A stretch of 64,000 nucleotides of DNA from Balneolaceae bacterium. GTDB taxonomy: Bacteria; Bacteroidota; Rhodothermia; Balneolales; Balneolaceae. The DNA is taken from assembly GCA_017643365.1 (NCBI GenBank), contig JAEPNO010000001.1:186001-250000 (forward strand). The letters are read 5' to 3'. The translations under genes and the position numbers were made by a program. Shown piece by piece: positions 1 to 64,000 of the stretch (position 1 is its first letter; every line of letters starts with the position of its first letter). Under the pieces are notes generated by a model. It did not search any database. It saw only the letters and a list, made by a program, of their open reading frames with translations, and was not told the DNA's origin.

Positions 1-270
1 TAAAGACGCGATTATGACCACACCCAATTCTTTCGCTAATTCCGAAAATCGGTTGGTAGATGGACCGGGAATCGATTCTGCCAATGCGAAGTTATCGTAG
101 TCTTCCACATCGCAAAAATACAACGACCGAAATAACTCCTGCAGACACACAATCTGAGCCCCATGCTCTGCAGCCACTCGGATTTCCCGTTCCACTTTAT
201 CCATATTCTCTTCCGGATTGGGAGAACAGCTCATCTGAATGAGCGCCACTTGTACATTTCTTTTTTCCAT
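1..270 (-). CDS. aguB: N-carbamoylputrescine amidase, N-terminal fragment (runs off left edge)
   Basis: This is the first 90 codons of a nitrilase-superfamily carbon-nitrogen hydrolase, starting at the ATG at 268-270 on the minus strand and cut by the window edge. The N-terminus reads MEKRNVQVALIQMSCS, followed by a segment containing GAQIVCLQELF. The Glu at residue 45 in that segment is the expected first member of the Glu-Lys-Cys catalytic triad; the Lys and Cys lie outside the window. The following FCDVED and AESIPGP stretches are typical of AguB, which converts N-carbamoylputrescine to putrescine, CO2 and ammonia in arginine-to-polyamine metabolism. Family membership is clear; the exact substrate is inferred from N-terminal similarity only. 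The upstream side is the repeat-rich gap 271-862, so any promoter lies there. An agmatine deiminase gene often neighbours aguB, and could be just outside the window. Confidence 0.85.
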   Translation of the reverse strand, partial: MEKRNVQVALIQMSCSPNPEENMDKVEREIRVAAEHGAQIVCLQELFRSLYFCDVEDYDNFALAESIPGPSTNRFSELAKELGVVIIASL

Positions 271-322
271 GTTCGAAAGATAGAAAGAAAACGGGATGAA
301 AAAGCAATGAGGATCAAGGATT

Positions 323-348
323 ATTCGCCACTAAAACACAAAACCACG
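323..348. repeat. Direct repeat, copy 1 of 2
   Basis: A 26-bp unit beginning ATTCGCCACTAAAACACA recurs at 676-701 with a single A-to-G difference. The two copies are in the same orientation and 353 bp apart. Both are followed by a purine-rich AAGG run. No coding function is apparent. Confidence 0.8.
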
Positions 349-418
349 AAAAAAGGGTTTGTCCTTGCGATCCCTATACATCTGGTTAGAAAGCTAGTTG
401 TTATTTAAGAAACTCAAG

Positions 419-438
419 ATTCCTGCCTTCGCAGGAAT
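419..438. repeat. REP-like hairpin (ATTCCTGC / GCAGGAAT)
   Basis: Perfect 8-bp arms at 419-426 and 431-438 flank a CTTC loop, and GAC follows. The same design, with compensating changes in the arms, is present at 545-565 and 17325-17344, each also followed by GAC. This is the architecture of REP-type extragenic palindromes. It has no T-run, so it is unlikely to be only a terminator. Confidence 0.8.
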
Positions 439-544
439 GACTTGGTAATACATCTAGAAAGTAGATAAAGGGAAATTTATGGGTTCGGCGTTTAAAGCAT
501 ATCGTCACCGCGTATTCGTTACCAAGCCTAGAATTGAACTTGAG

Positions 545-565
545 ATGCCGGTTTATTTCCGGCAT
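545..565. repeat. REP-like hairpin (ATGCCGG / CCGGCAT)
   Basis: Seven-bp perfect arms at 545-551 and 559-565 flank a TTTATTT loop, followed by GAC. The 3' flank matches that of the hairpins at 419-438 and 17325-17344, while the arm sequence and loop differ, suggesting a diverged member of the same family. Confidence 0.7.
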
Positions 566-613
566 GACTACTAGATATTTTGTGCTAAAAACACTCAAAA
601 ATCGTAAAAAGTC

Positions 614-637
614 TCCCTCCCTAGTCTTAGGGAGGGA
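614..637. repeat. Hairpin (TCCCTCCCTA / TAGGGAGGGA)
   Basis: Perfect 10-bp arms at 614-623 and 628-637 flank the loop GTCT. The strand bias (pyrimidine arm, then purine arm) also appears in the hairpin at 762-778. No long T-run follows on either strand, although an A-run is present at about 651-657. Confidence 0.75.
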
Positions 638-675
638 ACAAGGGTGGGTGAAAAAAACCAAAACAAGCATCAGTA

Positions 676-701
676 TTCGCCACTAAAGCACAAAACCACG
701 G
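676..701. repeat. Direct repeat, copy 2 of 2
   Basis: Second copy of the 26-bp unit at 323-348, differing at one position (AAAGCACA in place of AAAACACA). It lies 10 bp before the GTCATTTCGA-type element. Confidence 0.8.
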
Positions 702-710
702 TAAGGGTTG

Positions 711-738
711 TCATTTCGAACGAAGTGAGAAATCTAGT
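711..738. repeat. GTCATTTCGA-type extragenic element
   Basis: This 28-bp stretch begins GTCATTTCGAACGAAG and ends in GAGAAATCTAG, giving an imperfect hairpin with ATTTC and GAAAT arms. From memory, very similar sequences are scattered between genes in many Bacteroidota genomes. Only one copy is present here, so calling it a repeat depends on that recollection. Confidence 0.5.
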
Positions 739-761
739 TGGAAGTTCGATTAAACGACCAC

Positions 762-778
762 CCCTCCAATGGAGGGGA
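762..778. repeat. Hairpin (CCCCTCCA / TGGAGGGG)
   Basis: Perfect 8-bp arms at 762-769 and 771-778 are separated by one A. As DNA it is an almost continuous palindrome. In RNA the tight turn would consume the innermost pairs. It lies 85 bp beyond the stop of the inositol monophosphatase-like gene. Confidence 0.7.
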
Positions 779-825
779 ATTGAATATCAGAACTAAGAAA
801 TAGTTACAAGAATCAAAATTGAACA

Positions 826-859
826 ATATTCCTAATTCTCATATTCCTAATTCCTAATT
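826..859. repeat. AT-rich ATTCCTAATT array
   Basis: The units ATATTCCTAATT and TTCCTAATT repeat imperfectly immediately downstream of the inositol monophosphatase-like gene. A related block occurs at about 49421-49451, downstream of polA. Both sit within about 40 bp of the 3' end of a minus-strand gene. Confidence 0.55.
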
Positions 860-862
860 AAC

Positions 863-1678
863 TCACCCCTTAACCGTTAAATGCCCATCTAAAAACACGT
901 TTTGAATTTCAGTGGTTAAAAAATCAACCAAAGCTCCATTCCCGGCAATAATTCGTTTTCCGAACAGCCAGTTATCCCCGCCTTTCCAATCAGTTACGAT
1001 TCCGCCTGCTTCTTTAATGATGAGCGATCCCGCACCTACATCCCACGGAGACAATCCGTACTCGTAGAAGCCCTCAACACGTCCGGCTGCCACACAGCAT
1101 AAATCGTAAGAAGACGCGCCTGCTCGGCGAATGCCATGCGTTTTTTGCATCAGATTTTTTAGCAATGCCAGGTAAGGATCAACTAAATCGAACTGGGAAT
1201 ATGGAAAGCCTGTTGCGATCAAGCTTTTACTTGGATCAGAAGTGCTTGAAACAGAAATCAGTGAATCATTCAACCAAGCTCCTTCTCCTTCAACAGCACT
1301 GAATAACTCATCGTGGGCTACTTCAAACACTACCGCTACTTTTGCAGCTCCATCCACCCAAAGAGCTATACTTACACAAAAAGGAGCAAATCCATGAGCA
1401 AAGTTAGTGGTTCCATCAATGGGATCGATGATCCAAATACGACCCTCAGGCAACTCTGTGTAGGTATTTGACTCCTCAGCCAAGAACTGATCCTCAGGAA
1501 ACTCACTTTTTATAACCTCGATAATCTTCTTTTCTGAAGCTAAATCGGCATCCGTAACCAAGTCGTTTTTACCCTTTAATTCGATATCAAAACTTTGATT
1601 CGTGCGATATGCCTGGATGATATCAGCAGCTTCATTCGCCGCTCTTTTTGCAATTTCTAACTCTCGATTAAACTTCAA
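863..1678 (-). CDS. suhB: Inositol monophosphatase family phosphatase (SuhB-like)
   Basis: The 271-residue protein has the length and signature motifs of the inositol monophosphatase family: a Glu-Glu pair at residues 68-69 (AEES), the metal-binding IDPIDGTTNF at about 83-92, and the C-terminal SPWDVGAGSLIIKEAGG that carries the third metal-binding Asp. These residues bind two or three Mg2+ ions and hydrolyse a phosphomonoester, usually inositol-1-phosphate and sometimes a sugar or nucleotide phosphate. It has no signal peptide and should be cytoplasmic. The ATG at 1678 gives a normal N-terminal helix. It is transcribed alone, divergently from rpiB across a 194-bp gap. SuhB proteins can also act in rRNA antitermination, but nothing here tests that. 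A 3'-phosphoadenosine phosphatase (CysQ) or histidinol phosphatase role is less likely but possible. Confidence 0.85.
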   Translation of the reverse strand: MKFNRELEIAKRAANEAADIIQAYRTNQSFDIELKGKNDLVTDADLASEKKIIEVIKSEFPEDQFLAEESNTYTELPEGRIWIIDPIDGTTNFAHGFAPFCVSIALWVDGAAKVAVVFEVAHDELFSAVEGEGAWLNDSLISVSSTSDPSKSLIATGFPYSQFDLVDPYLALLKNLMQKTHGIRRAGASSYDLCCVAAGRVEGFYEYGLSPWDVGAGSLIIKEAGGIVTDWKGGDNWLFGKRIIAGNGALVDFLTTEIQNVFLDGHLTVKG

Positions 1679-1872
1679 AATGAAAATTTAAAAATGATAG
1701 ATTTATGTCTAATTCAAGGTAACGTTCATACAGAGTATTTTAAACCACTAATTTTGAGTTTAGGATTTATTGAGAATGCATGAAAAAATGAACTGTTTTG
1801 TGGATAGGTATTGTTTTAAAAGACTGAGATTTTGAAGATATTTGAACCAACTCATCACTCCTAACCTATTAT

Positions 1873-2334
1873 TTGATGATCATCCCCATAGCGAGCGATC
1901 ACGCAGGATTTAAAGCAAAATCCGTCACCAAAAAAATACTCGAAAAATTAGGCCATACACCCGTTGATTTCGGCGCACATGATAGCGAATCGGTTGACTA
2001 CCCCGATTTTGCCGTTGAAGTATCGGAACGAGTTAATTCCGGTGAGCATGAAATCGGAATATTACTGTGTGGAAGTGGCCAAGGCGTTTGCATGACCGCG
2101 AATAAATACCCAAAAGTTCGAGCGGCGTTGGTGTATAATCAGGAAGTGGCTAAAATGACCAAATTGCATAACAATGCGAACATCATTTGCTTGCCGGGTC
2201 GGGCTTTAGAGGATAAGGAAGACGAACTTGAAGCGATCATTAGTAATTGGATCGATACCGAATTTGAAGGTGGCCGACATAATCGACGAATCGAAAAAAT
2301 TGAAACTTTGACAAAAAATTCATCGGACGAATGA
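1873..2334 (+). CDS. rpiB: Ribose-5-phosphate isomerase B
   Basis: RpiB interconverts ribose-5-phosphate and ribulose-5-phosphate in the non-oxidative pentose phosphate pathway, in the cytoplasm. The 153-residue length fits the family. Visible motifs are ASDHAGF at residues 7-13, the substrate-binding CGSGQG at 66-71 with Cys66 as likely catalytic base, Cys73, and the NNAN segment at 100-103. The start could be the first ATG (1873) or the second, immediately following ATG (1876), which gives [12 protein letters not shown]. The stop overlaps the glyA start as ATGA at 2331-2334, indicating translational coupling. Related LacA/RpiB sugar isomerases share the fold, but single-gene RpiB is the simplest reading. 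The transketolase at 53488-55479 acts in the same pathway. Confidence 0.95.
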
Positions 2335-3629
2335 AATCTATTCAGGAACAAGATCCTAAAATTTTTGAACTACTTGAGAAAGAAACTAAGCGCCAAAATA
2401 ATGGGCTAGAGTTAATTGCTTCCGAGAATTTTGTAAGCCGAGCCGTGATGCAGGCCAACGGTAGTAATCTTACTAATAAATACGCCGAGGGATATCCCGG
2501 CAAACGATATTATGGTGGTTGTGAATTCGCTGATGTAATTGAAGACATCGCCCGTGACCGAGCAAAAGAGCTTTTTGGAGCTGATTGGGTAAATGTTCAA
2601 CCACATTCAGGCGCCACCGCAAATGCTGCGGTTTATCTCGCATTGATGAAACCCGGCGAAACCTTACTTGGCTTTGATTTGGCGCATGGCGGTCACCTTA
2701 CGCACGGTTCTCCTGTGAATTTTTCAGGAATTTTCTTCAAACCCGAATTTTACGGCGTAGAAAAAGATACCGGGATGCTGGATTACGATAAAATCCGAGA
2801 CAAAGCCAAAGCTGTGAATCCTAAAATGATTTCGATTGGTGCATCGGCGTACTCACGTGATTACGATTACGAAGCCTTCAGAAGTATTGCCGACGAAGTG
2901 GGTGCCCTCCTTTGGATGGATATGGCGCATACCGCCGGATTAATTGCCACCGGAAATTTGAAAGATCCTCTTCCACATGCTCATGTGGTTACCACCACCA
3001 CTCATAAAACGTTGCGTGGACCTCGTGGTGGGATGATTTTGGTTGGGAAAGATGGCGAGAACACTCTTGGCGTAGTAGCACCAAAATCGGGACGTACAAA
3101 AAACTGGAGCGAAGTGCTAGACAGTGCTGTATTCCCGGGTACGCAAGGTGGTCCGTTAATGCATGTGATAACAGCGAAAGCCGTTGCTTATGGCGAAGCA
3201 TTAAAACCAACTTTTAAAGAGTATCAAACTCAGGTTCAAAAAAATGCTAAGGCTTTAGCCAATAAATTCATCGATTTAGGCTACAATATTGTAAGTAATG
3301 GAACCGATAATCACCTCATCTTGATCGACCTCCGAAACAAAGGGGTAACCGGTAAAGTTGCTGAAGAGGCTTTAGGAAAAGCTGAAATCACTGTAAACAA
3401 AAACATGGTTCCGTTCGATACCGAAAGCCCGTTTGTAACCTCAGGAATTCGAATTGGAACGCCGGCGATGACCACACGTGGGCTAGGTGAAGAAGAGTTT
3501 GAATACATCGCAGTGTTGATGGATCAAGTTATCCAAAAGCCCGGAGATGAAGATGTACACCGAAAAGTAGCTGCCGAAGTGGAAGCTTTGTGTGATCGTT
3601 TTCCACTGTATGATTTCGTAACCGCTTAA
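2331..3629 (+). CDS. glyA: Serine hydroxymethyltransferase
   Basis: GlyA is a PLP enzyme that converts serine and tetrahydrofolate to glycine and 5,10-methylene-tetrahydrofolate, the main entry of one-carbon units. The 432-residue length is normal. The PLP Schiff-base lysine is Lys226 in [14 protein letters not shown]; also visible are ELIASENF near the N-terminus and the [12 protein letters not shown] segment at about 116-127. The start overlaps the rpiB stop by four bases (ATGA), and tatC starts one base after its stop, so rpiB-glyA-tatC is almost certainly one transcript. The folate genes folC and pabC-like at 19-21 kb supply its cofactor but are not linked. No anomalies were seen. Confidence 0.97.
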
Positions 3630-3630
3630 A

Positions 3631-4509
3631 ATGCCTGTATCCGATCAACCACGTAATGTGATGGGTGCTGAGCCCCCCAAAGCTGTAAAGCCGCCCGATC
3701 GTACCGATCAAATGTCGTTCCTCGAGCATCTGGAAGAACTCCGCTGGCGAATCATCAAAGGCTTTATTGGTATTCTGGTAGGCGTTACCGTTTCGTTTAT
3801 TTTTTCTGATTTTGTAATTGATACCGTTCTTCTTGGTCCGACCAAGGCCAGTTTTTTCATGTACGATATTATCGGTGTTGATGCGATCGATCTCACTTTA
3901 CAAAGCCGGAAATTACCAGGTCAGTTTTTCACTTTTTGGGGAATGTTGTTCGTGAGTGGATTCTTAATTGGCTCACCGATCTTCATCTATCAAATTTGGG
4001 CATTTGTTGAACCTGCCCTAGAAGCCAAAGAAAAATGGAAAACGGTAGTCAGCGCTCTGCTCATTACTTTTTGTTTCTTAGTAGGTGTTGCCTTCGGATA
4101 TTTGATCTTACTCCCTTTTGCGCTGCAATTCTTTGCTACATTCAGCATTTCTGATTCAGGCATAGTCCGTAACGACTTCGATATCAATGCATACTTCAGT
4201 TCGCTGGCAACGTGGGTGGTTTCTTGTGGGATCATATTCCAGATTCCGATTGTGAGCTATGCATTATCAAAAATTGGACTTCTAACTCCTATCTTTTTAA
4301 GAACGTATCGCCGACATGCATTGGTTGGTTGTTTAATTTTAGCCGCCTTACTCACGCCTCCCGATCCGGTATCTCAAATTCTTATCGCCATGCCATTGGC
4401 TGTACTTTATGAGTTTTCTATTTGGGTTAGTGCCATAGCGGTTAAGCGTCGCGAGAAGGAATTAGAGCGTGCTTTCAGCGATTCTGAAACAAAGGAAACC
4501 GATGCTTAA
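3631..4509 (+). CDS. tatC: Twin-arginine translocase subunit TatC
   Basis: TatC is the integral membrane receptor of the Tat system, which binds twin-arginine signal peptides and exports folded proteins. The cytoplasmic N-terminal signature MSFLEHLEELRWRI is present at about residues 28-41, followed by the expected six hydrophobic helices, including IFIYQIWAFVEPALEAKEK, the conserved first periplasmic/second cytoplasmic region. The 292 residues include an N-terminal extension of about 25 polar residues and a charged C-terminal tail. It starts one base after the glyA stop. No tatA/tatB gene is in the window. The exported Gfo/Idh/MocA protein at 9337 belongs to a family with Tat-exported members, but its signal peptide lacks an RR motif. 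Confidence 0.95.
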   Translation: MPVSDQPRNVMGAEPPKAVKPPDRTDQMSFLEHLEELRWRIIKGFIGILVGVTVSFIFSDFVIDTVLLGPTKASFFMYDIIGVDAIDLTLQSRKLPGQFFTFWGMLFVSGFLIGSPIFIYQIWAFVEPALEAKEKWKTVVSALLITFCFLVGVAFGYLILLPFALQFFATFSISDSGIVRNDFDINAYFSSLATWVVSCGIIFQIPIVSYALSKIGLLTPIFLRTYRRHALVGCLILAALLTPPDPVSQILIAMPLAVLYEFSIWVSAIAVKRREKELERAFSDSETKETDA

Positions 4510-4612
4510 ACTTCGGTATTTAACTACACAGAGTATTATCTTTGTCTTTTGAAAAATAAATCGCCCGGAAAGCGGTTTACTCAACGAACTAAGATCATCC
4601 GAAAAAAATTAC

Positions 4613-5089
4613 ATGCAATCATCCAGAACATTTTCCGCAGTTTTTATCGCCCTTTTTTCAATTGTATTTCTATCAAGTTGCGATGAAGACAATGACTTAT
4701 TTACTATTGACTATTCGTTAGCTGAAGAATTCCTTTTCGACACTACCGGTGCTGAACGTTCAGTAACCGATACCGGTGTTATTTTATATCAAATCGAAAA
4801 TGGCTCTGGTGAACTTGAAGTTGTATCACGCGATAATATCTTGTTGTATTACACCATTCGATTTAAGCCCAACAATGCGATAATCGAAAGTTCATATGCT
4901 AACAACAGTACTTTTCCTCTTCAGTTTAATGGAATTGCTGCTGCATCAAACACCAAAGGTAACGGCTTTGTTGAGGCAATCATCGGCATGAAAGAAGGAG
5001 AAAAGCGCGTTGCTGTAATTCCACCGACACAAAGCGTTTATTCTGACACAGTGATTGTTGACTTAGAATTAGATTCTATCCTCTTTTAA
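4613..5089 (+). CDS. Putative FKBP-type peptidyl-prolyl isomerase lipoprotein
   Basis: The protein has a lipoprotein signal peptide with the lipobox-like LSSC at about residues 20-23, so it should be lipidated and anchored in the inner or outer membrane. The mature part resembles a small FKBP domain: GVILYQIENGSGE followed by DNILLYYTIRF and, near the end, FVEAIIGMKEGEKRVAVIPP, the usual glycine-rich loop region of FKBPs. At 158 residues it carries one domain only. Several aromatic pocket residues are not obvious, so isomerase activity is uncertain and a chaperone-like role is possible. It lies about 100 bp beyond tatC on the same strand. Its stop overlaps the end of the convergent alanine racemase gene by four bases. 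FKBP-like fold is likely; function is inferred. Confidence 0.7.
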   Translation: MQSSRTFSAVFIALFSIVFLSSCDEDNDLFTIDYSLAEEFLFDTTGAERSVTDTGVILYQIENGSGELEVVSRDNILLYYTIRFKPNNAIIESSYANNSTFPLQFNGIAAASNTKGNGFVEAIIGMKEGEKRVAVIPPTQSVYSDTVIVDLELDSILF

Positions 5090-6156
5090 TCGATAAAAAT
5101 ACGTTGTATTGAAGGGTGGATTCTCGTGGTGATTTCATATGGGATCGTCTGCCCTTTTTCTGCCCATTCTTTGGCGCTTTGGGCATTTCCACCCAGCAAT
5201 GTTATTTCTGTTCCTGGATCGAACTTCTCATCTTTTAAAAACACCATCGAATAATCCATACTGATGGTCCCGGCTTGTTCAAAGCGTGTTTGATTAATGG
5301 AGTACTCAATTTTACTACTTAAAATCCTTGATACTCCCGCAGCATAGCCCGTTGGAACAGCTGCAATGTAGCCATCAGTTGGAGCAACCCATCGCATCCC
5401 ATAACTTACCGCTTCTCCTTTCGAGATAGGTTTAACTTGCATTAAAAACGATTTCCATTCGATGGCGGGTTCCAAATCTGTGATCTGCTCCTCACCTGCG
5501 CCATATCCATATAAAGAAACTCCCGGACGAACCGCATCAAACTGTAAATCAAGTTCCGGATAATGAAAAATTGCACCGGTATTTGCGGTGTGGGTCATCA
5601 ATTCCGAATCAAATTTAGTTCTGAGGTTCTTAAACAAATCGAGTTGAGTGTCGACTTCAGGATTCCCCGGATCGTCGGCCTTGGCAAAATGAGTATAAAT
5701 CCCTGTGCATGTTAAACCCGGAAATTTTGCCATTTTTGAAACTACGTCTTCAACTTCGTTCGGGAGTACTCCAAGCCGACGCATCCCCGTATCCAAATTA
5801 ATTTGATACTCGGTTCCATCTTTGAGTAATCCCAAAATCGAAGCATCGGTTAGCGAAGCGGTTAGTTTAAAATCAGCATAAAGCGATGCTGTTTCTGCAG
5901 AAGGAGATTCAAAAACCAAAATTGGAAGTTTAATATCGGCCTCTCGTAACCTCACCCCTTCATCAACTCGCGCCACACAAAACCAATCCACAACCGGTTC
6001 AAGTCGCTGAGCAGTTTGGATTAAATCATGCCCGTAGGCATTGTCTTTAACCACCGCCATGGTTTGTACGTTTCTGTTTAGCCGTTTCTTTATTGCCGAT
6101 ACATTGTTCAGCAATTTTGAGGTGTGCACGTACACCGTAGAGTTCAATTGAACCAC
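5086..6156 (-). CDS. alr: Alanine racemase
   Basis: Alr is a PLP enzyme that produces D-alanine for peptidoglycan. The 356-residue protein shows the PLP lysine at Lys37 in AVVKDNAYGHD, the substrate-side DTGMRRLG motif, the RPGVSLYG segment carrying the Arg that contacts the pyridine nitrogen, the GYAAG segment with the second catalytic base Tyr, and SMDYSMV with the substrate-binding Met-Asp. The usual GYADG reads GYAAG here; the Tyr is retained, so I still expect activity. The start overlaps the end of the upstream oxidoreductase gene by 13 bases, suggesting co-transcription. Its 3' end overlaps the FKBP-like gene by four bases. No D-Ala ligase is nearby. Confidence 0.93.
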   Translation of the reverse strand: MVQLNSTVYVHTSKLLNNVSAIKKRLNRNVQTMAVVKDNAYGHDLIQTAQRLEPVVDWFCVARVDEGVRLREADIKLPILVFESPSAETASLYADFKLTASLTDASILGLLKDGTEYQINLDTGMRRLGVLPNEVEDVVSKMAKFPGLTCTGIYTHFAKADDPGNPEVDTQLDLFKNLRTKFDSELMTHTANTGAIFHYPELDLQFDAVRPGVSLYGYGAGEEQITDLEPAIEWKSFLMQVKPISKGEAVSYGMRWVAPTDGYIAAVPTGYAAGVSRILSSKIEYSINQTRFEQAGTISMDYSMVFLKDEKFDPGTEITLLGGNAQSAKEWAEKGQTIPYEITTRIHPSIQRIFID

Positions 6157-7745
6157 TTTGATTTTCTATGATTTTTTAAAATTACATTGGCTGCATTGTA
6201 ACCGGCTGCACCAAAAACTCCACCTCCCGGATGGCACGATGCACTGGATAAATACAGGTTTTTTATAGGCGTTTCGTAGCGACTCATTTCCGGAATCGGG
6301 CGAAACATAAACATTTGATCGAAACTCATTTCAACATGCATCACGTTACCGCGAAGTAACCCATGTTTTCGTTCGATGTCGAGTGGAGATTGAATGTACC
6401 AATCGATGAGTTTGTCCTTCATATTTGGCGCATAATCGACCACAACATCGTAAATCTTTTGGGCTTCTCGTTCTCTGATGTCATCCCATTTCACACCACC
6501 TGCTAATTCATAGGGATGCCATTGCGCCCACACAAACATGGTATGCTTGCCGTCTTTGGCAACTTCTGGGTCTATTTTTGAGAAAGTCATTGCCAATACC
6601 GCCGGTTTCTCGGGCGGACGTTTCTGCATGTAATCGCCAATGGCGTTGTTCATGTATTGCACCGACGGCGCCATGAGTTGAATTCCATTGTGGATATAAG
6701 GATCATCGGGTGCTGATGTGTATTGCGGAAGTTCGTCTACAGCACATCGGATCACCATTCCAAAACCATTACCCACGTTAATATTCTTCACCTTTGTAAG
6801 CATTGAAGATTCGAGGTGATCTTTCCCAACCATCTTAAGCATAGTGGTTTGCACATGCGCATTAGAAATGATGATCGGTGCTTTAAAATCTTCCCCATCT
6901 TCGGTAACAACACCTACTGCTTTACCTTGTTCGATAAGAATCTTTGAAACCGGAGAATTAGCTCTGATTTCTCCACTATGTGCTTCAATCAGGTTTTTCA
7001 TTGCTTGGGTGAGCATCCCACTCCCACCTTTTGGGTGTTTTGCGCCAGACTCGTGCAACATACTTTGCCACCCTGCAAAATCACCGGTTGCTGAATGATC
7101 TGGTAATGGTCCGGATTGAGCTGCAAACCAAAGCAAAGCTGCTTTCATGTATTCACTATCAAAGGCATCGTCTACCACTTTCCCATAGCTCGAGAGAATC
7201 TTTTGTAGACCGGGCATTTGTTCACCTCGTTCAAACATTGAGCCATCGCGCATCTGCTGTTTAGCCATGGTAGAAATAATATTCCCGCCCGTGGGTACAC
7301 TCATAAATGTTTTTAGTACTCCTTTGTTGATTTTCCCCCAAAACCGAATGAACTGATGATAATTCTTGACATCTTCCGGTGCTACTTTCGATATCGATTC
7401 TAAGGTGCGATCTACATCCTTCCAAAAATGAATAACTCCTTTACCTGTGGGTACCGGGTACGACATAATTGGATCCATATCGATGTACTCAAGTCCGTAT
7501 TTCTCGAGCTCCAATTCTTCGATAATCCCAGTTTGATGAATCATGATGTGAACTGAAGAGCCTACATCCATCTTAAAACCATGTGGATTCTCCTCACTTT
7601 GGAACATAGTTTCGGTACACACTGCTCCGCCGATTGTATCTCTGCGCTCGAGAACCAGAATTTTAAATCCGTTTTTTGCGAGATAACATCCCGTTGTAAG
7701 TCCGTTATGCCCCGAACCGATGATAATAGCGTCGAATGAATTCAT
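6144..7745 (-). CDS. FAD-dependent oxidoreductase, phytoene desaturase/PYROXD2-like
   Basis: The protein opens with a Rossmann FAD-binding motif, DAIIIGSGHNGLTTGCYLAK, and then LERRDTIGGAV, the second dinucleotide-binding element of the CrtI/amine-oxidase superfamily. The C-terminus has the matching FAD-contact segment with ASCHPGGGVFGAAGYNAA. The 533-residue length and the GSGHNG form point to the PYROXD2-like branch rather than classical phytoene desaturase. The ATG at 7745 is chosen because the longer frame adds 28 residues that look like untranslated leader. It overlaps alr downstream. A second, more CrtISO-like paralogue is at 47809-49317. No carotenoid synthesis genes (crtB, crtY) are present, so the substrate is unknown. 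Confidence 0.85.
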   Translation of the reverse strand: MNSFDAIIIGSGHNGLTTGCYLAKNGFKILVLERRDTIGGAVCTETMFQSEENPHGFKMDVGSSVHIMIHQTGIIEELELEKYGLEYIDMDPIMSYPVPTGKGVIHFWKDVDRTLESISKVAPEDVKNYHQFIRFWGKINKGVLKTFMSVPTGGNIISTMAKQQMRDGSMFERGEQMPGLQKILSSYGKVVDDAFDSEYMKAALLWFAAQSGPLPDHSATGDFAGWQSMLHESGAKHPKGGSGMLTQAMKNLIEAHSGEIRANSPVSKILIEQGKAVGVVTEDGEDFKAPIIISNAHVQTTMLKMVGKDHLESSMLTKVKNINVGNGFGMVIRCAVDELPQYTSAPDDPYIHNGIQLMAPSVQYMNNAIGDYMQKRPPEKPAVLAMTFSKIDPEVAKDGKHTMFVWAQWHPYELAGGVKWDDIREREAQKIYDVVVDYAPNMKDKLIDWYIQSPLDIERKHGLLRGNVMHVEMSFDQMFMFRPIPEMSRYETPIKNLYLSSASCHPGGGVFGAAGYNAANVILKNHRKSKWFN

Positions 7746-7835
7746 AGCATGAAAATAAAATGAATTGAATGAAAGTGAACTTTTTTTAAGTATAATTGTG
7801 TGAAATAACCAAAGCCTGTTACCTGCCATTCACCC

Positions 7836-8693
7836 ATGAATATGAATATCGGTAGATTTACCATAGAACAATTAAGTGAAGGAATATTTGAAGTTTATGA
7901 TGGGGGCGTATTCAAAAAAGTAAACGCAGTTGATATCACCGGTAAGCAACCCGATTTTAATCCGATGGGTTTTACTCCAACTGTGGGCATAGATCCAATA
8001 TTAATTCAACACGGTAAGCAGGTAATTCTACTCGATACCGGTCTTGGTTGGGGCTTAGATAAAGGAAGTACCTATACCGATACTTCGAATTTGAAAACCA
8101 ATCTCGATATTTTTGGGCTAAAACCGGAAGATGTTACTCATGTAGTGCTTTCTCATCTTCATTTCGATCACGCTGCCGGTGCTACTTACGTTGATAACAA
8201 TGCCATTACAAAACCTACGCTCCCAAATGCTCACTATTTTGTGCAAAAGCTGGAATGGTATTACGGGGTAGAACAAGCGATGGGTCCGTCCAGTGATCAA
8301 GCAAATCAATACCAGATGGATGAGCTTTATAAACTGCATGCTGAAGATCGGTTGGTGTTAATCACCGATAAGGCTTTTGAGTTGATTCCGGGAATCCAAT
8401 TAATCCACACTGGTGGACATACACCGGGGCATCAGATTGTGAAAATCCAGGATGAGGAAGCTAATCAAACGGCCTATTATTTAGGCGATTTGGTTCCGAG
8501 TGAAATTCATTTGAATCATTACTTTATGCAAACGGCTGATGTGGATCCTCTTCAATCCAAAAAAGCGAAAACTATATTGTTACGGCAAGCTTCAAAAGAA
8601 TCCGCTGCTTTAATCTTTTATCATTCTATTCACACCAAAGCAGGCATTTTAAGTAGAGATAAAAACAAGCAGTATGTATTGGAAGAGTTCTGA
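7836..8693 (+). CDS. Metallo-beta-lactamase-fold hydrolase
   Basis: The 285-residue protein has the full di-zinc ligand set of the superfamily: HLHFDH (HxHxDH), then HTGGHTPGH with the next His, GDLVPSE with the bridging Asp, and a late His in FYHSIHTKAG. There is no signal peptide, suggesting a cytoplasmic enzyme. Length and the HTPGH motif fit the group that includes lactonases, glyoxalase II-like and alkylsulfatase-like enzymes. The substrate cannot be told from sequence. It is divergent from the PYROXD2-like gene, with 90 bp between the chosen starts, and convergent with the STAS-like gene. Two Met codons three apart (7836 and 7842) are possible starts. Confidence 0.85.
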   Translation: MNMNIGRFTIEQLSEGIFEVYDGGVFKKVNAVDITGKQPDFNPMGFTPTVGIDPILIQHGKQVILLDTGLGWGLDKGSTYTDTSNLKTNLDIFGLKPEDVTHVVLSHLHFDHAAGATYVDNNAITKPTLPNAHYFVQKLEWYYGVEQAMGPSSDQANQYQMDELYKLHAEDRLVLITDKAFELIPGIQLIHTGGHTPGHQIVKIQDEEANQTAYYLGDLVPSEIHLNHYFMQTADVDPLQSKKAKTILLRQASKESAALIFYHSIHTKAGILSRDKNKQYVLEEF

Positions 8694-8753
8694 ATTATGT
8701 ATTTAATTATATATGCACTTACTACGCTTTATTACGTAAAATGGAGCTTTAAA

Positions 8754-9113
8754 TTATTGAGCTAAAATCCACTTCTTAGCTGCATCAATTTTATTAAACA
8801 CTTTAATATTTACCCCACCCCGACTAACAGTCTCAATAAGAAACTCTTCGGATATACCTGTTGGTTGGTAAAGAGCAGCTATTGTAAAACCGTTCATTTT
8901 ACGGCGCAGTTGTTTTCCAAAATCATAATTGTCGGATATATCGGTGGTATTCTCTTGGTAACGCAGATCTACTATAAATTTCTTTGTACCTAATTCTTCA
9001 CAAAATTTTTGAATGTTGTCGCGAAAAGAATGCCTTTCTTCCCCGGTTATAGGTCCTCGCCAACATGCGTATACTACATCTCCCTCTTCTAATTTATGTA
9101 TTGTTGCTTTCAT
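8754..9113 (-). CDS. STAS/SpoIIAA-like domain protein
   Basis: A single 119-residue domain with the alternating strand-helix pattern of STAS or SpoIIAA-like proteins: VVYACWRGPITGEE, then FIVDLRYQ, then FTIAALYQP and a C-terminal helix ending in KKWILAQ. STAS domains bind nucleotides or partner kinases, or act as membrane-associated adaptors. The usual phosphorylatable Ser at the start of helix 2 is not evident: DLRYQENTTDISDNYDFG has several Ser/Thr, none clearly in the canonical position. It stands alone, convergent with the metallohydrolase. The 223-bp region upstream to 9336 contains no other gene. The assignment rests on overall pattern only. Confidence 0.5.
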   Translation of the reverse strand: MKATIHKLEEGDVVYACWRGPITGEERHSFRDNIQKFCEELGTKKFIVDLRYQENTTDISDNYDFGKQLRRKMNGFTIAALYQPTGISEEFLIETVSRGGVNIKVFNKIDAAKKWILAQ

Positions 9114-9336
9114 AACTTTTATTCATCATAACCATATTCTTCTTTATTTATACCACTTAGTTAAACTAGAAAAAGAAGTAAAAGTTCCTCCCTATGTTAA
9201 GTATTAATTAAACTTAATAATAAACCGAGTATAGATATTCCATAGAAAATATGGTCTGTCTAATATTATTATTTACGTTATTTAAATCATCCGCTTACCT
9301 TCAATCGCTATCCTAAAATCAAACGCACCTGTTGAT

Positions 9337-10431
9337 ATGAAATCATTCTTTCTGGCTTTCTTTATTGCAATATCCTTTTCGCAGGTTTTTGCTCAATCAG
9401 CAGATCCGCTAAAAATAGGTGTAGTTGGATTAACCCATACGCACGTTCATTGGATTTTAGGTCGTGAAGACATCGGTGATATTGAAATTGTTGCTATTGT
9501 TGAACCAAACAGGGAGTTGGCACAGCGTTATTCAGATCAGCATGGATATTCGATGGATATCGTATTCGACACGATGGAAGAAATGTTTGCATCCGTAGAA
9601 GTTGAGGCTGTAACTGCCTTTGGAACTATTTATGAACATCTGGAAGTAGTTCAAGAAAGTGCTCCACGTGGGGTTCATGTGATGGTTGAAAAACCACTAA
9701 CTGTCAGCCTTGATCATGCAAAAGAAATGAAGCGTCTGGCAGAAGAACATAATATCTATTTGCTTACCAATTACGAAACAACATGGTACGCCTCAAATCA
9801 TGCCTTAAAAGAAATTGTAGGTGACAACGAAATTGGTCTCCTTCGAAAAGTTGTGGTTCATGATGGCCATAAAGGTCCGGCAGAAATTGGAATTAATAGC
9901 GAGTTTTTAGAATGGCTGATTGATCCCGTACAAAATGGAGCCGGTGCATTAACCGATTTTGGATGTTACGGCGCCAATTTGATCACCTGGCTAACAAAAG
10001 GTGAACGCCCGATTTCTGTATTTGCACTCACTCAAACGATCAAACCGGAGCTTTATCCGGAGGTAGATGATGAAGCGACCATTCTCCTGGAATACCCAAC
10101 CATGCAAGGCATTATACAGGCCAGTTGGAATTGGCCAATCTCTCGAAAAGATATGCAAGTGTATGGCAAAACCGGTGTTGCTTTTGCCGATGATGCAGAA
10201 ACATTACGGTTTCAAAAAAATGAAAATTTTGATATAGAAACGGTTAAGCTTCCCTCACTTCCTTCACCATTTCATGATCCTTTCGCTTATTTTAAAGCTG
10301 TTATTCGGGGCGAAATTCAAGAACAACCCATGAGTTTATCATCCTTAGAAAACAACATGATTGTAATGGAAATTCTGGATGCAGCAATGCAAAGTGCCGA
10401 AACCGGTAAAAAAGTTTATCTCGATGACTAA
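9337..10431 (+). CDS. Exported Gfo/Idh/MocA-family oxidoreductase
   Basis: An N-terminal signal peptide (hydrophobic core FFLAFFIAISFSQVFAQ, residues 4-20) precedes a Rossmann domain, KIGVVGLTHTHVHWI, and the family hallmark VEKPLTVS at about residues 122-129. The C-terminal half has the alpha/beta dehydrogenase fold, with GGxxxDFGCYG-like GALTDFGCYGANLI. Family members use tightly bound NAD(P) to oxidise, reduce or cleave sugars. Export points to the periplasm with a cofactor that stays bound. The signal peptide lacks a twin-arginine, so Sec is indicated, which is unusual for a nucleotide-dependent enzyme. The small lipoprotein gene that follows overlaps its stop codon (ATGACTAA), so the two are co-translated. 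Substrate unknown. Confidence 0.85.
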   Translation: MKSFFLAFFIAISFSQVFAQSADPLKIGVVGLTHTHVHWILGREDIGDIEIVAIVEPNRELAQRYSDQHGYSMDIVFDTMEEMFASVEVEAVTAFGTIYEHLEVVQESAPRGVHVMVEKPLTVSLDHAKEMKRLAEEHNIYLLTNYETTWYASNHALKEIVGDNEIGLLRKVVVHDGHKGPAEIGINSEFLEWLIDPVQNGAGALTDFGCYGANLITWLTKGERPISVFALTQTIKPELYPEVDDEATILLEYPTMQGIIQASWNWPISRKDMQVYGKTGVAFADDAETLRFQKNENFDIETVKLPSLPSPFHDPFAYFKAVIRGEIQEQPMSLSSLENNMIVMEILDAAMQSAETGKKVYLDD

Positions 10432-10891
10432 CCGAGTAAGTCTATTTTTTTGTGTTTTCTTCGTTATGCTTATTTCGGCATGCAAAGAAAATGGAATTAG
10501 TTTAGAATCTGCAGGTTTACGAGGCGAAGTAACCGGTAATTGGGAGCCACTTGATGAAGGCGACACGCTTGAAGTTTATGTTCATTTAAACGATCAAATA
10601 CATTTAGGTAACCCCTCATTTGAAATCACTTCTTTACCCGAAGCTCATATAAACACCTTTCAAGTATGGACAGACTCAAATTACGCGAGAGATTCGTTAC
10701 ATGTTTACTATCCCATCGAAACTGATTGTATTGTTATAGATGAGCAAACTGTGTGCTACGCAACAGAGTATATTATTGAAAATGCGAATTCATCTACATT
10801 TAGGTATTTGGGCAACGATTACGGTACCGATGGCAACGAACTATTTTTTAAGGGCAAAGTCCTGCGTGGTTCTAACGACGAAGGATTTTAG
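10424..10891 (+). CDS. Small lipoprotein of unknown function
   Basis: I do not recognise this 155-residue protein. The ATG at 10424 is chosen because it gives a textbook lipoprotein signal peptide, hydrophobic then LISAC, with Cys at residue 20. The longer frame adds 15 residues inside the upstream gene. The mature part is acidic and predicted mostly beta, with paired cysteines (ETDCIVIDEQTVC) that could form a disulfide. The start overlaps the stop of the exported oxidoreductase gene, so the pair may work together at the cell envelope. The 99 bp downstream hold no clear terminator. Confidence 0.7.
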   Translation: MTNRVSLFFCVFFVMLISACKENGISLESAGLRGEVTGNWEPLDEGDTLEVYVHLNDQIHLGNPSFEITSLPEAHINTFQVWTDSNYARDSLHVYYPIETDCIVIDEQTVCYATEYIIENANSSTFRYLGNDYGTDGNELFFKGKVLRGSNDEGF

Positions 10892-10990
10892 AACTAATTA
10901 AATCCAAATGAGGCTACTCTTTCGTAAATAGTTTGTACCAAGCAACTTAGTTAGTTTTATGCATCGACTTATTTTTCTTACTCCCCTTAT

Positions 10991-11875
10991 GTGTTTTATC
11001 TACTTATTTCATCTATTGTAGCCCCAACATCGTTTCCTATAGATGAGCCACAACGCCTCGCTCCCGGCATCATATCTACTGAAATGGGAGAATTTAATCC
11101 AACTTATGATGTAGACCGAGGAGAGTTTTACTTCATGCGACGCACTCCGGGATTGTTTGATTACACGATTATGGTGAGCATGAAAACTGAATCGGGTTGG
11201 TCGGAACCGGAAGTCGCTTCCTTTTCAGGCGAACATCGCGATGATTCGCCCTACCTTTCTGCCGATGGGAACACTTTATTTTTCGATTCTGATCGCCCCC
11301 ACCCCGAAGTAGCTTCGCGCTCTATCAATATTTGGAAAACCGAAAGAGGCGAAACCGGTTGGTCGGAACCCAAATTAGTTCGGTCAGCAAGCATCAATAA
11401 TGAAAATGAATCTGAACCAGGCCGCGACGAATTTGGTCCTGTGCTGGATGGCAATGATAATTTAGTTTTCTATTCTTTTCGAGCCCCATTCAGAGGCGGA
11501 AAACGATTTCAGCTTTCTTCGGGGGATAATTACCAAAACTTACAAACAATCGATGATTTACCTGATCCCTCGGCACGTACTTTTGTGAGTTATATTTCAT
11601 TTTCGAACGATGGTAAAACGGCTATTATGGATGGTAGACATCCCGGTAGGCGCGATGCGGGGCTTTTCTATTCTTGCAAGGATGCCTTCGGTGATTGGAG
11701 TGAAGCAGAATTACTCCCAAAAGTGAATACCACTTCTTCTGAAAGTGGCCCCCGTCTTTCATCGGATAGTTCTCTGTTATTTTACGTTAGCAACACTCCG
11801 GCGAAACTACCTCTTGAACCCAATGGCGATATCTTCTTTATTTCAACTGAAGAATTGCCTGTTCCTTGTGAGTAG
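10991..11875 (+). CDS. PD40/WD40-like beta-propeller protein, exported or periplasmic
   Basis: The 294-residue protein contains several PD40-type (TolB-like) propeller blades, for example DDSPYLSADGNTLFFDSD and SGPRLSSDSSLLFYVS, each with the serine-aspartate-glycine turn and aromatic LFF strand. Such proteins usually sit in the periplasm or outer membrane and bind partners. The frame begins at a GTG (10991) and reads MFYLLISSIVAPTS, a short hydrophobic stretch that looks like the second half of a signal peptide. In another frame an ATG at 10959 starts MHRLIFLTPL and hits a stop at once. One extra T in the T-run near 10972-10976 would join the two into one signal peptide, so a frameshift or sequencing error is possible. 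Confidence 0.75.
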   Translation: MFYLLISSIVAPTSFPIDEPQRLAPGIISTEMGEFNPTYDVDRGEFYFMRRTPGLFDYTIMVSMKTESGWSEPEVASFSGEHRDDSPYLSADGNTLFFDSDRPHPEVASRSINIWKTERGETGWSEPKLVRSASINNENESEPGRDEFGPVLDGNDNLVFYSFRAPFRGGKRFQLSSGDNYQNLQTIDDLPDPSARTFVSYISFSNDGKTAIMDGRHPGRRDAGLFYSCKDAFGDWSEAELLPKVNTTSSESGPRLSSDSSLLFYVSNTPAKLPLEPNGDIFFISTEELPVPCE

Positions 11876-11926
11876 GATATATATCTTAGATTCTACGATG
11901 CTAAATCATCAAATATTTCTTCTTAA

Positions 11927-12678
11927 ATGTACCGTTTCTTCAAATCTATAAGGAAGGATTCTCAATCGATGAATAAAACGAAAAAGTACACCGCGTATGC
12001 GGTGGGCGAAATTTTCTGGTTGTTGTAGGCATATTAATCGCATTGCAAATCAATAATTGGAACGAATACAATAAAAACCACGATCTTGCGGTAAAGTATC
12101 TTAAAAATGTTCAAACCGATTTAGCCAGAGATACCTCGGTGTTTTCTTCTACTTTGGTAACCATAGAACAAATAAAAGACTTTAAAGCGTGGGGGTTACA
12201 ACAACAAGACTTTTCAACCATCGATGTTAATTATCTCTCTGCATTGATAAGCCAAAAATATTTCAATATTCAATCTAACGATCAGGCTTTTCAAAGAATG
12301 AATGATCCGAACGTCATGAATATCATCGAGTTCGATTCTGTATTCATGGCTATTAATTCCTACTATACGTTTAATCAGGATTACTTGAATTGCTTTAACG
12401 AATGGGACAAGGAATCATCGCTAAAAGAATCAGATTACTGGAATCTCCAAGGGATTAACGAAATAAATTTTTCCTCACCACAAGACAGTATTCCAATTAT
12501 CCAAGATCCAGAAATCAGAAAACAACGATTAGAAGATCGTATCCTCTCTTTAGAAGGTAGAAATTACATTAAAATGAGTCTTCTCCGTGTCTCTACCATC
12601 GAAGGCATTTATAAGCGGCAACTCGAAACAGCAAAACGCTTGATAACACGCATCGAAAAAGCACTTGAATCTATTTAA
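11927..12678 (+). pseudogene. DUF6090-family protein, frameshifted in its membrane segment
   Basis: An ATG at 11927 starts MYRFFKSIRKDSQSM, then NKTKKYTAYAVGEIF, and then meets TAG at 12026. The next frame continues without a start signal as VVVGILIALQINNWNEYN and runs to 12678. Joined by one added T in the run at 12012-12015, the product is a continuous protein of about 250 residues with the DUF6090 layout: basic N-terminus, one transmembrane helix (GEIFLVVVGILIALQINNWNE) and a helical extracytoplasmic domain. Without that base no sensible N-terminus exists; the longest downstream frame would have to start at TTG 12043, after the helix. The gene is either a recent pseudogene, a slippage case or a one-base assembly error. 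DUF6090 function is unknown. The DUF418 gene follows on the same strand. Confidence 0.85.
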
Positions 12679-12736
12679 CCAAAGATTTCGTAGAGGATTC
12701 CGTTTACATAGTTAGCAATTCAAAAATGGGGTATTA

Positions 12737-13960
12737 ATGGAATCACTTGTACAACCTGTTCAGCAAAAATCTCGAATTCAATCACTTGATATACTTCGTG
12801 GTATTGCCATATTGGGAATCCTAATCCTGAATATTCAAAGTTTTGCAATGCCGGGAGCAGCCTATCTCAACCCAACTGCTTTTGGAGATTTTGATGGTTT
12901 AAATTTTTGGGTATGGTTATTCAGTCATGCTTTTGCAGATCAGAAATTTATTACCATTTTTTCCATTCTTTTTGGAGCGGGGATTGTATTAGTTACTCAA
13001 AAAGCTGAGGCCAAATCCGGAAAATCAGCCGGTTTACATTACAAGCGTAATTTTTGGCTCCTCATCATTGGCTTAATTCATGCACACTTAATTTGGTATG
13101 GTGATATTCTTGTAGCTTATGCTCTTGGGGGTTTCATTGTTTACTTTTTCAGAAAGATGCAGCCAAGAACACTTCTCATTCTCGGCACTTTGGTATTCTC
13201 TGTCCATTCAGTCTTGTACATCATGACTGGCACTTCAATCCCCTATTGGCCCCAAGAAGCACTCCAAGATACCATGTTGATGTGGCACCCACCTACATCA
13301 GAAATACAACAAGAAATCAATGCTTTAACTGGTTCTCTTTCCGAACAGATTAATTATAATTCTGCAGGAGCCTTAGTGATGGAAACTATGGTTTATGCCA
13401 TTTTATTTTTCTGGAAAACAACAGGCTTAATGCTCATCGGAATGGCTCTTTATAAGATGGGGATTCTTAGTGCAGAAAGAAGTTCAACCTTCTATAAAAG
13501 AGGACTTCTTGTAGGATTTATTATAGGATTCCCAATAGTTATTTACGGTATGATTCAAAATCTAGCTGTAAACTTTAGTTTCGAATACTCCATGTTTCTG
13601 GGATCACAATATAATTACTGGGGTAGTTTATTCGTGAGTTTCGGCTATATATGTGCTGTTATGCTCTTGGCTAAATCAGGCAAATTCGAAGCCCTAAAAT
13701 CCAAACTTGCGGCAGTTGGGCAAATGGCACTTACCAATTATATCGCTCAATCCGTGATTGGTGTATTACTGTTTTTTGGAATTGGATTTGGACTTTTTGG
13801 TGAAGTAGATCGAATCATGCAGTTAACCATTGTATTTGCAATTTGGGCCTTACAACTTTGGTGGTCGAAACCGTGGTTAGATCGTTATAAATTCGGTCCT
13901 CTTGAATGGGTTTGGCGTTCACTTAGCTATTGGAAAAAGCAGCCAATGAAACGATCATAG
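12737..13960 (+). CDS. DUF418-family integral membrane protein
   Basis: The 407-residue protein has about nine to ten hydrophobic helices and the DUF418 signature: RIQSLDILRGIAILGILILNI at the N-terminus and, in the C-terminal DUF418 part, a QMALTNYIAQS segment followed by FGPLEWVWRSLSYW near the end. The family (YeiB-like) belongs to a wider superfamily of membrane acyltransferase-like proteins, with the N-terminal half resembling heparan-alpha-glucosaminide acetyltransferases. Activity has not been established for most members. It follows the frameshifted DUF6090 gene by 58 bp on the same strand and may share its transcript. Family assignment is strong; function is unknown. Confidence 0.88.
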   Translation: MESLVQPVQQKSRIQSLDILRGIAILGILILNIQSFAMPGAAYLNPTAFGDFDGLNFWVWLFSHAFADQKFITIFSILFGAGIVLVTQKAEAKSGKSAGLHYKRNFWLLIIGLIHAHLIWYGDILVAYALGGFIVYFFRKMQPRTLLILGTLVFSVHSVLYIMTGTSIPYWPQEALQDTMLMWHPPTSEIQQEINALTGSLSEQINYNSAGALVMETMVYAILFFWKTTGLMLIGMALYKMGILSAERSSTFYKRGLLVGFIIGFPIVIYGMIQNLAVNFSFEYSMFLGSQYNYWGSLFVSFGYICAVMLLAKSGKFEALKSKLAAVGQMALTNYIAQSVIGVLLFFGIGFGLFGEVDRIMQLTIVFAIWALQLWWSKPWLDRYKFGPLEWVWRSLSYWKKQPMKRS

Positions 13961-14040
13961 ATATCAAGATTTTTCATTGTTTACCTTCTAAAAAGCGCTA
14001 AGAATGATAATTTCTGAGGAATAATTATCTACTTGCCCAT

Positions 14041-16209
14041 ATGAGATTTATTCTTCCTCTACTCTTTCTTTTAACATCATCTACCTTTGCCCAAAATACC
14101 TACTCCGTTACGGTGCTAGATCACGATTCGGGCGAACCCATTGCCGGTGCCAGTGTGTATTTCCCGGGCTTGCAGAAAGGAAACGTAACCGATGCTACTG
14201 GTAAAGCCACAGTAAAGAACATTCCGGATGGCATTTTTACTATCGAGATTTCCTTTTTGGGATATGAAACCTTTGGTTATGCTCGCGCCTTTCCATTAGC
14301 CGACGCTTTTAAAAACGAAACCGTTGAACTGGAACTCGATCACGAAGAATTTGAAGAAATCGTAGTTCAATCTACCCGATCCAGTCGAACCATCGAGGAT
14401 ATTCCCACACGAATTGAGTTTATTGCCGGCGAAGAATTATCTGAAAAAGGAAATATGAAACCGGGTGATATCCGCATGTTACTTAACGAAAGTACGGGCA
14501 TCAGAACACAGCAGACCTCTGCAACGAGTTACAATTCCAGCATACGAATACAAGGTTTGGATGGAAAATACACTCAGTTATTGCGCGACGGTCTTCCCCT
14601 CTATTCCGGCTACTCAGGTGGATTGAGCCTGATGCAAATTGCTCCTCTCGATCTCAAACAAGTGGAAGTGATAAAAAGTGCATCCTCCACTTTATACGGC
14701 GGTGGAGCCATTGCCGGAATTGTGAATCTTATCACAATAACGCCAGATAATGAACCTGAGCTAAGTTTTATGGTAAATGGTACATCCGCACTTGGACTAG
14801 ACCTGAGTGGTTTTTATTCAGCTCGGAACCAAAAAATCGGGACAACCGTCTTCACTTCTTACAATCACGGAACACCTTACGATCCGGCGGATATAGGATT
14901 AACGGCTATTCCAAAGTTTGATCGTGTTACTGTTAATCCCAAAGTGTTTTTCTATTTAAGCGAACAAACACAACTTATTACGGGCTTCAATTTTGTGAGT
15001 GAACTGCGTGAAGGTGGAAATATTGAGTTACTCAAAGGCAACGAACAACAAGATTCGCATTATTTCGAAAGCAACGATACCGATCGTTTTTCAACCCAAA
15101 TTCAGCTTAATCACTCCATCAATAACTCAATGGAAATGGAGTTCAAAAACACTTTCAGTTATTTCGATCGAGAGATTCAGGTTCCCACCTACACCTTTTC
15201 GGGTACTCAGTTTTCGTCGTTTAGTGAGCTAAATATGAGTCGGGTTTCGCAGGATTACGAGTGGATAGCGGGAATCAATCTATGGACCGAATCCTTTGAT
15301 CAGTCGATACCATCCGACGTTGAACAACTAGATTTCAATGAATCCACTGTTGGTATTTTCGCTCAAAACACTTCAAACTTATCGCCAAAATGGACTCTTG
15401 AAAGCGGATTACGATTCGATGTTCATTCTGAGTATGGCGCTTTTCTTCTACCGAGAATTTCGCTGATGTATGAAGCAGATTCTGATCTCACTTATCGTTT
15501 AGGAGGTGGATTAGGCTACAAAACACCCACCGTTTTTAATGAGGATGCGGAACGTATTCAGTTTCGAAATATCCGACCACTTGATCCTTCCCTACTCGAT
15601 GCAGAGCGTTCGTTGGGTATTAATTTTGATGTGAATCGAAACTTTGTTTTGGGCGATGAATTAACGCTTTCTCTTAACACTTTACTGTTTTACACCCGCA
15701 TCGAACAACCGTTACAATTGCGCATCCGTGACAATGAAGCAGCATTCGTTCAAACCGATGGGAATGTTCGGTCGCAAGGTATGGAAGTAAATATGAAATG
15801 GGCATATGATCATTTTAAACTATTTATTGGCTACACCTTTGCTGATGTTGTACAGGAAGAAGATGGGGTTTCATCTGAGTTTCCACTTGTTGCAAAAGGT
15901 CGTCTCAATAATGTATTGATGTATGAAAAGCACGGCGAATTCTGGATCGGATTAGAAGCCTATTTTTTCAGTCCGCAGCAACTCACGGATGGCAGTGAAG
16001 GTCAAGCTTATTGGATTGCCGGACTCATGACCGAAAAAGTGATTCGAGAAGGATTTTCGATCTTCCTGAATTTTGAAAACTTCTTGGATACACGTCAAAC
16101 TGCTTTCGATACCATTTTTACCGGCTCGATCGATAATCCGCAGTTCCGTGATATTTATGCTCCGGTGGATGGCTTTGTAATTAATGGCGGGTTTAAACTG
16201 AAGTTTTAG
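14041..16209 (+). CDS. TonB-dependent outer membrane receptor
   Basis: The 722-residue protein has a signal peptide (cleavage after STFAQ), an N-terminal carboxypeptidase-like regulatory domain (about 22-105, with GEPIAGASVYFPG and TDATGKATVKNIPDG), a plug (about 110-230, with RIQGLDGKYTQLLRDGLPLY and the STLYGGGAIAGIVNLIT box) and a 22-strand-type barrel ending in an aromatic/charged FVINGGFKLKF. Receptors of this kind import siderophores, vitamin B12, metals or oligosaccharides using TonB energy. At this size, with no SusD partner next to it, an iron- or cobalamin-type ligand is more likely than glycan, but nothing in the sequence decides it. A lipoprotein gene follows 65 bp later on the same strand and may act with it. 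Confidence 0.9.
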   Translation: MRFILPLLFLLTSSTFAQNTYSVTVLDHDSGEPIAGASVYFPGLQKGNVTDATGKATVKNIPDGIFTIEISFLGYETFGYARAFPLADAFKNETVELELDHEEFEEIVVQSTRSSRTIEDIPTRIEFIAGEELSEKGNMKPGDIRMLLNESTGIRTQQTSATSYNSSIRIQGLDGKYTQLLRDGLPLYSGYSGGLSLMQIAPLDLKQVEVIKSASSTLYGGGAIAGIVNLITITPDNEPELSFMVNGTSALGLDLSGFYSARNQKIGTTVFTSYNHGTPYDPADIGLTAIPKFDRVTVNPKVFFYLSEQTQLITGFNFVSELREGGNIELLKGNEQQDSHYFESNDTDRFSTQIQLNHSINNSMEMEFKNTFSYFDREIQVPTYTFSGTQFSSFSELNMSRVSQDYEWIAGINLWTESFDQSIPSDVEQLDFNESTVGIFAQNTSNLSPKWTLESGLRFDVHSEYGAFLLPRISLMYEADSDLTYRLGGGLGYKTPTVFNEDAERIQFRNIRPLDPSLLDAERSLGINFDVNRNFVLGDELTLSLNTLLFYTRIEQPLQLRIRDNEAAFVQTDGNVRSQGMEVNMKWAYDHFKLFIGYTFADVVQEEDGVSSEFPLVAKGRLNNVLMYEKHGEFWIGLEAYFFSPQQLTDGSEGQAYWIAGLMTEKVIREGFSIFLNFENFLDTRQTAFDTIFTGSIDNPQFRDIYAPVDGFVINGGFKLKF

Positions 16210-16274
16210 TATTGATTTGAAACTTGAATGGTCTCATTCGTACAGAATCCCGAATTTTGAATCTAATTTATTTC

Positions 16275-17042
16275 ATGAGACTTATTTTCAGATCTAACAG
16301 CTTATTCGCTTCGATTCTAATTTTAGCACTAACCGTAGGATGTGCGCCTAAAAATACCTCACCTGAAAAGTTGACTCCAGATCAGCTTGTCGCCAATTAT
16401 TACGAGGCTGTTGGCGGATACGATGCCATCAAAGCGATAGAAACCTTGCAAATTCGAGGCTATTACATCGAGCCTGCCTACGATTTTTTGATTCCTGCCA
16501 GTATTCTCAAAAAACGCCCGAATTATCGCTTAATCGGTGACATTGAAAGAGTTGGGTTCGAAGAAGGTTTCAATGGTACTGCATGGGAATATCATTCGGA
16601 CAGAGGTCTAATATTAAGAGAAGGTGAAGCAAAAGAGGCCATTTTGGTAGGCGCTGAATTTGATCATCCCTTTATAGATGCCAAAGAAAAAGGGAATGAG
16701 CTACTGATAATAGGATCTCGATTTATTGGTGGACGAAACACCATCGAGCTTGAAGTAACTATGCAGGTTATGGAAAACCCTTATGTGGCATCGTATTATT
16801 TTGATGAAGATAACTTCCTGTTGGTAGCCCAGCGAAAAGTGATGCCCATTCATGCGGTTGGTCCTGATGTGGAGATCATCAATCTTTATTCAGATTTCAG
16901 ACCGGTAAACGGAGTACTCTTTCCATTTGCAAGTATCGAGCGCAACGAAAACACCTTCGAGTTTCTAAATGCAACCATCTGGAATGAGATCATCGCCAAC
17001 GAAGAAATTCCCATGGAAACCTTCGATCCACCTGGGGATTAA
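16275..17042 (+). CDS. Putative LolA-fold (outer membrane lipoprotein-sorting-like) lipoprotein
   Basis: The ATG at 16275 gives a 255-residue protein with a lipoprotein signal peptide and lipobox TVGC at residues 20-23. The mature part begins with DQLVANYYEAVGGYDAIKAIETLQIRG in two parts: a helix that recalls the start of many LolA-like or MucB-like beta-cup proteins in Bacteroidota ('LI..yieAlGG.dalk.i.tl...G'). Repeated antiparallel strands follow. Such proteins bind lipid or lipoprotein-like ligands in the periplasm, but I can only support the fold loosely. It follows the TonB receptor on the same strand. The longer frame from 16224 adds residues without signal-peptide character and is rejected. 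Confidence 0.6.
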   Translation: MRLIFRSNSLFASILILALTVGCAPKNTSPEKLTPDQLVANYYEAVGGYDAIKAIETLQIRGYYIEPAYDFLIPASILKKRPNYRLIGDIERVGFEEGFNGTAWEYHSDRGLILREGEAKEAILVGAEFDHPFIDAKEKGNELLIIGSRFIGGRNTIELEVTMQVMENPYVASYYFDEDNFLLVAQRKVMPIHAVGPDVEIINLYSDFRPVNGVLFPFASIERNENTFEFLNATIWNEIIANEEIPMETFDPPGD

Positions 17043-17213
17043 AACGAGTTTATTAAAGCCTTGAATGCACAAATTCGTTAGTGAAAGGTTGTGGGTGGGG
17101 AATGATAAATGCTAAGTTTTAAGTGTTAAATGAGCGGGTTGTGGATAAATGTTCGACACGAAAGCACTGTAAATTAATAAAAGTTTACATACGAGCAGAA
17201 TCTCGCCGTTTTT

Positions 17214-17236
17214 GTGCCTTCGGCAGGCTCAGGCAC
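17214..17236. repeat. Hairpin (GTGCCT / AGGCAC)
   Basis: Six-bp arms at 17214-17219 and 17231-17236 flank the loop TCGGCAGGCTC. The CTTCGGCAGGCTCAGG core resembles extragenic elements that I recall from other Bacteroidota genomes. It lies in the gap between convergent genes. Confidence 0.55.
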
Positions 17237-17270
17237 CAGCGAGTATCCCAAATAATAGGATAAGAAACCA

Positions 17271-17294
17271 GTGGGTGAGCTTGTCAAACCCCAC
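17271..17294. repeat. Hairpin (GTGGG / CCCAC)
   Basis: Five-bp arms at 17271-17275 and 17290-17294 surround TGAGCTTGTCAAAC. This is a weak hairpin that belongs to the same hairpin cluster as 17214-17236 and 17325-17344. Confidence 0.4.
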
Positions 17295-17324
17295 CGATGA
17301 TTACTTCAACTTGGAAAATTTATG

Positions 17325-17344
17325 ATCCCCGCCTTCGCGGGGAT
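17325..17344. repeat. REP-like hairpin (ATCCCCGC / GCGGGGAT)
   Basis: Perfect 8-bp arms at 17325-17332 and 17337-17344 flank a CTTC loop, followed by GAC. Loop and flank are identical to the hairpin at 419-438, 17 kb away, with arms changed in a base-pair-preserving way. It is 38 bp beyond the rho stop. Confidence 0.8.
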
Positions 17345-17382
17345 GACACCAGAAAAGTATTAAAGAGATGAAGAGGTTTCCC

Positions 17383-18960
17383 CTACTTATTCATCGAGAT
17401 CAAAAACTCTTCGTTGTTTTTCGTGCCTTTCACTTTTTCAAGAAGAAACTCAGCAGCTTCGAAGGAATTCATGTTAGTCATGTAACGGCGCAGGAGCACT
17501 ACTTTTTCACGTTCGGCATCGCTTACAAGTAATTCTTCGCGACGTGTACCGCTTCTGAATACATCAATCGCAGGATAGATTCTGCGATCAGAAATTCTAC
17601 GATCTAGAACGATTTCTGAGTTACCTGTTCCTTTAAATTCCTCAAAGATCACATCATCCATACGAGAGCCGGTTTCAACCAATGCCGTAGCAATAATGGT
17701 CAGCGATCCTCCACCTTCAATATTTCTTGCTGAACTGAATTGCTGACGGGGAATTTTAAGTGCTTCGGAATCCACACCTCCGGTCATAGTTCTGCCCTTG
17801 TTGCCGGCACAAACATTGTAGGCTCGAGCAAGTCGGGTAATAGAATCGAGTAGTAAAAGTACATCGTGGCCACTTTCAACCAAACGTTTTGCTTTTTCGA
17901 ACACAATTTCGGCAAGACCTTTGTGATTTTCCGGCTTTTCATCAAAGGTTGAAGCAACCACTTCGGCGCCTTTCACGGCACGTTCCATTTCGGTTACCTC
18001 TTCAGGGCGCTCATCCACTAACACGATTAAGATCTTTGTTTCAGGATGGTTGTTAGCTACCGCATTCGCAATATTTCGAAGAATGGTCGTCTTACCGGTT
18101 TTTGGTTGAGCTACAATGAGTTGTCGCTGTCCTTTACCCACCGGTGCAAACATGTCGATGAAACGTGTAGTGTACTCATTAGGCTGATATTCCAGCTTAT
18201 AGCGCTCATCCGGGTGAATTGGTAGCATATCATCGAAAACTCCGCGATTGTCCATGTCGGTTGGAATACGACCGTTTACGCCTTCAACACGGAGCAGTGC
18301 GAAATATCGCTCACCAACTTTGGGTGGACGGATAATTCCGATAACACAATCACCTTGACGCAGTCGAAAACGTTTAATTTGCGATGGCGACACATAAATG
18401 TCATCCGGAGATGCTTTGTAATTGTAGTTTACTGATCGCAAGAATCCATATCCATCCGGTAAAATCTCCAGCGTACCTTCATTCACTAAATAAGGCCCAA
18501 GCTGAGGGATAATTTCATCTAAACGCTCTTGCAGCGTTGGTTTGTCAGACACCGGAAGTTGATCATGCTCATGATTTCTTTTATTCCGATTGTTGTTCTG
18601 ATTCTTCCGGTTGTTATTTCGATTCTTATTGTTCTGTTGCTTCTTTTTATCGTCTTTTTTCTCCTCTTCCTCTTTCTTGTAAGAAACAATGTGAGAGTGA
18701 TTTCCATAGGATTTCATCTCATCTTCTTTTTGAGAACTTTTTTCTTGAACGGCCGGTTTTTTAGCTTCACCCTCTAGAGGAAGTGCCGTTTGTCCGGCTC
18801 CGGATTTCTCTTTTATCTGATCGATTAAGTCTTTTTTGCGTACGCCTGTAACTCTTCTGATACCTATGGATTTCGCAATTACCTGGAGTTCACCCAGTTT
18901 TTTAGATTCGATATTTTCGAGTTCTTTGGCCGAAATACCCGCGGTCTGATTATCTGACAT
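17383..18960 (-). CDS. rho: Transcription termination factor Rho
   Basis: Rho is the hexameric RNA helicase that ends transcription. The 525-residue protein contains the N-terminal helical Rho_N domain (about 1-50, with [25 protein letters not shown]), a low-complexity Lys/Asn/Arg-rich insertion at about 95-145, the RNA-binding cold-shock-like domain (GYGFLRS, RLRQGD) and the ATPase core with Walker A QPKTGKTT, the Q-loop/R-loop region and [20 protein letters not shown]. The ATG at 18960 is chosen because it begins the canonical helix; the upstream 19 codons are not conserved in style. The basic, asparagine-rich insertion is common in Bacteroidota Rho proteins. It follows folC by 88 bp on the same strand. 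Confidence 0.97.
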
Positions 18961-19048
18961 AAATATTTTTGCTATTGCAATGTATGATCTTACTGAATTT
19001 GGGGCGAGCGCAAGCAAATGTGTGTAAAGCGCTCAATCAGGTAAGGAT

Positions 19049-20323
19049 TTAAATGATGGTGGAAAAGTCTGAATAGTTCAAATGAGTTAACCACCGCTTT
19101 ACAATACTGTAAAAGTAAAAACTTCCCGTAAAAATTACTACTTCATCATTCAATTCGTGTAATAAGTTTTTGATCGACTTTTCGTCGACGGTTTTAACCG
19201 CTAAATGTGGTTGAATATCAGCCGCAGAAGCTGCTCGTTCCGAATCAATTTCGTAATAGTAACACGGCTCTAATGCTTTGAATTTTGCCAACACTTCAGG
19301 CTGTGCTTTGTCTTTCATAAACGACAAAACGAAATGCACTTTCTCGGTATTTAGCTCGGTAGCTGCTTCCAACATCGAGTTGATTGCCACTAAATTATGC
19401 GATCCTGAAAAGTACCACTCCTTAAGCGGATTCAGTTTCTCAAATCGAGCGGGAACGCCCCTGAACTGTTCTATTGACCGTATTTCGGCAGAACGGTCGA
19501 CAGGAAATTTTTCGGATAGTGCACGAACGGCAGTAATTGAAGTTGCCACATTCCACATATTTACAGGCTCGTAAAACTGTGTTGAAATAAATCGTCCCCA
19601 CCCTTTTAGCATGATATTTCGTTCGCGCCAAACCGGTTGTATATCGCCGGCTTTTACCAAAAGTGCATATTCTTCAGTAGCTTTTTTTTCGATAAGAGAC
19701 AGCTCTTCACCTTCGATATTGCCAATCACAACAGGAATTTCTTTTTTAATGATTCCTGCTTTTTCTTTTGCTATTTCAGGCAGGCTTCCACCAAGTATAT
19801 CAGTATGATCGAGACCAATACTTGTAATTATTGAGAGTTCAGGCTTGATAATATTGGTTGCATCCAACCTCCCTCCCAATCCTGTTTCTATGATCGCTAT
19901 ATCAACTTCAGCCTTATCGAAAGCCCAAAATGCAAGGGCGGTACTAATTTCGAAATAAGTGAGTTCGTGCTTTTCAATCAGCGGCTTAGCTTTTTTAAAG
20001 AATCGAAGAATTTCATTGTCATCAATTTCTTTACCGTTGATTTTAAAGCGTTCGTTATAACGCTCAAGATGTGGCGAAGTAAAAACTCCCGTGATGTATC
20101 CTGCTTCGCGATAAATGGCTTCCAAAATTGCACAAACTGATCCTTTCCCATTGGTTCCCGCAACATGAATAGACGGAAACGAGTTTTGCGGATCTCCTAA
20201 ATCTGCACAAAATGCGGTGATTTTATCAAGACTGAAATTGGCCGCACTTTTCCCTTGGTTAGCAAACATTGGAATGCTATCAAGGAATTTCCATACATCC
20301 CTAATGGATTTAAGCTGACTCAT
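19049..20323 (-). CDS. folC: Folylpolyglutamate synthase / dihydrofolate synthase
   Basis: FolC adds glutamate to dihydropteroate and to folates, using ATP. The 424-residue protein has the Mur-ligase P-loop HVAGTNGKGS at residues 53-62, the omega-loop-like GVFTSPHLERYNERF, the DIAIIETGLGGRLDATNI motif (split here in reading: IAIIETGLGGRLDATN) and the C-terminal domain with the HNLVAINSM and VIFTGSFYF segments. The start overlaps the end of the pabC-like gene by 14 bp, so the two are translationally coupled. Both act in folate synthesis and the pair feeds one-carbon metabolism with glyA at 2.3 kb. No anomaly. Confidence 0.95.
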   Translation of the reverse strand: MSQLKSIRDVWKFLDSIPMFANQGKSAANFSLDKITAFCADLGDPQNSFPSIHVAGTNGKGSVCAILEAIYREAGYITGVFTSPHLERYNERFKINGKEIDDNEILRFFKKAKPLIEKHELTYFEISTALAFWAFDKAEVDIAIIETGLGGRLDATNIIKPELSIITSIGLDHTDILGGSLPEIAKEKAGIIKKEIPVVIGNIEGEELSLIEKKATEEYALLVKAGDIQPVWRERNIMLKGWGRFISTQFYEPVNMWNVATSITAVRALSEKFPVDRSAEIRSIEQFRGVPARFEKLNPLKEWYFSGSHNLVAINSMLEAATELNTEKVHFVLSFMKDKAQPEVLAKFKALEPCYYYEIDSERAASAADIQPHLAVKTVDEKSIKNLLHELNDEVVIFTGSFYFYSIVKRWLTHLNYSDFSTII

Positions 20324-21170
20324 TCTGTAAGATGTTATTTTTCATTAACTCCCATTGCTTCTTAATGGTAAGAAAATTTTGATTACTAACAGAAAAGAAT
20401 GTCCCATCGATGTCGCTAACCGGAATTAGCCCTTGAACAGCGTTAGTTACGAAAACATAATCTGCGTCTAACAAGTGTTCTAAACGATAGCTACTCTCTT
20501 CTAATTCAATAGTTCTTGAACGGCGTATGGCTTTTATCAACAAATTACGAGTGATGCCATGTAGCAAATCACAATCGGTTGAAGGAGTACACAGGATATC
20601 TCCATTTCCCCAAAAAATATTAGACGATGTCGTTTCACTTACAAAACCATCTAACGTGAGTAAAATGGCATCGTCGGCTAAGTGTTTTACTGCTTCTTGT
20701 CCGGCAAGAATATAGTTAAGACCGTTACTTAGCTTCGTTGATCTTCGCAACGCTTGATTAGGAATTACCGGAGTTTTTGCAACATGTAACCGTACTGATT
20801 CTTTAGATTCTGAAACCGGAATTACCTGAATTAAACAATCAGAAGAAGATTCGTCAATTACAAAACCTCGACCACCACGTCGCCATATTTGAATGCGAAC
20901 TATGGCATCCGTTTCTGCTAAGTTGTTAACCTGAAGTAGTGATTGAATGATAGAATAAAAATCATCTTTCTGAATATCTGAAGTTAAATTCAAATACAGC
21001 ATCGATTGATGAAGGCGATGTATATGGGCATCGAAAGCCAAAAAATTTCCGCTAAACGATCGTATGGTTTCAAAGCAGCCATCCCCATACATCAAACCTC
21101 TATTATTTGGCGAAATTCGCAATGATTCGAGAGGAACAATCTCCCCATTCATTGCGACAAAACTGTTCAT
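20310..21170 (-). CDS. pabC: Class IV aminotransferase, probable aminodeoxychorismate lyase (PabC-like)
   Basis: The 286-residue protein shows fold-type IV PLP enzyme features: NRGLMYGDGCFETIR at about 24-38, the PLP lysine in RRSTKLSNGLNYILAGQEA, and DGFVSETTSSNIFW with the conserved Glu. PabC splits 4-amino-4-deoxychorismate to p-aminobenzoate and pyruvate. Branched-chain or D-amino-acid aminotransferases share these motifs. The specific call rests on the direct overlap with folC, the next folate step in the locus. Its own start overlaps the stop of the thioredoxin-like gene by four bases (ATGA). The operon order is thioredoxin-like, pabC-like, folC, then possibly rho. Confidence 0.8.
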   Translation of the reverse strand: MNSFVAMNGEIVPLESLRISPNNRGLMYGDGCFETIRSFSGNFLAFDAHIHRLHQSMLYLNLTSDIQKDDFYSIIQSLLQVNNLAETDAIVRIQIWRRGGRGFVIDESSSDCLIQVIPVSESKESVRLHVAKTPVIPNQALRRSTKLSNGLNYILAGQEAVKHLADDAILLTLDGFVSETTSSNIFWGNGDILCTPSTDCDLLHGITRNLLIKAIRRSRTIELEESSYRLEHLLDADYVFVTNAVQGLIPVSDIDGTFFSVSNQNFLTIKKQWELMKNNILQNESA

Positions 21171-21697
21171 TGAGCACTAAATTCATGGATTATCGTATCA
21201 GCAGCGCCCTTTTTGTAGCCAACGTGGCTTTCTACGAATTCACCTTTTTCGTTTAGTAAAAAGTAGCTCGGAATACCCGGCACTTTCAGCTCGTTAAAAA
21301 GCAGTGTACCGTCGATGTAAAGAAAATCGTGATTCGGAAGTGCCGTTTTAGCTTCTTCGGTAGCGTCTTTTACAAGCGCTGCAACAACGGCATAGTTCTC
21401 GTTATTATGTAATGAATCTAGTTCCATCATTATTTCAGCTGATTTATCCGACCATGATGACCAGAATAAAACGATAACTCGTTTGCCTTGCAAATCGTTT
21501 AGTCGAAGGCTATCGGCTTCTGATCCACCTACAACCGGATTATTTAAACTACCTAATTGCCGGTACGACTGTGTGTTTTCCCTAAAATTCGCCTCTTGCT
21601 CGTCTTTAAAATTGAACGAAGCAAACACGATAAATACCATCGTAATAATTGCACCTATACCAATGAATGGTGCGAAATATTTTTGATCAAGTTTCAT
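21167..21697 (-). CDS. Thioredoxin-fold protein lacking catalytic cysteines (TlpA/ResA-like)
   Basis: The 176-residue protein (ATG 21697) has one N-terminal membrane helix (about 8-25) and a periplasmic thioredoxin-like domain: LRLNDLQGKRVIVLFWSSWS, then a long helix, VAALVK, DFLYIDG and GIPSYFLLNEKGE with the cis-Pro loop kept. Where TlpA/ResA proteins have WCxxC, this one reads WSDKS, and I see no cysteine anywhere in the protein. It therefore cannot do thiol-disulfide exchange and may be a binding or scaffold version. A GTG at 21724 is an alternative start that adds nine residues inside the hairpin 21698-21724. It is coupled to pabC by an ATGA overlap. Confidence 0.8.
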   Translation of the reverse strand: MKLDQKYFAPFIGIGAIITMVFIVFASFNFKDEQEANFRENTQSYRQLGSLNNPVVGGSEADSLRLNDLQGKRVIVLFWSSWSDKSAEIMMELDSLHNNENYAVVAALVKDATEEAKTALPNHDFLYIDGTLLFNELKVPGIPSYFLLNEKGEFVESHVGYKKGAADTIIHEFSAQ

Positions 21698-21724
21698 GTG
21701 GGGAAAGTACAAAAACTTCCCCAC
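21698..21724 (-). promoter_or_regulatory. Hairpin abutting the thioredoxin-like start codon
   Basis: Arms GTGGGGAA and TTCCCCAC (21698-21705 and 21717-21724) form a perfect 8-bp stem around an 11-base loop, in the 37 bp between the pullulanase stop and the ATG at 21697. In the mRNA the stem ends directly before the start codon, so it could limit translation or mark a processing or partial termination site at the end of the glucan locus. No long U-run follows, arguing against a classical terminator. Confidence 0.5.
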
Positions 21725-21734
21725 ACGTAGAATC

Positions 21735-24041
21735 TTACTTTTTAATAACCGCAGCTGTTAATGGTGCTATGGTAATTTCATTATCGATAAAGAATATACC
21801 CGACAGATCGGATACTTCTTCGGTTCCGGCTTCATCAGAATCAACCAGAACCACACCACCGCTTAAATTGTCGCTAATGCGAAGGGTTCGTGATTCAGTA
21901 TCGGCGTTGATCACTACATAATACGTTTCGCCGGTTGTTGATGAAGCTTTAAATGCTATTATCAGGTCGGATTCTGCAATGTCTTCCGTTTCCAGAAGCT
22001 TCACATTTTCCCTCACCATATACTCCGACTCGTGGCGGAAAGCATCAGTGGATTTACGTAATGCAATTAAGCCTTTGGTGAATTCCATGGTTTCTTTATG
22101 GATTCCCGGCTCTGTCACTTTATCCCAATCGAACATATTTACTGCATCGGAGGCATCGTACGAATTTTCGATTAAATAGGGATGCTCGAAGCCCTCAACA
22201 AAAGTGAAATCTTTTTCCGGTATTGCATCCGATTTCCATTGTTTGGTGCGACCGTATTCTTGTCCGGCATGTAAAAAGGCTACGCCCTGACTTGTTAAAA
22301 TGATAGTATTGCCTAAACGAATGCGTTTCTGGATTCCCTCCTCTTCACTAGCTGGATCTAAATCGGCAGAATGTGCAATTACATCGTGAAGCGTGAGGTT
22401 ATCATGCGCAGCAATATATTGAAGTACATCACCCGGATCATCTTCGGTCATGTTGCCGGGCTTAGCAATAATGTTATTGAAAATGGTTTGGATGTTTCGG
22501 GCACCTCCGGTAATAAACCTCGGCTCTCCTTCTGATCCATATCCTGATTTCACCTCGTTGCGCATTTCATCCGAAAAACAAGCAACGCTGTTGGTAAGGT
22601 GCATCCAATCCTGATCGGCCGGACGAACATCTTCGCCCTCATCACCGGCAAAAGTTCGCCAGCACTCGCCCACCATGTGCACATTTGGATTAATCTTAAC
22701 GGCTTCATCCCATAACATTTGCACGGTTAGTGCATCCAGATCTCCCATCAAATCGAATCTAAATCCATCTACTTTATACTCAGTGAGCCAGAATATAATG
22801 GAATCGATGACCAGCTTCCGAGCCATCGCATGTGTGGTGCCTACACGTCCGCCACCATAGCTTTGTTTTGCTTCACCGGCTGCATCCATAAAGTGATAAT
22901 AGCCCGGCACAATATCTTCGAGAATACTCAAGCTTGCTGTGTGGTTGTACACCACGTCGAGAGTAAGTCCTAAACCTTGCTCATGAACGGCGTGAATTAA
23001 CTCTTTCAATTCTTGAATGCGGAGCGCCGGATCGGTGGGATCTTCAGAGTACATGCCTTCAGGCGCAAAATATCCATGTGGATCATAGCCCCAGTTATAA
23101 TTTACACCTACCGCGTAGTCCATTTCGCGATTCGCTGCTTTCAACTCACTGCCGTGTGCATAACTCATAACCGGAAGTAACTGAACGTGAGTTACCCCAA
23201 GGTTCTTGATATAGTCGATCCGTTCTGTAAACGCTTTGTATGTTCCAAATCGAGCTTCAGTTGTGATATCGGGATCTACCGTAAAATCGCGTACGTGGAT
23301 TTCCCAAATGATAGCATCTTCTCGTTTTTCAAAGCCTTCGATGTTTGCGTATTCAAGTTCCGGACCGATAGCAGAAGGATCCAAAATGGCCGCTTTCCCA
23401 ACAATTACCCCATCCGAAGCGTCAACCGCTTTCGAAAATGCATAAGGATCGAGCACAATTTTCTCCTCACCGTAATTAGTAACTCTATAGGTGTAGAATT
23501 TTCCAAAATAATCGCCTTCTAATGCTAAGAACCAAACGCCTTTTTCCCCAATCTGCAATTCGTGGGCTTCAATGAAACTATTGTCGTCGGCAGAATCGTA
23601 AAGCAGAACTTCGACTTTAGTGGCTAATGGCGCCCATAAACGGAACAAAGTAGAGTTTTCGAAATATTTGATGCCAAGCTCGCCATCGTAAGAATACAAA
23701 TCGTCGATTGCCTGCCAGTGAACTTGCGTTTCTTTCTTCTTAGCGCCAACCTGCACTTCGTATATTCGGGTGAAATCGAGGGTTTCATCCACCATTATGA
23801 TGTACGATTGCCCTTGCTGAGGTAATGCAAAGCCTGCAAGTGTTACACCGTCTTTCACAACTCGGATATCGTCTGAGTCGATTTCTTGAGTTAAGGTAAT
23901 TTTAACTTGATTTGGCGACATGATGAAAGCCGAAACGATCTCTAGCGTTTCATCTTCAGTTGTTACTGATTTCGCTACTGCTGTTTGGAATAAAAAAAGC
24001 ACCAATAGAAGAATCGGTGCTTTGGAAAGAAGTTCTTTCAT
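21735..24041 (-). CDS. pulA: Type I pullulanase (GH13), exported
   Basis: This enzyme hydrolyses alpha-1,6 branch points of starch, glycogen fragments or pullulan. The 768-residue protein has a signal peptide ending near TAVAKS, an N-terminal beta-domain, a CBM48-like module with YFENSTLFRLWAPLATKVEV (one stretch at about 125-145), and a GH13 barrel with the type I pullulanase signature YNWGYDP, the nucleophile region DGFRFDLMGDLD, the acid/base MVGECWR and the transition-state stabiliser AAHDN. A small C-terminal beta-domain ends the protein. It has no T9SS tail and no lipobox, so it is likely periplasmic. It is the last glycan gene of the locus and follows the MFS transporter by 24 bp. Confidence 0.92.
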   Translation of the reverse strand: MKELLSKAPILLLVLFLFQTAVAKSVTTEDETLEIVSAFIMSPNQVKITLTQEIDSDDIRVVKDGVTLAGFALPQQGQSYIIMVDETLDFTRIYEVQVGAKKKETQVHWQAIDDLYSYDGELGIKYFENSTLFRLWAPLATKVEVLLYDSADDNSFIEAHELQIGEKGVWFLALEGDYFGKFYTYRVTNYGEEKIVLDPYAFSKAVDASDGVIVGKAAILDPSAIGPELEYANIEGFEKREDAIIWEIHVRDFTVDPDITTEARFGTYKAFTERIDYIKNLGVTHVQLLPVMSYAHGSELKAANREMDYAVGVNYNWGYDPHGYFAPEGMYSEDPTDPALRIQELKELIHAVHEQGLGLTLDVVYNHTASLSILEDIVPGYYHFMDAAGEAKQSYGGGRVGTTHAMARKLVIDSIIFWLTEYKVDGFRFDLMGDLDALTVQMLWDEAVKINPNVHMVGECWRTFAGDEGEDVRPADQDWMHLTNSVACFSDEMRNEVKSGYGSEGEPRFITGGARNIQTIFNNIIAKPGNMTEDDPGDVLQYIAAHDNLTLHDVIAHSADLDPASEEEGIQKRIRLGNTIILTSQGVAFLHAGQEYGRTKQWKSDAIPEKDFTFVEGFEHPYLIENSYDASDAVNMFDWDKVTEPGIHKETMEFTKGLIALRKSTDAFRHESEYMVRENVKLLETEDIAESDLIIAFKASSTTGETYYVVINADTESRTLRISDNLSGGVVLVDSDEAGTEEVSDLSGIFFIDNEITIAPLTAAVIKK

Positions 24042-24065
24042 TGAATTAGTTTTGAGTGATTAAAC

Positions 24066-25586
24066 TTAGGTTGGGATAGCGGTATGATCGTCAGCGTCAT
24101 CTTCCACACGTAATGTAAGAAAGCCGGCAATTAGCATCGATATTCCACCTGTTACTAGAATCATAATGGTTTCGCCACCAAAAAAGGTAGTTAAGATAAA
24201 CCCAAGCAGTGAAGCTGCCATAATTTGTGGTATTACAATAAAGAAGTTAAAAACGCCCATGTAATACCCCATTTTTTCAGCCGGTAAAGAGCCTGATAGA
24301 ATCGCGTATGGCATAGAAAGTATGCTTGCCCAGGCAATTCCAACACCAACCATACTCATCCACAACCAAGCCGGTGCACTTATGAAATACATTGAAATCA
24401 ATCCAATACCTCCACAAAACAGTGCAAGCATGTGAGTGATCTTACGATTGGTTTTGCGTGCGATCCAAGGGAGAATGATTGCTGCCAAAGCCGCTATACC
24501 ATTATAACCACCAAATAAATTACCAACCATGTCAGCGCCTTGATTGTACAAAAGCGAGGTTGTATCGGTAGTTCCGTAAATGTGCGATGTTACCGCAGAT
24601 GTCGTGTAAATCCACATCGAAAAAAGAGCAAACCAAGTGAAAAACTGCACATACGCCAGTTGTACCATCGTTTTTGGCATGGTGATGAAATCTTTCACAA
24701 TATGCACCATTGCAGCTTTGGTCTTGCCTTTCTTGGTGAGCATCATGCCAACTACATTTACTAACCCATAAAAAATCAAACCTCCACCTAGCACATGTAA
24801 CTGTGGATCGATTCCTGAAATAGCTACATAAGCTGAAAATGCAGCTCCAAGAGCTATAGAAATACTACCAATTTTAGAGAATTTCTTAGTGAAAATCGGT
24901 TCTTCATCCGGAGTCATGGCTGGTTCGTCGTGATCTTCATCTTCAGCCGGTGGATATTCTTTGGTACTGAATACCGTCCACATAACCGTGATGAAATACA
25001 TAGCCGCGCCGATGTAAAAAGAATATTTAACCGACGGCGGGATAACTCCTTCAGGAGCAGTATTTGGAATACTTAACCAATTGGCGAAAATCCATGGCAG
25101 GAATGAGGCAACCAGCGCACCAATCCCTATAAAAAAGCTTTGCATAGCAAAACCCGTTGTACGTTGCTCATCGGGCAACAAATCACCTACAAAAGCACGA
25201 AATGGCTCCATCGTAACATTTATGGAAGCATCCATAATCCAAAGAATACCAACAGCCATCCAGAGCGCGGCAGAGTTAGGCATCAGAACAAGAGCTATGG
25301 CTCCTGTAATTGCCCCAAGGGCGAAATATGGACGTCTTCTCCCCCATTTTGGAATCCACGTTCGATCGGAATAGTAACCAATAATAGGCTGTACAATTAA
25401 GCCTGTAACCGGTGCAGCTAACCAGTAGATAGCTAAACTCGAAGTATCGGCGCCAAGTGTTTCAAAGATCCGACTGGTATTCGCATTTTGAAGTGCAAAT
25501 CCCATTTGTATCCCTAGAAATCCAAAACTCATGTTCCAGATTTGCCAAAAATTCAATCTTGGCTTTTGTGAGGTGAGCTCTGTCAT
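24066..25586 (-). CDS. MFS sugar transporter, maltose/sucrose (SLC45-like) type
   Basis: The 506-residue protein has about twelve transmembrane helices with a central acidic loop (EYPPAEDEDHDEPAMTPDEE, about 214-233). The N-terminal NMSFGFLGIQMGFALQNANT, the YWLAAPVTGLIVQPIIGYYSD segment (helix 2) and the cytoplasmic PKWGRRRPYFALGA loop are typical of the SLC45/sucrose-maltose permease group, which are proton symporters for maltose, sucrose and maltodextrin. It lies between a GH13 lipoprotein and a pullulanase, so import of maltose or short maltodextrin from the periplasm is the likely role. The inner-membrane step of the glucan pathway is not otherwise represented here. Confidence 0.88.
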   Translation of the reverse strand: MTELTSQKPRLNFWQIWNMSFGFLGIQMGFALQNANTSRIFETLGADTSSLAIYWLAAPVTGLIVQPIIGYYSDRTWIPKWGRRRPYFALGAITGAIALVLMPNSAALWMAVGILWIMDASINVTMEPFRAFVGDLLPDEQRTTGFAMQSFFIGIGALVASFLPWIFANWLSIPNTAPEGVIPPSVKYSFYIGAAMYFITVMWTVFSTKEYPPAEDEDHDEPAMTPDEEPIFTKKFSKIGSISIALGAAFSAYVAISGIDPQLHVLGGGLIFYGLVNVVGMMLTKKGKTKAAMVHIVKDFITMPKTMVQLAYVQFFTWFALFSMWIYTTSAVTSHIYGTTDTTSLLYNQGADMVGNLFGGYNGIAALAAIILPWIARKTNRKITHMLALFCGGIGLISMYFISAPAWLWMSMVGVGIAWASILSMPYAILSGSLPAEKMGYYMGVFNFFIVIPQIMAASLLGFILTTFFGGETIMILVTGGISMLIAGFLTLRVEDDADDHTAIPT

Positions 25587-25623
25587 GCTTTAAATAATTT
25601 AAGTTTGGTTAGGTTAAATAAAG

Positions 25624-26982
25624 TTAGTCTGTAGCCAAAATAAACCAACGATGTGCCGGTAATTCTAAGTTGTACATTCTGTTGTTTGAACTGAATGTTC
25701 CTTCAGTAACTCCATATTTCGAGTAGGTTGAAGAATTCCATGTTGGCACCGAAATTTCAACGGGCTGATCGGTGATGTTGATTGCAACAATTACCTCATT
25801 TCCGTCTTTTTTTCTTGAATAAGCATAGGTTCCTTCAGGCGACTCAATTCGAGTTCTCTCGCCACCAAATTCTCCATTCCATAATGCTTTGTTTGATTCT
25901 TGAATGGAAAGTAGCATTCGATAAAAATCTTCGTAGGCATAATTTTTCCATTCAACCGTGTCTTTCTCGAAGAAAGCAAGACGTTTATCCAGCCCGGATT
26001 CTTGCCCTGTATAAATCAATGGCATGCCGGCAACAGTAGCAGATAACACCGCAAAGTTCTCGAAATTTGGACCGTACAATTCGGTGTCGCTTCCATTCCA
26101 GGAATTTTCATCGTGGTTAGTAGTGAAATACATACGGTATCCATTTGGCGGAAATCGTTCGGCATCACGAGCAAAAAGATCGTCTAAATCGTCGAAATTT
26201 TGTTCACCGGAAGCAATTTCGCGAATTACATGGGCGTATTCCCAAGCGTAATTCATGTCGAATGCTTCCACCAATAATTCAGCTTCGCCGTCTTCAGCAA
26301 GCATGAACACATCTTTGATTTTGTCGAGTTCTTTGTGCGTATTTACCCAAAAATCGGTAGGCACCATTCCTGCAACATCACAACGGTAACCGTCGATATT
26401 AAACTCGCGAACCCAATATTGCATCGCATCGAGCATTGCAGCGCGGAGCTCTTCATTATCGTAGTTGAAATCAATAACATCGCTCCAGTCTTCTACCGGA
26501 GGCATGAAGTTGCCTTCATCATCAAGGGTGTACCAGTCTTTGTTTACGGTCCACACATTATCCCAAGCCGAATGATTTGCTACCCAGTCGATGATCACTT
26601 TCATCCCCAGATCGTGGGCTTCATCCACCAAGGCTTGGAAATCTTCTTCTGTGCCAAACTCAGGATTTACCGCTTTAAAGTCTTTCACGGCGTAATAACT
26701 GCCCATCGAGCCTTTACGGTTTTCTTCCCCAATAGGGTGAATCGGCATCAACCAGAGAATATCTACTCCCAACGCTTGTAATCGAGGTAAGTCTTCGCGG
26801 AAAGCGTTAAAAGTACCTTCGGGTGTATACTGCCGAATATTTACTTCATAGATACTCGCATTTTTACTCCAGTCGGGATGATCTACTTTACTAACCGGCG
26901 GTTCTTGAGTAGGCTTAGAGCATCCTGTTGCTAAAAGTATTAACGCCAGAATACCTACCCAATTTCTTTTGAATAACATCAT
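25624..26982 (-). CDS. GH13 alpha-amylase-family lipoprotein
   Basis: The 452-residue enzyme has a lipoprotein signal peptide with lipobox ATGC at about 18-21, so it is membrane anchored. A complete GH13 barrel follows: VDILWLMPIHPIG, VIIDWVANHS, DGYRCDVAG with the nucleophile Asp, FMLAEDGE with the acid/base Glu and TTNHDENSW with the third carboxylate, then a short C-terminal beta domain. It should cleave alpha-1,4 links in maltodextrin; whether it faces outward or the periplasm is unknown. The gene sits 41 bp after the T9SS amylase and 37 bp before the transporter, all on the minus strand. It is a SusA/SusG-like functional equivalent. Confidence 0.9.
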   Translation of the reverse strand: MMLFKRNWVGILALILLATGCSKPTQEPPVSKVDHPDWSKNASIYEVNIRQYTPEGTFNAFREDLPRLQALGVDILWLMPIHPIGEENRKGSMGSYYAVKDFKAVNPEFGTEEDFQALVDEAHDLGMKVIIDWVANHSAWDNVWTVNKDWYTLDDEGNFMPPVEDWSDVIDFNYDNEELRAAMLDAMQYWVREFNIDGYRCDVAGMVPTDFWVNTHKELDKIKDVFMLAEDGEAELLVEAFDMNYAWEYAHVIREIASGEQNFDDLDDLFARDAERFPPNGYRMYFTTNHDENSWNGSDTELYGPNFENFAVLSATVAGMPLIYTGQESGLDKRLAFFEKDTVEWKNYAYEDFYRMLLSIQESNKALWNGEFGGERTRIESPEGTYAYSRKKDGNEVIVAINITDQPVEISVPTWNSSTYSKYGVTEGTFSSNNRMYNLELPAHRWFILATD

Positions 26983-27020
26983 AAAAACTAACCTTGTAGT
27001 TTAATTAAGTACGCAAGGTA

Positions 27021-29933
27021 CTATTTCATCAACATCATTTTTTGTGTTTTAACCACATTACCCGATGTTAGTCGATAAATGTAGATACCACTACTTAAAC
27101 CGCTGGCATCAAAACGAACGGTGTAAGACCCTGCCGCTTTTGGCTCCTGTACCAGATTAGCAACTTTTTGCCCCAACAGGTTAAATACTTCTACACTCAC
27201 AAAACCAGCCTCAGCTACATCAAAAGTGATGTTTGTTGATGGATTGAACGGGTTCGGATAGTTTTGATATAATTTGAATGCATTGGGAGAATTGTCAACA
27301 ACTTCTTCTTCTGCACTCACCGACATGTTAAATTCTTTGGTGGTAAATAAACGATATTCGCCCGGTGCCAATGCAATTTCATGTTGATTGGTTTCGCCGT
27401 TTACATCGATGGTAGAATTGTTAAAGAAATCGTACCAAATACCACCTTGGGTAAAGTCTACTTGTTGCGTGGTTGATGTAACTCCAAAATTTCCAATTGC
27501 CACAACGTCGGAGTCGGTGTGCTCATATCTATAATATTTAACTGAACCTGAAAGTGCGTAGGTTGCATTATCAGGACGAGTGAAGGCTTCGGAACTGTTA
27601 CGAAGTTTTATCACGCTGGCCCAGGTGTTATATAGATCTTTTCGATCGGGATCCTCGTTGTAATCCCAACGAATTGGTTTGTTTGCAGTTCGTCCCGGAG
27701 CAGAAGCCGGGCAATCATCAGAATCATTTAAACACTGCTCACCGGCATCACCGTAGCCATACCCAAGTTCACCGAACTGCCAGATCATACGTGGACCCGG
27801 AATTGGGAAGAAAAATACTCCGGCAAGTTCCATTCTGTCGAGGGCTGTTCCCAGCTCACGAATGTTGTAATCGCCACTTGAATTACCAAAACTGCGATTT
27901 TTGAACATCAACCATTGCTCGTCATGGCTTTCCATGTAGCTAACTAAGTGGTTGAACTGAAAGCCTCTTGAGCTTGAACGCACTCCGTTCAAGTTAGATT
28001 TTCCACCGTCGTTGTAGCCCATGGTTGCTTCGTTATACGCGGAATTGGAATTCCCCCAAAGCAACATTCCGGCATCTGCCAATACTTTCTCTTCGTTATT
28101 GTCGGCAAAGTGTTCGAGGATTACATACGCTTCAGGATCAACACTTTTGATGTGTGCATAATATTCTAACCAGATATCAACTCTCGATTGATCGTAGTTA
28201 CCCCAAGCTCCAACATCGTTTGGATTGTTGGTTTGGGTAAATCCTTTACTCAAATCAAATCGATAGCCATCAACTTTATACTCTTCGATCCAATATTCCA
28301 TCACTCGTTTTGAGTAATATCTTGTTTTTGATGATTCGTGATTGAAATCGTAACCTACGTTAAATGGGTGTCGCGCTGCGGTGTTGAAATAAGGATTTTC
28401 AGCCGTTGGATTCCCGAAATCACCTTCGTTCCAAAGTCGCACTAATGGATTTTGACCAAATGAGTGATTGAGCACAACATCTAAAATAACAGCAATGCCT
28501 CTTTTATGAGCTTCATCCACAAAACGCTTGAACTCGTTAGGCGTGCCATAATATTTATCTAGGGCGAGATGAAAAGCCGGATTGTATCCCCAACTTTCAT
28601 TTCCATCGAATTCGTTTACCGGCAAAAACTCGATAGCATTAACACCAAGATTTGCGATGTAATCTAAGGTATCGATTAAGGTGCTGTAACTGTGATCGGC
28701 AATAAAATCACGAAGAAGCAATTTGTAGTTTACTAATTTGTCGTTGTCTGGTGCATCGAAATCAGTTACTTCCCATTCATATTCCTCTTCGCCCGGAGTA
28801 AGTACACTCACCATATGCGAAGTTTTTCCTGTTGGATAAGGCTTCAGGTTAGGGAAAACGTCGTCTGAGATAAACTGGTCGTTAAATTCGTCGAGTACTA
28901 ATTCTGAATATGGATCAGCGATGGTAATTTCGCCATCCACCAAATATTGCATGCCGTATTGCTGGCCGGCAGTTAGTCCATCAATTTCGGTCCAATACCA
29001 AACATCTCCACCTTGGATGTCTTTTTTCATGAGATACTCAGAGGATGGAGTCCAATTATTGAAATCTCCGATCACGTAAATAAAATCTTTACCCGGTGCA
29101 TACAAAGAGAGCTGAACGGAAGTATCCGAGTTGTAAGTGATTCCATCTTCCAGACCATTCGGACGAGCAACAACCGCTCCATCATTTTCACGAACGGTTA
29201 CAAAAAACGAAGCCGTATCAGCAAGATTAGCACCGTTTGAAGCCACCAAATCAAATTCGATATCCGTATCCCCTGCTTGTGGTACGTAGGTGAAGCGTAG
29301 GGTATCGTCGGTAGTTGTGGCAACTGAAACATCATTTTTGAAAAGCTCCAGATTTAAATCACCGCCTACAACGGTTCCGATTCCAACTAAATCCAGCGAA
29401 CCATCACTTTTCATAAATTCATAGTCACTGTCGGGGGTTACAAAACGAGCAGCGGCTTCTCCTGCCGTAAGCTCAATAAAAATATCAGCATTGCCTTCGT
29501 CTTTTCCTTCGGCAACAATCGCTCCATTTCTAACGCCTTTATAAACGATTGCCACTTGTTCAATCACTTCGTTAGGATCGGTAACCCCAAAAAACTCACG
29601 AATAGATGGCTTGTATGTGAATGCCCATTTATTATCACCAAGATCGGTTGCTTCTACGCTGGCATCGTTGGTTTCCCATCCAAAGGGAACGTATTTCCAG
29701 TCGCTTCCGGTGGTGCTATTACTTGTGATTAAGCCCGTATGTAAGTATACGCGACCATCGAAATTTTCGAGCCCCTGATTACCTTGCGTGGCATCCAAAA
29801 CAACGCGCAGTGAATCTTCGGAAGTAGCAAATGATGGTGAGAAAGTTACAACTTGTGCCCATACCTGAGTTTGAAGAGCAACAGTAAGTAGAAGTAGTGA
29901 ACTTAGAGTGAGTAGGTGTTTCTTAAAGTACAT
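27021..29933 (-). CDS. Secreted CBM48-GH13 alpha-amylase with T9SS sorting domain
   Basis: The 970-residue protein starts at ATG 29933, which gives a signal peptide ending TQVWAQ; the longer frame overlaps lacI without signal features. Order: N-terminal beta modules (about 25-280), a CBM48-like module with YVIGDFNNWTPSSEYL (about 305-390), and a GH13 barrel with VILDVVLNHSFG, DGYRFDLSKG (nucleophile), VILEHFADN (acid/base) and MESHDEQW. A C-terminal T9SS type A domain has LYQNYPNPFNPSTNITF, GLSSGIYIYRL and a final KMMLMK. T9SS would carry it across the outer membrane and attach it to the surface or release it, where it cuts starch-like polymer. It follows lacI by one base and is the first enzyme gene of that transcript. 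Confidence 0.93.
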   Translation of the reverse strand: MYFKKHLLTLSSLLLLTVALQTQVWAQVVTFSPSFATSEDSLRVVLDATQGNQGLENFDGRVYLHTGLITSNSTTGSDWKYVPFGWETNDASVEATDLGDNKWAFTYKPSIREFFGVTDPNEVIEQVAIVYKGVRNGAIVAEGKDEGNADIFIELTAGEAAARFVTPDSDYEFMKSDGSLDLVGIGTVVGGDLNLELFKNDVSVATTTDDTLRFTYVPQAGDTDIEFDLVASNGANLADTASFFVTVRENDGAVVARPNGLEDGITYNSDTSVQLSLYAPGKDFIYVIGDFNNWTPSSEYLMKKDIQGGDVWYWTEIDGLTAGQQYGMQYLVDGEITIADPYSELVLDEFNDQFISDDVFPNLKPYPTGKTSHMVSVLTPGEEEYEWEVTDFDAPDNDKLVNYKLLLRDFIADHSYSTLIDTLDYIANLGVNAIEFLPVNEFDGNESWGYNPAFHLALDKYYGTPNEFKRFVDEAHKRGIAVILDVVLNHSFGQNPLVRLWNEGDFGNPTAENPYFNTAARHPFNVGYDFNHESSKTRYYSKRVMEYWIEEYKVDGYRFDLSKGFTQTNNPNDVGAWGNYDQSRVDIWLEYYAHIKSVDPEAYVILEHFADNNEEKVLADAGMLLWGNSNSAYNEATMGYNDGGKSNLNGVRSSSRGFQFNHLVSYMESHDEQWLMFKNRSFGNSSGDYNIRELGTALDRMELAGVFFFPIPGPRMIWQFGELGYGYGDAGEQCLNDSDDCPASAPGRTANKPIRWDYNEDPDRKDLYNTWASVIKLRNSSEAFTRPDNATYALSGSVKYYRYEHTDSDVVAIGNFGVTSTTQQVDFTQGGIWYDFFNNSTIDVNGETNQHEIALAPGEYRLFTTKEFNMSVSAEEEVVDNSPNAFKLYQNYPNPFNPSTNITFDVAEAGFVSVEVFNLLGQKVANLVQEPKAAGSYTVRFDASGLSSGIYIYRLTSGNVVKTQKMMLMK

Positions 29934-29934
29934 G

Positions 29935-30924
29935 TTAAAATGTTGATGTTCGTTGAATGAGTTCGGGTGAATAGATTGTTTGTGAGATTGCCTTGTTGGC
30001 ATTGTTTAGTCGTTCGATAAGACTTTGTGTAGCGAAATAACCCATATCTCGCATGGGCTGACGGATGGTACTAAGCCCGATATATTCAGCAAGCTCGATG
30101 TCGTCGTAGCCAACAATAGGAATTCTTTTGCCTGAATCTTTCATGGCTTTAAGTGCGCCAACGGCTTGAATATCGGATGCACAGAAGCAAGCTTCGGGAG
30201 GATTATCCATAGCTAAAATGTGTTTCATTGCCTCGAAGCCCCCTTTTTCGGTAAATCCATCTCGATAAAAAGAAGTACCGGATATCACGTAGTTAGGATC
30301 AAACTCGATACCACTTTCGTCGAGTGCTTTTCGATACCCAACCAAACGATCTCTGATAGGTTTTGATGAACTAAGTGCCGACAACATGGCAACTTTTTTG
30401 TAACCGCTGTCAATCAGGCTTTTTGTAGCACGATATGCCCCCTGAATATTATCTACCGAAACCGAATCGAAGCCTTCGTAATGTTCGTCGATTAGGGTGA
30501 TGGGCAGATTAAAGCGTTTGAGCTTTAGAAACTGATCATCGTTTAAATGGATGGATATAAACAGGTAGCCTTCGGCCCATCGGCGTTTTAGAACGTGTTC
30601 AACTTCTTTAAAGAGGTTTTCGCCGGCGGTTACATTAAAGATGGTGAGTTCATAGCCTTGTTCACTCAGTTTGTCCTGAATACCGCCCAATACTTCCATA
30701 AAAAAGTAATTCGAAATTACCGGTACAACAGCCATTATGGTATTACTCTTAGATCGGGCTAGTCCTTGAGCATAAGCCTGCGGGTGATAACCTACAGCGT
30801 CTGCTACGCGCAGTACTTTCCTGCGTGTTGCTTCAGAAACACTACTGCTTTGGTTAAATACACGCGAAACGGTTGCGATACTTACCCCTGCTTTTTCAGC
30901 TATATCATAAATGGTAGATGCCAT
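29935..30924 (-). CDS. LacI-family transcriptional regulator of the glucan locus
   Basis: The 329-residue protein has the LacI helix-turn-helix at residues 4-23 (TIYDIAEKAGVSIATVSRVF), the hinge region (QAYAQGLARSKSNT) and a periplasmic-binding-protein-like effector domain with ending GLSTIRQPMRDMG. It should be a repressor or activator that senses a maltose-like sugar. It lies between the large surface-protein genes and the amylase genes and ends one base before the amylase start, so it is co-transcribed with the enzymes it probably controls. Two LacI/cre-type operators are 14 kb away at 44800 and 44998, upstream of the first gene of the locus. I found no matching site directly in front of lacI itself. 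Confidence 0.92.
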   Translation of the reverse strand: MASTIYDIAEKAGVSIATVSRVFNQSSSVSEATRRKVLRVADAVGYHPQAYAQGLARSKSNTIMAVVPVISNYFFMEVLGGIQDKLSEQGYELTIFNVTAGENLFKEVEHVLKRRWAEGYLFISIHLNDDQFLKLKRFNLPITLIDEHYEGFDSVSVDNIQGAYRATKSLIDSGYKKVAMLSALSSSKPIRDRLVGYRKALDESGIEFDPNYVISGTSFYRDGFTEKGGFEAMKHILAMDNPPEACFCASDIQAVGALKAMKDSGKRIPIVGYDDIELAEYIGLSTIRQPMRDMGYFATQSLIERLNNANKAISQTIYSPELIQRTSTF

Positions 30925-30931
30925 TCGAAAG

Positions 30932-30972
30932 GAAAAAATTTAATTACGCAGGTACCGGTCAAAGTACCTGCG
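30932..30972 (-). terminator. Rho-independent terminator-like hairpin
   Basis: Arms CGCAGGTAC and GTACCTGCG (30947-30955 and 30964-30972) make a perfect 9-bp stem with an 8-base loop, 22 bp after the stop of the 1398-residue protein. On the minus strand the stem is followed by TAATTAAATTTTTT. The U-run starts about eight bases after the stem, so termination may be partial. It would separate the surface-protein genes from lacI and the enzyme genes, or lower their expression. Confidence 0.6.
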
Positions 30973-30994
30973 AGTAGACTTATAGAGAATTTGG

Positions 30995-33900
30995 TTACTT
31001 AATAAGCATCATTCTCTTTGTGCTTGTAAAGTTGCCTGCTTCAATACGGTAGATATACATACCTGAAGACAGAGCGCTGGCATCGAAAGCAACAGTGTGT
31101 ACACCGCTGTTCAGTGTTTTGCCATTAATTAGAGTAGCTACTTCCTGACCTAACAAGTTGTAAACCGACAATCTTACGTCAGATGCAGTTGGTAGTGCAA
31201 AGCTGATGTTAGTTGAAGGGTTGAACGGGTTAGGATAGTTTTGAAGTAGTTCGAAACTGTCAACGAGTTCGGTTTCTTCTTCGTTAGAGTTGCTCACTTT
31301 CGTGTAATCCGGTGGAGTTTCCCACTCAAGATCAGTAGCAGCCCAAGTTAGAGTTTCGAACTGGAAAGTTGCCGGCCACATTACATCAGGTTGATCATCC
31401 GGATCGTCTCCATCTGGAGTAACGATAGGTTGGATGTACTGGTAGTGACGACGACCAGCATCGAAACCACCACCGTTAGCAATAAGCTCGCCGGTTTCGC
31501 TTGTAGGCTCACCGTAAGCAATACGGAAACCAATGTGGTTTAACGTAAGTGGCGCTAGGGTAAGGTCTAGAGTGTAAACCATATCTGCGTTGTCATCAGT
31601 GAAACGTAGACGATTTCTTTCTTCCGCTGATAGTGCAATGAAGTTTTGCCCATTATCACCAGGAACAGTGATGTCGTTGGTTAATGCGAAGAAAGGAGTA
31701 TCAACAAATAAGAATACTGAATCTGTTGCCGGATTGAATGGAGGTGTTCCATCATCTCGGGTTACAGCAGCACTCATATCAACACTAAAGGTCACAGTAA
31801 CTTGTCCGCCACCGGTTACGTTATTCGGAGTGATTAACGCCTGTGGAGATACACCGTTATAGTTTTCTGATTGCACAGCTTGTGAAACATCATTTGTGAT
31901 GCTGAATCTACGATCGGCACCACCAGTTACGCCTGGTTCTTCCCAACCTGAGCCATCATGAGTAATACCACCTAAGAAAAACTCACTGCCTTCCTCATCG
32001 CGACGTTGATCCCACTTAATGTAGTATTTGTAGGTAACATCAGATTCTACAGCTGCAGTAAATGGTATTGCTAGTGCATCGTAGTTACCTGAGATATCAT
32101 TAAAGGTCATACGGTTTTCGCCCCAACCATTGAAAGATCCACGAACGGATACCGTATCAATTGCTGAGTTGAAGAAACCAATACCTTCTAGAATACCAAC
32201 ATTAACTTCGAAGTTAAGTGCAGTACTTACAATAACGGCATCGGTAGGAGGCACGTTATCGAAATATCTCCAGTAAAGAGTAGTATCGTCATCTGAGATG
32301 TTGAAGGTGTAGTTATCACCATTTTCCCAAGAGATGGTACCATCAAGATCTTCAATTACAAATTTGTAGTTGATTGGATCTACGAAGTTAGCAAGGCTGT
32401 CGTTGTCTACATAAACAACACCGGCAAAGAAGATATCATCGCCTGTTGCTGAAATCTGCTCCATTGGAGTTGCAGAATCCCATCCACCGGCAAAGAAACC
32501 ACCTGTACCACGGATACCAACTATTCCTGAAGTCAGGTCTAGATCAGCATTTTGAACTTGTGCACCTACGTTTACACGGAATACAAAAGCTGTACTGTCT
32601 TCTTTTTGCTCGAATGGAGCTTCGCGAGTTTCGTACCATTGTAGTTCGGTAGTTACATCAGCGCTGGCATCAGCAGCAAGTTTAAATTGGTTGTTTCCAC
32701 CGCTTTCCCAGCCGGTTTCGCCACCATTTCTAAGACCTGTGTTGGCATCAACACCAGCCCACCACTTGTAATTGATTTCATCACCTGCAGCCATATCGAA
32801 AGATACACTCCAGTAATCGCCACCCATATTTTCAGCCACTAAATCGGTGCTGTTATTCCAGTCGATAGTTTGACCTAAATATGGAGCATTGTAACCGGTA
32901 GAACTGTTAACGCCACCAAATACTGCTAAATAATGGTGTTCCATTAAAGTATCAGGATGAGTAGCTGTGTTAACCATAAAGGTTACGTTTACGATGTTCG
33001 CAATCTCGGTAGAATCGAAAGGCATGATTTGAACTTCGCTGTTATTGCGAGCCATAACACCAATCAAGTTGAATCTTTCGGTTGGAGCCGGAGCACCATC
33101 GAAGAAAGACTGACCTCTATCGATACGTAGCGTAAACGCGCTGTCGCCAGCCACTACATCAACATTCACACCAGAGCTTACTTGAGCATCTGCTGGCCAT
33201 GTTTCGCCTTCAGCAAGACTTACGTCTTCAATTTTTACGATTGTACCCTGAAGATCAGACTCTGCCATTAAATCAGCAGCTGTAATTACTTTCGGAGAAG
33301 GACGAGTGTTACCTGCGCCTTTTACGATTACAGTATCAGGATTAATCTGAATTTGATTGCTAAATGAACCTAAGGTTCCAGTAATTTCAAGCGTGTCACC
33401 AACGCTCCATCCGGTGAAAGAAGGATCGTCCATGTTTTGCTCGCCACCTACACCGGCATAAAATACGTTAATACCACCGGTAGCATCTTGCACAAAGAAT
33501 TGACCATGGTTGAAACCATAATCAGGAGTGTTCATCACACCTTCGATTGTAACTGTTCCTTTTGCTGCCGCTCTAGCATCAGCAATGGTTGACATTACTG
33601 CAGTACCGTCGTTGTAGAAATACAAGTTGTCGATAAAAGCAGTTACACCAGCCGTAGGAAGACCACTAAAGATGATTTGAGAAATGTTTGAACGAGCAGT
33701 TAAGCCGGTAAATGAATCAAGTGCTACATCATAGCTGATCCATTCGCCTTGCGCTGGGTTTTCCCAAGCCATTTCGTGCTCAACATCGTCGCCACCGCCA
33801 AATGCGCCATCAGCACCAAAATCAACAAGTTTGATTCTGAATGTAGTTGCATCCGGAGTCCAAAGATCGAAACGAATGTTTGTCATAGTGGACGCGTTAA

Positions 33901-35191
33901 TTTGACTTGACACTGTTTCAATACCAACAAAATCAAGGCTGCTGTACATCTTTACAGCATTATCGGCGATGGTAGTGTCTTTGAAAGTAGCGTTAGACCA
34001 ATCGGTTCTCCATGTATCTACGGTTACATCAGCGTAAGCATCACTGAAAAGTGAAATTACTAAGTCTGAATCTTGAGAAGGTTCAGCCGGAGCATCGATA
34101 GGAGCAGTTAGATCAGCAGCATTTGTAAATGAAGCAAATCCGTTTACACCGTCCATCGCATACACGTTTACAGAACCATCAGTATTAACTTTTGGATGTG
34201 CTTCACCATGGATTGAGCTGAAAGTATCAGCATCATCGCCCATTAGAGGAGAAACGGCAACAGTTACAGGTACTGTAGCATCTGCAACATTATAAACAAT
34301 GGCTTGACCGGTTTTGTTACCGCTGTTGGTGCCATCTAGTCTATACGTATACACTGATAAATGATCTTCACCATTTAATTGGAATGTGTTGATACCGTTT
34401 CTAGAGCTAGTAAAGTCGGTAGATGAGAATATGCTGTTTTCAACATACGCACCGGCAGAAGTAAATCTTTTTGGAGCAGCTCCATTACCGGCAATGTAGA
34501 AATCGCTAGATCCACCAACTGCCAATGGTTCTGCATCAGAATTAGCAGGAATTGCAGTGTTAGATCCAGAAAGAGTAATTGTATTAATACTCCAAGTTGC
34601 GCCATTATCAGCAGTAGTAGCAACGTAAACAACTCCCGGATCAGAACCTGCTACCGGCATCCAGATTTCGATAGAATTATCAGAAACAGATCCCTTTACA
34701 GAAAATTTGTCTCCAAGTCGCTGAGCAGTTGCAGTAGTTAGTGTTAAAGAATCAGCATAAGCGCCGCCTTCTGAGGTCCACCAGTACAATCTGAATGGAG
34801 AAGTACTGGCATCTGTAGCTAAATTTCCTAAGAAGATTACACCGTCATCCGAAACTTCCACATCATTCATAGCGAAAGTTCCGCCACTTACGCCTGAAAG
34901 ATCAAAAGCGGTTGCAGGTGTTACATCTGCTCCTGTTTCGGCATCCATTACTTGAATAGTATTGTTTGCTCTGTCTGCAGCATAAATCCTTGCGTTACCG
35001 TCAACGGTACCATAGGCCATACCCCGAACCGATCCAACAGTAAACCATGATGGCTTACCCTCAGCTCCGGTACGATCAGTACGTTCCCACAAGGTATTCA
35101 TTACCTGTGCCTGAATATCATTCGTAAAAACCATCGCTACGATGGCAAATACAAAGACACTCAGAAAGTGTTTATGAATTAATCGTATCAT
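30995..35191 (-). CDS. Large multi-module secreted protein with T9SS sorting domain (SusE/F-like role proposed)
   Basis: The 1398-residue protein has a signal peptide ending IQAQ and then, by eye: a propeller-like region resembling DUF4623 (about 30-370); a beta-sandwich resembling a carbohydrate-binding module (about 375-525); an OB-fold-like segment (about 530-730, with GQFFVQDATGGINVFYAG); four tandem beta modules of about 100-130 residues, one with VSVRGSFNGWGENRMTF, the CBM20/CBM48-like surface turn; and a T9SS type A tail with LLQNYPNPFNPSTNISF and a terminal KRMMLIK. I see no GH catalytic motif. It probably binds glucan on the cell surface, as SusE/SusF do. It follows the PorV/PorQ-like gene by 40 bp. 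Module borders are approximate. Confidence 0.8.
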   Translation of the reverse strand: MIRLIHKHFLSVFVFAIVAMVFTNDIQAQVMNTLWERTDRTGAEGKPSWFTVGSVRGMAYGTVDGNARIYAADRANNTIQVMDAETGADVTPATAFDLSGVSGGTFAMNDVEVSDDGVIFLGNLATDASTSPFRLYWWTSEGGAYADSLTLTTATAQRLGDKFSVKGSVSDNSIEIWMPVAGSDPGVVYVATTADNGATWSINTITLSGSNTAIPANSDAEPLAVGGSSDFYIAGNGAAPKRFTSAGAYVENSIFSSTDFTSSRNGINTFQLNGEDHLSVYTYRLDGTNSGNKTGQAIVYNVADATVPVTVAVSPLMGDDADTFSSIHGEAHPKVNTDGSVNVYAMDGVNGFASFTNAADLTAPIDAPAEPSQDSDLVISLFSDAYADVTVDTWRTDWSNATFKDTTIADNAVKMYSSLDFVGIETVSSQINASTMTNIRFDLWTPDATTFRIKLVDFGADGAFGGGDDVEHEMAWENPAQGEWISYDVALDSFTGLTARSNISQIIFSGLPTAGVTAFIDNLYFYNDGTAVMSTIADARAAAKGTVTIEGVMNTPDYGFNHGQFFVQDATGGINVFYAGVGGEQNMDDPSFTGWSVGDTLEITGTLGSFSNQIQINPDTVIVKGAGNTRPSPKVITAADLMAESDLQGTIVKIEDVSLAEGETWPADAQVSSGVNVDVVAGDSAFTLRIDRGQSFFDGAPAPTERFNLIGVMARNNSEVQIMPFDSTEIANIVNVTFMVNTATHPDTLMEHHYLAVFGGVNSSTGYNAPYLGQTIDWNNSTDLVAENMGGDYWSVSFDMAAGDEINYKWWAGVDANTGLRNGGETGWESGGNNQFKLAADASADVTTELQWYETREAPFEQKEDSTAFVFRVNVGAQVQNADLDLTSGIVGIRGTGGFFAGGWDSATPMEQISATGDDIFFAGVVYVDNDSLANFVDPINYKFVIEDLDGTISWENGDNYTFNISDDDTTLYWRYFDNVPPTDAVIVSTALNFEVNVGILEGIGFFNSAIDTVSVRGSFNGWGENRMTFNDISGNYDALAIPFTAAVESDVTYKYYIKWDQRRDEEGSEFFLGGITHDGSGWEEPGVTGGADRRFSITNDVSQAVQSENYNGVSPQALITPNNVTGGGQVTVTFSVDMSAAVTRDDGTPPFNPATDSVFLFVDTPFFALTNDITVPGDNGQNFIALSAEERNRLRFTDDNADMVYTLDLTLAPLTLNHIGFRIAYGEPTSETGELIANGGGFDAGRRHYQYIQPIVTPDGDDPDDQPDVMWPATFQFETLTWAATDLEWETPPDYTKVSNSNEEETELVDSFELLQNYPNPFNPSTNISFALPTASDVRLSVYNLLGQEVATLINGKTLNSGVHTVAFDASALSSGMYIYRIEAGNFTSTKRMMLIK

Positions 35192-35231
35192 TTTTTCTCC
35201 ATGTGTTTTGTTTTTTTATTTTTGAAAGCAC

Positions 35232-36257
35232 TCAGAAATAAACCTGAATGCTTAGTTTATTTACATCACCTAGGTAGGTATAACCGTGGTAGGTGTAATT
35301 AAAGGCGACTCCAAGGTTATTTGGTAAGGTGTATTTAACACCAATTCCGCCATTAAATTTTTCGATTGCATCGTCCTGCCCTATGTATGGCACTCCACCT
35401 CGAATAAACACTTTTTCGTTTAGTAATGAAAGTTCTCCCCCCACACTAAAGCTCTGTGTATTATTAGATGGATTGTTTCCATCGATGGCAATGGTAGCTC
35501 GTGTACCGTCTCGATCGAAGGCATCCCACGCCAGGCCAACTTTCAACATCAGCGGTAAATCAAAACCATCAGTGTATAATCGGGCATCCGGCTGATAATT
35601 TCCTTCTCTCGCTTCGTCAGGATCGGAAGAAATAATCAGATCATTACCGGTCATTTGCATTTTCGAGCCAATATTTGTCACACTTACGCCAAAACGAATG
35701 CCATAAAATGGTGTATCGTAGATGGTGCCTACATCAAATGCCAGAGTTGATGCCGATGAGTTAGCAATTTGTTCGTACACGATTTTAGCCGTTCCACCAA
35801 TGGTAAACTGTGGAATCAAATATTGAGCATAACTTGCACCAAAGGTGACCGAGTAAGCATTAAAAGTACGCCCTGTTTTTCCCTGAGCTTCAGCAGTGGT
35901 TTCGTCAAACTCGCCATAGTTCATCGCAAGTACATGCACCCCTACTGCTCCCTTCCCGGTTGGAATGGCAGCACCTAAATAGGAATGGTTGAAATCTAAA
36001 AACCAATCAGTGATTTCTACCTGGAGCTGCCCGGTTGTGATATCAGACAGGCCTGCAGGATTTAAAACCATCGCTGAGGCATCATTCACTGTTGCTGTAT
36101 AAGCACTCATTGCTGATGATCGGGCGCCAACAGGAACCCGCAGAAAATCTGCAGCTGTTGTTCCGGCTTTCGAAAGCTGAGCTTGTACTGCCGTTGCAGG
36201 AAGAAATACGGCAATAAGAATAAATAGGGATAGTATTTTTTTCATGTTCTTGATCAT
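35232..36257 (-). CDS. PorV/PorQ-family outer membrane beta-barrel
   Basis: The 341-residue protein has a signal peptide (MKKILSLFILIAVF, cleavage near VQAQ) and the PorV/PorQ (UPF0164-like) opening GTTAADFLRVPVGARSSAMS, with the ALNP-like AMVLNPAGLSDI motif. The rest alternates beta strands and ends with an aromatic residue (SIQVYF), as outer membrane barrels do. PorV is the T9SS component that shuttles cargo to the attachment complex; family members embedded in operons with T9SS cargo may be dedicated versions. Two start codons are possible: 36257, which overlaps the upstream stop as ATGA, or 36245 (MKKIL). It sits between two large surface proteins, so a role in exporting or holding them is inferred. 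Confidence 0.85.
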   Translation of the reverse strand: MIKNMKKILSLFILIAVFLPATAVQAQLSKAGTTAADFLRVPVGARSSAMSAYTATVNDASAMVLNPAGLSDITTGQLQVEITDWFLDFNHSYLGAAIPTGKGAVGVHVLAMNYGEFDETTAEAQGKTGRTFNAYSVTFGASYAQYLIPQFTIGGTAKIVYEQIANSSASTLAFDVGTIYDTPFYGIRFGVSVTNIGSKMQMTGNDLIISSDPDEAREGNYQPDARLYTDGFDLPLMLKVGLAWDAFDRDGTRATIAIDGNNPSNNTQSFSVGGELSLLNEKVFIRGGVPYIGQDDAIEKFNGGIGVKYTLPNNLGVAFNYTYHGYTYLGDVNKLSIQVYF

Positions 36258-39200
36258 TTTATCACCGCAAATTTTCCAACTTTTTCGCCAACACCCGGTG
36301 CCTCGATGTGATATAAATATATACCATAGGATATTTCGAGATTATCTTTAGTTAGCATGTTCCAGGCATAAGTTCCGCCGTAACCATTCAGTAAATCAGA
36401 TTCCTCAATCTCGATTTCTCTGATCATAACACCTGAGGAAGTAAATATCCTTAGCGTAGCAGGAGCAGGAATTCCGGTAAAATGCAGTTCTCTTCGGTGC
36501 TGCCGGTTGGTTGTAGTTGCTTCCGGTTCGAAAATATTAGCCACTTTATATGGATTCGGAATAACCAGAATGTCATCCATTTCACTTTTGGCAGTATCTG
36601 CATCTACGCGTGGAAGATTATCGGTATCGAAAGTAAACTGGAATTTATCGCGACGAATAAATGGCTTGTTGGTGAAGATTTTCAGCGTATCGCCCGGTTC
36701 AGGATTACGAGTTAACATAGTTCCTTCTGATAAAAATGCTGACATTGTAATTCGATACGTAACAGTGTCTTCCACTTCTCTGAAGTCTTCAACCAGATAA
36801 ATCAAATCAGAACAGCGCCCACTTAAACTTGATACGGCTGATAATTGTCCGGCCTCCGGTGGGGTGTAATTATCGGGTGGGAAAAAGGTTGGATTACAAC
36901 GCTGTTGAAAGGATGACCCATTTTGCAGATCCAGGAATGCATAATCAACATCTTCCTCTAAATAACTATTATAAACTCGGAAATTGGTAGCTACAGAAGC
37001 TAAGTTCGTAAAAGTTCCTGGGGAGGTTTCTACCCTCTTTTCAACCGATTGACCGAATCCAACTGCATCACCAATAATTATTTCGTAATCGGAGATTTTA
37101 GGTGGTCCTAGTGTAAAAATTTCGTGATTGTGAGGAGCAACTTCGGTATCGAATGCCCAACCGGTTCTATCGGCATCAATTCCGGTTTCGGTTACATTAT
37201 TTACCCGAATAGTAAAGCCTTCTGCTACCGGGTTGTTGCCTCCACTTAAATTGGTAGACCTTGCGATTAAGGTGTCAGGTGTTCCACCTGTAACATTCCG
37301 TAATGTGAAATTCTTGGTTTTTAAGGTATCGGGTGCGCCGTTTGCAACTACGAGCGTATCTTCAAAAACTACATCGTAAACGTTGTTTTCTTTTAGTACT
37401 CGAGGGTCGATAATCTCAACATTTACGGTACCGCCCGGTGAACCTGAAATTATAGCCGCATTTGGCGATTCAGGTGAAATGTAGCCTGCTTGCTGGCGTG
37501 ATGGGCGAACTTCAACCACATTTTGGCCAAGATTTACACTTCCATCAGGATTTAACGAAATCTGAACCGGCGATTCCGACGGCCCAATAGAGTTAGGCTC
37601 GTATCCAAAATCGTAAGAGGTTACAGCATAATAGTACTTCCGGCCGTTTACAACCTCTGTATCTTCAAAAACATGTCTTAGACCGGTATCATTACCAAGG
37701 TTAAATTGAACTCCTTCGTCCGACACCGGGTGAAAACCTCTAATTCCATTTCTATTATCGTAAATAGCAATTGGTCGTAAATAAGTCCCGGAACCTAATC
37801 CATTAGTAATAGTCCTTATTTCTTCGAATGTAACATCCGTAGTTCGGTAAATTTTATACCCTTCGAAATCTTTTCCATCGCCACCTGATTGTTCTTTTAT
37901 ATATCTATCGATTGACTCCTCAGCGCTGGTATCCCAATATAAGGTAACTTTTCCATCGCCAGCTACCGCAGTAACGATAGGTGGATCGGGAGCAACAGCA
38001 AACTGATAATCTTCGCTGTAGGCACTTGTTGCGTTGTCTAGATTGGTTTCAACTTTTGCACGATCATCAGCCGAGGTTGCGTTTTCTTGTGCTGCGGTTA
38101 CAGCTACCGCAAATCGCTCGGAAGAACCTTTTGCTAACGGAAATAAACTCGAAGATACAAAAATATCGGAGTCTGTACCTGGATCTACCTCGAAGTCACC
38201 GGGTATTAAATAATTGAACCATATACTGGCATCTTGATCTACTTGAAGTGCACCTGCATCAAAAATACTTACTCGAGAAACTCCAATAAGGTCGGTTTCA
38301 CTTACATCCGTTTTATCGATGTTTGGCTCACCCGGGAAGGTGGTTCCTGCTCCAGAAGTTGGCAATCCGTCTCCTTGTCCCTCACTCATCGTTTGATCGT
38401 TACCTTGAATACCTACATCGTCGGATTGTGCAATCCAATCATTGTCGTTATCAAAGCGATCTTCTCTTCCTTCGTCCATCATTGGGGCGCTGGTGTGATA
38501 ATTCTGAAAACGCCCTTGATAGTCGTTATTCACTAAATCGGCAAAATTAGCATCGTTTTGTATTCTTGCACGGATATCTTGATTGGATACGATTAGTCCA
38601 CGACCGAGTGTATCCCCGACCTCAAATTCAAGGTAATTGATAAAGCGAACCGCACGTGGAGTAAATTGCCCAGTGGTTGGGTTTAAGGTTGTTTTTATAA
38701 GATGGTTTGGTCGGTTTTCATCAATTAAACCGTCAAAGTCACTATCAAAACCATCAATGTGAATTCCAAAATTAGGATCAGATTGCGGAAGGTTATCTTC
38801 GGTTACCGCAATGGTACCGCCACCGAAATCCCAGGTCACCCCTTGCGACTCAAACGGTGCTCCCGTGTAGGTATCAATTACCCGCGAATTGTCTTCTAAG
38901 ATTCGAACAATTTTATCGCCAACATTAATAACTCTTTCGTCAAAATCTTCGGGAGTAAATTCCCTGATTAACGTATCTACGAGAAACGATTCGGTATAAA
39001 ATCCTCCACCTTGGTTAGTTAATTGATTATATAGATTAAAATTACTTGGGTCGAAATATTCGCTTACAGGATAATATGAATCTGAATCGCCATCGTTATC
39101 AATACCGTCAATGGCATTTCCCGGAGTTTCGATGAACTTTAGTCCAAGTTGACCGATTAGCCCACCATCAAAAACCTCACCCCCATTTTCACGTTCTGTA

Positions 39201-40066
39201 TCAGTTAGGAAAGCAATACCTCGTATTTCATCAAACTCAGGCTCATCACCATTCGTATTTCCACCCACGAAATCCGCAATCCAAAGGCCAAACGACATCC
39301 GTGGATAATCATAGCTGGCATCGTTTCTTATTTCAAAGATATTGAAGTGAGTTGCGCTAACCAGCGTTTGAGACCACGCCATGATTCGAGTATCCAAAAT
39401 GATACCTAAACCACCACGACTTGGGTCGGTTAGATCCGGTTGATATCTGGAGCCATTGTAACGGGTGTAGCGATCATCACCGGCTTTGTAATAAAACTCA
39501 ACATCGGCGTTAAATTGATCGCGACCAAAATAACCGTTCCAGGAACCGCACCAGCCATCACCACCATCTTCGAATTTATCGGGCCAGCAATTTGGCCAGG
39601 TATTTTCAATGGGTGATTTCGGACCACGATCACTACGTGCCAATTCATCAGAATCATCTCTGGAATAACCTTCAATTGGGTTCAACGACCAGTTAGTTCG
39701 CCCGTCCCGACTTGTTTTATAGGAAGCTACACTCACCATCGGGAAAACATCGTCTTCAGGAGTACTTTGATCCGGAACTTCGGTACCAAACATCACACTC
39801 ATAAAGTACATGTATTCACGGTTAGTATTTCGCGGAAACTCAAATAACAACTCATTAATTGCACTACTGTTACGCCGACCTGCATGCCCAGTATTATGAT
39901 AGGTTGCCCGAAGCTGATTTCCATCCATAATTGAAATCTTGCGTTGGTCGAAATCTGATCGTTCTTCACTTGGCTCGTAGTCTTGATCCTGAGCTGAGAC
40001 AGAACCTGCAAGCAACAACGAACAAGCGAATAAGGATAGTAAATAGGATTTGGGTGAATTAGTCAT
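36254..40066 (-). CDS. Giant surface protein of unknown function with calcium-type repeats, Fn3-like domain and T9SS-like C-terminus
   Basis: I do not recognise this 1270-residue protein as a named family. It has a signal peptide ending SVSAQ. The N-terminal 300 residues are rich in aromatic and Asp residues. Thrombospondin-3-like DxDxDG stretches (GIDNDGDSDS at 321-330, and a second at about 450-465 with DSDFDGLIDEN) suggest Ca2+ binding. A fibronectin-III-like domain follows at about 700-850 with KVTLYWD and KYYYAVTSYDFGYE. The C-terminus has the PNPY motif (VIPNPYKV) and a FlgD/T9SS-like beta domain ending GKFAVIK. It directly follows the TonB receptor by four bases and is coupled to the PorV/PorQ-like gene by ATGA. 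This is the position a SusD would occupy, hence the proposal that it is a surface glucan receptor or scaffold. Confidence 0.8.
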   Translation of the reverse strand: MTNSPKSYLLSLFACSLLLAGSVSAQDQDYEPSEERSDFDQRKISIMDGNQLRATYHNTGHAGRRNSSAINELLFEFPRNTNREYMYFMSVMFGTEVPDQSTPEDDVFPMVSVASYKTSRDGRTNWSLNPIEGYSRDDSDELARSDRGPKSPIENTWPNCWPDKFEDGGDGWCGSWNGYFGRDQFNADVEFYYKAGDDRYTRYNGSRYQPDLTDPSRGGLGIILDTRIMAWSQTLVSATHFNIFEIRNDASYDYPRMSFGLWIADFVGGNTNGDEPEFDEIRGIAFLTDTERENGGEVFDGGLIGQLGLKFIETPGNAIDGIDNDGDSDSYYPVSEYFDPSNFNLYNQLTNQGGGFYTESFLVDTLIREFTPEDFDERVINVGDKIVRILEDNSRVIDTYTGAPFESQGVTWDFGGGTIAVTEDNLPQSDPNFGIHIDGFDSDFDGLIDENRPNHLIKTTLNPTTGQFTPRAVRFINYLEFEVGDTLGRGLIVSNQDIRARIQNDANFADLVNNDYQGRFQNYHTSAPMMDEGREDRFDNDNDWIAQSDDVGIQGNDQTMSEGQGDGLPTSGAGTTFPGEPNIDKTDVSETDLIGVSRVSIFDAGALQVDQDASIWFNYLIPGDFEVDPGTDSDIFVSSSLFPLAKGSSERFAVAVTAAQENATSADDRAKVETNLDNATSAYSEDYQFAVAPDPPIVTAVAGDGKVTLYWDTSAEESIDRYIKEQSGGDGKDFEGYKIYRTTDVTFEEIRTITNGLGSGTYLRPIAIYDNRNGIRGFHPVSDEGVQFNLGNDTGLRHVFEDTEVVNGRKYYYAVTSYDFGYEPNSIGPSESPVQISLNPDGSVNLGQNVVEVRPSRQQAGYISPESPNAAIISGSPGGTVNVEIIDPRVLKENNVYDVVFEDTLVVANGAPDTLKTKNFTLRNVTGGTPDTLIARSTNLSGGNNPVAEGFTIRVNNVTETGIDADRTGWAFDTEVAPHNHEIFTLGPPKISDYEIIIGDAVGFGQSVEKRVETSPGTFTNLASVATNFRVYNSYLEEDVDYAFLDLQNGSSFQQRCNPTFFPPDNYTPPEAGQLSAVSSLSGRCSDLIYLVEDFREVEDTVTYRITMSAFLSEGTMLTRNPEPGDTLKIFTNKPFIRRDKFQFTFDTDNLPRVDADTAKSEMDDILVIPNPYKVANIFEPEATTTNRQHRRELHFTGIPAPATLRIFTSSGVMIREIEIEESDLLNGYGGTYAWNMLTKDNLEISYGIYLYHIEAPGVGEKVGKFAVIK

Positions 40067-40070
40067 AATG

Positions 40071-43070
40071 TTAGAAAGACAGTTGAACTCCTAGTTGAAT
40101 GCGACGAGGTTCGGCATATCTACCAGGGTTATTATAAAAATCGGGATGTGCGTTTTGCTGAATATTAACAGGTAGAGGGCGATCCGGTTCGCCGGAATCG
40201 TTAAATACACTGTTTACTAATTTGGTATCAAAGAGATTATAAACGTTTAGAAAAACCTGAAGACTGTTTTCTCCTAATTCGAAATTCTTGTAGGTATTAA
40301 TATCTATCGTAAATCTATTCGGTAAGCGCGATGTATTTCGTAAATCTCTAGTACTGGCAACTTCACCAACCAATACTCCGGGAACGTTTCTTGAAGGTGT
40401 ATAAGGCGAACCTGAGCTAAATTTTGCTAGTAAGTTTGCTCCCCATGTTTTACCAGAATAGAACATAGAACCATTTAGAATATGAGTTCTATCCCAATCT
40501 AGAGGCTGAACCAGTTTAGTAAGAGCCTGAGTTTGATTTGTCGAATCAATTGCACCGCCTTGAGCAATAATGTTAAAGAACTCTGAAGCAGGATCAGAGT
40601 TACTACCCTCAACAATTCCGAAGGTGTAGTCTAAACCAAAATTGAATTGCTGACTTACATATTGATTAAAGGCGAAAGTAGTTCCAATAGATCTGGAGAA
40701 ATCACGGTTAAAGTAAATACCATAGTTAATCGAAGAACTGGCTGTTACTTGCGGACGGCTGGAAACATAGTCGCGTGTGTCTTTATAATAAGCGGCTAAT
40801 TCGATGGCTGTGCCTTCCAATATTTCTTGCTTCAAACCCAGCTCGTACTGAATGGAGCGCTCCGGCTTCAAGTTCGGATTTCCGAATAAACTCTGATTGC
40901 CTCCACCTTGTGTAAGCAAAATGCGTGAGTTTGTGTATAAACGATCGTAGGATGGCATTTGGAAGAAGTAGCCGTACGAGAAATAAATTACTCCGGCATC
41001 GTTGATTGGATAAGCAACCCCAATTCGTGGCGAAAGTTGATATTTAACGTCCGCATCTTTCCACCAATAAGCCTCACGATCGGCTACGGTTAAAAGCGGC
41101 TCATTTTCATCGCGTTGACCATTATCATTCAAGTCGGTGTATTGATTTTCCGGCTTTAACGGTAACTCAATATCGGGATCTTCAGGATCGGCTGGGATTA
41201 ACGCATTAGGATCGAAATAATCGAATCTAAGTCCAACATTAATAATCAGGTTTTCATATTCGATTTTATCCTGAATGTAGCCACTGAATGTAATTGGGTT
41301 TTCCGTATAGCGCTGATTTCCCGGTGTGTTAACCCCAGGGTATCCAAGTTCAAGACATGGATAATCGTTAAACACTCTTGCACAAATTACTTGTAATTCT
41401 TCAGGTGTTCCGTCCGGGAATGTGATACCATCTTGAGTAAGCGGTACTAAGCTTACGCTGCTAAATTTAATCTCATCAAATTGACCGGATACACCCGCTT
41501 TTATAAAGTGAAATTCATTAATCTGACTGGAAACTTCCACTTTAGCTATATACGTATTGGTTGATCTGCTGAAACGACTGTTGTTTGTATTATAGGTATT
41601 AAACTGACCGGCATTTGGAATTTGATTGCCGTACTCAAGATTGGTAGTCCCGAAAAGTGGATCAGATAAATTATCATAATTGAAATAGCGAGGATCCCAT
41701 GGATCTTCGTATAAATAACTTTCGTAGCCATTAAAACGGTTTGCCACATTAACGGTCAAATAAGTAGTATTTGAAGGAGTAATGGTAGTCTTCAAATTCA
41801 AAGTGTAGTTATCACGATAGTTTGTGTTTTCGCCAAGTGGCACAAACTTGTTACTAAAGCTGTAACCCTGACCTTCTTCGGTGGCATAAGAACCAATAAG
41901 ATTGAATTTTAAGGCACTTGAAAGGCGATATTCAAGATTCCCTTGAAATGAACGTGAGGTAAAGTTGTTCATATTTACCAACGAGCTGTCTCGTGTTCCA
42001 TCATCCCTTATTTCAAGTAGCTGCTGCCCTTCAATCAGAACGGTATCCGCCGAATACCAAGGCAGATCAAAGTCAACGCGCTCGTTGTAAAGCGTTCTGT
42101 ACTCATCTAAATCGGTTCCCAGAGGTACACGATCAACATATTTACCATGTGGCGAATATGCATTTCGACCAGTGAGGTATCCTTTGTTCTCGAACTGACG
42201 AGCGGTTACAAAAAAGGTGACTTTATCTTTGATAATCGGTCCTGAAACAGAAGCATTGAAGTTGCTCATTCGCAGAGGATTGAAGCTCCCCAGATCGGTT
42301 CCAATTCCATCATATAAATGACTTTTATTGGTTGCCATGTAGCCACCACTCCAAGCACGAACCGAAGCATCGTAATCGTTGCCACCGGATTTGGTAACAA
42401 CATTTACAACCCCCGAAAGCGCTTGACCGTGTTCGGCATTAAACGAACCTGAAATTACTTGAAGTTCCTGGATCGACTCATTTTCTAACCTAACGCCTGA
42501 CGAACCATCGTAATCATCGGTTACGCGAATACCATCCACAACGTAAGATACTTCCGAAGCGCGACCACCACGAATGTGAATGGCACCACTGTTACTCACA
42601 TTCACACCTGCTTGAAGCTGAATTACATCCGAAACTTCCTGCACCGGCAGCTTCTCGATTTCTGCACTGCTCACACGAGCCTCAGAACTAGTAATATCCT
42701 TAATTACGGCCTGACGTTGCGCAACCACCACTACTTCTTCTCCCTCAAAAGATTCGGGTTGAAGCACAAAATCTTGTTCAGTAGTTAAATCTGTTCGCAC
42801 AATCACTTCTTGAACAACTGCGGTGGCGTATCCAATATAGCGGGCCTCAAGAATGTAAACTCCGGGAGCTACGTTCAACATCAGGTACTTTCCATCAATA
42901 TCGGTAATGGCCCCTTTTGTGGTTCCCTTAATTCCTACAGTTGCACCAATTAAGGGTTCGCCGCTGTCAGCATCGGTAAGTGTTCCTGTAATTTTCCCCG
43001 ATTGTGCCCAAGCCAGAGCAGGTAAACTCAGAAACAGTATGGTTAGGAGTATTTTTTTAAGCGTATTCAT
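40071..43070 (-). CDS. TonB-dependent receptor of the glucan locus
   Basis: The 999-residue protein has a signal peptide ending AWAQ, a carboxypeptidase-like regulatory domain (about 25-110, GEPLIGATVGIKGTTKGAIT), a TonB plug (about 120-240, IHIRGGRASEVSYVVDGIRV and SGVVNVVTKSGG) and a large barrel ending RIQLGVQLSF. The size and the N-terminal domain match SusC-like receptors, but the SusC signature motifs and a SusD partner are absent; receptors of this non-SusC kind are common in Balneolota. Neighbours point to uptake of alpha-glucan oligosaccharides across the outer membrane. It starts nine bases after the parvulin gene and ends four bases before the giant surface-protein gene, so all are one transcript. 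Ligand is inferred from context only. Confidence 0.9.
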   Translation of the reverse strand: MNTLKKILLTILFLSLPALAWAQSGKITGTLTDADSGEPLIGATVGIKGTTKGAITDIDGKYLMLNVAPGVYILEARYIGYATAVVQEVIVRTDLTTEQDFVLQPESFEGEEVVVVAQRQAVIKDITSSEARVSSAEIEKLPVQEVSDVIQLQAGVNVSNSGAIHIRGGRASEVSYVVDGIRVTDDYDGSSGVRLENESIQELQVISGSFNAEHGQALSGVVNVVTKSGGNDYDASVRAWSGGYMATNKSHLYDGIGTDLGSFNPLRMSNFNASVSGPIIKDKVTFFVTARQFENKGYLTGRNAYSPHGKYVDRVPLGTDLDEYRTLYNERVDFDLPWYSADTVLIEGQQLLEIRDDGTRDSSLVNMNNFTSRSFQGNLEYRLSSALKFNLIGSYATEEGQGYSFSNKFVPLGENTNYRDNYTLNLKTTITPSNTTYLTVNVANRFNGYESYLYEDPWDPRYFNYDNLSDPLFGTTNLEYGNQIPNAGQFNTYNTNNSRFSRSTNTYIAKVEVSSQINEFHFIKAGVSGQFDEIKFSSVSLVPLTQDGITFPDGTPEELQVICARVFNDYPCLELGYPGVNTPGNQRYTENPITFSGYIQDKIEYENLIINVGLRFDYFDPNALIPADPEDPDIELPLKPENQYTDLNDNGQRDENEPLLTVADREAYWWKDADVKYQLSPRIGVAYPINDAGVIYFSYGYFFQMPSYDRLYTNSRILLTQGGGNQSLFGNPNLKPERSIQYELGLKQEILEGTAIELAAYYKDTRDYVSSRPQVTASSSINYGIYFNRDFSRSIGTTFAFNQYVSQQFNFGLDYTFGIVEGSNSDPASEFFNIIAQGGAIDSTNQTQALTKLVQPLDWDRTHILNGSMFYSGKTWGANLLAKFSSGSPYTPSRNVPGVLVGEVASTRDLRNTSRLPNRFTIDINTYKNFELGENSLQVFLNVYNLFDTKLVNSVFNDSGEPDRPLPVNIQQNAHPDFYNNPGRYAEPRRIQLGVQLSF

Positions 43071-43079
43071 TAATCATTT

Positions 43080-44756
43080 TCAGATTTTTATAGTAAGTGC
43101 GTTTAATCGCTCGGTATTTATTTCAGCATCGTGCTTTTCCTTAACGCGAGCTATGGTAGAATTTCTAAGTTCGGCGAGCTTCTTTTGGGTTAAAAAAGCA
43201 TCTACTTGATTTTTGGCTTCGTCGAAAGTGAGCGGACGAGCTTCAATTTTATCTAAGATTTTGTATACGTGGATTTCACCATCGGCGTAGGTGATTGGAG
43301 TAGAAACTTCCCCATTTTGTAAATTGGCCAATTTGGTGGAATTAAAGCCAAACTCATCAATATTTATGTACCCAAGTTCGCCATTTATCAATCGGTCTTC
43401 GTTATTGATGGAATGTCGGCTGATTAATTCATCAAACGGAGTGCCCGAATTGTAAGCGGTGATCATCGCCTGAGCTTTTGCTTCGCCTTCCACCACTAAT
43501 CGCTGAACATTAACCACCATTGGCTGATTGAAACGATCCTGATTTTCCTGAAAGGTTGTGTATAACTCGGCGGGTGAATTTTCGATAGATTGTTTCAGAT
43601 TATCCATCACTAATCGTTCGAGATAATGCAGGTAGGTTTCCTGAATGGAATTCTGAACTTCTTTTTGTTGATCAATCCCGGCTTTCGTGGCTTCATCAAC
43701 CATAAATGCACGATAAGTGACCCCTTTAATATAATTTTCTAAGGATGATTGATCTCGTACAGAATTCAACATTGCTGATGAACTCGCATAATATTCTTCG
43801 ATAAATCGGTCTACATCGAATTCATAATTACCATTGGTGGCCAGTTCACCTTTTAATTGAGAAAGATTTGAAACGAACTCGGGATCTTTATTCTCCCACT
43901 GCCCCGCCGAAGTTGAAATGATCTGATACAAATCAGACACTGATTCAGTATTGAGATTTATTCCATCAACAAACGTTGCTAAATGCTCACGTTGAGCCAG
44001 TTCCTCTTTCTTCTTTCGAACATAAGATTCCAGCTTCCCTTTGTTTTGAGCAAACTCATCTTCTGTTATCAATGGATTTACTGTACTTTCGGTAACTTTA
44101 ATAATGCTGTAACCTTGAGCGGTTTTAACCGGCCTCGAATATTCGCCCTGTTTCAAATTGAAGGCCGTTTCTTCAAAAGACACATCCAACTCATCCGTGG
44201 TAAACCAGCCAATATCGCCCCCATTTTCACTGAGGTAAGGATTTGAAAATGCTTCTTTTGCTAAGTCGGAAAATTGCTCTCCCGCTTCCAATCGCTGATA
44301 ATATGCTTCGGCTTGCTTAAAGGTAGGCGCGTATAAATGCGAGGCACGCAATCGAGCATTAAATCGTAAGAAATACTCGCGTAAATCTTGGTCGGTTACA
44401 TCAATATTGCTAAAAAGTAGCTGTTCTAAGAACTCTTCGGTAAGTACTCTTTTCTCGATCGTCAGCTTCTGATATTTCGCTTCTGCCGTTTCATCTAACC
44501 CAAGATCCATGGCATGAACCGCCATTACATAGGTGTTAAATTCGGAATCGAGAATGGCTTTTTTAGTGGACTCGGTTGGAGTTAACACTTGTCCCGTTCG
44601 ATAGAAGTATTCTTTAAAAGCGTTTTCGAAGTGCGGAACTGAAACCGTTAGGTTATCAATACGGGCAAGGACTTGCTCATCATCAGTTTTAGAATCTGAA
44701 AATGAACAACCCAAAAAAAGGATCGAGAAAAAAACTATGCGTCCATAGTATGGCAA
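43080..44756 (-). CDS. Parvulin-type peptidyl-prolyl isomerase lipoprotein (SurA/PrsA-like)
   Basis: The 558-residue protein has a lipoprotein signal (FSILFLGC, Cys at 17) and the SurA/PrsA plan: an N-terminal helical chaperone part, a rotamase domain at about 130-225 (ASHLYAPTFKQAEAYYQ, FSNPYLSENGGDIGWFT, EYSRPVKTAQGYSIIKV) and a second, weaker parvulin-like domain at about 390-500. It would assist folding of outer membrane barrels or exported proteins in the periplasm. The start is a TTG at 44756, supported by a GGAG box eight bases upstream. It is the first gene of the glucan locus and lies next to the operators. A folding helper built into a sugar operon is unusual and may serve the neighbouring barrel and giant proteins. 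Confidence 0.85.
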   Translation of the reverse strand: MPYYGRIVFFSILFLGCSFSDSKTDDEQVLARIDNLTVSVPHFENAFKEYFYRTGQVLTPTESTKKAILDSEFNTYVMAVHAMDLGLDETAEAKYQKLTIEKRVLTEEFLEQLLFSNIDVTDQDLREYFLRFNARLRASHLYAPTFKQAEAYYQRLEAGEQFSDLAKEAFSNPYLSENGGDIGWFTTDELDVSFEETAFNLKQGEYSRPVKTAQGYSIIKVTESTVNPLITEDEFAQNKGKLESYVRKKKEELAQREHLATFVDGINLNTESVSDLYQIISTSAGQWENKDPEFVSNLSQLKGELATNGNYEFDVDRFIEEYYASSSAMLNSVRDQSSLENYIKGVTYRAFMVDEATKAGIDQQKEVQNSIQETYLHYLERLVMDNLKQSIENSPAELYTTFQENQDRFNQPMVVNVQRLVVEGEAKAQAMITAYNSGTPFDELISRHSINNEDRLINGELGYINIDEFGFNSTKLANLQNGEVSTPITYADGEIHVYKILDKIEARPLTFDEAKNQVDAFLTQKKLAELRNSTIARVKEKHDAEINTERLNALTIKI

Positions 44757-44799
44757 CGTACCTACTCCAACAGTTAGAATTGATGCTCATTTAAAATAT

Positions 44800-44813
44800 T
44801 GAAAGCGCTTACA
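44800..44813 (-). promoter_or_regulatory. LacI/cre-type operator 1
   Basis: On the minus strand the site reads TGTAAGCGCTTTCA, matching the LacI-family/cre consensus TGWAANCGNTNWCA at every fixed position. It lies 44 bp upstream of the TTG start of the parvulin gene, where an operator would overlap or flank the promoter. Confidence 0.7.
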
Positions 44814-44997
44814 TTTTTTCAACCAAATTTTAAGTTTTTTTAATTCTCTTAATTTACATTCATTTTCACGCCTACATGTTAATTATCAATATCTTAACAA
44901 CATCCATAGTTAATATTGGATAGTAAGCAGTTTACCGTACCGATACGCACCAATAACAGCGATTTAGTATCGGATTTGTCGATTAGAACAATTTTTA

Positions 44998-45011
44998 TGT
45001 AAACGGTTACA
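44998..45011. promoter_or_regulatory. LacI/cre-type operator 2
   Basis: TGTAAACGGTTACA matches TGWAANCGNTNWCA at every fixed position and is nearly palindromic. It lies 198 bp from operator 1, start to start, about 19 helical turns, which would allow looping. It overlaps the palindrome 45007-45023 by five bases. Confidence 0.7.
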
Positions 45012-45023
45012 TTTGAAATGTAA
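45007..45023. promoter_or_regulatory. 17-bp palindrome overlapping operator 2
   Basis: TTACATTT and AAATGTAA are perfect arms around a central G. It shares the TTACA half-site with operator 2, so it may be a second, overlapping binding site for the same or another regulator. Confidence 0.5.
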
Positions 45024-45054
45024 ATCGTTTTTCTGAGCGAGGATTAGACTAGAT

Positions 45055-46269
45055 TTAGTTCCCGTAGTTTTTCACGATGTAATCGTTCAAGATTTGTTTG
45101 AACTCGTTACTGATGTTATCCCCTTTTAGAGTTTGGGAGTGTTCGCCATCGATGTACACGGGCGCTTTGGGTTCTTCAAATGTCCCCGGAAGTGAGATTC
45201 CAATATTTGCAGCTTTTGATTCGCCGGGACCATTTACAATACATCCCATTACAGCTACATCCATTTCCTCTACACCGGGATAGGTTTTACTCCACACCGG
45301 CATCGATTCTTTGATGTAATCTTGAATTTCTTCAGCCAACTCCTGGAAATAAGTGCTTTTTGTGCGACCACATCCCGGACAAGCAGTTACTTGTGGGATA
45401 AAACTTCGAATGTTGAGTGATTGCAAAATTTGTTGAGCTACTTCCACTTCTTTCGCTCTATCGGCGCCAGGTTGCGGGGTTAACGAAACACGAATAGTAT
45501 CGCCGATTCCGCGTTGTAATATCACAGATAATGCGGCTGAACTGGCAACCATTCCTTTCATTCCCATTCCGGCTTCGGTAAGTCCCACATGTAACGGGTG
45601 ATTCACCACTTCGGCAAGTCGAGTATACACTTCGATCACATCCTGCACATGCGACATCTTGCAACTGATGATGATCTTATCTTCAGCCAAACCTACATCC
45701 TGAGCCATAATGGATGACCGTCGTGCCGATTCAATCATGGTTTGTAGCATTACCTCTCGTGCCGATTCAGGCTCCGGAAGTTTGTTATTCGCATCCATCT
45801 TCTCTGCCAATAGCTGCTGATCCAGCGATCCCCAATTCACTCCAATACGAACGGGTTTATCGTATTTAATGGCTTGTTCAACGATGGTAGTAAAATTTTT
45901 GTCGCGGGCTTTGGTTCCGGTATTTCCGGGATTGATTCGAAACTTTGACAAAGCATTCGCCATGTCGGGATATTTCGTAAGTAGTACATGTCCGTTGTAA
46001 TGGAAATCGCCAATGATAGGAACTGTAACTCCACGATTAAGGAGCTTTTCTTTGATGTGAGGAACCGCTTTGGCAGCAGCATCGTTATTTACGGTGATGC
46101 GAACGAGCTCGGAACCGGCTTGATTCAAATGATCTATCTGATCAACTGTTTCGTCGATATCAGCCGTGTCGGTGTTGGTCATTGACTGCACTACGATGGG
46201 AGCGTCTCCCCCAATGGCTACATCGCCAACTTTAACCTGAATAGTCTTTTTGCGATTAATTCCGCTCAT
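45055..46269 (-). CDS. ispG: 4-hydroxy-3-methylbut-2-en-1-yl diphosphate synthase (flavodoxin/ferredoxin)
   Basis: IspG (GcpE) makes HMBPP from methylerythritol cyclodiphosphate in the non-mevalonate isoprenoid pathway, using a [4Fe-4S] cluster. The 404-residue protein has the N-terminal TIM-barrel start [13 protein letters not shown], and the C-terminal domain with the cluster ligands: CPGCG (Cys297, Cys300), GCIVNGPGE (Cys343 and Glu350). The length fits the short, bacterial form without the inserted domain seen in plants and some Bacteroidetes. It is the last gene of a minus-strand run behind two rhomboid genes and the CrtISO-like gene, which acts on isoprenoid-derived substrates in related organisms. 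Eight bp separate it from the rhomboid upstream. Confidence 0.96.
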
Positions 46270-46277
46270 AAATGCCC

Positions 46278-47144
46278 TTAATTCTTCTTACTTAGCTCAA
46301 ATAATTTTCGTTTCTCTTCTTTGGATAATGAATCGTATCCACTTTTCGAAATCTTCTCTAAAATTTCATCCAATTCGCTTTGCTCTACTTCTTCGATGAT
46401 CTCTGCATCACTTACAATGCTCATCTTCTTGTTCTTTGGTTTTTTTGATGAAGACGGAGAACCCTTCGGTTTAAATTTCATGTATAGATACTCGATATAT
46501 CTAGGAACCAAACTAAGATCGGTACCATTCGCTCTGGCTTTCATCAACAAATAGCCCCCCAATGCACCGCCCAGATGGACAAATCGTGCAACATTATCGC
46601 CATTGTTTAAAAACAGAACATCGAGTGCTATCAAACCACCAACAACATATCTTGCCTCAATTGGCGGTAAAAATATGAGCATGATTGGAGTTCGAGGAAA
46701 TAACATAGCGAAGGCAACCATGATTCCATACACTGCCCCTGATGCACCAATTACAGGTACCGGACTTCCAGCTATACTTACTAAAATATCGATGAAAGCA
46801 CCTACAAAACCTGCACCAAAGTAAAGCGTTAGAAAACTTCTAGGCCCTATGCGCTCTTCAACAGGGCGCCCCATCCACCATAGCCACAACATATTAAAAA
46901 TGAAGTGAAACGGATTCGATAATGAATGCAAGAACATATAGGAAACTATTCTCCATGGTTGGGTAATAGCCGTCCAGAAATCAGGTATAAAACTCAAGTA
47001 TCTAGTTAAGCTGATTCCTGTAACGCCTGCAAAAATAATTTGCACCACAAACATAATCGCATTGATCGCAATTATTGTCCTAATGGCTACAGGCATGCCC
47101 ATAAACCCTCTCTTTGCTGTATTTCCGAATGAATCGTAAGCCAT
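46278..47144 (-). CDS. Rhomboid-family intramembrane serine protease (1)
   Basis: The 288-residue protein has at least six membrane helices with the rhomboid catalytic serine in GASGAVYG and the catalytic His in [10 protein letters not shown]. The signature segment [21 protein letters not shown] is present (stated here in part: [15 protein letters not shown]). Such proteases cut transmembrane segments of membrane proteins. A charged, Lys/Glu-rich cytoplasmic tail of about 80 residues follows the last helix. The start is taken as ATG 47144; an ATG 12 bases upstream is also possible. It follows the second rhomboid gene by 32 bp. Both are active-looking. Confidence 0.9.
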
Positions 47145-47176
47145 GTTATTCCTCATCTTGTATCATCTTTCCTTGC

Positions 47177-47812
47177 CTAAGCATGCATGCTCGGACGTTT
47201 AATCTTCCAGAATTTAATAAGTATAAAACCAACCACCAATCCGCCTAAGTGGGCAAAATGAGCAACACCGCTATCAACACGGGATAAACCTGAAAAGAGC
47301 TCAACAATGCCGTAAATGGCTACAAAATATTTTGCTTTGATGGGGATTGGCGGTATCAACAAAATGATGTATTGATTTGGAAACATCATCCCAAAAGCCA
47401 ATAGTAAACCGAATACTGCACCGGATGCACCAATAGTATAGCTTTCCGCCCCGCCGATAAACATGTGAATGAGCGCTGCACCTATTCCTGTTAAAAAATA
47501 ATACACATAAAAACGTTTGGTGCCCCATAGATTCTCAATAGCTTGACCAAATATCCAAAGCGCGAATAGGTTGAAGAAAATGTGGCTCAAATCTGCATGC
47601 AAAAACATGTAAGAAACCACCTGCCACGGATAAAACAATCCACTACCGAGTGGCCATAAAGCCAAAAATGGAGCGAAGGTAGCACCTAATGCTGTCCAAC
47701 CACCGGTAAACATACTTTTGGTGATCAGGAATATGATACCATTGGCAAAGATCAGGTTTTTAACACCTTGGGGAAATAACGAGAAGGAAGTATTGGGCTG
47801 AAATTGAGTCAA
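47177..47812 (-). CDS. Rhomboid-family intramembrane serine protease (2)
   Basis: The 211-residue protein is a compact six-helix rhomboid: FFNLFALWIFGQAIE in helix 2, IGASGAVFG with the catalytic Ser in helix 4 and FAHLGGLVVG with the His in helix 6. It lacks the long tail of its neighbour and differs enough to be a separate paralogue. Its start overlaps the stop of the CrtISO-like gene (ATGA), so the genes are translationally coupled. Substrates cannot be predicted. Confidence 0.9.
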   Translation of the reverse strand: MTQFQPNTSFSLFPQGVKNLIFANGIIFLITKSMFTGGWTALGATFAPFLALWPLGSGLFYPWQVVSYMFLHADLSHIFFNLFALWIFGQAIENLWGTKRFYVYYFLTGIGAALIHMFIGGAESYTIGASGAVFGLLLAFGMMFPNQYIILLIPPIPIKAKYFVAIYGIVELFSGLSRVDSGVAHFAHLGGLVVGFILIKFWKIKRPSMHA

Positions 47813-49317
47813 ACTGAAACAGATTTTGCGTGATTTTTTACAATGCGTGAATATACGTTGATACCACCTAAAGTTACGCCAGGAATTCCTTGCCCCGGAT
47901 AAGTAGTATCACCAACCAGATATAAACCGCTGAACGGCGTTTCTGATGGTGTCCACTTGAGCAAGCTACGTGCCATACTTTGGGGAATGCCACCTACCCT
48001 GCCTTTTTTGCGGAACACCCAATTTTGCCAGGTTACCGGTGTTGCCAAATCAGCTAGTTTGATCTCGGTTTCCTTAAAACCCGGCAATTTTTGCTTTAAC
48101 GTTTCGATGATGAAAGCTTTTGCTTCGTCTTTATTTTGATCGTAGTTACCGTTCATATTGAACCAATGTTCCGGCGAAGCATGGCAAGAAATATTAAGAG
48201 TGCGTTCGCCTTCGGGTGCTCGTTGGGTGTCTCCACGCCGACTCATAGAAACAAATATCGATTCTGAATTCGTGTGCGGGACGGTTGCTCCATCCAAATG
48301 AATTTGATGATGAATTCCCAGATCATCGGGATAGGTATCCGTGGTAGCGATACCCATTGTGAGCGCGCCCCAGGCTTTTTCGTAGTCTTTACTTTGCTCA
48401 ACAAAATGGGCTTTCATTGAATCTTCAACCAACTCGCCCATATTCCAAATCGGAACATTCGACACTACAATCGGCGCTTGATACAAACGATCTTTTTTGG
48501 TGGATATTAGAAAATCATCGCCTTCTTTTTTGATGGAAGTCACGGCTTCTTTGGTTGCCAATTTCCCGCCTCGGTCTTCCACATAATCCCTAATGGTGTA
48601 GATCATTTGAAGAAGTCCGCCCGGTACATAATAATTCGAGTAGTTGGTGTAGGTGATTCCAGCAGCACCAAAAAGAAAGGGAACGTCGTCACTTTTATTC
48701 TGTGCCGTAATCATGAGTTGTTCATCCAGAAAGCGAAGAAATTTTGGCGTGGCAATGCCACATTGTTCGGTCACTTGCCGTACAGTTTTTAGCGCATAAG
48801 GAAGTACCCAGACATCTTTGGGAGAATTGGATGTAAACAGACTTGCCCATTCTGACACTTTTCGTGGCGGGAAGAACGGATTCTTCACACTCACTTTCCA
48901 AACTACATCGGCGATATCGAAGGCAAGTTTCCAAAATTTGCGCTGTCCTTTTCGATTCCCAAAAATACGCACTGCTTCTTCAATCCATTCATGGCGATCT
49001 TTGTATCGGGTGATTTTTTCTCCATCCAACCACACCTTCATCGAAGGATTAAGTTCTACTCTGGGGATGTTTAACCCGGTTTTTTCTTCGAGGTATCGTA
49101 GCGGTTGATGTTCATCAAACCCGATCAGCGTGGTGGCTCCACTTTCGAACACATAGCCCTTTCGTGGATATGATGATGAACATCCGCCGGGATGAAGCGC
49201 GGCCTCCAGAATCAGCACTTTGTAGCCGTCGTTGGCAAGCAAAGCCGCTGTGCTCATGCCTCCCATCCCCGATCCAATAATAATAGCATCGTAGTCTTTG
49301 TTGATAGTCATGCCCAA
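47809..49317 (-). CDS. FAD-dependent oxidoreductase, phytoene desaturase/carotenoid isomerase-like
   Basis: The 502-residue protein starts with the dinucleotide-binding motif DAIIIGSGMGGMSTAALLA and the LEAALHPGGCSSSYPRKGY segment. The C-terminal FAD motif is GLYLVGDTTYPGQGIPGVT. This form is typical of the CrtISO/CrtI/CrtD-like group that desaturates, isomerises or reduces polyene lipids. A retinol saturase-like role is another option. It heads the run oxidoreductase, rhomboid 2, rhomboid 1, ispG, and an isoprenoid link with ispG makes a carotenoid or quinone substrate plausible. No crtB, crtI pair or lycopene cyclase is in the window. The ATG at 49317 may be preceded or replaced by the one at 49311 (second Met). 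Confidence 0.85.
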   Translation of the reverse strand: MGMTINKDYDAIIIGSGMGGMSTAALLANDGYKVLILEAALHPGGCSSSYPRKGYVFESGATTLIGFDEHQPLRYLEEKTGLNIPRVELNPSMKVWLDGEKITRYKDRHEWIEEAVRIFGNRKGQRKFWKLAFDIADVVWKVSVKNPFFPPRKVSEWASLFTSNSPKDVWVLPYALKTVRQVTEQCGIATPKFLRFLDEQLMITAQNKSDDVPFLFGAAGITYTNYSNYYVPGGLLQMIYTIRDYVEDRGGKLATKEAVTSIKKEGDDFLISTKKDRLYQAPIVVSNVPIWNMGELVEDSMKAHFVEQSKDYEKAWGALTMGIATTDTYPDDLGIHHQIHLDGATVPHTNSESIFVSMSRRGDTQRAPEGERTLNISCHASPEHWFNMNGNYDQNKDEAKAFIIETLKQKLPGFKETEIKLADLATPVTWQNWVFRKKGRVGGIPQSMARSLLKWTPSETPFSGLYLVGDTTYPGQGIPGVTLGGINVYSRIVKNHAKSVSV

Positions 49318-49351
49318 CTAACACATCAAGCAGCAATCACATTCCCGAGCG

Positions 49352-49376
49352 TTATCAATTATCAATTATCAATTAA
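49352..49376. repeat. Tandem TATCAATTA repeat
   Basis: Almost three units with a 9-bp period (TTATCAATTATCAATTATCA and on) lie in the 134-bp gap between polA and the CrtISO-like gene. Together with the AT-rich block at 49421-49451 they fill most of that gap. Confidence 0.75.
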
Positions 49377-49420
49377 GAATAATATTGAATGCTTATCGAA
49401 AAAGTATCCCAATTCCATAT

Positions 49421-49451
49421 TCTCTATTCTATATTCCTAATTCTTAATTCA
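49421..49451. repeat. AT-rich ATTCCTAATT-type block
   Basis: The sequence TTCTCTATTCTATATTCC and the following TAATTCTTAATTC repeat the short motifs found at 826-859. It directly abuts the polA stop. Both copies lie at the 3' end of a minus-strand gene. Confidence 0.5.
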
Positions 49452-52205
49452 TCAATGCGCCTCCAGCCAGTTCTCGCCAATACCCGATTCCACTTTCAAC
49501 GGAACATCCATCGGGAAGGCATTTTCCATCAAATCGACGATTTTTTCGGGTACCGTATCCAGCTCACTTTCGTGGATTTCGAAAATCAATTCATCATGCA
49601 CTTGAAGTAACATTCTGCTTTTCTTGTTGTTGGATGTCAACCAATCGTGAATGTGAATCATCGCCAGTTTGATTATATCCGCTGCCGTGCCCTGAATCGG
49701 CATATTTATGGCCACACGTTCTGCAAAACCGCGTCGACTCCAATTACTCGAAGTGATATCCGGGATGTAGCGCCGGCGACCAAGCAACGTTTTCACAAAG
49801 CCGTGCTCTTTAGCAAAGGCTTGCGTTTCAGAAATGTAGGTTTGGATGTTCGGGAATCGACCGAAATACTCTTCGATCATTTGCTTCCCTTCTTTGTTTT
49901 CGATGCCCAGATTCTGAGCTAATCCATACGCACTTAAGCCATACGGAATCCCGAAATTTACTTCTTTGGCTTTTCGCCGATGATCAGCCGTTACCTCATC
50001 CAGCGAATCCAGATGAAAGATTTCTTTAGCTGTTCTCGCGTGAATATCCTCCCCATTTCGGAAGGCCTCAATCATCGCTTCATCTTTGGCGATGTGCGCA
50101 ATCACCCGAAGTTCAACCTGAGAGTAATCCGCCGACATAATTTTAAAGCCATCTTCGGCTATAAAAGCTTTTCTCGTTTCACGTCCGCGTTTGGTGCGAA
50201 TGGGGATGTTCTGCAAGTTCGGATTGGAAGAAGCTAAACGCCCTGTTGCTGCCACACTTTGATTGAAATCGGTGTGAATTCGACCGGTATCTTCATTCAC
50301 CATCGAAGGCAGAGCATCGATGTATGTAGATTTTAGCTTGGCAAGCTGACGATAATCCAAAATCAATTGAGGAAGTTCGTACTTCACGGCCAGTCTGCTC
50401 AGTTCCGCTTCGTTGGTAGAATATTTCCCCGTTTTGGTTTTCTTGCCGGACGGAAGCTCCATCTTTTCAAACAAAATGACGCCCAACTGCGCCGGTGAAT
50501 TAATATTAAACTCTTCTCCTGCTTTCTCATAAATTTGCGTCTGCAGTTCTCTCAAATCAGATTCTAAGTCGACCGAGAATCCCGCCAACATTTCAGAATC
50601 CAGTCGAACGCCCTGAAATTCGATATCGCCCAACACGCTGATTAACGGAAAATCACAACTTTTTGCGACCTCCATCAACTCATCCTTTTCTAGCTTTTCC
50701 TTCAGGATTTGATACAATTGCAGAGTGATGTCGGCATCTTCGCAGGCATAGGCATATACCTCATCCGGAGTCAGATCCGCCATCGACTTCTGCCCTTTTC
50801 CTTTGCCGATGAGATCAGTGATGGGCACCGGCTCGTAGCCCAAATACTTTTTGGCAAGCTCGTCCATTTTGATCTTTTGATTGGCATCCACCAAATAAGC
50901 GGCCACCATCGTATCAAAATAATCGCCTTTTATTTCGATGCCGTGGCGCATCAACATGGTGTAATCGAACTTAAAATTGTGAGCAATTTTTACCGTCGAT
51001 TCATCTTCCATCAATGGCTTAAGGATTTCAATAACCTTCGCCTGGTCTAATCCACCTTCCACATTTACAGGAATGTAAGCTGCTTTTCCGGCTTCAATCG
51101 AGAAAGAAAAACCAACCAATCCGGCTGAAATCGGATCGGGAGCATCGGTCTCGGTATCAAAACAAAGTGCTTCTGCTTTTTGATATTCAGTCACCAACTC
51201 CTGAACCCGTTCAAGGCTTTGAACCAGCTCGTAGTCTACCTTTTCAGCATCAAATGATCCCATTTCTTCTGATTCAGAAATCGAGCCAAATAAATCTACC
51301 TGATCACCTGAGTTCTCTGCAACCGGACCTTCTTCACCCAAATACTTTCGAGTGAGCGTTCGGAATTCCATCTTCTTGAAAAATAACCCAAGTGCTTTCT
51401 TATCTTCAAAATTCCATTCCAGATTTTCCCATTTTGTGGTGTTTGGCACATCCGTTTTGATGGTAACCATAAACTTGGCATGCATAGCCTGCTCTGCAAA
51501 TTGCTGCAAGCCTTCGCGCTGGCGTTTTGCCGTGATCGTATCTGCTTTAGCAATACATTCTTCGAGCGTACCAAATTTATCGATCAAATTCGGCGCGCCT
51601 TTTTTCCCAATACCGGGAACGCCCGGAATATTATCTGCGGTATCGCCTAGAATCGCTAGCACATCAATTACTTTTTCGGGATACACTCCGAAATAGTCCA
51701 TCACTCCTTCCCGATCAATAATATCAAAGCCGCCCGTTTTGTTGTTCGGCTTCATCATTTTGATATGATCGTGCACCAGCTGCATAAAATCTTTATCCGG
51801 CGTAACCAGCATTACATCTACATCATCAGCATTAGCCTGGCTGGCAATAGTTCCAATAATGTCATCCGCTTCATAACCGTCTTGCTCGATATTGGTGATT
51901 CCCCATGCATCTAACATTTCTTTAATTAGCGGGATACCTGCTCTCAGTTCATCCGGTTGAGGAGGTCGCTGTGCTTTATAAGCTTCGTCAGCTTCATGCC
52001 TGAACGTTGGCGCGTGGGTATCCCAGGCAACGGCGATGTGCGTTGGTTTTTCTTCGGCCAACATTTTCTCTATCGTATTTGCGAATCCTAAAATAGGCCC
52101 GGTGGCTATCCCCTTGCTGTTTTTAAGGTTTGCGTTGATAAATGCGAAATGCGCTCGATAGGCAAGCGCCATTCCATCTAACAAAAAAAGCAGTTTCTTT
52201 GACAT
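49452..52205 (-). CDS. polA: DNA polymerase I
   Basis: The 917-residue protein has all three parts: an N-terminal 5'-nuclease (about 1-300, with IDVLAILGDTADNIPGVPGIG), a 3'-5' proofreading domain with intact residues (FDTETDAP, HNFKFDY and YACEDADIT) and a family A polymerase (SADYSQVELRVIAHI motif A, the O-helix RRKAKEVNFGIPYGLSAYG and LLQVHDELIFE motif C). It fills gaps in repair and removes RNA primers. It should be full length and proofreading-proficient. It is transcribed alone, divergent from the SpoIIE-type phosphatase with 92 bp between them. Confidence 0.98.
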   Translation of the reverse strand: MSKKLLFLLDGMALAYRAHFAFINANLKNSKGIATGPILGFANTIEKMLAEEKPTHIAVAWDTHAPTFRHEADEAYKAQRPPQPDELRAGIPLIKEMLDAWGITNIEQDGYEADDIIGTIASQANADDVDVMLVTPDKDFMQLVHDHIKMMKPNNKTGGFDIIDREGVMDYFGVYPEKVIDVLAILGDTADNIPGVPGIGKKGAPNLIDKFGTLEECIAKADTITAKRQREGLQQFAEQAMHAKFMVTIKTDVPNTTKWENLEWNFEDKKALGLFFKKMEFRTLTRKYLGEEGPVAENSGDQVDLFGSISESEEMGSFDAEKVDYELVQSLERVQELVTEYQKAEALCFDTETDAPDPISAGLVGFSFSIEAGKAAYIPVNVEGGLDQAKVIEILKPLMEDESTVKIAHNFKFDYTMLMRHGIEIKGDYFDTMVAAYLVDANQKIKMDELAKKYLGYEPVPITDLIGKGKGQKSMADLTPDEVYAYACEDADITLQLYQILKEKLEKDELMEVAKSCDFPLISVLGDIEFQGVRLDSEMLAGFSVDLESDLRELQTQIYEKAGEEFNINSPAQLGVILFEKMELPSGKKTKTGKYSTNEAELSRLAVKYELPQLILDYRQLAKLKSTYIDALPSMVNEDTGRIHTDFNQSVAATGRLASSNPNLQNIPIRTKRGRETRKAFIAEDGFKIMSADYSQVELRVIAHIAKDEAMIEAFRNGEDIHARTAKEIFHLDSLDEVTADHRRKAKEVNFGIPYGLSAYGLAQNLGIENKEGKQMIEEYFGRFPNIQTYISETQAFAKEHGFVKTLLGRRRYIPDITSSNWSRRGFAERVAINMPIQGTAADIIKLAMIHIHDWLTSNNKKSRMLLQVHDELIFEIHESELDTVPEKIVDLMENAFPMDVPLKVESGIGENWLEAH

Positions 52206-52297
52206 GAATTCTTATTTTCCGACGATTATTCGGTGGAAACTAAACTTTTTGCCACTAATTACGAACACGACCCGGCAACTAAAGTGAATATTATCTT

Positions 52298-53491
52298 TTG
52301 AGTTTAAAGAACGAAGCACAGAAGGGTTACGGCACCAAGAAATTCTATCAGGAATACGTTTCCGGCATGAGCCGCGATCGTATCACCAAAGAATTGTCGG
52401 CCGATACCGATCGATTGAAACTGCTTTACAAAGAAGCGGTTGAGGATATTGAGCGTCAGCAAGGTGCTCAACTGCCGGGGCATGTTAAATTTATGCGTCT
52501 GTTTTCTGATCTCACGCAGCGCCTTAATCCAACGCGACGACTCGCTTTTGGGTTGGGATCGGTAAGTTTTGTGATAAGTACTGTTTCAAGCATCTTCGGT
52601 TTTAGTGGCATCATTCCTTTTTCAGAATTACTCCTTCCATTCGGATTTCTATCGATGTTTTTTCTACTTCTGGTCGAATTACTCGAAAAGTCGGATGTAC
52701 AAAAAGAGATCGATCTTGCGCGTGATATCCAATTGAGTTTGTTACCGGGCACTTCGCTTAACAAAGAGAATCTGGAAGTGTATTCATTCGCACATACTGC
52801 CAAAGAAGTAGGTGGCGATTATCTGGATGTGATCGATACTGAAAAAGGCACCTACGTTGTTATTGCCGATGTAAGCGGTAAAGGACTTTCGGCCGCACTT
52901 TATATGGTTCGGATGCAGGCTTTAGTGAATCTTTTGATTCATAAAGAGCAGCCATCCCCAAAAGATTTATTCCTTCAATTAAACGACTTCGTTAAAAGTA
53001 ATTCGAAGGATAAAACCTTTGTTACCGGCTGTGTGGCTTACTTCCCGAATGATAAAGAAGAATTCGAATACGTACGTGCCGGGCATAACATCCCGATTTA
53101 CTACAGCCGCGAGCGCGATACCACGTTCAACTTGCGCGCCAATGGTTTTGCTTTGGGGATGACCTCAACGGCTATGCTAAGCCAGCATCTTGAGGTGAAA
53201 CGCTTTCATTTTAAACCAGGCGATTCTGTACTGCTTTACACCGATGGTCTAAACGAATCTCGCAATGAGCGTGGCGAGGAATACGGTGAGGAGCGCATCG
53301 AAAGCTTGATGGAGATTTACGGTTCGCTGCACTCAAAGACGATCATCAACAAAATACAGTCCTCGCTCGAAGCTTTCATCGGTACAGTCCCACCTGCCGA
53401 TGACGTCACTTTTACATGTATTCATCGCCCGGAACGTGCAAATGCCAAACAAATTAATGCCGTAACTTCGGTAAAGGCTGAAAAAGATTAA
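52298..53491 (+). CDS. Membrane-bound SpoIIE/RsbU-type PP2C serine phosphatase
   Basis: The 397-residue protein has a soluble N-terminal segment, two membrane helices (about 83-104 and 108-128) and a PP2C-type phosphatase domain with the metal-binding GGDYLD at 172-177, DVSGKG at 191-196 and a late PADDVTF. Such enzymes dephosphorylate anti-sigma-factor antagonists or STAS proteins in partner-switching pathways. The start is TTG at 52298; an ATG at 52367 is possible but would lose 23 residues. Neither has a strong ribosome site. No kinase or anti-sigma antagonist is adjacent. The STAS-like protein at 8754 could be a partner, but that is only speculation. It is convergent with tkt. Confidence 0.85.
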
Positions 53492-55479
53492 CGCTGAGCC
53501 GCTTCTACAATTTTCTCAACGGTAATACCAAAGTGCTTATACAATTCCTCATAAGGCGCTGATTCTCCGAAAGTATCAATACCAATCATTTTACCTTCGG
53601 TGCCGATGTAGCGTTCCCACCCGAACGAAGAACCTGCTTCAACTGCAACCCTGCGAGTAACTTCAGATGGAAGCACAGATTCGCGGTATTCCAACGGCTG
53701 CTCAGCAAAAAGTTCCCAGCTAGGCATACTAACCACTCGGGCGTCGATGCCTTTAGCTTTTAATTGTTGCTGTGCTTCTACGGCTAGATACAACTCCGAT
53801 CCTGTTCCGATCAAAATTGCATCGGGATATTCTTTGTCGCTATCTACCAGCACATACGCTCCATTTTCAGAAAGCGATGCGGCGTTTTCAGCCGTACGAG
53901 CAAAAGTTGGTACATTTTGCCTGGTTAAAACAAGGATTGTCGGGCCTGATTGATTTTCAAGCGCCGTTTTCCAGGCGTAAGCCACTTCATTGGCATCGCC
54001 GGGGCGTATCACTAAAACATTTGGCATCGCGCGTAAGCTGGCTAAATGCTCCACCGGTTGATGGGTCGGTCCATCCTCTCCCAAACCAATGCTGTCGTGC
54101 GTCATCACAAAGATAGATGGAACTTGCATCAGCGCGGCTAAACGAATTGCCGGTCGACAATAATCGGTGAACACAAAGAACGTCCCACCGAAAGGAATTA
54201 CACCATCGTGTAAAGCCATTCCGTTCAATGCAGCAGCCATAGCGTGCTCTCTCACTCCGTAGTGTGTATTTCGTCCGGCATAATTCTCAGCGTTAAATAC
54301 TCCCTCGCCAGAAAGATTTGTCTTCACACTTCCTTCCAGATCTGCAGAACCGCCTAACATATTTGGAACGGCATCTTTCAATGCATTTAAAACTTTTCCG
54401 GATGAAGCTCGAGTTGCCATTCCTTTGGCATCGGCTTCAAAAACTGGTAATAATTCTTCTAAGTTTTCCGGTAATTCACGGCTTAACCAGCGAACCAACT
54501 CCAGAGCTTTGTCGTTGTGCTCGGTTGCAAATGCTTCGAATAAAGAATTCCATTCGTTTTCTCTAGAATCTCCCAGATCAACCTGTTTTCTGAACTCAGC
54601 CATGGCCTCTTCGGGGATAAAGAATTTTTTCTCCGGATCCCAACCATAAGCTTCTTTGGTGATTTTGATCTCATCATCGCCAAGTGGTGAGCCGTGAGAG
54701 CCAGCAGTATCTTGCTTATTCGGGCTACCGTAACCAATGTGGCTTTTACAAATTATGATGGATGGCAATTCTGACTTCTGCGCATTCTCGATGGCATTGG
54801 CAATTTGAGCGTGATCGTGTCCATCAATTTCCTGAACATCCCAACCGTAAGCATCAAATCGTTTGGCAACATCTTCGGTAAAGGATAAATCGGTAGAGCC
54901 ATCAATCGAGATAGAATTTGAATCGTAGAGATAGATCAGCTTTCCGAGTTTGAGGTGACCGGCTAAAGAAGCTGATTCGTGTGAAATACCTTCCATCAAA
55001 TCACCATCACTTACAATTGCGTACGTGTAATGATCGATAAGATTAAATTCATCGGTATTAAATTTTGAGGCAAGAAATCGTTCGGCCATCGCCATTCCCA
55101 CTCCGGTTGCAAATCCTTGGCCTAGTGGGCCGGTAGTCATTTCTACGCCGGGAGTCATTCCGTATTCTGGGTGACCGGGAGTGTTACTTCCCATTTGGCG
55201 GAAGTTTTTAATGTCGTCGAGGCTAACTTCATATCCGGTTAAGTGGAGTAAGCTGTAAATCAACATTGAGCCGTGGCCTGCTGAAAGAATAAATCGATCG
55301 CGATTTGCCCAATCCGGATTGTTCGGATTGTGTTTCAGAAACTTCGTCCATAAAACGTAAGCAACATCAGCCATACCCATAGGCATGCCGGGGTGACCTG
55401 AATTTGCTTTTTGAACCGCATCCATTGAAAGGGTACGGATGGTATCAGCGCATAATTTATCGAGCGAAGAATTGGACAT
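53488..55479 (-). CDS. tkt: Transketolase
   Basis: Transketolase moves two-carbon units between sugar phosphates in the pentose phosphate pathway and uses thiamine diphosphate and Mg2+. The 663-residue protein is full length: the N-terminal [12 protein letters not shown], the ThDP-binding SDGDLMEG at 157-164 followed by the Asn-containing [10 protein letters not shown], and the central domain with [15 protein letters not shown]. It works with rpiB at 1.9 kb. The 3' end overlaps the phosphatase gene by four bases. It is the only gene of its transcript between two convergent or spaced neighbours; the TPR gene upstream is separated by a terminator. Confidence 0.97.
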
Positions 55480-55571
55480 AAGATCGAGAGAATTGGGAGG
55501 ATTAAAAACTTGCGCCCGAAGATAGGCATTGTAGCATTTACATTAAATGCAGCTTTAACATTTTCGGGCAT

Positions 55572-55605
55572 AAAAAAAGCCTTGAATCGTAGACTCAAGG
55601 CTTTT
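55572..55605 (-). terminator. Rho-independent terminator after the TPR gene
   Basis: On the minus strand AAAAGCCTTGA and TCAAGGCTTTT form a perfect 11-bp stem around GTCTACGAT, followed by a run of seven T. It begins 18 bp beyond the TPR gene stop (55623) and is the cleanest intrinsic terminator in the window. Confidence 0.92.
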
Positions 55606-55622
55606 GAAAAACTCAGAATGAA

Positions 55623-56621
55623 TTAATTTGTGCTTTCACACTTTAATTCGAATTCCATTTTGTGCTCAGATGGTGCTCTAAATGAACCATAGCTTGCATT
55701 GGTAAAAGCTTCACAAGCCTGAGCTTTATTACCTTTGCTTTGTTGAGCAAAGCCAATCTCGAAATAGATTTTTGCTTTATCGGTTGCTCCACCTTGCTCA
55801 TGCTCAATTGCAGTAGTAGCGTATTCGATGGCATCGTTGTAGTTACCAAGCTTATTTGATGCTTCAGCTAAACGATAAAAAGAATCAGATGACTCTGCAT
55901 TGTAAGTTAGAGAACTCTGTAATAACTCAATTGCGTTAGTTAAACGGTTATTTTCGATAGCTTTTGAACCACGAAATAAAAGCTCTGCATGTGCAGCGTT
56001 ATTAGCCTGGCGAACAACAGTGTTGTCATTTACTTGATTCCCAATGTTGATAGCACGATCGAACCAGCTCATAATCGTTTCAACTTCACCACCCATTTTT
56101 TTAGCAACTAAGCCTTTTTGGTAATAAGCTTTTGCATAATTAGAATTGATTTGAAGTGCTTTATCAAAAGATGCATCAGCTGCTTCAAAGTTTTCTTGTT
56201 TATAAAGCATGGTTCCTTTTTGGAAGTGCAATTGTGCTAAAACACCTCGCGAACGATTGCTGATATCACTATCACCATATTCAGTTCCCATTGATTGCGA
56301 CTCTTCGAAAAGTGCAATTACGTTATCTAAGCCGGAAACACTTGGCGAACTTCTGAACGCCTGAAAAGCAGCTGCTGCTTTTTGATAAAATAGTTTTGGG
56401 ATATAATTTTTAGAACGAGTTACGATATCTGCGTTTCCAACAGCTTCACCCAATTCAATAGCTTCGCCGAATTTGTTGATGGCTGCATCAAAGTCTTTGC
56501 TTTGTGCTAGTTCTTGCGCCTCGTTATACGCGTTAATTGCATCAGCCTCTTCCTGTGCAAATGCCACTGTTGAGGCCATGGCGATTAATGCTGTTAAAAA
56601 TATACTCTTAAATAGCTTCAT
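55623..56621 (-). CDS. Exported TPR-repeat protein
   Basis: The 332-residue protein has a signal peptide (FLTALIAMASTVAFAQ, cleavage after residue 22) and then tetratricopeptide repeats over most of its length, for example AKAYYQKGLVAKKMG and DSFYRLAEASNKLGNYNDAI. Two cysteines near the C-terminus could form a disulfide. It should act in the periplasm as a binding scaffold; no enzyme motif is present. The gene stands alone, with a 129-bp upstream gap and a strong terminator downstream. Partner proteins are not evident. Confidence 0.88.
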   Translation of the reverse strand: MKLFKSIFLTALIAMASTVAFAQEEADAINAYNEAQELAQSKDFDAAINKFGEAIELGEAVGNADIVTRSKNYIPKLFYQKAAAAFQAFRSSPSVSGLDNVIALFEESQSMGTEYGDSDISNRSRGVLAQLHFQKGTMLYKQENFEAADASFDKALQINSNYAKAYYQKGLVAKKMGGEVETIMSWFDRAINIGNQVNDNTVVRQANNAAHAELLFRGSKAIENNRLTNAIELLQSSLTYNAESSDSFYRLAEASNKLGNYNDAIEYATTAIEHEQGGATDKAKIYFEIGFAQQSKGNKAQACEAFTNASYGSFRAPSEHKMEFELKCESTN

Positions 56622-56750
56622 TTGATTAACTTTGTTAGTTCGGTTCAGACAAGTAGGTAATTTACTGAAAAATCTCCCTCCTTTTAAAGTCTTAAACTCA
56701 CTTATATTTTATTTTATTGTAGGAGCGCCAAATAGTTACTAATTCTTAAT

Positions 56751-57458
56751 CTAGAAATAGAAATTTGGCTCGGGATCCTCATTCGAATAAAAATCAGTAA
56801 TGATTTTCACCCCTTCTTCACAGCTATCTGTAACGTGAAAAAGATCGGTATCGTGTTCAGAAATGGTACCCCATTCCTTCATTGAGGTGTTCATCCAGTC
56901 AACCAATCCTTGCCAATAACTACTCCCAAATAGAATAATTGGGATTTTTGAGATTTTCTGTGTTTGCACTAAGGTCAGGCTTTCGAAGAGCTCATCTAAC
57001 GTTCCAAATCCACCGGGAAATACAACCAGAGCTTGCGAATATTTCACAAACATCACTTTTCGAACAAAGAAGTAGTTAAAATTGATGGAGTAATTAGGAT
57101 GAACAAATTCGTTTAACCCTTGCTCGAACGGCAATTCAATTCCTACCCCTACCGATTTTCCTTCGGCATCGAAAGCACCTTTGTTGGCTGCTTCCATAAT
57201 TCCGGGACCACCACCGGTAATCACACCAAAACCCTTATGCGATAATTGTGCGGCAAACTCTGTGGCTAATTTATAGTACTCGTTATCGTGATTTGTACGT
57301 GCCGATCCAAATATGGAAACACAGGGGCCAACTCGAAATAACTTATCGTAGCCTTCAACAAATTCACCCATAATCTTAAACACACTCCAGATATCGGCAT
57401 CGTAACCCGATCTGTACTTATTTGGAGCGCCGTTTTCGTCTTTAAATTTAAAATCCAT
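56751..57458 (-). CDS. LOG-family protein (cytokinin riboside 5'-monophosphate phosphoribohydrolase-like)
   Basis: The 235-residue protein has both signature motifs of the LOG family: GGGPGIMEAA at residues 82-91 (nucleotide binding) and PGGFGTLDE at 148-156 with the conserved Glu. These enzymes release bases from nucleoside 5'-monophosphates; some are annotated as lysine decarboxylase by error. It is cytoplasmic. It follows the DUF5683 gene by four bases and so ends the parA-parB-DUF5683 run. Its actual physiological substrate is unknown. Confidence 0.9.
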   Translation of the reverse strand: MDFKFKDENGAPNKYRSGYDADIWSVFKIMGEFVEGYDKLFRVGPCVSIFGSARTNHDNEYYKLATEFAAQLSHKGFGVITGGGPGIMEAANKGAFDAEGKSVGVGIELPFEQGLNEFVHPNYSINFNYFFVRKVMFVKYSQALVVFPGGFGTLDELFESLTLVQTQKISKIPIILFGSSYWQGLVDWMNTSMKEWGTISEHDTDLFHVTDSCEEGVKIITDFYSNEDPEPNFYF

Positions 57459-57462
57459 AACT

Positions 57463-58074
57463 CTATTTAATTGAAAATGTGAATGACAATACCGGAATTA
57501 ACTCTCTTTCCATCAAATGATTAGACCCTGTTTCTAACTTAATTTTCGGGGCCAAACTCAAATCATCTGATACATCAAACGGGCGTAAATGCGCATATAC
57601 ATAAGCATCAACCACATTTAATAAATAAGCCAAGCCAATTGTAACGTAAATAAAATCTCTTCGATTCCTCAAAAAATCCCGTTGGCTACGAATACTTGAG
57701 CTATTCTGCCCAACTAAATATGTCGGTGTTGGTCCAAACCGAAAATCCTGATTCTCGTTGGTTGCATTATAATAAGCTGCTCTGTAGTCGTGGTAATCTT
57801 TGGTGAGCGTAATGCTGTAATAAGTCAACCCACCTAGCAACCCATAAACAATAGGCACTTTCCAGATTTGTTTATTTGTTACTTGTCCCCAACCGGGTAA
57901 AATAAGCGAACGCCGTAAAACAGCTTTAGGATCGGGGTATTCTTCTACATTTACGCTTTGAGCAATCGAAAATCTTTCGGGCGAAAAATCTGCAAAGTTT
58001 AAAGTACGCTGTGCTTTTACCGATCCGGCAAAAACCACTACTAAAAACAGGAAAGAAAGATTAAATCGAATCAA
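57463..58074 (-). CDS. DUF5683-domain envelope protein
   Basis: The protein has a signal peptide, the DUF5683 motif SLILPGWGQVTNKQIWKVPI and several hydrophobic segments, which fit an outer-membrane or envelope protein of unknown function found next to parAB in Bacteroidota. I choose the TTG at 58074 because it gives MIRFNLSFLFLVVVFAGS, a normal signal peptide, while the ATG at 58134 adds 20 polar residues inside parB. Either way it overlaps the 3' end of parB. Gene order parA, parB, DUF5683 is typical of the group. Confidence 0.85.
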   Translation of the reverse strand: MIRFNLSFLFLVVVFAGSVKAQRTLNFADFSPERFSIAQSVNVEEYPDPKAVLRRSLILPGWGQVTNKQIWKVPIVYGLLGGLTYYSITLTKDYHDYRAAYYNATNENQDFRFGPTPTYLVGQNSSSIRSQRDFLRNRRDFIYVTIGLAYLLNVVDAYVYAHLRPFDVSDDLSLAPKIKLETGSNHLMERELIPVLSFTFSIK

Positions 58075-58987
58075 AGATATTAAGGATACGTTCGAGGTCT
58101 TCTTCTGAGTAATATTCGATGCTGATTTCGCCACCTTTAGCTTTTGGCTTTACGTTTACTTTGGTGCTTAACGTGTTACGCAGTCTATTTGATATCTCGT
58201 CGTAAAAAGGATTCGACGGTGGTTTTTTAGATGAAGCTTTTTTCTTCTTTTCAGGTGCATTCACAGCTCGAACTGCGTCTTCAACTTGGCGAACCGTCCA
58301 TTCTTCGTTGATAATATTCTTAAGCAATTTGGCTTGCAGAGCTTGGTCTTCGATGGTTATTAAAGCACGAGCATGACCAATCGAAATTTGATCGTTGATT
58401 AACGCGGTTTGAATGAAATCGGGTAAATTCAACAACCGTAACATATTTGTAACAGTGGTTCTGTTTTTACCGACACGATTCGCAACTTCAGCTTGGGTGT
58501 ACTCAAATTCGTCGATTAGGCGCTTGTATCCCATCGCCACTTCAAGGGGATTTAAATCCTGACGCTGAATATTTTCAATCAATGCAAATGCCATCGATTG
58601 CTCGTCATCAGCTTCTCGAATGTAGGCTGGGATTTCTGCTATTCCGGCCAGCTTTGAAGCTCTAAGGCGACGTTCACCAGCAATCAGTTCAAATCTCTTT
58701 TCCCCAATATATCGAACGGTGATCGGCTGAATGAGTCCGTGAGTTTTTATCGAATCTGCTAATTCATCGAGGCGCTCTTCGTCAAATTCTGTACGTGGTT
58801 GATGCGGATTCGCCCGAATGTGATCCACTGGGACATTGAGTACAATGTTTACACGTTCAACCGGATCAGCGATAGTTTTCTCTACGCCCTTTTTGGGTGA
58901 ATTATCGCCCGTCTCTCCTTTAGACTCATTGTCGTACTCCGGGAAAAATGCACCTAAACCTCTGCCTAAAACTTTTTTGCTTGCCAT
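58061..58987 (-). CDS. parB: Chromosome partitioning protein ParB
   Basis: The 308-residue protein has the ParB nuclease-like/CTPase domain with ANPHQPRTEFDEERLDELA and the GERRLRASKLA box, a central helix-turn-helix (YTQAEVANRVGKNRTTVTN), and a C-terminal dimer region after a Lys-rich linker. It binds parS sites and, with ParA, segregates the origin region. It follows parA by six bases. I found no parS consensus (TGTTTCACGTGAAACA-like) in the window. Confidence 0.96.
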   Translation of the reverse strand: MASKKVLGRGLGAFFPEYDNESKGETGDNSPKKGVEKTIADPVERVNIVLNVPVDHIRANPHQPRTEFDEERLDELADSIKTHGLIQPITVRYIGEKRFELIAGERRLRASKLAGIAEIPAYIREADDEQSMAFALIENIQRQDLNPLEVAMGYKRLIDEFEYTQAEVANRVGKNRTTVTNMLRLLNLPDFIQTALINDQISIGHARALITIEDQALQAKLLKNIINEEWTVRQVEDAVRAVNAPEKKKKASSKKPPSNPFYDEISNRLRNTLSTKVNVKPKAKGGEISIEYYSEEDLERILNIFDSI

Positions 58988-58993
58988 GTTATC

Positions 58994-59791
58994 TTAGTTC
59001 GATAGAACCGGGCTATTCTTAAATAGTTTTCTATTCTTTTTTATGATTTCACGAGCCAACGCCAGATAGTTTTTTGCTCCCACACTCATCGAATCGTACA
59101 ACAATGCCGGCTTACCAAAACTTGGAGCTTCGGCCAATCGAACATTTCTTGAGATCACAGCTTTGAACACACGATCGTCGAAATAGCGTTTTACTTCTTC
59201 CGCTACCTGATTCGAAAGCCGAGTACGAGTATCGTACATGGTTAACAAAACTCCCTCGATGTCTAATTCGGGGTTTAAATGCTGGCGAACAATTTTGATA
59301 GTATTTAAAAGCTGACCAAGTCCCTCAAGGGCAAAATATTCGCACTGAACAGGAATTACGATAGAATCGGAAGCCGTTAAGGCGTTGATGGTCAACAATC
59401 CAAGTGAAGGCGGACAATCAATAATCACGAAATCGTAGCGTTCGCGTGCTTCTGCAACTGCTTTTTTTAGGATGCGCTCACGTTCATCGCGATCAATCAT
59501 CTCGATTTCAGCACCCACCAGATTAATGTGCGCCGGCACTAAATCAAGAAAATCGAGTTCCGTTTCCCGAATAGATTCGGTTAAATCGGCACTCCCAATC
59601 ATAATTTCGTAAATGGAATTGGTAACCGTTTTAGAATCGATGCCTAATCCACTGGTTGAGTTACTTTGCGGATCTATATCAATAATTAGGGTTGGGTGCT
59701 CGATAGCAGCTAAACTGGCAGCCAAATTGATGGCTGTGGTAGTTTTACCCACTCCACCTTTCTGATTGGCAATTGAAATGACTTTGCCCAT
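58994..59791 (-). CDS. parA: Chromosome partitioning ATPase ParA
   Basis: The 265-residue protein has the deviant Walker A KGGVGKTT at 11-18, the Walker A' [12 protein letters not shown] and the [14 protein letters not shown] Walker B. It is a MinD/ParA-type ATPase without an N-terminal DNA-binding domain, as chromosomal Soj/ParA proteins are. The ATG at 59791 has an AGGA box seven bases upstream and gives the conserved [10 protein letters not shown] start; the TTG at 59797 is a poorer choice. It is the first gene of the parA-parB-DUF5683-LOG run. Two DnaA boxes sit 77-107 bp upstream. Confidence 0.97.
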
Positions 59792-59867
59792 TAACAATTC
59801 CTACTCTAAATGTTCATTATTATTCTAAATTCAATATAAAGCGAGGTAGAATCGCATACAAAATTAC

Positions 59868-59876
59868 TTATGCACA
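59868..59876 (+). promoter_or_regulatory. DnaA-box consensus 1
   Basis: TTATGCACA matches the DnaA-box consensus TTATNCACA exactly. It lies 77 bp upstream of the parA start and 22 bp, start to start, from a second box in the same orientation. Confidence 0.55.
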
Positions 59877-59889
59877 CATTATTCGGAAG

Positions 59890-59898
59890 TTATCCACA
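59890..59898 (+). promoter_or_regulatory. DnaA-box consensus 2
   Basis: TTATCCACA is the strongest form of the DnaA box. With the box at 59868 it makes an in-phase pair (22 bp, about two helical turns) in the 138-bp gap between the anti-sigma gene and parA. Confidence 0.6.
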
Positions 59899-59900
59899 TT

Positions 59901-59926
59901 AAAAAGGCAACCCATTGGCTGCCTTA
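59901..59926 (-). terminator. Rho-independent terminator after the anti-sigma gene
   Basis: On the minus strand AAGGCAGCC and GGTTGCCTT pair (one mismatch or G-U) around a short loop, followed by a T-run (TTTTT from 59901-59905 complemented). It begins three bases beyond the anti-sigma stop at 59930. Confidence 0.75.
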
Positions 59927-59929
59927 TAA

Positions 59930-60496
59930 TTAGTTGGATGTGCTGGTAAGTACTACTTTCCGGTTGGGTGGAGAAAAACCGGTTTCAGGGTTCACTAAGC
60001 GCAGTCTGTCAAAACTTTGAATACGCTCGTTTTCTACTTCTGCAGTATTCTGATTTTGAGTTGATGTTCCTGCAAATTCAATAACTTCATTACGATCAAC
60101 CCATGGTTGAGCTACCGAAGCACTTTGAGGTGTAGAATTAATAGGTGCGTTATCGAGCCCTCCATCAATGTTACCGTAAAAATAGGTACCTAAAGTAATT
60201 ATCAAAACAGCAGCGGCAACTGAAGCCACTGCTTTTGAGAATGTTAGGATAAGATTTTTATTCCCATCAACCCGAGAGCGCTGTTGTTTTACAGCTTCTT
60301 TTGTGATTTCGTCGACAATCGACTTTGGTGGGGTTTTTAATGGGAGTTGCCCGAGTTTTTGATAAGTTCGTCGAAGACTTTCTACTTCAATTAGCAGATT
60401 TTCGTCGTTCAACATTTCGCGTTCAAATTCGATCTCCTCAGCGGGATCCATCTCCCGCATCAGATATCGAATACAACCTTCTTCACTGTTTAGCAT
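59930..60496 (-). CDS. Putative anti-sigma factor
   Basis: The 188-residue protein has a short N-terminal part (MLNSEEGCIRYLMREMDPAE) like the zinc-less anti-sigma start found in Bacteroidota, a single membrane helix at about 87-108 (AVASVAAAVLIITLGTYFYG), and a periplasmic, low-complexity C-terminal part rich in Asn/Thr/Gln. Its start overlaps the end of the ECF sigma gene by 14 bases. By position and shape it should hold that sigma factor at the membrane until a signal is received. The classical HXXXCXXC zinc motif is absent, so the mode of sigma binding is not clear. Confidence 0.78.
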   Translation of the reverse strand: MLNSEEGCIRYLMREMDPAEEIEFEREMLNDENLLIEVESLRRTYQKLGQLPLKTPPKSIVDEITKEAVKQQRSRVDGNKNLILTFSKAVASVAAAVLIITLGTYFYGNIDGGLDNAPINSTPQSASVAQPWVDRNEVIEFAGTSTQNQNTAEVENERIQSFDRLRLVNPETGFSPPNRKVVLTSTSN

Positions 60497-61127
60497 GTTT
60501 TAGCTCTAATTGTCTTTCCTCGTCAAAATATTTTCTGAGGTTAATCAACGCATATCTCATACGTCCTAGTGCCGTATTTATTGAAACATTAGTTAATTCT
60601 GCTATCTCCTTGAAAGGCATCTCGTAATAGTGCCTTAAAAGTACAACAGTGCGCTGCTCTTCGGGTAATTTGGTGATGTGGTTCATCAAGCTTGCGTTTG
60701 TTTCACTTACAACCATCTGGTCATCGGCATCTACAACGCTGCTATCTTCCAATCGATCAAAGTAATCCGACTTCGCGCCTTCCTCATCATACCACGAGTT
60801 AACGTCGATGTATCGTTTTTGTTTTCTAATATGATCAATTGTTGCATTATGAGCAATACGCATCACCCAGGCTATCCATTTGCCTTGTTCGTTGTACGTA
60901 TCATCCATTTTGGTGATCACCTTTGTAAACGTCTCTTGAAAAATATCATTTGCCGTTTCGGGATTGTTAATCATGCTATATATATAGGAATATACTTTTG
61001 CCTGATGACGATTCATGAGTTCGTTAAATGCGTACTCGTCAGCTTTTCGTCTGAATAAGCGAACCAACTCTTGATCTTTTAATTTCGAGTATGATTTGTT
61101 ACCGGTATTTCTTTTAACTAATTCCAT
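60483..61127 (-). CDS. ECF-type RNA polymerase sigma factor
   Basis: The 214-residue protein has sigma region 2 (about 30-100, YAFNELMNRHQAKVYSYIYSM and DIFQETFTKVI) and region 4 (about 150-205, LPEEQRTVVLLRHYYEMPFKEIA with NVSINTALGRMRYALINLRK) and no sigma 1 or 3, the ECF pattern. The ATG at 61127 is chosen over the GTG at 61136 because an AAGAAGG ribosome site is eight bases before the ATG but directly abuts the GTG. It overlaps the anti-sigma gene. The 203-bp gap to uvrC should hold its promoter, often autoregulated. Its regulon is unknown. Confidence 0.92.
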   Translation of the reverse strand: MELVKRNTGNKSYSKLKDQELVRLFRRKADEYAFNELMNRHQAKVYSYIYSMINNPETANDIFQETFTKVITKMDDTYNEQGKWIAWVMRIAHNATIDHIRKQKRYIDVNSWYDEEGAKSDYFDRLEDSSVVDADDQMVVSETNASLMNHITKLPEEQRTVVLLRHYYEMPFKEIAELTNVSINTALGRMRYALINLRKYFDEERQLELKHAKQ

Positions 61128-61318
61128 AATATTCACCCTTCTTTTGGGATTTTGTTATCCAACTATTCAAACTATCCGAATAACTGGTTGGTGATCGGCT
61201 AACCGAAGTGATCGTTTCTGTTCAACTTCCTCGATTAACTGGTATTAGAATAATACCTCTCGCTCAACCTCCAAATCACATGATGATGTTAGTTCTCACA
61301 TCACATGTAACATGCGAG

Positions 61319-61333
61319 TGTTACACCGTAACA
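61319..61333. promoter_or_regulatory. 15-bp palindrome TGTTAC-ACC-GTAACA
   Basis: A perfect inverted repeat of TGTTAC/GTAACA lies six bases after the uvrC stop and 192 bp before the sigma start. A third half-site GTAACA is at 61307-61312. It may be an operator for the sigma/anti-sigma unit; no T-run follows, so it is unlikely to be a terminator. Confidence 0.4.
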
Positions 61334-61339
61334 GACGGG

Positions 61340-63187
61340 CTACCCTTTGAAATGGTTGTACACCTTTTCCCCTAATTTGGCTCCTATAACATTTTTTAAC
61401 GCATCTTCATCGGCTTTTTTGATTTCACTCACCGAGCCGAACTCTTTAAGTAAGGCTTGTGCTTTCTTCTCTCCTACTCCCTCAATGTCGGTTAACTCTG
61501 TAACCAAGGTTCGCTTCGATCTTTTTTGGCGATGGAAGGTGATTGCAAATCGGTGGGCTTCATCTCTGGCCTGTTGCAAGAGTTTTAAAGCGGTTGATTT
61601 TTTTGGGATCATATACGGTTGAGAGCGATTGGGGACAAACACTTCTTCCAAACGCTTCGCCAATCCGATAATGTCGCATTCGCCGTAAAACCCGATTTCT
61701 TTCAACGCAGCAACCGCCGAGCTCAGCTGGCCTTTTCCTCCATCCACCACAATTAAATCGGGGATTTGGAGTCCGTCTTTCATTACGGCCGAATATCTGC
61801 GAGTGAGGATTTCCTTCATCGAGGCGAAATCATCCGGACCAACCACCGTTTTGATGTTGAATCGCTTATACTCGCTTTTGCGGGGCTTGGCATCTACAAA
61901 ACACACCATCGACGCCACCGGATCGGTGCCCTGCAAGTTCGAGTTATCGAAACATTCGATGCGCCGAGGTAAACGTTGCAACTTCAGATGCTCTTTCAGT
62001 TCTTTTACGGCATGAGGAATCCGATCTCGTTCCGCTTTTTCTTTCTCCAAGCGACGCTCATTCAGATGCAGCCGTGCATTCGCACTCGCCATCTTGATCA
62101 ATTGTGCTTTCTCCCCACGTTCGGGAACATGAACTGGCACTTTTTTCGCCCGCTCCTGATATAAATATTCAACCAGCGGCTCATCGTCGGTCATGGCATG
62201 GCTGATGTACACTTCATCCGGAATAGCCGCCGTGTATTGCCCCGTGTAATAATCCTCCACAAAAGATTGAATCAGATCATGCACCGTTAATCCTTCGATA
62301 TTCTTTAAAAAGCGATGGAATTTTCCGATCAACTTTCCTTCGCGGATTTTGAACAACACCCCACAGGCTTCGCCTAAATCATCCGCAACATTTACGGCAA
62401 ACACATCGCGATCTACTTTTTTGTCGGCCACCATTTTCATTTTCTGGCTGAATCGCTCCACCGCAATATAGCTGTCGCGCAATTTGGCGGCTTCCTCGAA
62501 AGCGAGGGCATCGCTGGCGATCTGCATTTCCTCTTTCAACTCGCGGAGCAAGGCATCGGTTTGACCGTTTACGAGTCGCTCTACTTTCTTGATGGTTTCG
62601 TTGTACAGCTCAGCATCCCAATCGCCGGAGCAGTTTTCGAGGTAATCATCGAAACAGGAATGCCATTTCGGTACGCCACGGGTTTTGTCGATGTTTTTGA
62701 TGCTTACCGCGCAGGTGCACAAATCGAAGGCTTTGCGAATGGTTTCCAGCGTTCGCTTCATCGCGCCCACGCTGTCGTACGGACCGTAATATTTGCTTCC
62801 GTCTTTTATAATGGTGCGCGTTGGGTACACGCGGGGCTTGCTTTCTTTGGTGATGCAGATGTACGGATACGATTTATCATCGCGATATAAGATGTTGTAC
62901 CGCGGCTGATATTGTTTGATCAGATTGTTTTCGAGGATGAGCGCTTCGGCCTCCGAATCGGTGACAATCACCTCGAGATCCTCGATTTTAGACACCATAA
63001 GTGAAATTCGTCCATCCACCGGGCGGGATTCCTGAAAATACGAACGCACCCGATTGCGCAGTTTCTTGGCCTTTCCCACATACAACACGCTTCCGCCCTT
63101 ATCGCGGTAGATGTACACGCCAGGAGAAAACGGAAGATTGGCTACTTTTTCGGAAACGGGAATGTTGGGCGACTCTGGACTACTCAT
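61340..63187 (-). CDS. uvrC: Excinuclease ABC subunit C
   Basis: UvrC makes both incisions of nucleotide excision repair after UvrA2B hand-over. The 615-residue protein has an N-terminal GIY-YIG domain (GVYIYRDKGGSVLYVGKAKKL at about 23-43, and SEAEALILENNLIKQY), a UVR coiled coil at about 205-240, the RNase H-like C-terminal nuclease (RIECFDNSNLQGTDPVASMV, DLIVVDGGKGQL) and tandem helix-hairpin-helix motifs at the end (LTDIEGVGEKKAQALLKEFG). All segments are intact. The start at 63187 gives MSSPESPNIPVSEKV. It is isolated from its downstream sigma gene by about 200 bp and upstream borders the junction region. Confidence 0.97.
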   Translation of the reverse strand: MSSPESPNIPVSEKVANLPFSPGVYIYRDKGGSVLYVGKAKKLRNRVRSYFQESRPVDGRISLMVSKIEDLEVIVTDSEAEALILENNLIKQYQPRYNILYRDDKSYPYICITKESKPRVYPTRTIIKDGSKYYGPYDSVGAMKRTLETIRKAFDLCTCAVSIKNIDKTRGVPKWHSCFDDYLENCSGDWDAELYNETIKKVERLVNGQTDALLRELKEEMQIASDALAFEEAAKLRDSYIAVERFSQKMKMVADKKVDRDVFAVNVADDLGEACGVLFKIREGKLIGKFHRFLKNIEGLTVHDLIQSFVEDYYTGQYTAAIPDEVYISHAMTDDEPLVEYLYQERAKKVPVHVPERGEKAQLIKMASANARLHLNERRLEKEKAERDRIPHAVKELKEHLKLQRLPRRIECFDNSNLQGTDPVASMVCFVDAKPRKSEYKRFNIKTVVGPDDFASMKEILTRRYSAVMKDGLQIPDLIVVDGGKGQLSSAVAALKEIGFYGECDIIGLAKRLEEVFVPNRSQPYMIPKKSTALKLLQQARDEAHRFAITFHRQKRSKRTLVTELTDIEGVGEKKAQALLKEFGSVSEIKKADEDALKNVIGAKLGEKVYNHFKG

Positions 63188-63342
63188 TGCGGCAAAGATA
63201 CAACAAAATCAGTTTTTGGTGAGAGGGATTTGTTTTAATCTAGCCTAAAAGGAATTCACCTTATTTTGGGGATAAGATTTATTCATTTTACTCTTAAAGT
63301 TGAATAGGATATAATGAATAAAACTTAAACTTGAAATAGGGA

Positions 63343-63365
63343 TAAAGTGAACTCAGTTCACTTTA
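63343..63365. promoter_or_regulatory. 23-bp palindrome
   Basis: Arms TAAAGTGAACT and AGTTCACTTTA are perfect 11-bp inverted repeats around one C. It lies 134 bp before the restriction enzyme start. It may be an operator of a controller protein, or the left end of the acquired segment. Confidence 0.6.
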
Positions 63366-63412
63366 CTCTGTTGTTGGGCAACATACAAAAAGCCCACCGC
63401 ACAAACAGCACA

Positions 63413-63455
63413 TTTGGTTTTTGCCGACACGAAAGCCAACGCTGAAAAAACCAAA
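63413..63455. repeat. Long hairpin with TTTGGTTTTT / AAAAACCAAA arms
   Basis: Ten-bp arms at 63413-63422 and 63446-63455 surround a 23-base loop that contains the first GCCAACGCT unit (63435-63443). A second GCCAACGCT at 63469-63477 lies just outside. The layout of repeats and hairpin suggests a recombination or cassette-type boundary. Confidence 0.5.
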
Positions 63456-63499
63456 AGAGCTGTTTTTTGCCAACGCTCTGACAGAAATTGAATGAATAA

Positions 63500-64000
63500 A
63501 TGACATTAGAACAATATATTGACAACCTAGACAAACGGTACAGACTCGGAAATGCAACCGAACATACATTTCGTGGCGACTTACAGCAACTTTTAGAAAG
63601 TTTGGTGCCGACAATTAGAGCGACCAACGAACCGAAAAGGCAAAGTTGCGGAGCACCTGACTACATTTTGACTAAAAAAGATATTCCTGTTGGATTTATT
63701 GAAGCGAAAGACATTGGCGATAAAGACCTTGACGGCACAAAGAAAACAGGAAACAAAGAACAGTTTGACCGATACAAGGCTTCTCTAAATAATTTGATTT
63801 TTACGGACTACATCAACTTTCATCTGTACCGGGAAGGCGAATTCATCACCAAAATTGCTATTGCAGAAATCACGGACAAGGGAATAAAACCTTTACCTCA
63901 GAACTTTGGCAACTTTGAAAATCTAATCAAAGACTTTTGCGTTCACGTTGGACAAACGATAAAAAGCTCAAAAAAATTAGCAGAAATGATGGCGGGCAAA
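63500..64000 (+). CDS. Restriction-modification enzyme, N-terminal PD-(D/E)XK nuclease fragment (runs off right edge)
   Basis: From the ATG at 63500 the frame is open for 167 codons to the window edge. The first 120 residues carry a PD-(D/E)XK nuclease core: GAPDYIL with Asp54, then VGFIEAKD with Glu68 and Lys70, and the EQFDRYKASL helix with Gln88 and Tyr92, as in nuclease domains fused to an N6-adenine methyltransferase (type IIG or type ISP enzymes). I recall closely similar starts in large (about 1000-residue) bifunctional enzymes from Bacteroidota. The methylase and specificity domains would lie beyond the window. Distinct flanking repeats and its place at an island edge support recent transfer. 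Confidence 0.8.
   Translation, partial: MTLEQYIDNLDKRYRLGNATEHTFRGDLQQLLESLVPTIRATNEPKRQSCGAPDYILTKKDIPVGFIEAKDIGDKDLDGTKKTGNKEQFDRYKASLNNLIFTDYINFHLYREGEFITKIAIAEITDKGIKPLPQNFGNFENLIKDFCVHVGQTIKSSKKLAEMMAGK

Follow-up and report, generated by a model that had tools for sequence, protein, structure and literature searches.

A giant protein in the SusD position: proposed type IX-exported lid of a TonB-coupled starch importer in Balneolaceae

We describe an unnamed family of giant proteins that takes the place of SusD beside a TonB-dependent receptor. The member studied here, 1270 amino acids (aa) long, is encoded in a starch/maltodextrin operon of a marine Balneolaceae bacterium, within a stretch of 64,000 nucleotides (contig JAEPNO010000001.1, positions 186,001 to 250,000; hereafter the window). 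The giant probably is exported by the type IX secretion system (T9SS), anchored on an outer-membrane barrel and used in place of SusD as a lid or receptor on the cell surface, for the TonB-coupled import of starch oligosaccharides.

The giant gene occupies 36254..40066 on the minus strand; the plus strand across the same interval is crowded with stop codons. A sequence-only reading of the window had put a 1270-aa protein in the SusD slot without stating its strand, and comparison of orthologous loci, given below, supports that placement. The gene layout it described was likewise confirmed: the TonB receptor gene ends four bases upstream (gap 40067-40070), and the stop codon of the giant gene overlaps, in an ATGA, the start of a PorV/PorQ-family gene at 35232..36257. 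Residues 1-25 (39992..40066, minus strand) are predicted from sequence to be a Sec signal peptide of the SPI type, with Gln26 as the mature start. A lipoprotein signal peptide was not found in the giant, which has an SPI-type signal with an Ala-Gln start, and a lipobox-like string occurs in only 3 of 112 homologues, in every one within the hydrophobic stretch, as expected by chance.

The operon, all on the minus strand, is a starch/maltodextrin locus. It begins with a PpiC-type peptidyl-prolyl isomerase (43080..44756), probably a lipoprotein (FLGC), and continues with a TonB-dependent receptor carrying a CarboxypepD_reg-like N-terminal extension and belonging to a clade apart from SusC (40071..43070). 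The giant and its PorV/PorQ-family barrel follow, and after them come a secreted protein of 1398 aa, our proposed SusE/SusF counterpart, which carries CBM20 and a T9SS type A C-terminal domain (30995..35191), a LacI-family regulator (29935..30924) and a member of the alpha-amylase family in which CBM48 is combined with a C-terminal domain that is likewise of T9SS type A (27021..30002). A block of downstream starch genes (21735..26982) comprises a maltogenic-amylase-like enzyme (25624-26982), an MFS transporter (24066-25586) and a pullulanase-like SpuA_C/CBM48 enzyme (21735-24041). The isomerase is a recurrent member of the cassette, present in 31 of 45 testable distant loci and missing from the divergent starch loci L059-L061. 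It lies 5' of the receptor in the operon of the giant; in C5-type paralogous loci it lies 3' of the PorV gene and not 5' of the receptor.

The giant matched no Pfam family (up to E 1) and no NCBIfam model, and a single-sequence PDB search with it returned only noise (E 0.27 or worse); it is a member of an unnamed protein family. Relatives were found in 43 of 58 close genomes and, at E < 1e-20, in 121 of 296 complete genomes of the phylum. The closest named loci belong to Balneolaceae metagenome-assembled genomes (MAGs) and Balneola sp., with further relatives in Ignavibacteria and Rhodothermales. The triad of receptor, giant and PorV-family barrel was found in genomes of Balneolota, Rhodothermota, Ignavibacteriota, Calditrichota, Marinimicrobia, KSB1 and WOR-3/Stahlbacteria, some MAG labels being possibly wrong (e.g. 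one 'Spirochaetes' and one 'Chlorobiaceae'). A single in-frame TAA was seen in each of the homologues G214:C4, G132:C176 and G090:C19, a sign either of gene disruption or of a matching artefact.

The triad is fixed across these lineages. In the Balneolales regions examined, its three genes adjoin, separated by a few bases, both in orthologues and in paralogues at loci for other sugars. A TonB receptor lies directly upstream of the giant in 61 of 61 named loci with enough upstream sequence, the opposite of what was named beforehand as a refutation of the lid idea, namely orthologues mostly away from TonB receptors. By ORF calling, a PorV-family barrel adjoins the giant in 57 of 62 named loci; the misses are due to long antisense ORFs in GC-rich contigs or to multi-copy clusters, and tblastn recovers PorV in the missed loci, plus the receptor where there is room for it. 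In L123, L127, L134, L135 and L137 the order is receptor-PorV-giant, so that it is the set itself, beyond its order, that is kept. No full-length giant without a receptor was present among the testable named loci. Extra copies lacking the head (profile positions 1-622) occur in two genomes (G043 and G017), where they adjoin PorV and lack a receptor of their own; the head thus goes with the receptor and the tail with PorV. In G043 one such copy lies between two PorV genes (L054:2702-7717), and since both PorV copies encode identical proteins the arrangement is a recent tandem duplication. Giant paralogues at L064, L067 and L068 stand beside genes that, judged by their first residues, appear to encode a GH38 alpha-mannosidase and a sodium:solute symporter, and these loci look like a use of the giant beyond starch.

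Relatives without the giant carry a SusCDE system at the same chromosomal locus. In G005, G032 and G036 the orthologous locus reads ispG-SusC-SusD-SusE-LacI-amylase, with SusD matching PF07980 at 1.1e-37, 5.5e-33 and 2.5e-39, respectively, and SusE matches at 3e-21 and 6.6e-23. The giant version of this locus reads ispG-PpiC-receptor-giant-PorV-CBM20-LacI-amylase. G005 and G032 belong to one genus with the giant-bearing G023 (giant locus L060). The starch-binding partner is swapped along with the rest, SusE lipoproteins on one side standing against T9SS-tailed CBM20/X25 proteins on the other. The giant triad has therefore replaced SusCDE at the level of the locus. Within the family, SusD genes are fewer where the giant is present (median 2 vs 9.5 per genome; Mann-Whitney p 3e-4, phylogeny ignored). 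The giant-bearing genome studied here still retains one SusD gene, so the replacement is per locus and not global. An orphan SusF/SusE-type protein was also noted in G029, between ispG and LacI (L163:4478-5632), at a place from which SusC and SusD are absent.

The giant shares the genomic context of SusD: its gene comes directly after that of a TonB receptor within a glycan locus. Membership of the SusD family itself is ruled out by sequence, lipidation and fold: the SusD models PF07980 and PF14322 do not match the giant, and its models are mostly beta and lack the alpha-helical TPR fold of SusD. The partner receptor scores 96 bits against the SusC/RagA model TIGR04056, below the cut-off of 368.

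The structure of the giant was predicted as two overlapping parts, residues 27-850 and 680-1270, using 89 and 95 homologues (pLDDT 92.6 and pTM 0.92 for the first, pLDDT 89.8 and pTM 0.83 for the second). Roughly residues 27-690 (37997..39988, minus strand) form a head, defined by the model, structure matches and conservation as a super-beta-sandwich with large insertions and calcium-type Asp loops. This sandwich is a non-catalytic accessory part of GH15, GH94, GH65 and GH116 enzymes. Foldseek alone gave no head match below 0.001, and the strong Z values come from a second aligner run over the Foldseek list. The head then matched strongly only the accessory N-terminal super-beta-sandwich of GH15/GH94/GH65/GH116 (Z 15-19), reaching Z 19.4 with an rmsd of 3.1 over 261 residues among glucoamylase, dextran dextrinase and GH94/GH116. 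Helices in the head model are few and short, and the (alpha/alpha)6 catalytic barrel is absent from it. The earlier remark that no catalytic motif is visible agrees with sequence searches of Pfam, NCBIfam and the PDB, which gave no match to a catalytic family; the lid idea was to fall if an unrelated enzyme family gave a confident match, and only the accessory sandwich was matched.

Four tryptophans of the head (W157, W161, W176 and W231) are invariant or nearly so among homologues. The sequence-only reading had also described thrombospondin-3 (TSP3)-like Asp-rich repeats. Asp-rich loops are indeed present, but tandem TSP3 repeats are rejected: no TSP3 Pfam model matched, and there are instead three scattered, conserved loops of the DxDxD type at residues 323-329, 441-446 and 539-543. 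Such motifs are not in excess (4 seen vs 2.95 expected from the shuffled sequence). D323 and D325 are conserved in 108 of 108 homologues, and D327 and D539 have one exception each, which argues that the loops matter; they probably bind Ca2+. Because the tryptophans and Asp loops are common to loci for different sugars, they are not by themselves proof of starch binding. A PHROGs tail-spike match at residues 599-755 (3.5e-4) was single and weak, had no phage context and was discarded. The second half of the giant contains the Fn3-like domain (about residues 690-857; 37496..37999, minus strand), noted earlier and matched by many Fn3 structures at Z 8-9, followed by more beta domains and the C-terminal domain.

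The C-terminal domain (residues 1157-1270; 36257..36598, minus strand) is of the PorZ/PorU class by sequence and structure. Its description as a PNPY motif plus a beta domain was accurate: PNPY lies at residues 1170-1173, the predicted structure is a beta domain, and P1170, P1172 and Y1173 are invariant in 112 of 112 homologues. Across the family, 45 of 45 C-terminal domains match PorZ (best 9e-9) and 40 of 45 match PorU; the domain of the giant itself matches weakly (PorZ 0.0014, PorU 0.08). Among the top three structure matches were PorZ (5m11, Z 10.4 overall) and PorU (6za2, Z 9.0, aligned on residues 1157-1270). The giant thus combines an SPI signal peptide with an Ig-like C-terminal domain that ends in a conserved hydrophobic-Ile-Lys motif. 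The T9SS type A cargo models TIGR04183 and PF18962 gave no match in the giant and weak matches in 32 of 45 family members (best 1.3e-5); the amylase and CBM20 proteins of the operon have a clear TIGR04183 domain. The genome encodes a T9SS, with SprA (1460 bits), PorZ (461 bits), PorU, PorV and PorQ.

The barrel encoded at 35232..36257 (minus strand), earlier called PorV/PorQ-like, does belong to that family, scoring 153 bits against NF033709 (PorV_fam; cut-off 90). It is neither PorV nor PorQ proper (40.6 vs 250 bits for NF033710 and 89.9 vs 220 bits for NF033711); the true PorV and PorQ are encoded elsewhere in the genome and are distinct from it. We propose it as the dedicated anchor of the giant. 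The genome has ten PorV-family genes, most of them beside or clustered with one that encodes a C-terminal-domain protein. In the PorV tree most giant-linked barrels group together, the deep branches being long and poorly supported. About 20 TonB receptors are encoded in this genome, and only four are full-length relatives of the receptor of the giant (1362, 1127, 399 and ~400 bits, the last in two pieces). All four of these loci carry a PorV-family barrel and a C-terminal-domain protein, which is shorter on contigs C33 and C44 (715 or 707 aa).

On C44 (L058:4126-19671) a TonB receptor, a 707-aa protein of the same C-terminal domain class and a PorV-family barrel make up a triad of a second kind, with neighbors whose first residues resemble an N-acetylglucosamine-type kinase and a GH3 enzyme, perhaps the same design applied to amino sugars. 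On C33 (L057:427-11302) the 715-aa C-terminal-domain protein, a T9SS protein, a lipoprotein, a TonB receptor and a PorV-family barrel stand in one run, which is a rearranged relative of the triad. Elsewhere in the genome, a 554-aa Ycf48/BNR-like protein with a PorZ-type C-terminal domain accompanies two PorV-family barrels and no TonB receptor (C47, L168:8947-12577), and a 2401-aa protein with repeats like those of an S-layer glycoprotein is followed directly by a PorV-family barrel (C4, L169:2171-10362).

PorQ holds PorZ and PorV holds PorU at the cell surface (PMC5562754), PorU, PorZ and PorA retain their C-terminal domains (PMC11285876), and exported proteins with type B domains are anchored by cognate PorP/SprF barrels (PMC12618676, PMC9143113). 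Based on these precedents, the T9SS of the genome and its PorV pairs, we hypothesize that the giant is exported by the T9SS, docked on its own barrel and placed over the receptor. The Sec signal peptide would deliver it to the periplasm, where the type IX translocon (SprA) would recognize its C-terminal domain. Once outside, this domain would remain uncleaved and dock on the PorV/PorQ-like barrel encoded directly downstream, like PorZ on PorQ or PorU on PorV. The docked giant would be held in the outer membrane beside the receptor, in contact with it, with the super-beta-sandwich head over the barrel mouth. There it may move as a lid, binding oligosaccharides freed by the T9SS-secreted amylase and the CBM20 protein and passing them to the TonB receptor.

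As the foremost alternative, the giant could instead be a T9SS-exported, PorV-anchored glycan-binding scaffold near the receptor, a counterpart of SusE, SusF or SGBP and not a lid. Its modular beta build, Fn3-like spacer and sandwich of a carbohydrate-enzyme type would suit this role, and because the PorV pairs at L168 and L169 have no TonB receptor, barrel anchoring alone implies no lid. We nevertheless find this reading doubtful: the SusE-like place is already filled by the separate secreted CBM20 protein, locus comparison places the giant gene exactly where SusD lies, and the full-length giant came with a receptor in every testable named locus, whereas SusE-type proteins vary by locus (SusE in L155 and L161, the orphan SusF_SusE in L163). 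It is also unlikely that the barrel is a mere shuttle, with PorU cleaving the C-terminal domain and the giant becoming fixed to lipopolysaccharide (LPS) or released. PorV serves ordinary type A cargo as a recycled shuttle (PMC5562754, PMC12618676) and PorU is present in the genome, but the ordinary cargo of this operon has the clear TIGR04183 domain where the giant has a PorZ/PorU-type one, and the barrel gene adjacent to the giant is distinct from the housekeeping PorV and PorQ.

A role in receptor assembly or quality control, together with the PpiC lipoprotein, would draw on the frequency of PpiC in the cassette and on the extracellular PPIs that occur in Bacteroidota BAM (PMC12611786, PMC12578637). 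Each receptor, however, has a giant of its own and each giant its own sugar locus, whereas a chaperone would more likely be shared, and PpiC is dispensable, as its absence from L059-L061 indicates; we regard this role as very unlikely. Most improbable of all is an unrecognized glycoside-active enzyme. The head does resemble the super-beta-sandwich of glycoside-active enzymes, but the part matched is non-catalytic, no catalytic family was matched, and the lack of the catalytic barrel leads us to reject the enzyme reading.

SusCD is the textbook route of glycan uptake in Bacteroidota, and surveys of glycan use count SusD genes. We lean slightly towards the broader view that the proposed triad, with its T9SS-delivered lid and dedicated PorV/PorQ-like barrel, is a widespread second TonB importer architecture parallel to SusCD, serving several glycans in seven lineages from Balneolota to WOR-3/Stahlbacteria. 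If so, many Bacteroidota-related lineages would import glycans through an unnamed machine missed by SusD-counting surveys, the extra 'PorV' paralogues of these genomes would be dedicated surface anchors, and surface lipoproteins and T9SS proteins would be exchangeable solutions to one task. As a three-protein complex, the triad would join two separately studied systems, TonB uptake and type IX secretion. No account of it was found in the PMC open-access literature, a scope that leaves aside subscription journals and preprints. We rate as new the protein family, which has no name, and the way in which two known principles are combined.

The SusD lid is well known from gut bacteria. The giant resembles SusD/RagB in having its gene directly after that of a TonB receptor with a CarboxypepD-like extension, in serving loci for starch and other glycans and in holding the same chromosomal slot in relatives. 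It differs in having no sequence match to SusD/RagB, in not being a lipoprotein, in a beta build in place of TPR helices, in about twice the size, and in its T9SS-type C-terminal domain and accompanying PorV/Q-like barrel. BtuG, the lid of BtuB, is a precedent for a surface partner of a TonB receptor other than SusD (PMC10404256), although it is a surface lipoprotein for vitamin B12 with no T9SS or barrel partner. With PorZ-PorQ and PorU-PorV the giant shares the C-terminal domain class and the pairing of a surface protein with a barrel of the PorV/PorQ family (PMC5562754, PMC11285876); PorZ and PorU serve the attachment of proteins to A-LPS, whereas the giant goes with a TonB receptor and has none of their N-terminal parts. 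Type B proteins with PorP/SprF offer the likeness of an adjacent cognate barrel that keeps an exported protein at the surface (PMC12618676, PMC9143113), while in the giant system the domain is type-A-like and the barrel belongs to the PorV/PorQ family.
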